A stretch of DNA of 23,927 nucleotides, from positions 1 through 23,927 of the IMG/VR virus record IMGVR_UViG_3300012928_000041; one strand, 5' to 3'. This DNA comes from a virus. Of this stretch, positions 1-23,927 are shown piece by piece (the first letter of the stretch is position 1; each line of letters opens with the position of its first letter). Both the position numbers and the translations under genes were made by a program. The notes under the pieces are model-generated. The model saw only the letters and a list, made by a program, of their open reading frames with translations, had not been told where the DNA came from and did not search any database.

Positions 1-111
1 GTCGATCCAAGACCTGATCGTAACAATTTTGACGTAACAATCTTCTTTGATATTGTAGGACAAGAGTTTCCACCTCAAGAATTCTCATTCATCTTAGAAG
101 CAACTCGATAA
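1..111 (+). CDS. 25: Baseplate wedge subunit gp25, C-terminal end (5' truncated)
   Basis: The window opens inside an ORF in frame 1. Its last 36 codons end in TAA at 109-111 and include FDVTIFFDIVGQEFPPQEF and a final ILEATR. I recognise this as the C-terminal strand region of marine T4-like gp25, a GPW_gp25-family (lysozyme-like fold, non-enzymatic) wedge protein that links the wedge to the tail sheath. The start and most of the domain lie outside the window. Gene 6 begins one base after the stop, the 25-6 order expected for T4-like cyanophages. The call rests on a short tail plus synteny. Confidence 0.75.
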   Translation, partial: VDPRPDRNNFDVTIFFDIVGQEFPPQEFSFILEATR

Positions 112-112
112 T

Positions 113-2095
113 ATGCCTTTTACAAAGTTTACTAATCTCGATTTTGATCAAATCAAGTCACAAATTAAGAGTTATTTACGAGCAAACTCGAATTTTAAGG
201 ATTTTGACTTTGAGGGATCAAACTTTTCTGTCTTAATCGACACATTAGCATATAATACTTACATTACAGCGTTTAACTCAAACATGATTGTGAATGAATC
301 CTTCTTGGATTCTGCAACTTTGAGGGAAAACGTTGTTTCTCTTGCCAGAAATATTGGATATGTGCCTCGTTCAAGGTCTGCAGCAAAGGCACAGATCAGT
401 TTTACCATAAACACCACATCTACAACTCCTACATTAACACTTGCTGCAGGTTTAGTGTGTATTGGAGCATCAGAAAACCAAACAATTACGTTCTCAATAC
501 CCTCAAGCATCACAACAACAGTAAATAATGGTGTTGCTACGTTCAGTAATATAGATGTTTTCCAAGGAACCTACTTAAGTAAGCAATTTTTAGTCGATGG
601 ATCACTTGATCAGAGATTTTTACTTGATAATTCGTTCATAGACAGTTCAACAATCGTTGTAAACGTTACAGGACCGAATGAAACAGGGATAGGAAGAGAA
701 TATTCACTCGCAAATAACATTTTAAACATTGATGCAACGTCAGAAACCTATTTAATACAAGAAGTTCAAGATGAAAAGTATGAATTGTTGTTTGGAGACG
801 GATATTTCGGCAGAAAACTCGATAATGGAACAATTATTACTGCAACTTACATCGTAACTGACGGTATAAGTGGAAATGGATCATCAACTTTTAGTTATTC
901 TGGTCGAGTTCTTGATTCTTTAAATAATCCTGTTGTTCCAACCAATAATATTTTAATTACAACTGACCAATCTGCACAAAATGGTGGAGATATTGAAAGT
1001 ATTGACTCAATTAAGTATTTTGCACCCCGAATTTATGCCTCACAGTACCGTGCAGTGACCGCTAGGGACTATGAAGCAATAATTCAGTCTATTTACCCGA
1101 ATACAGAGTCAGTAGCGGTTGTAGGGGGCGAGGAACTTGATCCACCAGAGTTTGGACAAGTGCTTATAAGTATAAAACCAAAGAATGGTGACTTTGTATC
1201 TGACTTTGATAAGCAAAATATTCAATCAAAACTTAAAAACTACTCACTTTCTGGCATAAATCAAAAAATTATTGATTTGAAGGTGCTTTTTGTTGAAATT
1301 GATAGTGCTGTTTATTATAATAGTTCACAAGTTAGTAATGTAAGTGATATTAAGAGTAAAGTAACAAGTGTATTAAACACATTTTCAACTTCAAACATCA
1401 ATAAATTTGGAGGAAGGTTTAAATATAGTAAATTAGGGCAAATTATTGATAGTGCCGATACCGCAATCACTTCAAACATAACAAGAGTTATCATAAGAAG
1501 AAATATGAAGGTGTTATTAAATCAATCTGCACAATATGAATTATGTTATGGTAACGCATTTAAGAAAAATGCAGGTGGATTCAATATCAAGAGCACTGGA
1601 TTTACTGTAGCGAATCAAACAGGCACTTTATATTTTACTGATGTTCCAAATGCAGATAATTCAATGGGAACTCTATCAGTTGTAAAAGAATCTTCTGAAA
1701 GTAATAAATTTACAGTTGTAATTAAATCCGCTGGATCAGTTGACTATGAAAAAGGTGAAATTATCGTAAATACATTGAATATTACATCAACATCACAACC
1801 AAATGATGTTATTGAATTACAAGCGTTTCCTGACTCAAATGATGTTATTGGATTGAAAGACTTATATTTGAGTTTTTCTGTTGCTGATAGCACAATAAAT
1901 ATGATTAAGGATACAATTTCATCTGGAGAACAGATATCTGGTGTCGGATATAAGACAACATCAAGTTATTTGAATGGAAGTTTGAAGAGGGGTGATACAT
2001 CAAGTGCACTGCCTTCAGTACCTATAACAACAACTACTACACCAATGACTTCAACAAGCACAGGATCAGGATCAGCGTCTGGAGGCGGATACTAA
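113..2095 (+). CDS. 6: Baseplate wedge subunit gp6 (Baseplate_J-like)
   Basis: The protein is 660 residues, the same length I recall for T4 gp6. Gp6 dimers form the ring that joins wedges into the hexagonal baseplate and are the T4 counterpart of P2 gpJ. The N-terminus (FTKFTNLDFDQIK, then FDFEGSNFSVLIDTLAYNTY near residues 31-50, and NIGYVPRS near 80-87) is characteristic of T4-like gp6. A Baseplate_J-type block follows near residues 222-260 (LLFGDGYFGRKLDNGT), with a second conserved stretch near 294-361 (APRIYASQYRAVTARDYEAI). The last 22 residues are a Thr/Ser/Gly-rich tail ending GGGY, probably flexible. The ATG at 113 follows the gp25 stop by one base; the next gene starts three bases after this stop, with a GGAGG at 2081-2085 upstream of it. 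The product is intact, with no frameshift. Confidence 0.93.
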   Translation: MPFTKFTNLDFDQIKSQIKSYLRANSNFKDFDFEGSNFSVLIDTLAYNTYITAFNSNMIVNESFLDSATLRENVVSLARNIGYVPRSRSAAKAQISFTINTTSTTPTLTLAAGLVCIGASENQTITFSIPSSITTTVNNGVATFSNIDVFQGTYLSKQFLVDGSLDQRFLLDNSFIDSSTIVVNVTGPNETGIGREYSLANNILNIDATSETYLIQEVQDEKYELLFGDGYFGRKLDNGTIITATYIVTDGISGNGSSTFSYSGRVLDSLNNPVVPTNNILITTDQSAQNGGDIESIDSIKYFAPRIYASQYRAVTARDYEAIIQSIYPNTESVAVVGGEELDPPEFGQVLISIKPKNGDFVSDFDKQNIQSKLKNYSLSGINQKIIDLKVLFVEIDSAVYYNSSQVSNVSDIKSKVTSVLNTFSTSNINKFGGRFKYSKLGQIIDSADTAITSNITRVIIRRNMKVLLNQSAQYELCYGNAFKKNAGGFNIKSTGFTVANQTGTLYFTDVPNADNSMGTLSVVKESSESNKFTVVIKSAGSVDYEKGEIIVNTLNITSTSQPNDVIELQAFPDSNDVIGLKDLYLSFSVADSTINMIKDTISSGEQISGVGYKTTSSYLNGSLKRGDTSSALPSVPITTTTTPMTSTSTGSGSASGGGY

Positions 2096-2098
2096 GAA

Positions 2099-5000
2099 AT
2101 GATACAAACTGGTTTTGAGAAACGAGTACAGGTTCAGCAGATATTAGCGAATCAACTCCCTGACTTCCTTCGAGCAGAGAGTCCAAAGACGCTTGACTTT
2201 TTAAAACAGTACTACATTTCACAAGAACACCAATCAGGTGCGACTGATCTTGCAGATAATCTTGATCAGTACCTAAAGTTAGATAATTTAACTCCAGAGG
2301 TGATAACTGGAGAGACAACTCTATATTCAGACATATCATCATCTACTGATAGTGTTCAGGTTTACACTACAAAGGGATTTCCTAATGAATATGGTTTATT
2401 TAAGATTGATAATGAGATTTTCACATATACTGGAGTAACAACAAATACGTTTACAGGTGTAATTCGTGGATTTAGTGGAATTAGTAGTTACAGGACTAAT
2501 TTAGATCAGGAAGAATTACTTTTTGAAGAAACAAAGGCAGATGAGCATGATGCTGGAAGTCAAGTTAAAAATTTAAGCGTTAATTTTTTAAAAGAATTCT
2601 ATAAAAAGTTAAAATTCACTCTTACACCTGGTTTAGAGGACGTAAACTTTGTTTCTGACTTAGATGTTAATAATTTTATCAAAGGGTCTAGAGCATTTTA
2701 CGAAGCAAAGGGAACAGAAGAGTCATTTAAGATATTATTCAAAGTTTTGTATGGAGAAGTTCCAAAAATTGTTGATTTAGAGCAGTTTTTACCTAAACCA
2801 TCATCTGCAGAATTTTTAAGAAGAGAAATAGTTGTTGCTGAAAGAATATCTGGAGATCCTGATAAATTAGTTGGGCAAACAATCAAAAAAGCATCAGATT
2901 TAGAAACACAAGCATCAGTTTCTGAAGTTGAAATATTCACAAGGTCAGGAATAAGCACATATTTCAAATTAGGTTTATTTGTAGGGTTTGATGATAGAGA
3001 TTTGATTGAGGGGACATTTGAAATTCAACCCAAGACATCGAATATTAATCCCGTATCTGTTGGTTCATCAGTAATCACTGTTGATAGCACTGTTGGATTT
3101 GGAACAACTGGAACTTTATTGTCTGGTGATAATATTATCACATATTCTTCAAAAACTGTAAATCAGTTTTTAGGATGTGTTGGTGTGGACAATGCAATGT
3201 CCATAAAATCACCTATTCGTACCGATGATGTATTTTTTGGTTATGAAAATGGCGATACTGATAAAAAGGTTGAAATTAGAATAACTGGTGTCCTATCAGA
3301 TGTTGAAACAGTAGGAGATGTATTATCAGTAACTGAAGGGGAAAAAATATATGTAAAAAATGTTGGTGAAAAAATAAAGAATCCAGAGACAAATAAATCA
3401 CAAAAACAAATATTCGCTAATTCATGGATTTACAATACTAGTTCAAGATTTTTCGTAGATAACACTAATAATGGTTACAATTTAGTATCTGCACCAGATA
3501 AGTCTGCCTTGAAAGAGGGTGATATTGTTGATATACTCATAGGTTCTTCTGAAGTCGTTGCTCATTCTGATGCAATCGTAAAAACAATAAATGAAAAACA
3601 GGTTACTTTAGATACTGGTGGTCTATTTTCACCATCTGCTACTAATATTCAATATTCATTAAGAAGAAAACTTGAAACTGTTAAAAGTAGTGGTGCACCT
3701 TTAAAATTTGGTAATGATTTAATCACAGCAGATATTCAAAACGTATACACAGAGGGTGAAAAAAATTACTATGTTGCTTCAAGTTCATTACCATCTTATA
3801 CTCTAACAAAAAATCTTGATCAGGCAATTATTTTATCTCTTGTACCTACAAACTTGCAGGAATTTGATACTAATAAACTAAAGTTTAGTGTCCTAGTATT
3901 TGATAAAGATGTTCCATTTAAAACAGGTGAAGAGGTAATTTACACCGCTGAAAATAATACTCTTGTTGGATTGGAAGACAGTGTTTCGTATTTCATTAAA
4001 GTTTTAGATGATAAGAAAAAAATACAGTTATACAGATCAAGATCATTAATTGATGCAGATAATTCAACCAACCCAACCCGTGAATATTTTTCAGCACCAT
4101 CTTCATCGGGTTTTCACAAGTTCACTTTAGTAAGTCAAAAAACACAATTTATACATCCGCAAAAACTTTTAAGAAAGTTTCCGTTTAATTTTGATCTAAA
4201 AACAGGAGAAGACACTCAGACAGCACCAGGTGCCCTTGGAATGCTTATCAATGGCGTAGAGGTTATAAACTATAAGTCAGATGATAAGATTTACTACGGA
4301 CCGTTAGAGAGCGTTAGATTGTACAATGGTGGTGAAAACTTTGATGTAGTCAATTTACCATCTATAACAATTGAAGCAGGATTATCTACAGCTTTAATAC
4401 AACCTGTTGTTAAAGGAAAACTTGTAGATGTATTAATAGATCCTCAAGATTTTGATGTTAAAAAAGTATCATCAGTCACTATATCTGGTGGTAATTCTTC
4501 GGGGACAGTTTTAAAGGCACAACTAGAAGAGAGACATAGAACATTATCTTTTGATGGTAGACAAACCACATTAGGTGGAGGTATTGATGTAGTAAATGAT
4601 AATGTAACTTTTCCTGTAAGTCATAACTTAATAAGTGGTGATGAGTTAATTTACAACCGAAATGGTAACGTTGCGATTGGAGTGGGTGTTCGTGAAACAG
4701 CATATCAAGATGGAATAAATTTAATCACAGGTTTAACTCTTAATGATGGTGCTGTATATGTCGCAGAGGTAGTTAATAATAAAACGATTAACCTGTATGA
4801 AACTTTAGCAGATTTCTCAGCAGGTATTAATACGGTTGGTTTTACAACCGCTGAAACATCTGGTATTCATAAGTTTAGAACAAAAAAAGCAAATAATACT
4901 ATTTCAAAAATATCAATAATTGATGCTGGAACAGAGTTTGAAAATCGTAAATTAATTGTACAACCAACAGGTGTTAGCACCGCACATGATACTATTTTCT

Positions 5001-8000
5001 TCAAAAATCATGGATTTAATGATGGTGAGGTAGTAACATATTCTACAGATGGTACTAGTATTGGTGGTTTAGACACAAATCTGCAATATAAAATAATTAA
5101 ATTATCAGAAAATGAATTTAGACTTGCAAATGCAGGTGCAGCAGGTACAATTTCTGCAAATTATGATAGAAATAATTATGTAAATATAGTTTCTGCAGGA
5201 AGTAGTGAGCAGTTTTTTGCATATCCTCCAATAACTGTTACAGTAAATGCAGATATTATTGGTGGTGTAGGGGTAATTACTGCAACTCCTGTAATAAAAG
5301 GTTCAATATCTGACGTTTATTTGTATGATGCAGGAACTGGATATGGTTCAACAACAATTAATTTTCATAAAAAACCAGATATATTTGTAAAAACTGGTAA
5401 AAGTGCAGAATTTAAACCAATAATTGATGGTGGTAAAATAATAAATGTTCAAGTTACAAATACTGGTAGTGAATATACATCACCACCTGATTTAGAGGTA
5501 GTTGGTATTGGTTCTGGAACTGGTGCTAAATTGAGAGCAGTCGTTGAAAATCAAAAAGTAACTGATGTTGTTGTTCTCAATACAGGTATTGGATATACAT
5601 CTGCTACAACAACTATCAAGGTAACATCAAGAGGTTCTAATTCATCGCTAGAAGCGTCTGTAAGGCATCTTACTATCAATAATCATGAAAGACATGGAGA
5701 TGAGATTTTAATTGATACAGACGATGGTTTGCAGTATGGATTGGTTGGATATTCAACCGCTATTGGTTTATCTGAATTTGGTGATAATAGTATTGATCAC
5801 TCTCCTATTATTGGTTGGGCATATGATGGAAATCCCATTTATGGTCCTTATGGATACGATGATTCAACAAATAGTAACTCACAAATTAGAAATCTATCAC
5901 CAAGTTATGTTTTATCACCCTCTACTTTAGTTGATAGACCTTCAGGTTTTTCAAATGGGTTTTTTGTAGAAGATTTTGAATTTAACAATTCGGGTGATTT
6001 AGATAAACATAATGGTAGATATGGTAAGACACCTGAATATCCTAATGGAGTTTATGCGTATTTTGTAGGTATTAATACTAATACACAAACATCAATATTC
6101 CCACATTATATCGGAAATAGTTACAGATCCAAGTTAATTAATCAAGATGTAGATCAAGATTTTGATTTTAATAATTCAAATCTAACAAGAAATACTCTTC
6201 CATATTCAGTAGGTGATGTCGGTGCAGATAATGACTTTATTAATGAACCCAATGAAATATTACTTCAAAGTTCAACCATTGAATCTGTAACAAGAGGATC
6301 AGTACAAACGTTTGATATACATGAGGGAGGAGATAATTATAAAGTTGGTGATCTTGCAAAATTTGATAATACTGGAACAAATGGTGGCGGTATAAGTGCA
6401 TTTGTCGATTCGATTACAGGAAAAACTGTAGAAAATTTATCAACTACACTTGAGGATTATCAAAATGCGAATTTAGTATGGAACAAATCTGGTCAAGTTA
6501 TCATTAATACAAATAAACCACATACCTTATTAGATAATGATACTGTAGTAATATCTGGATTATCTACATTTATTCCAAAATTAACTGGAGAACATATCAT
6601 TGGAGTTTCTTCAGAAAAAACAAAATTAATATTAGATACTCCTGCGATCACTGTTGCAGGTATTGTAACTGATTTATTTGTATCAACTATTCCGAAAATA
6701 TCAGTTGGATCTACTATTGGTGTTGGAACTGCTAGATTATCAGTATTAAACATATTCCCAAATAGAAAAGTAATTCGTGCAATTACTGAGCACACAGCGG
6801 GTATTCATACAGCATCAACAGAAGTAATTGAAATTACTGATAAATTTACAATTCCATTAAAAACACCTTTCTTTGAATCAAAGATAGATGATAAAATATT
6901 TTTCAATCCTACGCAAGAACTTGGAATTGGTACTGTTTCTGGACAAAGTGGTATCTCAACTATCGTCATAGGAAATACACCAATACCAACATCAATACCC
7001 AATCAAACTATATTCATACCAAATCACCCTTTCAAACAAAACCAACAAGTTACACTAACCAAAGGTGGAAGCACTCGCATAGTTGTATCTAATACAGGTG
7101 ATAGTGCAACATTTAATATACCAGAAACGGGTGAAACACAAACATTATTTGTTATCAATAAATCAGACAATCATATTGGGTTGACCACACAGATTGGGTT
7201 AACCACTACTACTGATGGTTTATTCTTTAGATCATTTAATTCAAATAATAATGATACCGATTTTAAATATTCTATTGAATCTAATTTTACTCAAGAAGTT
7301 GCTAGAGTTGAAAAGATAAAATCAGTAATATCAATTTCAACTTCACATGGATTAGAGGAAGGTGATATTGTTAATCTGACTGTGAAACCAAAACAATCCT
7401 TGGGTGTAGGTTCATCAGAATCAATATTACTAAAATATAATTCAGAGAATGATAAAATTTTAGTAAATCCAATATCATTTGGTTCAACTGCAGTTAATTT
7501 AACAAAAAATGAATTTGAATTAACATCTCATGGATTTGAGACTGGTGAGAAAATATTCTATGATTCTAGTAACTTCATAAGTGGATTAGGCACTGGATCA
7601 TACTTTGTTCACAGACTTGATGATAATAAATTTAATCTATCACTAACAAGAAAGGATAGTTTTGCAGAACCACCTCTTATTATTGATTTACAATCTCAAG
7701 GTGGGTCACATGAGATTAGTAAGATAAATCCAATAATTCCTGTAATTAGAAATAATAATTTAGTCTTCGATACAAGTGACTCTTCACTAAATGGATACAA
7801 TCTTAAAATATTTTATGATGATAAATTTAATAACCAATTAATTTCAATTGGATCGACAAGTGGATTTAGTGTCGTAAGTTCTGGTAGCACAACAACTTTA
7901 TATTATAATGATTTACTACCAACAAAATTATATTATTCATTAGAAAAAGCAGGATTTATTAGCACTGCTGATACAGACGTTAAAAACTATTCAGAGATAA

Positions 8001-11000
8001 AATTTGAAGATAGTAGTTATAATGGATCATATAAGATATCTGGAGTTGGAAACACAACCTTCACGATATCTGTAAGTCAAAGACCTGAACAATTTTCATA
8101 TACAAAAACCTCATCTGATATATCTTACACAACAAAGTCATACGCAGCAGAGGGTGGTGTTGCATCATTAAATCTAACATTTGGTGGTGCTAATTACAAA
8201 AAATTACCTGAATTTGTAAGTATTGCATCAACAAATGGTATCAATGCAGACATAATTCCTGTATCAAAAACAGTTGGTAAAATAAATGAATTTACTATCA
8301 ATGATCAAGGTTTTGATTTTTCTGCAGATAAAACTTTAAATCCAGAAGTTTTCATATCTCCTAATATAACAGTTGTTGATCGTAATGAGGTTGAAAGTAT
8401 CGAAATTCTGGATGGTGGAAGAGGATATACATCTCCACCCGATCTTTCACTTGTAAATCCAGAGGATGGTACTAGGTATGATACTGGTGTATTGAAAGCA
8501 AAAATTCAAGGTTCATCAATAGATGAAATAGAAATTATTGAAACTCCAGTCGGTTTAAATGAGATAACTAATCTTGTTTTTGCAGAGAATGGAGATAATG
8601 GTATTGGAATTAACAGTTGTTTTAGTAATACAGCAGGTATAGTAACTTGTTTCTTAGCAACACCAATCGTGGGATTTACAGGAATACCATTTGCAGTTGG
8701 TGATAAGGTATTTGTGGAGGGTATTGTCAATATACTCGATGAGGGTGATGGATTTAATTCAGCAGATAACAAGTATAACTTCTTTGATGTCATCGCTTAT
8801 TCAAATACAAACCCTGCAAAGTTAGTATTTGATGCATCTCAATTTGTATCTGCAAATCCAGGTATTGCAGTAACTTCTCAAAACTCATTTGCATCTATAA
8901 TCAAGAAGTCAAATTATCCAATATTTAAAGTAACTCAAACATCAAGACCATTTAATATTGGTGAGAAAGTATTTACCAAAGAGGGTAGTAATTATGTTGA
9001 AAGAGACTTAGTAATTACTGAGAATTTAAATGATAATGTTAAAGTGTTTGGAACATATGAACTAAAAGTTGGTGATAAAATATTTGGTCAAAATTCTGGA
9101 ACTTTAGCTACAATTAAAATACTTAATGAAAATAGAGCTATATTTAAAGTTGATTATTCATTGAGAAAAGATACAGGATGGTCAGATGACACTGGCAAAT
9201 TGAATTTAGATTATCAGGTTTTACCAGATAATGATTACTATCAAAACTTATCATACACGATAAAAAGTAATCAAACTTATGATATTCTATCATCAACTGT
9301 TAATGGTTTACTACATCCAACTGGACTTAAAAATTTCTCAGATACAGGTATTACAAGTATTTCCCAAGTTAGAGTTGGTATTGGGTCAACCCTCCAATCA
9401 ACAAGCACTACAGGTTTAGATATTATTACTGAAAAGAGAGTTGATACTCTTAACTTCTTTGACGAAGGTGTAGATGTAGATACCCTTCCAGATGAAATTA
9501 ATCCAGTTAAATCAAAATTTATTAAATTTAATAATAGAAGATTATCCGATTTTATTGATTGTATTAGTAATAGAGTTCTTTCAATTGATGATTTTAGTTT
9601 ACAGTTTTCTAATGCAGGTTCAGTTGGATCAGATTTATTTGTTGATGCTCATGATTACAGTTTACTGGATGGTTATTCTAGATTTTTAGTTCAGGTAGTT
9701 GATCCTGCAGGTAGTGAAAGGCAAGCAACTGAAATAATTACTTTACCTTCACCTTCAGGTGACATAATTACATTTGAAAAAGGAACATTAGATAATAGAT
9801 CAGATCGTCAAATAGCTGATCTGGAGGGTAATTTATCTGATGGAAGTTTAAGTTTAAGATTCACTCCATTTGAAAAATTTAATACAGATTACGATATTAA
9901 AATTTTAAAAAATAAATTTAATTCTTCTGGTGTAGGATCTGACTCAATAAATGTTGGATTTGTTAATTTAATATCATCTAATCAAACAGTTAGTGCGTCA
10001 GAAACCTCAAACTTAGTTTATAGAGAGGTGGATAAAATTGAATCATTATTTGTTAATGCTGAGATGCTAAACACAAATACTGATGAGAGAACATATGCAG
10101 AAATCTTTATTGATCATGATGGCAGTGATACATTTACGTCTGAATTTTATTTTGATAATGATCCTAATGATAAACTATCGGATAGATTCATAGGAACATT
10201 TAGATCAAGTATAAATTCAGGTATTCTAACATTAGATTATGAAAATACAGATTCAGATGATGTAACTGTAAGAACAAAAATTGTTGGTTTTGGAACAACT
10301 TCAGTAGGAATAGGAACACATATCTTTAAAGCAACAGGGCAACCAGATGCATCAGTTAATACAGGAAGATTACAGACAAATTATGTTAGTATCGCATCTA
10401 CAGGAACAGTTTTTAGTGTTATTTCATCTGATGTATCAACAATAAAGGCAGTAGCAAAAGTAGGATATGGTAATAGTTCTGCTTTGCATCAATTCATTAT
10501 TATTAATGATCTAACGGATTCATATATTACACAATATCCATTTTTACCTGTAGGAGTAGGCAATACTTCAGGTATAGGAACATTCGGATCAGAATTTAAT
10601 GGTTCAAATCTTGATATCAAGTTCTACCCAGACTCAGGTGTATCAAATATTACTGTACAAACACATAGTGAAATACTCCAAATCAATAATGATATCTCAA
10701 ATACTCCGAATACTTTCACATATGGTGCTGTAGATGAAAATATATTTGTATCAGCATATAATGCTAGAAATGGAAATAGAGTTAACAGAACTGATTTTGA
10801 TATCAATCATCAAGGTGTACCAATATTCCAAAAATCATTTGATCCAGCAGTATCTTTAGATTTATCTACTGGAATATTCAATATCCCAAATCATTTCTTT
10901 AACACTGGTGAAAAATTAACTTATGCTTTTGGATCATCTTTCACTGGAATAAGTGCATCAAGTTTACAATCTGGTGGTAGTAATATACCAACAACATTAT

Positions 11001-14000
11001 ACGCTATTAATGTTGGAACATCAGAATTTAAAGTTGCAACTTCAAAAGCAAATGCAGAATCAGGGACAGCACTTACATTCTCCTCTGCTGGATCAGGTAA
11101 TTCTCATAGTTTAACTATGGATAAAAAATTATCAAAAGCGATAATTTCTATTGATGGTGTTGCACAAAGTCCAATCGCATTTACTAAACTTACTTATGAT
11201 CTTGAGGATAATTATGGATCAGTTGGTGCTGCTGAGACTGTGTTTGCCTTATCAGGTATTGGAACCATAGCAAGTGGCGATTTGCTTAAAGTGAATGATG
11301 AGTTCATGCGAGTGAATTTAGTTGGATTGGGCACCACTGCAGTAGGACCTATCACAGGAACTGGAACATTTAATCTAGTTGAAGTTGAGAGAGGTGTTGT
11401 GGGATCAGTAGCAGCATCTCATAATGATGGTGCCACTGCAAGAATTCATTTAGGTTCATATAATTTTGTTGGTAGTAAAATTCACTTTACAGAACCACCT
11501 TTAGGTAATAGTACAAGAGTCAATGATAGGCAAACATTGTTACCTGAACCAAGATCTACATTTGGAGGTAGAGTTTATTTAAGACAAGATTATGGTACAA
11601 ATAAAGTATTCGATAATATCAGTAAAGATTTTACAGGTATAGGTGCAACTTATACACTAACTGTTGCTGGTCTTAATACTACTGGAATAGAAACTGGAAG
11701 TGGAGTTCTATTCATAAATGATATCTTCCAAACACCAACAACTACAAATAATGCTGGTAATATTTACGATTTTGTTGAGGGTGCAACAGGTATCACAAGT
11801 GTAACATTTACTGGTATTACAGATGGTAGTAATAATCTTATCATATCAGATGAGGATGTAAATAAGAATCAACTTCCAAGAGGTGGTGTGATTGTCTCAC
11901 TAGGTTCAACTAATGGATTAGGATTTGCCCCATTAGCTGGAGCAGCAGTGACTGCAGTTAAGAATCAAAACGGAACGATCACTGCAGTGGGTATCGGAAC
12001 TGGTGATTTTCATGGTTCTGGTTATAGGGGAACAGTAGCAATAGGTGTTACAGACGTTGCTTATGAGCACAGATTTGAGAGTGCTGGTATCGGTTCAATC
12101 AGAAAGGGATCGTTTGCAGGTCCATCATATACAGCAACAAATGCTGTTTACACTTCATTCAGTGGTCAGTTTGTGATTACAATACCTGGACATAATCTAA
12201 CAACAAGTGATACAGTAGGTATTGATACTGGTGGAATAGTATTCAGATGTTCTAAGGATCATTTCAAAACCTTACATCCTTACCCACGTTCAGGTCCAAC
12301 ACCAACATCAACAAATGGAGATCCCATTGTTGGTATTCAAACTGCAATTACTGCAACCACAACGAATACAATCACAATTAATGTTGGTGCTGGTGGTGGT
12401 GCAGGAACTGGTGCAGTCGTAAATGCGACAGTGGGTGCAGGTGGAACTCTTACATTTTCAGTTGCTTCTGGTGGATCTGGTTATGTTCAACCACAAATTA
12501 ATATTCCACAACCATCATACGAAAATCTTGAAGTGGTTGGAGTTTCTAGACTTGGAGAAGGTGCTACAACTGAGACAGGTAGAAACTTATTAGTTAGTGT
12601 GGATGTTGGACCTGCAAATACAGTGGGTATTGGATCTACTCTTCATGAGGTAAAATCATTCAAGATCGCTAGACAAGGATATGGTTTTAGAAAAGGTGAT
12701 GTATTTAAACCTGTAGGTCTCGTAACTGATCGTGGTTTGGGATCTGTTGTTAATGACTTTGAATTAACTGTTCTTGAAACATTCACTGATTCATTTGCAT
12801 CATGGCAGTTTGGAGAATTAGATAATGTAGATTCAGTAAAGAATTTACAAAATGGAAAGAGAACTAGATTCCCCTTAGAGTTTAACAAGGAATTACTCAG
12901 TTTTGAAACAAGTAACCCCGAAATTGATTTAAACTCTGTTCTATTAATATTTGTTAATGGTGTGATACAAGAACCAGGCAAACATTATCAGTTTGATGGT
13001 GGAACATCATTTACATTCAGTGAAGCACCTGATGAAGATGATAAAGTTGATATATTCTTCTACAGGGGAACTCGTGGAACCGATAGTGTTTTTGTTAACA
13101 CAATAGAGACTGTGAAGAAAGGTGATATACTCACATTAAATAAAAATGATAGGTTCTCTAACACATTATCACAAGATCCAAGAACAATTTACAATATAAC
13201 CACATCAGACAAGGTAGAAACTAATTTATATACTGGATTAGGTATAAGCACAGTTCCAAAACCAATTAGTTGGACAAAACAAAAGGTTGATAAAGAAATT
13301 GCTGGTGAATTTGTATCTAAAGCAAGAGATTCTATTGAACCACTTGTATTCCCAACTGCAAGGATCATTAGTGATCTATCAATATCAGGAACTGAGATAT
13401 TCTTAGATAATGGAAAGTTATTTGATTATGAAGTGGGAAGTCCTATAAACATAGATGCTTTGATAGTTAATACAACTAGTGATCCAATCGCTGCTGCAAT
13501 TACCGCAACTGTTTCTGCTGCAGGAACAATTAGTGCGTTGACCATAGGTGATGGAGGATCTGGATACACTGGATCCACTGTGAATGTAAAAATATCTGCT
13601 CCTAGTTCAATCGGTGTAGGGGTGGGCACAACCGCATCAGCAACCTTAAATGTTGTGAATGGTGCTCTATCAGGAACCGCAAATATAACTAATCCTGGTC
13701 TTGGATATACTCATTCAACCCCACCACAGGTGATAACTGCTCTACCTTCAGTATCATTTGAAAATATTATCAATGCAGGAATTGCGACTGGATTCTCAGG
13801 TATAATAACTGGTATTCAGACAACAACAGGTGTAGGTGGTAATCCTCTTGCACTTGAGTTCTTTATATCAAATCCAAGTGTATCAGCGTTATCAGCTAAT
13901 GATAGAATATTTGTATCAGATACTGAAACTGGTTTCGGAATCACATCTATTGATGGTCATGATGCATCAATTGTTGGAATTGGAACAACATTCTTAAATA

Positions 14001-14284
14001 ATGTTTATAAAATAGATGCTTTTTCAAGAGTAGCAAACGTAGGTATAATTACTTGCAATATACTTTCAACCACTAGTGTGGTGGGTATTGCTACTACTGG
14101 TACGACATTTAATCCAGTTGGAACTTTATCATTTGGTAAAATATCTGGATTTACAAGATCAGGTTCCCCAATATCAATCGGTGTAACTGGTTTTACTATA
14201 AATTCAGGACTCTCAACCTTCCCAACATTACAGAGACGAGGGACAGGTTTGAGGGATACTGGTGGATTATCTAAATCACTCTAG
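2099..14284 (+). CDS. Giant YHYH-domain baseplate protein in the gp7 position (4061 aa)
   Basis: This 4061-residue ORF lies exactly between gp6 and gp8, where T4 encodes gp7 (about 1030 aa), the wedge initiator. I see no clear sequence likeness to T4 gp7, so the role comes from synteny and from an N-terminus (about 1-260) with an FYEAKGTEESFKILFKVLYG motif, as in gp7/gpI-type marine phage tail proteins. After that the protein is almost wholly beta-rich, Gly/Ser/Thr/Asn-rich modules: a YHYH-like domain near 1195-1345; GxGY repeats near 1068-1180, 2023-2121 and 3810-3883; H-x-[FL]-centred repeats at about nine sites between 607 and 3365; a YYQ/HPTG module near 2369-2415; a YPRS module near 3349-3432; and a conserved block near 3474-3700 with IFVNGVIQEPGKHY. 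There is no signal peptide or obvious enzyme motif. It is likely a virion baseplate protein with peripheral, possibly receptor-facing, extensions. The reading frame is continuous over 12.2 kb. Confidence 0.85.
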   Translation: MIQTGFEKRVQVQQILANQLPDFLRAESPKTLDFLKQYYISQEHQSGATDLADNLDQYLKLDNLTPEVITGETTLYSDISSSTDSVQVYTTKGFPNEYGLFKIDNEIFTYTGVTTNTFTGVIRGFSGISSYRTNLDQEELLFEETKADEHDAGSQVKNLSVNFLKEFYKKLKFTLTPGLEDVNFVSDLDVNNFIKGSRAFYEAKGTEESFKILFKVLYGEVPKIVDLEQFLPKPSSAEFLRREIVVAERISGDPDKLVGQTIKKASDLETQASVSEVEIFTRSGISTYFKLGLFVGFDDRDLIEGTFEIQPKTSNINPVSVGSSVITVDSTVGFGTTGTLLSGDNIITYSSKTVNQFLGCVGVDNAMSIKSPIRTDDVFFGYENGDTDKKVEIRITGVLSDVETVGDVLSVTEGEKIYVKNVGEKIKNPETNKSQKQIFANSWIYNTSSRFFVDNTNNGYNLVSAPDKSALKEGDIVDILIGSSEVVAHSDAIVKTINEKQVTLDTGGLFSPSATNIQYSLRRKLETVKSSGAPLKFGNDLITADIQNVYTEGEKNYYVASSSLPSYTLTKNLDQAIILSLVPTNLQEFDTNKLKFSVLVFDKDVPFKTGEEVIYTAENNTLVGLEDSVSYFIKVLDDKKKIQLYRSRSLIDADNSTNPTREYFSAPSSSGFHKFTLVSQKTQFIHPQKLLRKFPFNFDLKTGEDTQTAPGALGMLINGVEVINYKSDDKIYYGPLESVRLYNGGENFDVVNLPSITIEAGLSTALIQPVVKGKLVDVLIDPQDFDVKKVSSVTISGGNSSGTVLKAQLEERHRTLSFDGRQTTLGGGIDVVNDNVTFPVSHNLISGDELIYNRNGNVAIGVGVRETAYQDGINLITGLTLNDGAVYVAEVVNNKTINLYETLADFSAGINTVGFTTAETSGIHKFRTKKANNTISKISIIDAGTEFENRKLIVQPTGVSTAHDTIFFKNHGFNDGEVVTYSTDGTSIGGLDTNLQYKIIKLSENEFRLANAGAAGTISANYDRNNYVNIVSAGSSEQFFAYPPITVTVNADIIGGVGVITATPVIKGSISDVYLYDAGTGYGSTTINFHKKPDIFVKTGKSAEFKPIIDGGKIINVQVTNTGSEYTSPPDLEVVGIGSGTGAKLRAVVENQKVTDVVVLNTGIGYTSATTTIKVTSRGSNSSLEASVRHLTINNHERHGDEILIDTDDGLQYGLVGYSTAIGLSEFGDNSIDHSPIIGWAYDGNPIYGPYGYDDSTNSNSQIRNLSPSYVLSPSTLVDRPSGFSNGFFVEDFEFNNSGDLDKHNGRYGKTPEYPNGVYAYFVGINTNTQTSIFPHYIGNSYRSKLINQDVDQDFDFNNSNLTRNTLPYSVGDVGADNDFINEPNEILLQSSTIESVTRGSVQTFDIHEGGDNYKVGDLAKFDNTGTNGGGISAFVDSITGKTVENLSTTLEDYQNANLVWNKSGQVIINTNKPHTLLDNDTVVISGLSTFIPKLTGEHIIGVSSEKTKLILDTPAITVAGIVTDLFVSTIPKISVGSTIGVGTARLSVLNIFPNRKVIRAITEHTAGIHTASTEVIEITDKFTIPLKTPFFESKIDDKIFFNPTQELGIGTVSGQSGISTIVIGNTPIPTSIPNQTIFIPNHPFKQNQQVTLTKGGSTRIVVSNTGDSATFNIPETGETQTLFVINKSDNHIGLTTQIGLTTTTDGLFFRSFNSNNNDTDFKYSIESNFTQEVARVEKIKSVISISTSHGLEEGDIVNLTVKPKQSLGVGSSESILLKYNSENDKILVNPISFGSTAVNLTKNEFELTSHGFETGEKIFYDSSNFISGLGTGSYFVHRLDDNKFNLSLTRKDSFAEPPLIIDLQSQGGSHEISKINPIIPVIRNNNLVFDTSDSSLNGYNLKIFYDDKFNNQLISIGSTSGFSVVSSGSTTTLYYNDLLPTKLYYSLEKAGFISTADTDVKNYSEIKFEDSSYNGSYKISGVGNTTFTISVSQRPEQFSYTKTSSDISYTTKSYAAEGGVASLNLTFGGANYKKLPEFVSIASTNGINADIIPVSKTVGKINEFTINDQGFDFSADKTLNPEVFISPNITVVDRNEVESIEILDGGRGYTSPPDLSLVNPEDGTRYDTGVLKAKIQGSSIDEIEIIETPVGLNEITNLVFAENGDNGIGINSCFSNTAGIVTCFLATPIVGFTGIPFAVGDKVFVEGIVNILDEGDGFNSADNKYNFFDVIAYSNTNPAKLVFDASQFVSANPGIAVTSQNSFASIIKKSNYPIFKVTQTSRPFNIGEKVFTKEGSNYVERDLVITENLNDNVKVFGTYELKVGDKIFGQNSGTLATIKILNENRAIFKVDYSLRKDTGWSDDTGKLNLDYQVLPDNDYYQNLSYTIKSNQTYDILSSTVNGLLHPTGLKNFSDTGITSISQVRVGIGSTLQSTSTTGLDIITEKRVDTLNFFDEGVDVDTLPDEINPVKSKFIKFNNRRLSDFIDCISNRVLSIDDFSLQFSNAGSVGSDLFVDAHDYSLLDGYSRFLVQVVDPAGSERQATEIITLPSPSGDIITFEKGTLDNRSDRQIADLEGNLSDGSLSLRFTPFEKFNTDYDIKILKNKFNSSGVGSDSINVGFVNLISSNQTVSASETSNLVYREVDKIESLFVNAEMLNTNTDERTYAEIFIDHDGSDTFTSEFYFDNDPNDKLSDRFIGTFRSSINSGILTLDYENTDSDDVTVRTKIVGFGTTSVGIGTHIFKATGQPDASVNTGRLQTNYVSIASTGTVFSVISSDVSTIKAVAKVGYGNSSALHQFIIINDLTDSYITQYPFLPVGVGNTSGIGTFGSEFNGSNLDIKFYPDSGVSNITVQTHSEILQINNDISNTPNTFTYGAVDENIFVSAYNARNGNRVNRTDFDINHQGVPIFQKSFDPAVSLDLSTGIFNIPNHFFNTGEKLTYAFGSSFTGISASSLQSGGSNIPTTLYAINVGTSEFKVATSKANAESGTALTFSSAGSGNSHSLTMDKKLSKAIISIDGVAQSPIAFTKLTYDLEDNYGSVGAAETVFALSGIGTIASGDLLKVNDEFMRVNLVGLGTTAVGPITGTGTFNLVEVERGVVGSVAASHNDGATARIHLGSYNFVGSKIHFTEPPLGNSTRVNDRQTLLPEPRSTFGGRVYLRQDYGTNKVFDNISKDFTGIGATYTLTVAGLNTTGIETGSGVLFINDIFQTPTTTNNAGNIYDFVEGATGITSVTFTGITDGSNNLIISDEDVNKNQLPRGGVIVSLGSTNGLGFAPLAGAAVTAVKNQNGTITAVGIGTGDFHGSGYRGTVAIGVTDVAYEHRFESAGIGSIRKGSFAGPSYTATNAVYTSFSGQFVITIPGHNLTTSDTVGIDTGGIVFRCSKDHFKTLHPYPRSGPTPTSTNGDPIVGIQTAITATTTNTITINVGAGGGAGTGAVVNATVGAGGTLTFSVASGGSGYVQPQINIPQPSYENLEVVGVSRLGEGATTETGRNLLVSVDVGPANTVGIGSTLHEVKSFKIARQGYGFRKGDVFKPVGLVTDRGLGSVVNDFELTVLETFTDSFASWQFGELDNVDSVKNLQNGKRTRFPLEFNKELLSFETSNPEIDLNSVLLIFVNGVIQEPGKHYQFDGGTSFTFSEAPDEDDKVDIFFYRGTRGTDSVFVNTIETVKKGDILTLNKNDRFSNTLSQDPRTIYNITTSDKVETNLYTGLGISTVPKPISWTKQKVDKEIAGEFVSKARDSIEPLVFPTARIISDLSISGTEIFLDNGKLFDYEVGSPINIDALIVNTTSDPIAAAITATVSAAGTISALTIGDGGSGYTGSTVNVKISAPSSIGVGVGTTASATLNVVNGALSGTANITNPGLGYTHSTPPQVITALPSVSFENIINAGIATGFSGIITGIQTTTGVGGNPLALEFFISNPSVSALSANDRIFVSDTETGFGITSIDGHDASIVGIGTTFLNNVYKIDAFSRVANVGIITCNILSTTSVVGIATTGTTFNPVGTLSFGKISGFTRSGSPISIGVTGFTINSGLSTFPTLQRRGTGLRDTGGLSKSL
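5300..5641 (+). repeat. Three tandem GxGY-type repeat units in the giant protein
   Basis: Three consecutive units align at the protein level: ISDVYLYDAGTGYGST (Tyr1082), IINVQVTNTGSEYTSPP (Tyr1126) and VTDVVVLNTGIGYTSA (Tyr1166). Spacing between the tyrosines is 44 then 40 residues. Each has the form beta strand, turn with Gly, [GE]Y, then a proline/serine-rich strand and a G-S-G-A-like turn. The pattern suggests a repetitive beta solenoid or beta sandwich. Copies recur elsewhere in this protein and in the two downstream proteins. Confidence 0.75.
5681..6133 (+). other. YHYH-like domain within the giant baseplate protein
   Basis: Residues about 1195-1345 carry the signatures of the YHYH family (PF14240): PIIGWAYDGNPIYGPYG at 1236-1252, and DLDKHNGRYGKTPEYPNG leading to VYAYF at 1318-1322. 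In typical members this last site reads close to YHYH; here both histidines are replaced (Y-A-Y-F). Large cyanophage baseplate proteins are known to carry YHYH domains. The domain's function is not established. The assignment rests on motif recognition only. Confidence 0.8.
8165..8463 (+). repeat. Second GxGY-type repeat cluster in the giant protein
   Basis: Three degenerate units occur in order: SLNLTFGGANYKKLPEF, INEFTINDQGFDFSADK, and VESIEILDGGRGYTSPPDLS. The last closely matches the unit at 1114-1134 (TNTGSEYTSPPDLEV), sharing YTSPPDL. The other two have aromatic substitutions at the Tyr site. This is the same module family as at 5300-5641. Confidence 0.6.
12518..13180 (+). other. Conserved C-terminal block with an NGxxQ tail-protein module
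   Basis: Residues about 3474-3690 look less repetitive and more conserved in style than their surroundings. They hold YENLEVVGVSRLG, VGIGSTLHEVKSFKI, QGYGFRKGDVFKPVGLVTD, then SVLLIFVNGVIQEPGKHYQF (3614-3633) and DKVDIFFYRGTRG (about 3648-3660). The IFVNGVIQ plus hydrophobic strand arrangement recurs in many phage tail proteins, including a FNGILQE segment of T4 gp10. I recall similar blocks in cyanophage structural proteins. This may be a defined assembly domain. Confidence 0.5.
13526..13748 (+). repeat. C-terminal GxGY-type repeat pair in the giant protein
   Basis: Two units, ISALTIGDGGSGYTGSTVNV and GTANITNPGLGYTHSTPPQV, lie near residues 3811-3883. They are separated by a low-complexity SSIGVGVGTTASATL stretch. 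They are the best matches to the module consensus (G-G-S-G-Y-T) in this protein and resemble the copies in the gp8 and DUF4815 proteins downstream. Confidence 0.65.
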
Positions 14285-14293
14285 TCTCTAACG

Positions 14294-14301
14294 TATAAAT
14301 A
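14294..14301 (+). promoter_or_regulatory. T4-type late promoter upstream of gene 8
   Basis: TATAAATA, the exact T4 late-promoter -10 consensus (also reported in the form NATAAATA in cyanophage S-PM2), lies in the only real intergenic gap among the large genes, 18 bases before the gp8 ATG. Late transcription uses the phage sigma factor gp55 with the gp45 clamp. By T4 geometry, transcription would start about 6-7 bases after the motif, leaving a leader of only about 12 bases. No Shine-Dalgarno sequence is visible in that leader. Confidence 0.75.
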
Positions 14302-14319
14302 TAGAAAAAACCCAATTCG

Positions 14320-15873
14320 ATGGCCGCTATTGTAACAGATCAGTTTAGAATATTAAATGCTAGTAATTTCGTAGACAACGTAACGGATTCTAATAATTCA
14401 TACTACGTATTTGTTGGTCTGTCTAATCCAACTACTTCAGGGTTTGGTAGAAAAACAGATTTTAATACTGATACACCAAGTCCAATAGACAGTTTTGACT
14501 ACATGAATTTTGTAGGCGATAACATGTCTTTTGGTAAAAAAGTAACTTCAGATAATATTAGAAGGTTAGTGAGAAAAATTACTTGGGCTAGAGGAACCAA
14601 GTATGAAATGTATCGACATGATTATAGTAATGAGAACAAATCACCCACTACTGGATCCTCTCGTTTATATGATGCAAATTATTATGTAATGAATAGTGAT
14701 TTTAAGGTATATGTTTGTATTGATAATGGATCTTCAGGTATATCATCAACTGGTAATGCCTCTCTTGATGAACCAACATTCACCGATTTAGAACCATCTA
14801 AAGCGGGAACTAGTGGTGATGGGTATCTTTGGAAATATCTTTTTACTGTTTCACCAAGTGATATAATAAAATTTGACTCAACTGATTTTATATCTGTATC
14901 TAATAATTGGTCATCATCAAGCGATGCTCAAATAGAAGCTGTTAGAAATAATGGTGATTCTGATGTAAATAATAATCAAATTAAAAAGGTATATATTGAT
15001 AATCAAGGAAACGGTTATACTAATGGTACAGGACAGGAGGTTGCAATTTTAGGTGATGGATCTGGTGGTAAAGTTGTTATTGATGTTGTTAATAATAAAA
15101 TAACTAACGCTGTAGTATCGTCAGGTGGTAAAGGATATACTTATGGCATTGTGGATTTAGGTGCTATTGGTAATACAAGTGCATCCGTTAAGGCAAAACT
15201 GATTCCAATCATACCACCATCAAAAGGTCATGGTCATGATATTTACAAAGAATTGGGTTCTGATAGAGTATTGGTATTTGCTAGGTTTGATACATCAACA
15301 ACGAATGATTTTCCAGTAAACACCAGTTTTTCGCAGATTGGTATATTAAAAAATCCAACTTCGATAGGATCAACAAATTTATTTACTGATCCGACTTTTT
15401 CATCAGTGGGTGCTTTGAAATTTACATCATTTAATGTTGAACCTAAAGTTGGTGAAATTTTAAGTCAAAATGTGACTGGTGGAACTGCAAAAGGTTTTGT
15501 TGCTGCATTTGATAATGAAACTAAAGTTGTTAAATTTGTTCAAGACAGATCTAATACATTAAACCCATCATCATTTGACGCTACTGATTATGTCGGAGTA
15601 TCAACATTCTCACAAGTTTTAGCATTTGAATCAAATTCTAATAGTGTTGCAGGTAATCAAGGGTTCAATGCAACCATAGATACTGGATTTACTGGTGTAA
15701 GCACAAATCCTACTGGAACTAAATTGATATCATTAGATACCCAATTTACACAGGGTATTGCTAATCCTGAGATAAATAAAAAGTCAGGTGATATAGTTTA
15801 TCTTGATAATCGTCCATTGATTTCAAGAAATGCTAGACAAAAAGAAGATGTAAAAATTATTCTGGAATTCTAA
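14320..15873 (+). CDS. 8: Baseplate wedge subunit gp8
   Basis: Several blocks match T4 gp8: AIVTDQFRILNASNFVDNV at the N-terminus, GDGYLWKYLFTVSPSD near residues 166-181, FSQIGILKNP near 342-351, and a C-terminus of SGDIVYLDNRPLISR ending IILEF (T4: SGEMIYMENRPPII ending ILFTF). Gp8 dimerises and binds gp7 and gp10 in the wedge. At 517 residues it is about 180 longer than T4 gp8 (about 334). Much of the extra length lies between the YLF block and the SQIGI block and contains two GxGY repeats (about 224-300). A VGEILSQNVTGGTAKGF module starts at 377. The ATG at 14320 follows the late promoter; the DUF4815 gene starts three bases after the stop. Confidence 0.92.
   Translation: MAAIVTDQFRILNASNFVDNVTDSNNSYYVFVGLSNPTTSGFGRKTDFNTDTPSPIDSFDYMNFVGDNMSFGKKVTSDNIRRLVRKITWARGTKYEMYRHDYSNENKSPTTGSSRLYDANYYVMNSDFKVYVCIDNGSSGISSTGNASLDEPTFTDLEPSKAGTSGDGYLWKYLFTVSPSDIIKFDSTDFISVSNNWSSSSDAQIEAVRNNGDSDVNNNQIKKVYIDNQGNGYTNGTGQEVAILGDGSGGKVVIDVVNNKITNAVVSSGGKGYTYGIVDLGAIGNTSASVKAKLIPIIPPSKGHGHDIYKELGSDRVLVFARFDTSTTNDFPVNTSFSQIGILKNPTSIGSTNLFTDPTFSSVGALKFTSFNVEPKVGEILSQNVTGGTAKGFVAAFDNETKVVKFVQDRSNTLNPSSFDATDYVGVSTFSQVLAFESNSNSVAGNQGFNATIDTGFTGVSTNPTGTKLISLDTQFTQGIANPEINKKSGDIVYLDNRPLISRNARQKEDVKIILEF
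14989..15190 (+). repeat. GxGY repeat pair inserted in gp8
   Basis: VYIDNQGNGYTNGTGQEV and ITNAVVSSGGKGYTYGIVDL lie 40 codons apart (Tyr232 and Tyr272), separated by an AILGDGSGGKVVIDVV turn. T4 gp8 has no counterpart here. The unit length and G-x-G-Y-T signature match the repeats in the upstream giant protein. Confidence 0.7.
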
Positions 15874-15876
15874 AAA

Positions 15877-18800
15877 ATGCCTCAGAAAACGAATCTAAAT
15901 ATAAATCCATTTTTCGATGATTTCGATAAAAATGATAATTTTTATCGTGTGCTATTTAAACCTGGTTTTCCAGTTCAGGCAAGAGAATTAACGCAGTTAC
16001 AGTCAATACTGCAAAATCAGATAGAGTCATTCGGAAGTCACATATTTAAAGAGGGATCAATGGTGATTCCTGGTAATATTAACTATAATGATGAGTATAA
16101 TTCTGTTAAAATAAATCCTGACCATTTAGGTATAGATGTAACTGTATATAAGGATCAATTAAAGGGAAAGAGATTAAGAGGTCAATCAACTGGTATTGTC
16201 GCTGTAGTTAATGATTGTTATACTCCTGCAGACTCATCTCAATACACTGATGTTACTTTATATGTAAAATATACACAATCAGGCACAGATAATACAATCG
16301 CTAGTTTTGAAGATGGTGAAGTTCTAATTACTGAGGATACGTTTACTTACGGAAATACAACTATATCCTCTGGTGAAACGGTAGCAACACTAATTTCTGA
16401 AAATGCAACAGCGATTGGATCACTCGCATCTGTTGGACAAGGTGTATTTTTTATAAGAGGGACGTTTGTTGATGTTGAAACAAGTGATATTATCTTAGAT
16501 CCATATACTAATTCACCATCATATAGAGTTGGATTAACAGTTCTAGAGGAGATTGTATCTGCTAAAGATGACAAGTCACTGTATGATAATGCTAAAGGAT
16601 TTTCAAATTTTGCAGCACCAGGTGCAGATAGATTAAAGATTACTGCTACATTATCGAAGAAAGCACTTAATGATTATGATGATAAATCATTTGTTGAGTT
16701 GATGAGAATTGAAAATGGAGAGATACTAAAATTACAAAACAAATCTAATTATAATTTAATACGAGATTATTTTGCAAAAAGAACTTTTGATGAGTCAGGT
16801 AATTATTCATTAGAAAATTTTGATGTAGAGGTAAAAGAGTTATTAAACAATCGTGAATCAAATGAGGGTGTATATTTTGAAGGACAACAAACATCTCAGG
16901 GTAATCTACCATCAGAAGATTTAATGGCAGTAAAAGTATCAGCAGGTACTGCTTATGTGAGAGGATATGATATAGAAACTATTGGAACAACAGTAATAGA
17001 TGTTGAAAAACCAAGAGATGTTGAAAAAATAGATGCATCTCAAGTTCCATTTGAATTTGGAACAAGATTTAAATTAAATAATGTTCATGGTACACCTGAA
17101 ATAAAAGTAGGATCAGCTTTAACGGTTGACTTATATGATAAAAGAAGAGGTTCTGGAACAGGATCTAATGGAACAAAAATAGGTACAGCAAGAGTTTACA
17201 CTCACAATTTAGCAGATGCACCATATGCTAACGCATCCACTGAGCATGATTTGTATGTATATGATGTTCAAACATTCACAAATCTTAGAATCAATCTAGC
17301 ATTAAGTCCATTGCAATGTCCTGCAACCTCATTTGTAAAAGGTTTAAGTAGCGGTGCTACTGGATTTGTTGAAACCACAGTAAGTAATACCACTGCTGTA
17401 CAATTAACACAAACTTCAGGAACATTTATTACAGGTGAGCAAATTATTATCAATGGAGATGATTCTTTAGTTAGATCAATTCAAGATTTAAAAATTAACA
17501 GTATTCGTGATGTAAAATCTGTCCACCAACCAACCAGTGGTCTATCAGGATTTAACGTTCATTTTGGGGGAGACGTTGTTTTACAAAAAACTCAATTAAA
17601 AGGTTTAAGCATTGGAGATCAAGTTCAAATCGCCACAAATGGTGTAGTAACTAGTCCAAAGGCAAAAATAATTTCCAGTTTAAAGGTTGGAGATATAATT
17701 AAATATCCAGTCGCTGGTCAAGCAGTTGAGAGTTTCAATAGAGTTGAAAGTGTGGGTGTTACAACTGCTAAGGTTGAAGCGGTTCAAGATGTAACTAATG
17801 TTTGTGAGGGTGGATTGCCTGGTAGCAATGTTCTTACAAATATTACAGTTGGATCACCTGTTGTGTCTGAAAACGGTGGATTATTTGCTAAAATAGATGA
17901 TAGTAACATATCTACACTTAATCTAGGATCTTCAAATTTACTTGTTACAAAACAAATTACAGGACAATCAACAAACGCAACCACAGGTGAATTAAATATC
18001 TCAGTAAGCAATGCAAATGTTGGTTTATCTAGTGCACTATTTGAGACCTTTGATGCTGAGAGATATTATGTTTCTTATGCTAATGGTGATATAGAAGATC
18101 TAACATCAGATCAGGTAACTTTAGTTAATGGTGGTGATACTGTTAAATTTACTGGTTTAACAATAAACCAATCTAACGTTGTTGTAAATACGACTGCTAA
18201 AAAACTTGGAATTGTTAATAAAAAGAAAGAATTTATAAGAAGTGAAAAAATATCTGTTAATGGAACAGTATCAGCTGCATCTACAGCAGTTAGTGGATTA
18301 AGTACAAGCACATTTTTTGGAACAAGAGTTGAAGATAATTCCATCTCACTCAACCTTCCAGATGTTGTTGAAATAGTTGGTATTTATGAGTCATTAGATA
18401 AATCTGCACCCACACTTGATTCAATAACACTTCCAACAGGTTTAAACTTAGATACTTCTTCAATACTTGGTGAAAAGGTAATTGGATCTACTAGTGGTGC
18501 GGTTGCTCAAGTTGTTACTAGATCATCATCCACTAAAGTAGAAATATCTTATCTTAATTCATCAAAATTTTCTGTTGGTGAGATAGTTACTTTTGAAGAG
18601 TCAAAAATTACATCAACTGTTCAGGTTGTAAATAGTGGTAATTTCCAAGATATTACACAAGAATATATTTTAGATAAAGGTCAAAGAAATCAGTTTTATG
18701 ATTATTCTCGAATTGTAAGAAAAAGAGGTTACATACCCTCAAGACAACTTCTTGTAATATTTAATTGGTTCGATGTCCCAAGTGATGATACTGGAGATGC

Positions 18801-21800
18801 ATTTACTGTGGATTCATATCCTGCAGATTCATTTAAAAGTGACATTCCTATATTACCTTCTGGTGTAAGGGCATCAGATACACTTGATTTTAGACCTAGA
18901 GTACAACGATTTACAGCAACAAATGCTTCACCATTTGCCTTTTCAAGTAGAAATTTTGACTCATCAACTAATCCAAGTTTAATAGTAACTCCACAGGAAA
19001 GTTCCTTGATTGGATATGAATATTATCTTCCAAGAATTGATAAAGTTGTTATAGGGAAAAATGGTGTAATTAGTGTTATTAAAGGTGTATCATCAGAAAA
19101 CCCTAAAGTACCAATTAATGTTGAAGACGCAATGGATATTGCAACCATTGAACTTCCAGCATACCTTTATAACACAGATGATGCGAAGATTACTGTCGTA
19201 GATAATCGTAGATACACGATGAGAGATATAGGTAAACTTGAGGATAGAATTGAAAATCTTGAAGTTGTCACCTCACTCTCTTTATTAGAACTTGATACTA
19301 AAACTTTCCAAGTAAGAGACGTAGATAATCTTGATAGATTCAAGTCAGGTTTCTTTGTGGATGACTTTAAAGATACGATTCGTCAAGACAAATCTACCAC
19401 AGGAAGCACATTAACTGATGTTGGGGAATTTGCTACTCCTATTGATTTTTATTCGATATCACCTGAACCTGCACTCGAACCATCTATTAATACAGACACT
19501 GCAGACTTTAAAGCAAATCTTGAACTATTAGATTCAAATGTTCAAAAAACAGGTGATAATATTACGTTGAGATATGAAGAAGTTGATTATATTGAGCAAC
19601 CACTAGCTTCAAGAGTTGAAAATGTAAACCCATTCAATATGATTGATTTTACAGGTACAATCTTGCTAGATCCATCATCAGATTCTTGGGTTAGAAACAT
19701 CTATGTTGATGGAGGCACAAGGAGAATCACTGGTGGATTTGATGGAACATTTATTGAATCAATTAAAACTTCAAGTGCTCCCGATACACACATAAGATCA
19801 AGAAACGTTGCTTTTGAAGCAAATGGTCTTAGACCTTTGGGTAGACAATATGCATTCTTTGATAATTCAAGTGGTCTTGATATTATTCCAAAATTGATTC
19901 AAATAACCATGACTTCGGGATCATTTGTGATTGGTGAAACTGTGAAAGGTTTTGTTGGATCATCACATTTGTTTAGTGCAAGAGTATATGCTCCCAATCA
20001 TAAAACTGGTCCTGGTGCAAGTCCCACAACAACTTATAGTTTAAACCCTTATGATAGGAGTGTTGAATTACCATCAGTTTATTCAGCATCTTCGACTATA
20101 TTGAATATTGATGTAAATTCTTTGGTAGATGAAGTTTTAGGAAAGTATTTTGGATTTGTGACTGAGGGAATGATTTTACTAGGAGAAACTAGTGGTTCTC
20201 AGGCAACTATTTCAAGTTTACAACTGATACCTGATACATTTGGTGATTTATCAGGATCATTCTTCTTTAGAGATCCATTTAGTAATCCCTTACCACCTTT
20301 AAGATTTACTGTTGGTACAAAAACATTTAAACTAACTTCTAGTGAAACAAATGCAGAAAGATTGAAAGGTAGTTTAATCATAAGTTCTGCAGAAACAACA
20401 TACGAAGCAAACGGTATTGTAGATACTATAACTCAAACAGAAGTTATTGTTAGAAGACCACCACCACCCGATGATTGTGATCCACTTGCACAGTCATTTA
20501 CTGTTGATGAAAAGAAAAATCCAAATGGTGTATTTGTAACAGCAGTTGATCTTTTCTTTGCAAATGTAGATCCAAGTCAGAAAGTAAGAGTTCAAATAAG
20601 AACTGTAGAGTTAGGAACTCCGACTCTTAAACTTGCAGAGGATCATGCACAAGTTGATATTGAACCAAATCAAATTATAGATGCTGATGGAGTATCAACT
20701 GATGGTACAAAACCATTTAAGGTTGTATTCTCATCACCTGTTTATCTAAGTGCACAGAGAGAATATGCGATAGTTGTTCTATCACCTCAATCAAATCTTT
20801 ATGAAATGTGGATTGCAAGGATGGGTGAAAGAACAGTCAATACAACAACATTACCTGATGCTGAGAGTGTTCTAGTTACCAAACAATATGTTGGTGGTAG
20901 TTTGTTCAAGTCACAGAATGGAACTATTTGGACTGCAAGTCAGTTTGAAGATATGAAGTTCAAACTTTATAAGTGTGATTTCAATTTAACACCAGGAAAT
21001 GCATTCTTCTACAATCCAAAACAGGTTTTAGATAGCAATTCATCAATCCTCCCTGTTGACCCAATAAAAACATTACCACGTAAATTGAAGGTTGTTATTA
21101 GTAATACCACTGTGATGAATAATATTCTAATACCTGGTGCAAAAGTAAGTGATGAAACAGCATCAACAGCGGTTACAGGTATTGTTGAAAATGCAGGTGG
21201 AACAGCAAGTGCGATGACTAAGACCAATGTTGGTGTTGGTTACTCACAAGGAACTTATGCTAATGTTCCTTTGTATAATATTACAGGATCTGGATCAGGT
21301 GCTAGTGCAACAATTGTAATAAACGCCCAAGGTAAAATTGATTCTGATCCATCAAGTATAAGTGGTGGAAGTGGTTATGTGCAAGGTGATGTGCTAGGAT
21401 TAACTACTAGCACTATGGTGAAAGGTTCGGATGCACAGATAACTGTTACGGGATTATCAAATAGAAACACACTTTATCTAACAAATGTACAAGGTCAAGA
21501 ATTTACTGCGGGTCGCCCTCTTGTTGTATACAATGGTAGTAGTGCTGTGGCTATGGCTGGTACTACTATTACAAGTTCAGTTGTCATAAATGATTTATTT
21601 GAAGGAAATGTAATTGAAGTAGGACAATTCAGTCATGGTATGCATGCTGATAATAATGTATTATCATTATCAGGAATTAAACCAAATACATCACCAACCA
21701 GTTTAAGTGCAACATTGGGTATTAACGACACAAGCGTATCTGTAGCAGATACAACAGGATTTAATTTCCAAAATGGTGTTCATACTAATGAAGGATTTGC

Positions 21801-22941
21801 ACTAATTAATGGTGAAATTATTTTCTACAATTCAATCACTGCAGGTGTAGCACCAGCAGGAACTTTAGGTATCTCATCAAGAGGTGTTGATTCCATACAA
21901 CGTTCACATGATGTTAATACACAAGTATTCCCATATGAATTAAATGGTGTATCATTGAATAGGATTAATACAACTCATTCATTACCATCAAGTGGTCTTC
22001 TCAAGTCTGAGAGAGATTTGGATAGATATCATTTACAAATACCTAGAGGTGATCTAGCAACAGGTGATAATCAATTAAGTTTTTCTGATGAGAATCAAGT
22101 TGGAGGTTCTGAAGCAAAAGGCACAAGAAACATCCAATTTAACACTATCACACCTACATTTAATGTTATTACTCCTGGTGAAGGAACAACAATATCTGGT
22201 CAGGTAAGAACTGTATCGGGTACAAGTGCTAGTGGATCTGAAGTATCATTCCTCGATCAAGGTTTTGAAGATGTTGCAATTAACAATTTAAATAATTTAA
22301 CAACTCCTAGAATACTTGCATCTGAAAGAAATGAAACAACAAGACTCACAACTTTACCAAAAAATAAATCTCTAACCGTAGGTTTAACTTTGAGTTCATC
22401 ATCATCAGATGTTTCTCCAAGAGTGAACGTGGTAAACGGAACAGCAATTATCTTAGGTAGAAACCGTCTAAACAATCCTATAACTGATTATGCATTTGAT
22501 GGAAGAGTAAATCTTGAAGAGGATGATCCTCATGCATCAACTTACGTCAGTAATAAAGTTAACTTGAAACAACCAGCCACATCGCTGAAAGTTTTAATAG
22601 GATCATTTAGACACTCATCTGCAGACTTTAGAGTTTTATACAAATTAACTCGTACAGATTCAAACAATGTTGAGCAGACATTTGAACTATTTCCTGGTTT
22701 TGATAACCTTAGAGATACTGATGGTGATGGATTTGGTGACGATGTTATTAGTGTAAATAATAACAATGGAAGACCAGATGCCTTTGTTGGATCAAGTTCT
22801 GATGGTGAGTTTAGAGAATATCAATTTAGTGTTGATGAACTTGAACAGTTTACAGGATTCCAAATTAAAATTGTTATGAGTGGAACTAATGAAGCAAAAG
22901 CACCTCGTTTCAAAGATCTAAGAGTTATTGCACTAGCATAA
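15877..22941 (+). CDS. DUF4815-type large structural protein (2354 aa)
   Basis: The N-terminus (NINPFFDDFDKNDNFYRVLF, then PGFPVQARELTQLQSILQNQ, then HIFKEGSMVIPG) is a hallmark of DUF4815 (PF16075) structural proteins of marine T4-like phages. Further blocks are GQRNQFYDYSRI near residues 935-947 and RRYTMRDIGKLEDRIENLE at 1111-1129, likely a short coiled coil, followed by DRFKSGFFVDDF. Downstream lie extra modules: repeated GE/SGA-type units, a GxGY unit near 1783-1849, and a GF/RG unit near 1941-2021. Near the C-terminus DTDGDGFGDD (2280-2289) resembles a calcium-binding loop; the protein ends RVIALA. Its position after gp8 corresponds to T4 gp9/gp10, so it may be a peripheral baseplate or fibre-attachment protein, but I see no direct gp9 or gp10 similarity. 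The stop TAA is followed in frame by TGA and overlaps the next start (TAATG). Confidence 0.85.
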   Translation: MPQKTNLNINPFFDDFDKNDNFYRVLFKPGFPVQARELTQLQSILQNQIESFGSHIFKEGSMVIPGNINYNDEYNSVKINPDHLGIDVTVYKDQLKGKRLRGQSTGIVAVVNDCYTPADSSQYTDVTLYVKYTQSGTDNTIASFEDGEVLITEDTFTYGNTTISSGETVATLISENATAIGSLASVGQGVFFIRGTFVDVETSDIILDPYTNSPSYRVGLTVLEEIVSAKDDKSLYDNAKGFSNFAAPGADRLKITATLSKKALNDYDDKSFVELMRIENGEILKLQNKSNYNLIRDYFAKRTFDESGNYSLENFDVEVKELLNNRESNEGVYFEGQQTSQGNLPSEDLMAVKVSAGTAYVRGYDIETIGTTVIDVEKPRDVEKIDASQVPFEFGTRFKLNNVHGTPEIKVGSALTVDLYDKRRGSGTGSNGTKIGTARVYTHNLADAPYANASTEHDLYVYDVQTFTNLRINLALSPLQCPATSFVKGLSSGATGFVETTVSNTTAVQLTQTSGTFITGEQIIINGDDSLVRSIQDLKINSIRDVKSVHQPTSGLSGFNVHFGGDVVLQKTQLKGLSIGDQVQIATNGVVTSPKAKIISSLKVGDIIKYPVAGQAVESFNRVESVGVTTAKVEAVQDVTNVCEGGLPGSNVLTNITVGSPVVSENGGLFAKIDDSNISTLNLGSSNLLVTKQITGQSTNATTGELNISVSNANVGLSSALFETFDAERYYVSYANGDIEDLTSDQVTLVNGGDTVKFTGLTINQSNVVVNTTAKKLGIVNKKKEFIRSEKISVNGTVSAASTAVSGLSTSTFFGTRVEDNSISLNLPDVVEIVGIYESLDKSAPTLDSITLPTGLNLDTSSILGEKVIGSTSGAVAQVVTRSSSTKVEISYLNSSKFSVGEIVTFEESKITSTVQVVNSGNFQDITQEYILDKGQRNQFYDYSRIVRKRGYIPSRQLLVIFNWFDVPSDDTGDAFTVDSYPADSFKSDIPILPSGVRASDTLDFRPRVQRFTATNASPFAFSSRNFDSSTNPSLIVTPQESSLIGYEYYLPRIDKVVIGKNGVISVIKGVSSENPKVPINVEDAMDIATIELPAYLYNTDDAKITVVDNRRYTMRDIGKLEDRIENLEVVTSLSLLELDTKTFQVRDVDNLDRFKSGFFVDDFKDTIRQDKSTTGSTLTDVGEFATPIDFYSISPEPALEPSINTDTADFKANLELLDSNVQKTGDNITLRYEEVDYIEQPLASRVENVNPFNMIDFTGTILLDPSSDSWVRNIYVDGGTRRITGGFDGTFIESIKTSSAPDTHIRSRNVAFEANGLRPLGRQYAFFDNSSGLDIIPKLIQITMTSGSFVIGETVKGFVGSSHLFSARVYAPNHKTGPGASPTTTYSLNPYDRSVELPSVYSASSTILNIDVNSLVDEVLGKYFGFVTEGMILLGETSGSQATISSLQLIPDTFGDLSGSFFFRDPFSNPLPPLRFTVGTKTFKLTSSETNAERLKGSLIISSAETTYEANGIVDTITQTEVIVRRPPPPDDCDPLAQSFTVDEKKNPNGVFVTAVDLFFANVDPSQKVRVQIRTVELGTPTLKLAEDHAQVDIEPNQIIDADGVSTDGTKPFKVVFSSPVYLSAQREYAIVVLSPQSNLYEMWIARMGERTVNTTTLPDAESVLVTKQYVGGSLFKSQNGTIWTASQFEDMKFKLYKCDFNLTPGNAFFYNPKQVLDSNSSILPVDPIKTLPRKLKVVISNTTVMNNILIPGAKVSDETASTAVTGIVENAGGTASAMTKTNVGVGYSQGTYANVPLYNITGSGSGASATIVINAQGKIDSDPSSISGGSGYVQGDVLGLTTSTMVKGSDAQITVTGLSNRNTLYLTNVQGQEFTAGRPLVVYNGSSAVAMAGTTITSSVVINDLFEGNVIEVGQFSHGMHADNNVLSLSGIKPNTSPTSLSATLGINDTSVSVADTTGFNFQNGVHTNEGFALINGEIIFYNSITAGVAPAGTLGISSRGVDSIQRSHDVNTQVFPYELNGVSLNRINTTHSLPSSGLLKSERDLDRYHLQIPRGDLATGDNQLSFSDENQVGGSEAKGTRNIQFNTITPTFNVITPGEGTTISGQVRTVSGTSASGSEVSFLDQGFEDVAINNLNNLTTPRILASERNETTRLTTLPKNKSLTVGLTLSSSSSDVSPRVNVVNGTAIILGRNRLNNPITDYAFDGRVNLEEDDPHASTYVSNKVNLKQPATSLKVLIGSFRHSSADFRVLYKLTRTDSNNVEQTFELFPGFDNLRDTDGDGFGDDVISVNNNNGRPDAFVGSSSDGEFREYQFSVDELEQFTGFQIKIVMSGTNEAKAPRFKDLRVIALA
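21223..21420 (+). repeat. GxGY repeat pair in the DUF4815 protein
   Basis: TNVGVGYSQGTYANVPLYNI and SSISGGSGYVQGDVLGL are separated by a GSGSGASATIVINAQG linker, the same turn-strand pattern as in the gp7-position protein and gp8. The two tyrosines are about 40 residues apart, the same period as in the upstream arrays. Confidence 0.65.
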
Positions 22942-23027
22942 TGAAAAAACATATTCCTTTAAGTTTCGTTCCAAAAATATTCTGGTGTGCTCTCTTTTTG
23001 AGCATATCAGTGAGTGTGGTATCATGA
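22941..23027 (+). CDS. Small hydrophobic peptide, 28 aa, unknown function
   Basis: A 28-codon ORF exactly fills the space between the DUF4815 gene and the next gene. Its ATG (22941-22943) shares a base with the upstream stop (TAATG), and its TGA (23025-23027) overlaps the downstream start as ATGA. It begins MKKHIPLS and then has a hydrophobic run, IFWCALFLSISVSVVS, to the end. The basic N-terminus plus a hydrophobic segment of about 16-20 residues suggests a single-pass membrane peptide or a signal-anchor-like peptide. There is no lipobox. There is no obvious Shine-Dalgarno, so translation would depend on coupling to the neighbours. I do not recognise a family. The perfect tiling supports a real gene, but the short length means chance cannot be excluded. 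Confidence 0.6.
   Translation: MKKHIPLSFVPKIFWCALFLSISVSVVS
22982..23010 (+). other. Strong RNA hairpin within the small-peptide ORF
   Basis: Bases 22982-22992 (CTGGTGTGCTC) pair with 23000-23010 (GAGCATATCAG). This gives an 11-bp stem with two G-U pairs and a 7-base loop, TCTTTTT. The stem ends 13 bases before the ATG of the next gene. No U-tract follows, so it is not a standard intrinsic terminator. It could influence coupling, ribosome access or RNA processing, or simply reflect the codons of the hydrophobic peptide. Confidence 0.45.
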
Positions 23028-23653
23028 AAACCTTTAAAGAATTTATTTTCAAACTTATTGAGATTGAAGAATCAAGAGCATCCAAAACTACTACCAGAAT
23101 GAAGGATGGTAGGATTATTAGTATTAGTAAAAAGGATATTGGAACCTCTGCTCAATATAATAGAGATGTAATTAATAAACTCCCTTCCTTGGGTGGTGAA
23201 AAAATACAGGTTGATGCTGGTGGTAAGGTTCCAGATATAGGAAAATTTTATAATGATATAAGTCAAAGATATACTGGTAAAAAAATAGATCCAAATAAAA
23301 TTAATAGGAATATACCAGGAACTAGAGCGAATGATTTGAAAAATATTGAAAAAAGTATAAATGAAGATGAATCTAAAAATCCTTATTTAGATAGTAAAGG
23401 TAGAGATAAAGGTGGTGTATATGGTCAAAATCCACCTATCCCCAAGGGATATCCAAGAGGAATAATGGATTCAGATGATGTAAAACTGAAAAATAAATAT
23501 TTCAGGGAAAAGGATGTGATGGATTATTTTAGAAACCAAGGTAATAAAATTAAACAAACATTTGAGACATCCAAAGGTCCAATAACAAAAGAATATTCTA
23601 ATCCATTTGTAAATCAAAAAGCAAGTCAAAGTAAGAGATTACCAGCAGGATGA
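23024..23653 (+). CDS. Hypothetical protein with MKTFKEF N-terminus (209 aa), possible internal head protein
   Basis: I chose the ATG at 23024 over the in-frame GTG at 22985: it gives the N-terminus MKTFKEFIFKLIEIEES, overlaps the small-peptide stop as ATGA, and matches the MKTFKQF start of the following gene. The rest is hydrophilic and Lys/Asp/Asn/Gly-rich with no membrane segment, and contains motifs such as NPPIPKGYPRGIMDSDDV (about 142-159). I do not recognise a domain. The first seven residues resemble the capsid-targeting sequence of T4 internal proteins (MKTYQEF). LIE at 11-13 and IEE at 14-16 fit the (L/I)-x-E consensus of the gp21 prohead protease. A packaged, processed head protein is therefore plausible but inferred. 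The stop overlaps the next start (ATGA). Confidence 0.75.
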   Translation: MKTFKEFIFKLIEIEESRASKTTTRMKDGRIISISKKDIGTSAQYNRDVINKLPSLGGEKIQVDAGGKVPDIGKFYNDISQRYTGKKIDPNKINRNIPGTRANDLKNIEKSINEDESKNPYLDSKGRDKGGVYGQNPPIPKGYPRGIMDSDDVKLKNKYFREKDVMDYFRNQGNKIKQTFETSKGPITKEYSNPFVNQKASQSKRLPAG

Positions 23654-23850
23654 AAACATTTAAACAGTTCATGGAGAACATAGCACCTAAGATGCTAGAG
23701 ACAAAACCAGATCCATTAGTCGGACTTCCTCAAATTAGGACTCCTGATGTTATAAAACAGGGTGCTGATAAATTTAGAAAAGATACTGGTTTTAATCTTC
23801 CTATTCCTTTAGTTAAAAAGAAAGTAAAATCTAAAACAAAATCAGCATGA
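23650..23850 (+). CDS. Small basic hypothetical protein with MKTFKQF N-terminus (66 aa)
   Basis: This is a 66-residue ORF overlapping both neighbours by four bases (ATGA at 23650 and at 23847), so translation is probably coupled. It begins MKTFKQFMENIAPKMLE, very close to the start of the preceding protein and to the T4 capsid-targeting sequence. The middle is proline-containing (KPDPLVGLPQIRTPDVIKQG). The C-terminus is strongly basic (LVKKKVKSKTKSA), suitable for nucleic-acid contact. I recall many small cyanophage proteins with this kind of N-terminus. The possible gp21 site here (FME at 7-9 or MLE at 15-17) is a weaker match than in its neighbour. No known domain is seen. Confidence 0.75.
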   Translation: MKTFKQFMENIAPKMLETKPDPLVGLPQIRTPDVIKQGADKFRKDTGFNLPIPLVKKKVKSKTKSA

Positions 23851-23927
23851 TACCAGTAGAGGGACATAAACATCTATACCGTGAAGAATCAGGTGCGATT
23901 GTGAACACTGATACAAATGGTTATGCA
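23847..23927 (+). CDS. Small phage protein, N-terminal 27 residues (3' truncated)
   Basis: An ATG overlapping the previous stop (ATGA) opens a frame that runs to the window end without a stop. It begins MIPVEGHKHLYREESGAIVN and continues TDTNGYA. I recall short, uncharacterised proteins with an MIPVEGxxxLYRD start and a GAIxN motif in T4-like marine phages, so this is likely real although only the start is visible. Function is unknown. Confidence 0.65.
   Translation, partial: MIPVEGHKHLYREESGAIVNTDTNGYA

Follow-up and report, generated by a model that had tools for sequence, protein, structure and literature searches.

The adjacent genes P0001 and P0002 most probably (about 0.8 by our estimate) encode internal head proteins of a T4-like marine phage related to P-SSM2, which would be packaged in the head, trimmed by a protease and delivered into the host. 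The window, meaning the whole stretch of DNA analyzed here, is a complete virus record of 23,927 bases. As originally predicted, it holds two adjacent open reading frames (ORFs) that begin with MKTFKEF and MKTFKQF. Their features, and those of the bordering genes, are as follows (a slash within a motif marks a predicted cut or module border).

15877–22941, + strand: large virion gene of 2354 aa with the C-terminal sequence ...KDLRVIALA, bounding the cargo slot on the left; counterpart of P-SSM2 T4-GC109, with order and C-terminus kept in P-SSM2 and relatives.
23024–23653, + strand: P0001, tagged protein of 209 aa (tag, module A, module B), starting MKTFKEFIFKLIEIEESRAS; from the ORF list.
23024–23044, + strand: capsid-targeting-like tag MKTFKEF of P0001, equal to residues 1–7 of T4 IPI.
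23054–23071, + strand: predicted prohead-protease sites LIE(13) and IEE(16) in P0001, with IEE/SRAS at the module A border.
23072–23365, + strand: P0001 module A, residues 17–114, common to a 400-aa protein of locus L003 and weakly to PSSM2_125 of P-SSM2.
23357–23365, + strand: predicted internal prohead-protease site INE(114)/DESKNPY in P0001, at the border between modules A and B.
23366–23650, + strand: P0001 module B, residues 115–209, found elsewhere as an independent protein that bears an MKTFQQFME-type tag of its own.
23650–23850, + strand: P0002, tagged basic protein of 66 aa, starting MKTFKQFMENIAPKM; from the ORF list.
23650–23676, + strand: P0002 tag MKTFKQF-ME, in which F7-M8-E9 is a probable non-canonical cut site; F7 and E9 are invariant in an alignment of 11 relatives.
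23847–23927, + strand: beginning of the T4-GC112 virion structural protein (phrog_473, 1.3e-8), truncated where the window ends and bounding the cargo slot on the right.

The P0001 and P0002 genes overlap by an ATGA stop/start. Both products are hydrophilic, with basic pI values of 9.8 and 10.2, and P0002 has the expected Lys-rich C-terminus, ...LVKKKVKSKTKSA. BLASTP aligned the two significantly at residues 1–8 only, so their likeness is not that of a whole-gene duplication. P0001 could also start at a GTG 39 bases further upstream, but homologues have the tag at an ATG. Searches of both bodies against Pfam and PHROGs found no function, nor did a PDB sequence search with P0001; a SAM lyase assignment for P0001 was ruled out, as neither protein matches Pfam, PF23780 included. 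The predicted structure of P0001 is poor (pLDDT 52), and a comparison of the module B model (pLDDT 69) with PDB and viral libraries gave no fold matches at E ≤ 0.001.

IPI, IPII and IPIII are known internal head proteins of T4, and together with 61.1 they are the four T4 ORFs matching MKT[FY]x[EQ]F. Serving as the positive control, the T4 internal proteins have the start, with its aromatic residue 4 and Phe 7, that is present in both P0001 and P0002. The T4 start cited in the original prediction, MKTYQEF, is correct for IPII and IPIII (MKTYQEFIAE) and incorrect for IPI, which begins with MKTFKEF and is identical to P0001 over this stretch; 61.1 begins MKTFKEFIKED. In the capsid targeting sequence (CTS) of T4 IPIII, residues 4 and 7 chiefly target, processing depends on residues 8 and 10, gp21 cleaves after L/I-x-E, and Asp at position 10 stops processing while targeting is still allowed (PMC9026906, review). 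T-even internal proteins are diverse defence proteins with only the CTS in common (PMC3012670).

The window proteins and their relatives resemble this T4 set in several respects, with the seven-residue start of IPI in P0001, retention of Phe/Tyr-4 and Phe-7, small basic bodies that differ freely, and an xxE soon after the tag in many members. They differ in belonging to marine phages, in the F-x-E9 of the P0002 type where T4 has I-x-E10, in P0001 looking like a precursor of two modules that has an additional internal site, and in location, the tagged genes occupying a slot between virion genes whereas those for the T4 internal proteins lie near lysozyme or tRNA genes. The sole other T4 ORF with the same tag, 61.1 (54 aa; NC_000866 18966-19130), carries a full MKTFKEFIKE beside the primase gene and looks like a further T4 internal-protein candidate. 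No sequence relation was seen between it and the bodies of P0001 and P0002; judged by eye, the Gly/Pro-rich, Lys-rich tails of the tagged metagenomic proteins L018 and L127 resemble it.

The motif is short and the genomes are AT-rich, features that would favor a chance or low-complexity likeness, or plain gene duplication, with a functionless N-terminus. The controls refute this explanation and leave it a negligible probability. The window contains exactly two matches to the tag motif and none to the control motifs. Across IMG/VR, MKTFK[EQ]F occurs in at least 120 stretches and MKTFKQF alone in at least 599, as against 49 matches for the permuted motif MKFT[EQ]KF and 22 in the whole collection for MTFKK[EQ]F. 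The second permutation was run because the first is partly spoiled by gp6, whose own start resembles MKFT[EQ]KF and which is present in the loci of 31 of those 49 matches. Synonymous codons in the tag vary freely, placing conservation at the protein level, and 150 tagged bodies, taken past residue 14, fall into 87 clusters with no mutual similarity at E ≤ 1e-3. A few motif matches are probably not cargo: an HK97-type capsid protein Pfam model appears among the matches and was assigned to L072 by reading its sequence, where the motif is probably coincidental. A tblastn search with a query of joined tags was biased towards IPIII and was left out of the evidence. From these comparisons, the proposal that the tag would target P0001 and P0002 to the head is well supported.

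Cleavage is predicted with differing strength for the two proteins. The residues following the tag were assessed in 153 distinct ORFs starting MK[TS][FY]x[EQ]F, drawn from fetched loci of which ten were obtained via homology to P0002; the seed motif fixes positions 4 (F/Y) and 7 (F) by choice and leaves positions 8 onward free. Glu occupies position 9 or 10 in 83% of these ORFs, compared with a background Glu frequency of 5.8%, and the commonest residues are I at 8 and E at 10. An [LI]xE lies within residues 6–20 in 41% of the tagged ORFs and in 5.6% of control stretches, and 90 of the 153 have no [LI]xE whose E falls at residues 9–20; most of the P0002 family is likewise without [LI]xE. In P0001, the LIE and IEE named in the original prediction are present at E13 and E16, and an INE at E114 makes a third site. 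P0002 has no [LI]xE in its 66 aa, only F-M-E, so the expected L/I-x-E shortly past the tag was found after one of the window's two tags. With F7-x-E9 in its place, P0002 is classed as CTS-like and not as a canonical T4-type CTS-bearing internal protein.

The architecture of P0001 bears on these sites, since E16 and E114 fall exactly at its module borders, IEE/SRAS and INE/DESKNPY. The 400-aa L003 protein has its own MKTYRQF tag and a C-terminal half corresponding to P0001 from residue 14 onward, and its single [LI]xE site, LKE/SRAS, stands at the same border as IEE/SRAS in P0001. A further 14 relatives match only residues 110–209 of P0001; all 14 are short and carry their own tag, with F[MQ]E/DQSKNPF. 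When the module-B sequences are aligned, I-N-E114 of P0001 falls opposite F7-x-E9 of the short tags, which suggests F-x-E as the cut site in short tags. A comparable arrangement is seen in a second family, in which the body GAAWTKK follows three leaders ending in E, namely MKTFKEFQE, MKTFKQFCIDLDE and WRDDFEFVNE, the last inside PSSM2_123. P0001 therefore looks, by its sequence, like a two-module precursor; its predicted cleavage is supported, and that of P0002 is uncertain.

Separately, at L223:15914-16729 and 17174-19165 (PSSM2_123, PSSM2_125), three internal WR[DE][DE][FL]-type stretches are each followed by hydrophobic-x-E. These stretches (SWRDDFEFVNE, NWREEFSINE and SWRDELDLQE), none of which is expected in shuffles, may represent the head-targeting and cleavage element in an internal form.

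The same residues bear on an explanation in which the tag targets proteins to the head with neither cleavage nor injection, the proteins being parts of the core or scaffold that either remain in the capsid or leave it. The P0002 type, which has no [LI]xE, is compatible with it, as is the separation of targeting from processing by Asp-10 in T4 (PMC9026906), and basic, low-complexity bodies would also fit DNA condensation. The prevalence of Glu at positions 9 and 10 and the placement of [LI]xE at module borders argue against it, and tagged enzyme cargo is hard to reconcile with a scaffold. We consider this explanation unlikely.

The location of the genes, beside baseplate genes, had been described as odd. 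The window runs from gp6 through a 4061-aa ORF, gp8, the 2354-aa virion gene, P0001 and P0002 to the start of the phrog_473 virion structural protein, and the same order is found in Prochlorococcus phage P-SSM2 (gp7, gp8, T4-GC109, GC110, GC111, GC112); among named relatives, the gp8 of P-SSM2 is closest to that of the window, at 60% identity. In both P-SSM2 and S-PM2, GC112 carries a virion structural protein annotation. P0001 and P0002 thus sit in an accessory slot flanked by two conserved virion genes, and their position is not odd. The 4061-aa ORF (window 2099-14284) lies at the gp7 place of P-SSM2 and apparently contains many repeat-like segments. A promoter and terminator scan gave no signal above chance.

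In P-SSM2, the slot holds PSSM2_114 (MRTFQEFLQLCE...) followed by PSSM2_115 (MKSFKQFLEEA...), both tagged and mutually unrelated; Pfam assigns PSSM2_114 to the SAM lyases (PF23780, 8.9e-8, passing the curated threshold). The pair is like P0001 and P0002 in slot, order and tags (MRTFQEF-LQLCE, MKSFKQF-LEE), and its bodies are unrelated to theirs. Over 11 genomes with occupied slots, the tag is present on 16 of the 20 ORFs, a proportion biased by the fetching of most loci via homology to tagged proteins, P-SSM2 being independent. The slot is empty, with the border virion genes abutting, in S-SRM01, S-SKS1, S-CAM9, S-PM2, MED4-213, S-CRM01 and S-SSM6a, and in P-SSM7 it holds one 98-aa gene without the tag. 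A conserved 87-aa gene without the tag (MIFFSLILSFFANHLPVMYVQVPQW...) also recurs in this slot (L011:6216-6479, L284:4434-4697, L285:4634-4897). Elsewhere, tagged genes occur in tandem, in runs of five (L009:70-1669) and four (L083:6505-9422), the L009 run being directly upstream of a gene resembling a large terminase.

Such neighborhoods raise the alternative that the N-terminus is an assembly tag for the neck, tail or baseplate: baseplate, neck and terminase genes are nearby, and T4-like morphogenesis genes are present in 54 of 120 motif loci among the matches listed. Only morphogenesis genes are quoted here because T4-like homology counted over whole loci does not separate motif from control loci. 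Against this alternative, the start of P0001 is that of a T4 protein internal to the head, IPI, and tagged genes also occur far from tail genes, by the primase in T4 (61.1) and near nucleotide metabolism in P-SSM2. We judge it highly improbable, and head targeting remains the preferred reading.

Cultured marine relatives carry variants of the tag. The strict MKT[FY]x[EQ]F is absent from six isolates (P-SSM2, Syn9, HTVC008M, S-PM2, S-SM1 and KVP40), indicating that the form of the tag varies by lineage. Starts keeping F4, F7 and E10, mostly MKSFxxFLxE, number 12 in 14 T4-like genomes, against none for the reversed pattern; the examples checked in S-SRM01, S-CAM9 and S-CRM01 coincide with annotated starts of genes, among them an acetyltransferase in S-CRM01. 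The cytidylyltransferase T4-GC190 begins MKSFSQFLTE in P-SSM2, MKKFSAFLNE in its S-SM1 orthologue and MKSFFQFLFE in S-SKS1 (by N-terminal match). Sullivan et al. (2010, PMC3037559) report T4-GC190 among the virion proteins of S-SM1, 41 in number, detected by mass spectrometry. This is the sole experimental anchor for a tagged marine protein here, and it differs from P0001 and P0002 in being a large enzyme from another genome region, its S-SM1 tag departing from that of P0001 at positions 3, 5 and 6. gp21 and gp22 are annotated in the relative S-SM1; the 24-kb window record stops short of that region. Taken with the unrelated bodies, the retained residues 4 and 7, the [LI]xE at P0001 domain borders and the tagged slots of P-SSM2 and relatives, the virion report favors the original capsid-targeting reading, which falls short at P0002, where the strict [LI]xE is missing.

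We propose that MKTFK[EQ]F, like the capsid targeting sequence of T4, would dock onto the core of the prohead, and that a gp21-type protease would then remove the tag after x-x-E. P0001 may additionally be cut at E114, where site and module border coincide, freeing two basic modules. The products would remain with the DNA and enter the host, most likely for an early anti-defence action, as cargo with the same tag elsewhere suggests. By analogy with T4 and with that cargo, injection and an early, perhaps anti-defence, role of P0001 and P0002 are likely. The accessory slot between two conserved virion genes would be a place where tagged cargo is swapped.

Pfam matches among representatives of the tagged clusters include S-adenosylmethionine lyase, ART-PolyVal, cytidylyltransferase-like, GNAT and lytic-transglycosylase, none of which is matched by the P0001 or P0002 bodies. 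The largest tagged body cluster (L032-L124, for example L048:1441-2151) has 19 members by single linkage, with one small other family chained in; it is mostly SAM-lyase-like, with a variable spacing from tag to ESSLSR. SAM lyases are a class first found in T3, where they counter restriction-modification (PMC7877911). L097:6037-6813 encodes a tagged ADP-ribosyltransferase (ART-PolyVal, 9.7e-24) reminiscent of T4 Alt.

Detailed study of head-packaged, injected effectors has centered on T-even phages, together with a few giant phages. No earlier description of the tag in marine phages was found in the literature searched, chiefly the main texts of papers outside subscription. Marine T4-like phages could, with the evidence evenly poised, share a lineage-wide system of swappable protein delivery, with a head-targeting tag on dozens of cargo families (SAM lyases, ADP-ribosyltransferases, nucleotidyltransferases, acetyltransferases and basic proteins of no known function), partly in accessory slots, and with some cargo precursors cut in the capsid before injection. 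Tagged cargo already includes SAM lyases and a polyvalent-type ADP-ribosyltransferase recalling T4 Alt. If the tag reads alike in ocean T4-like phages, a seven-residue start would predict virion cargo from raw sequence; such cargo would reach the host at the very onset of infection, and many genes now called 'hypothetical' would gain a testable role.
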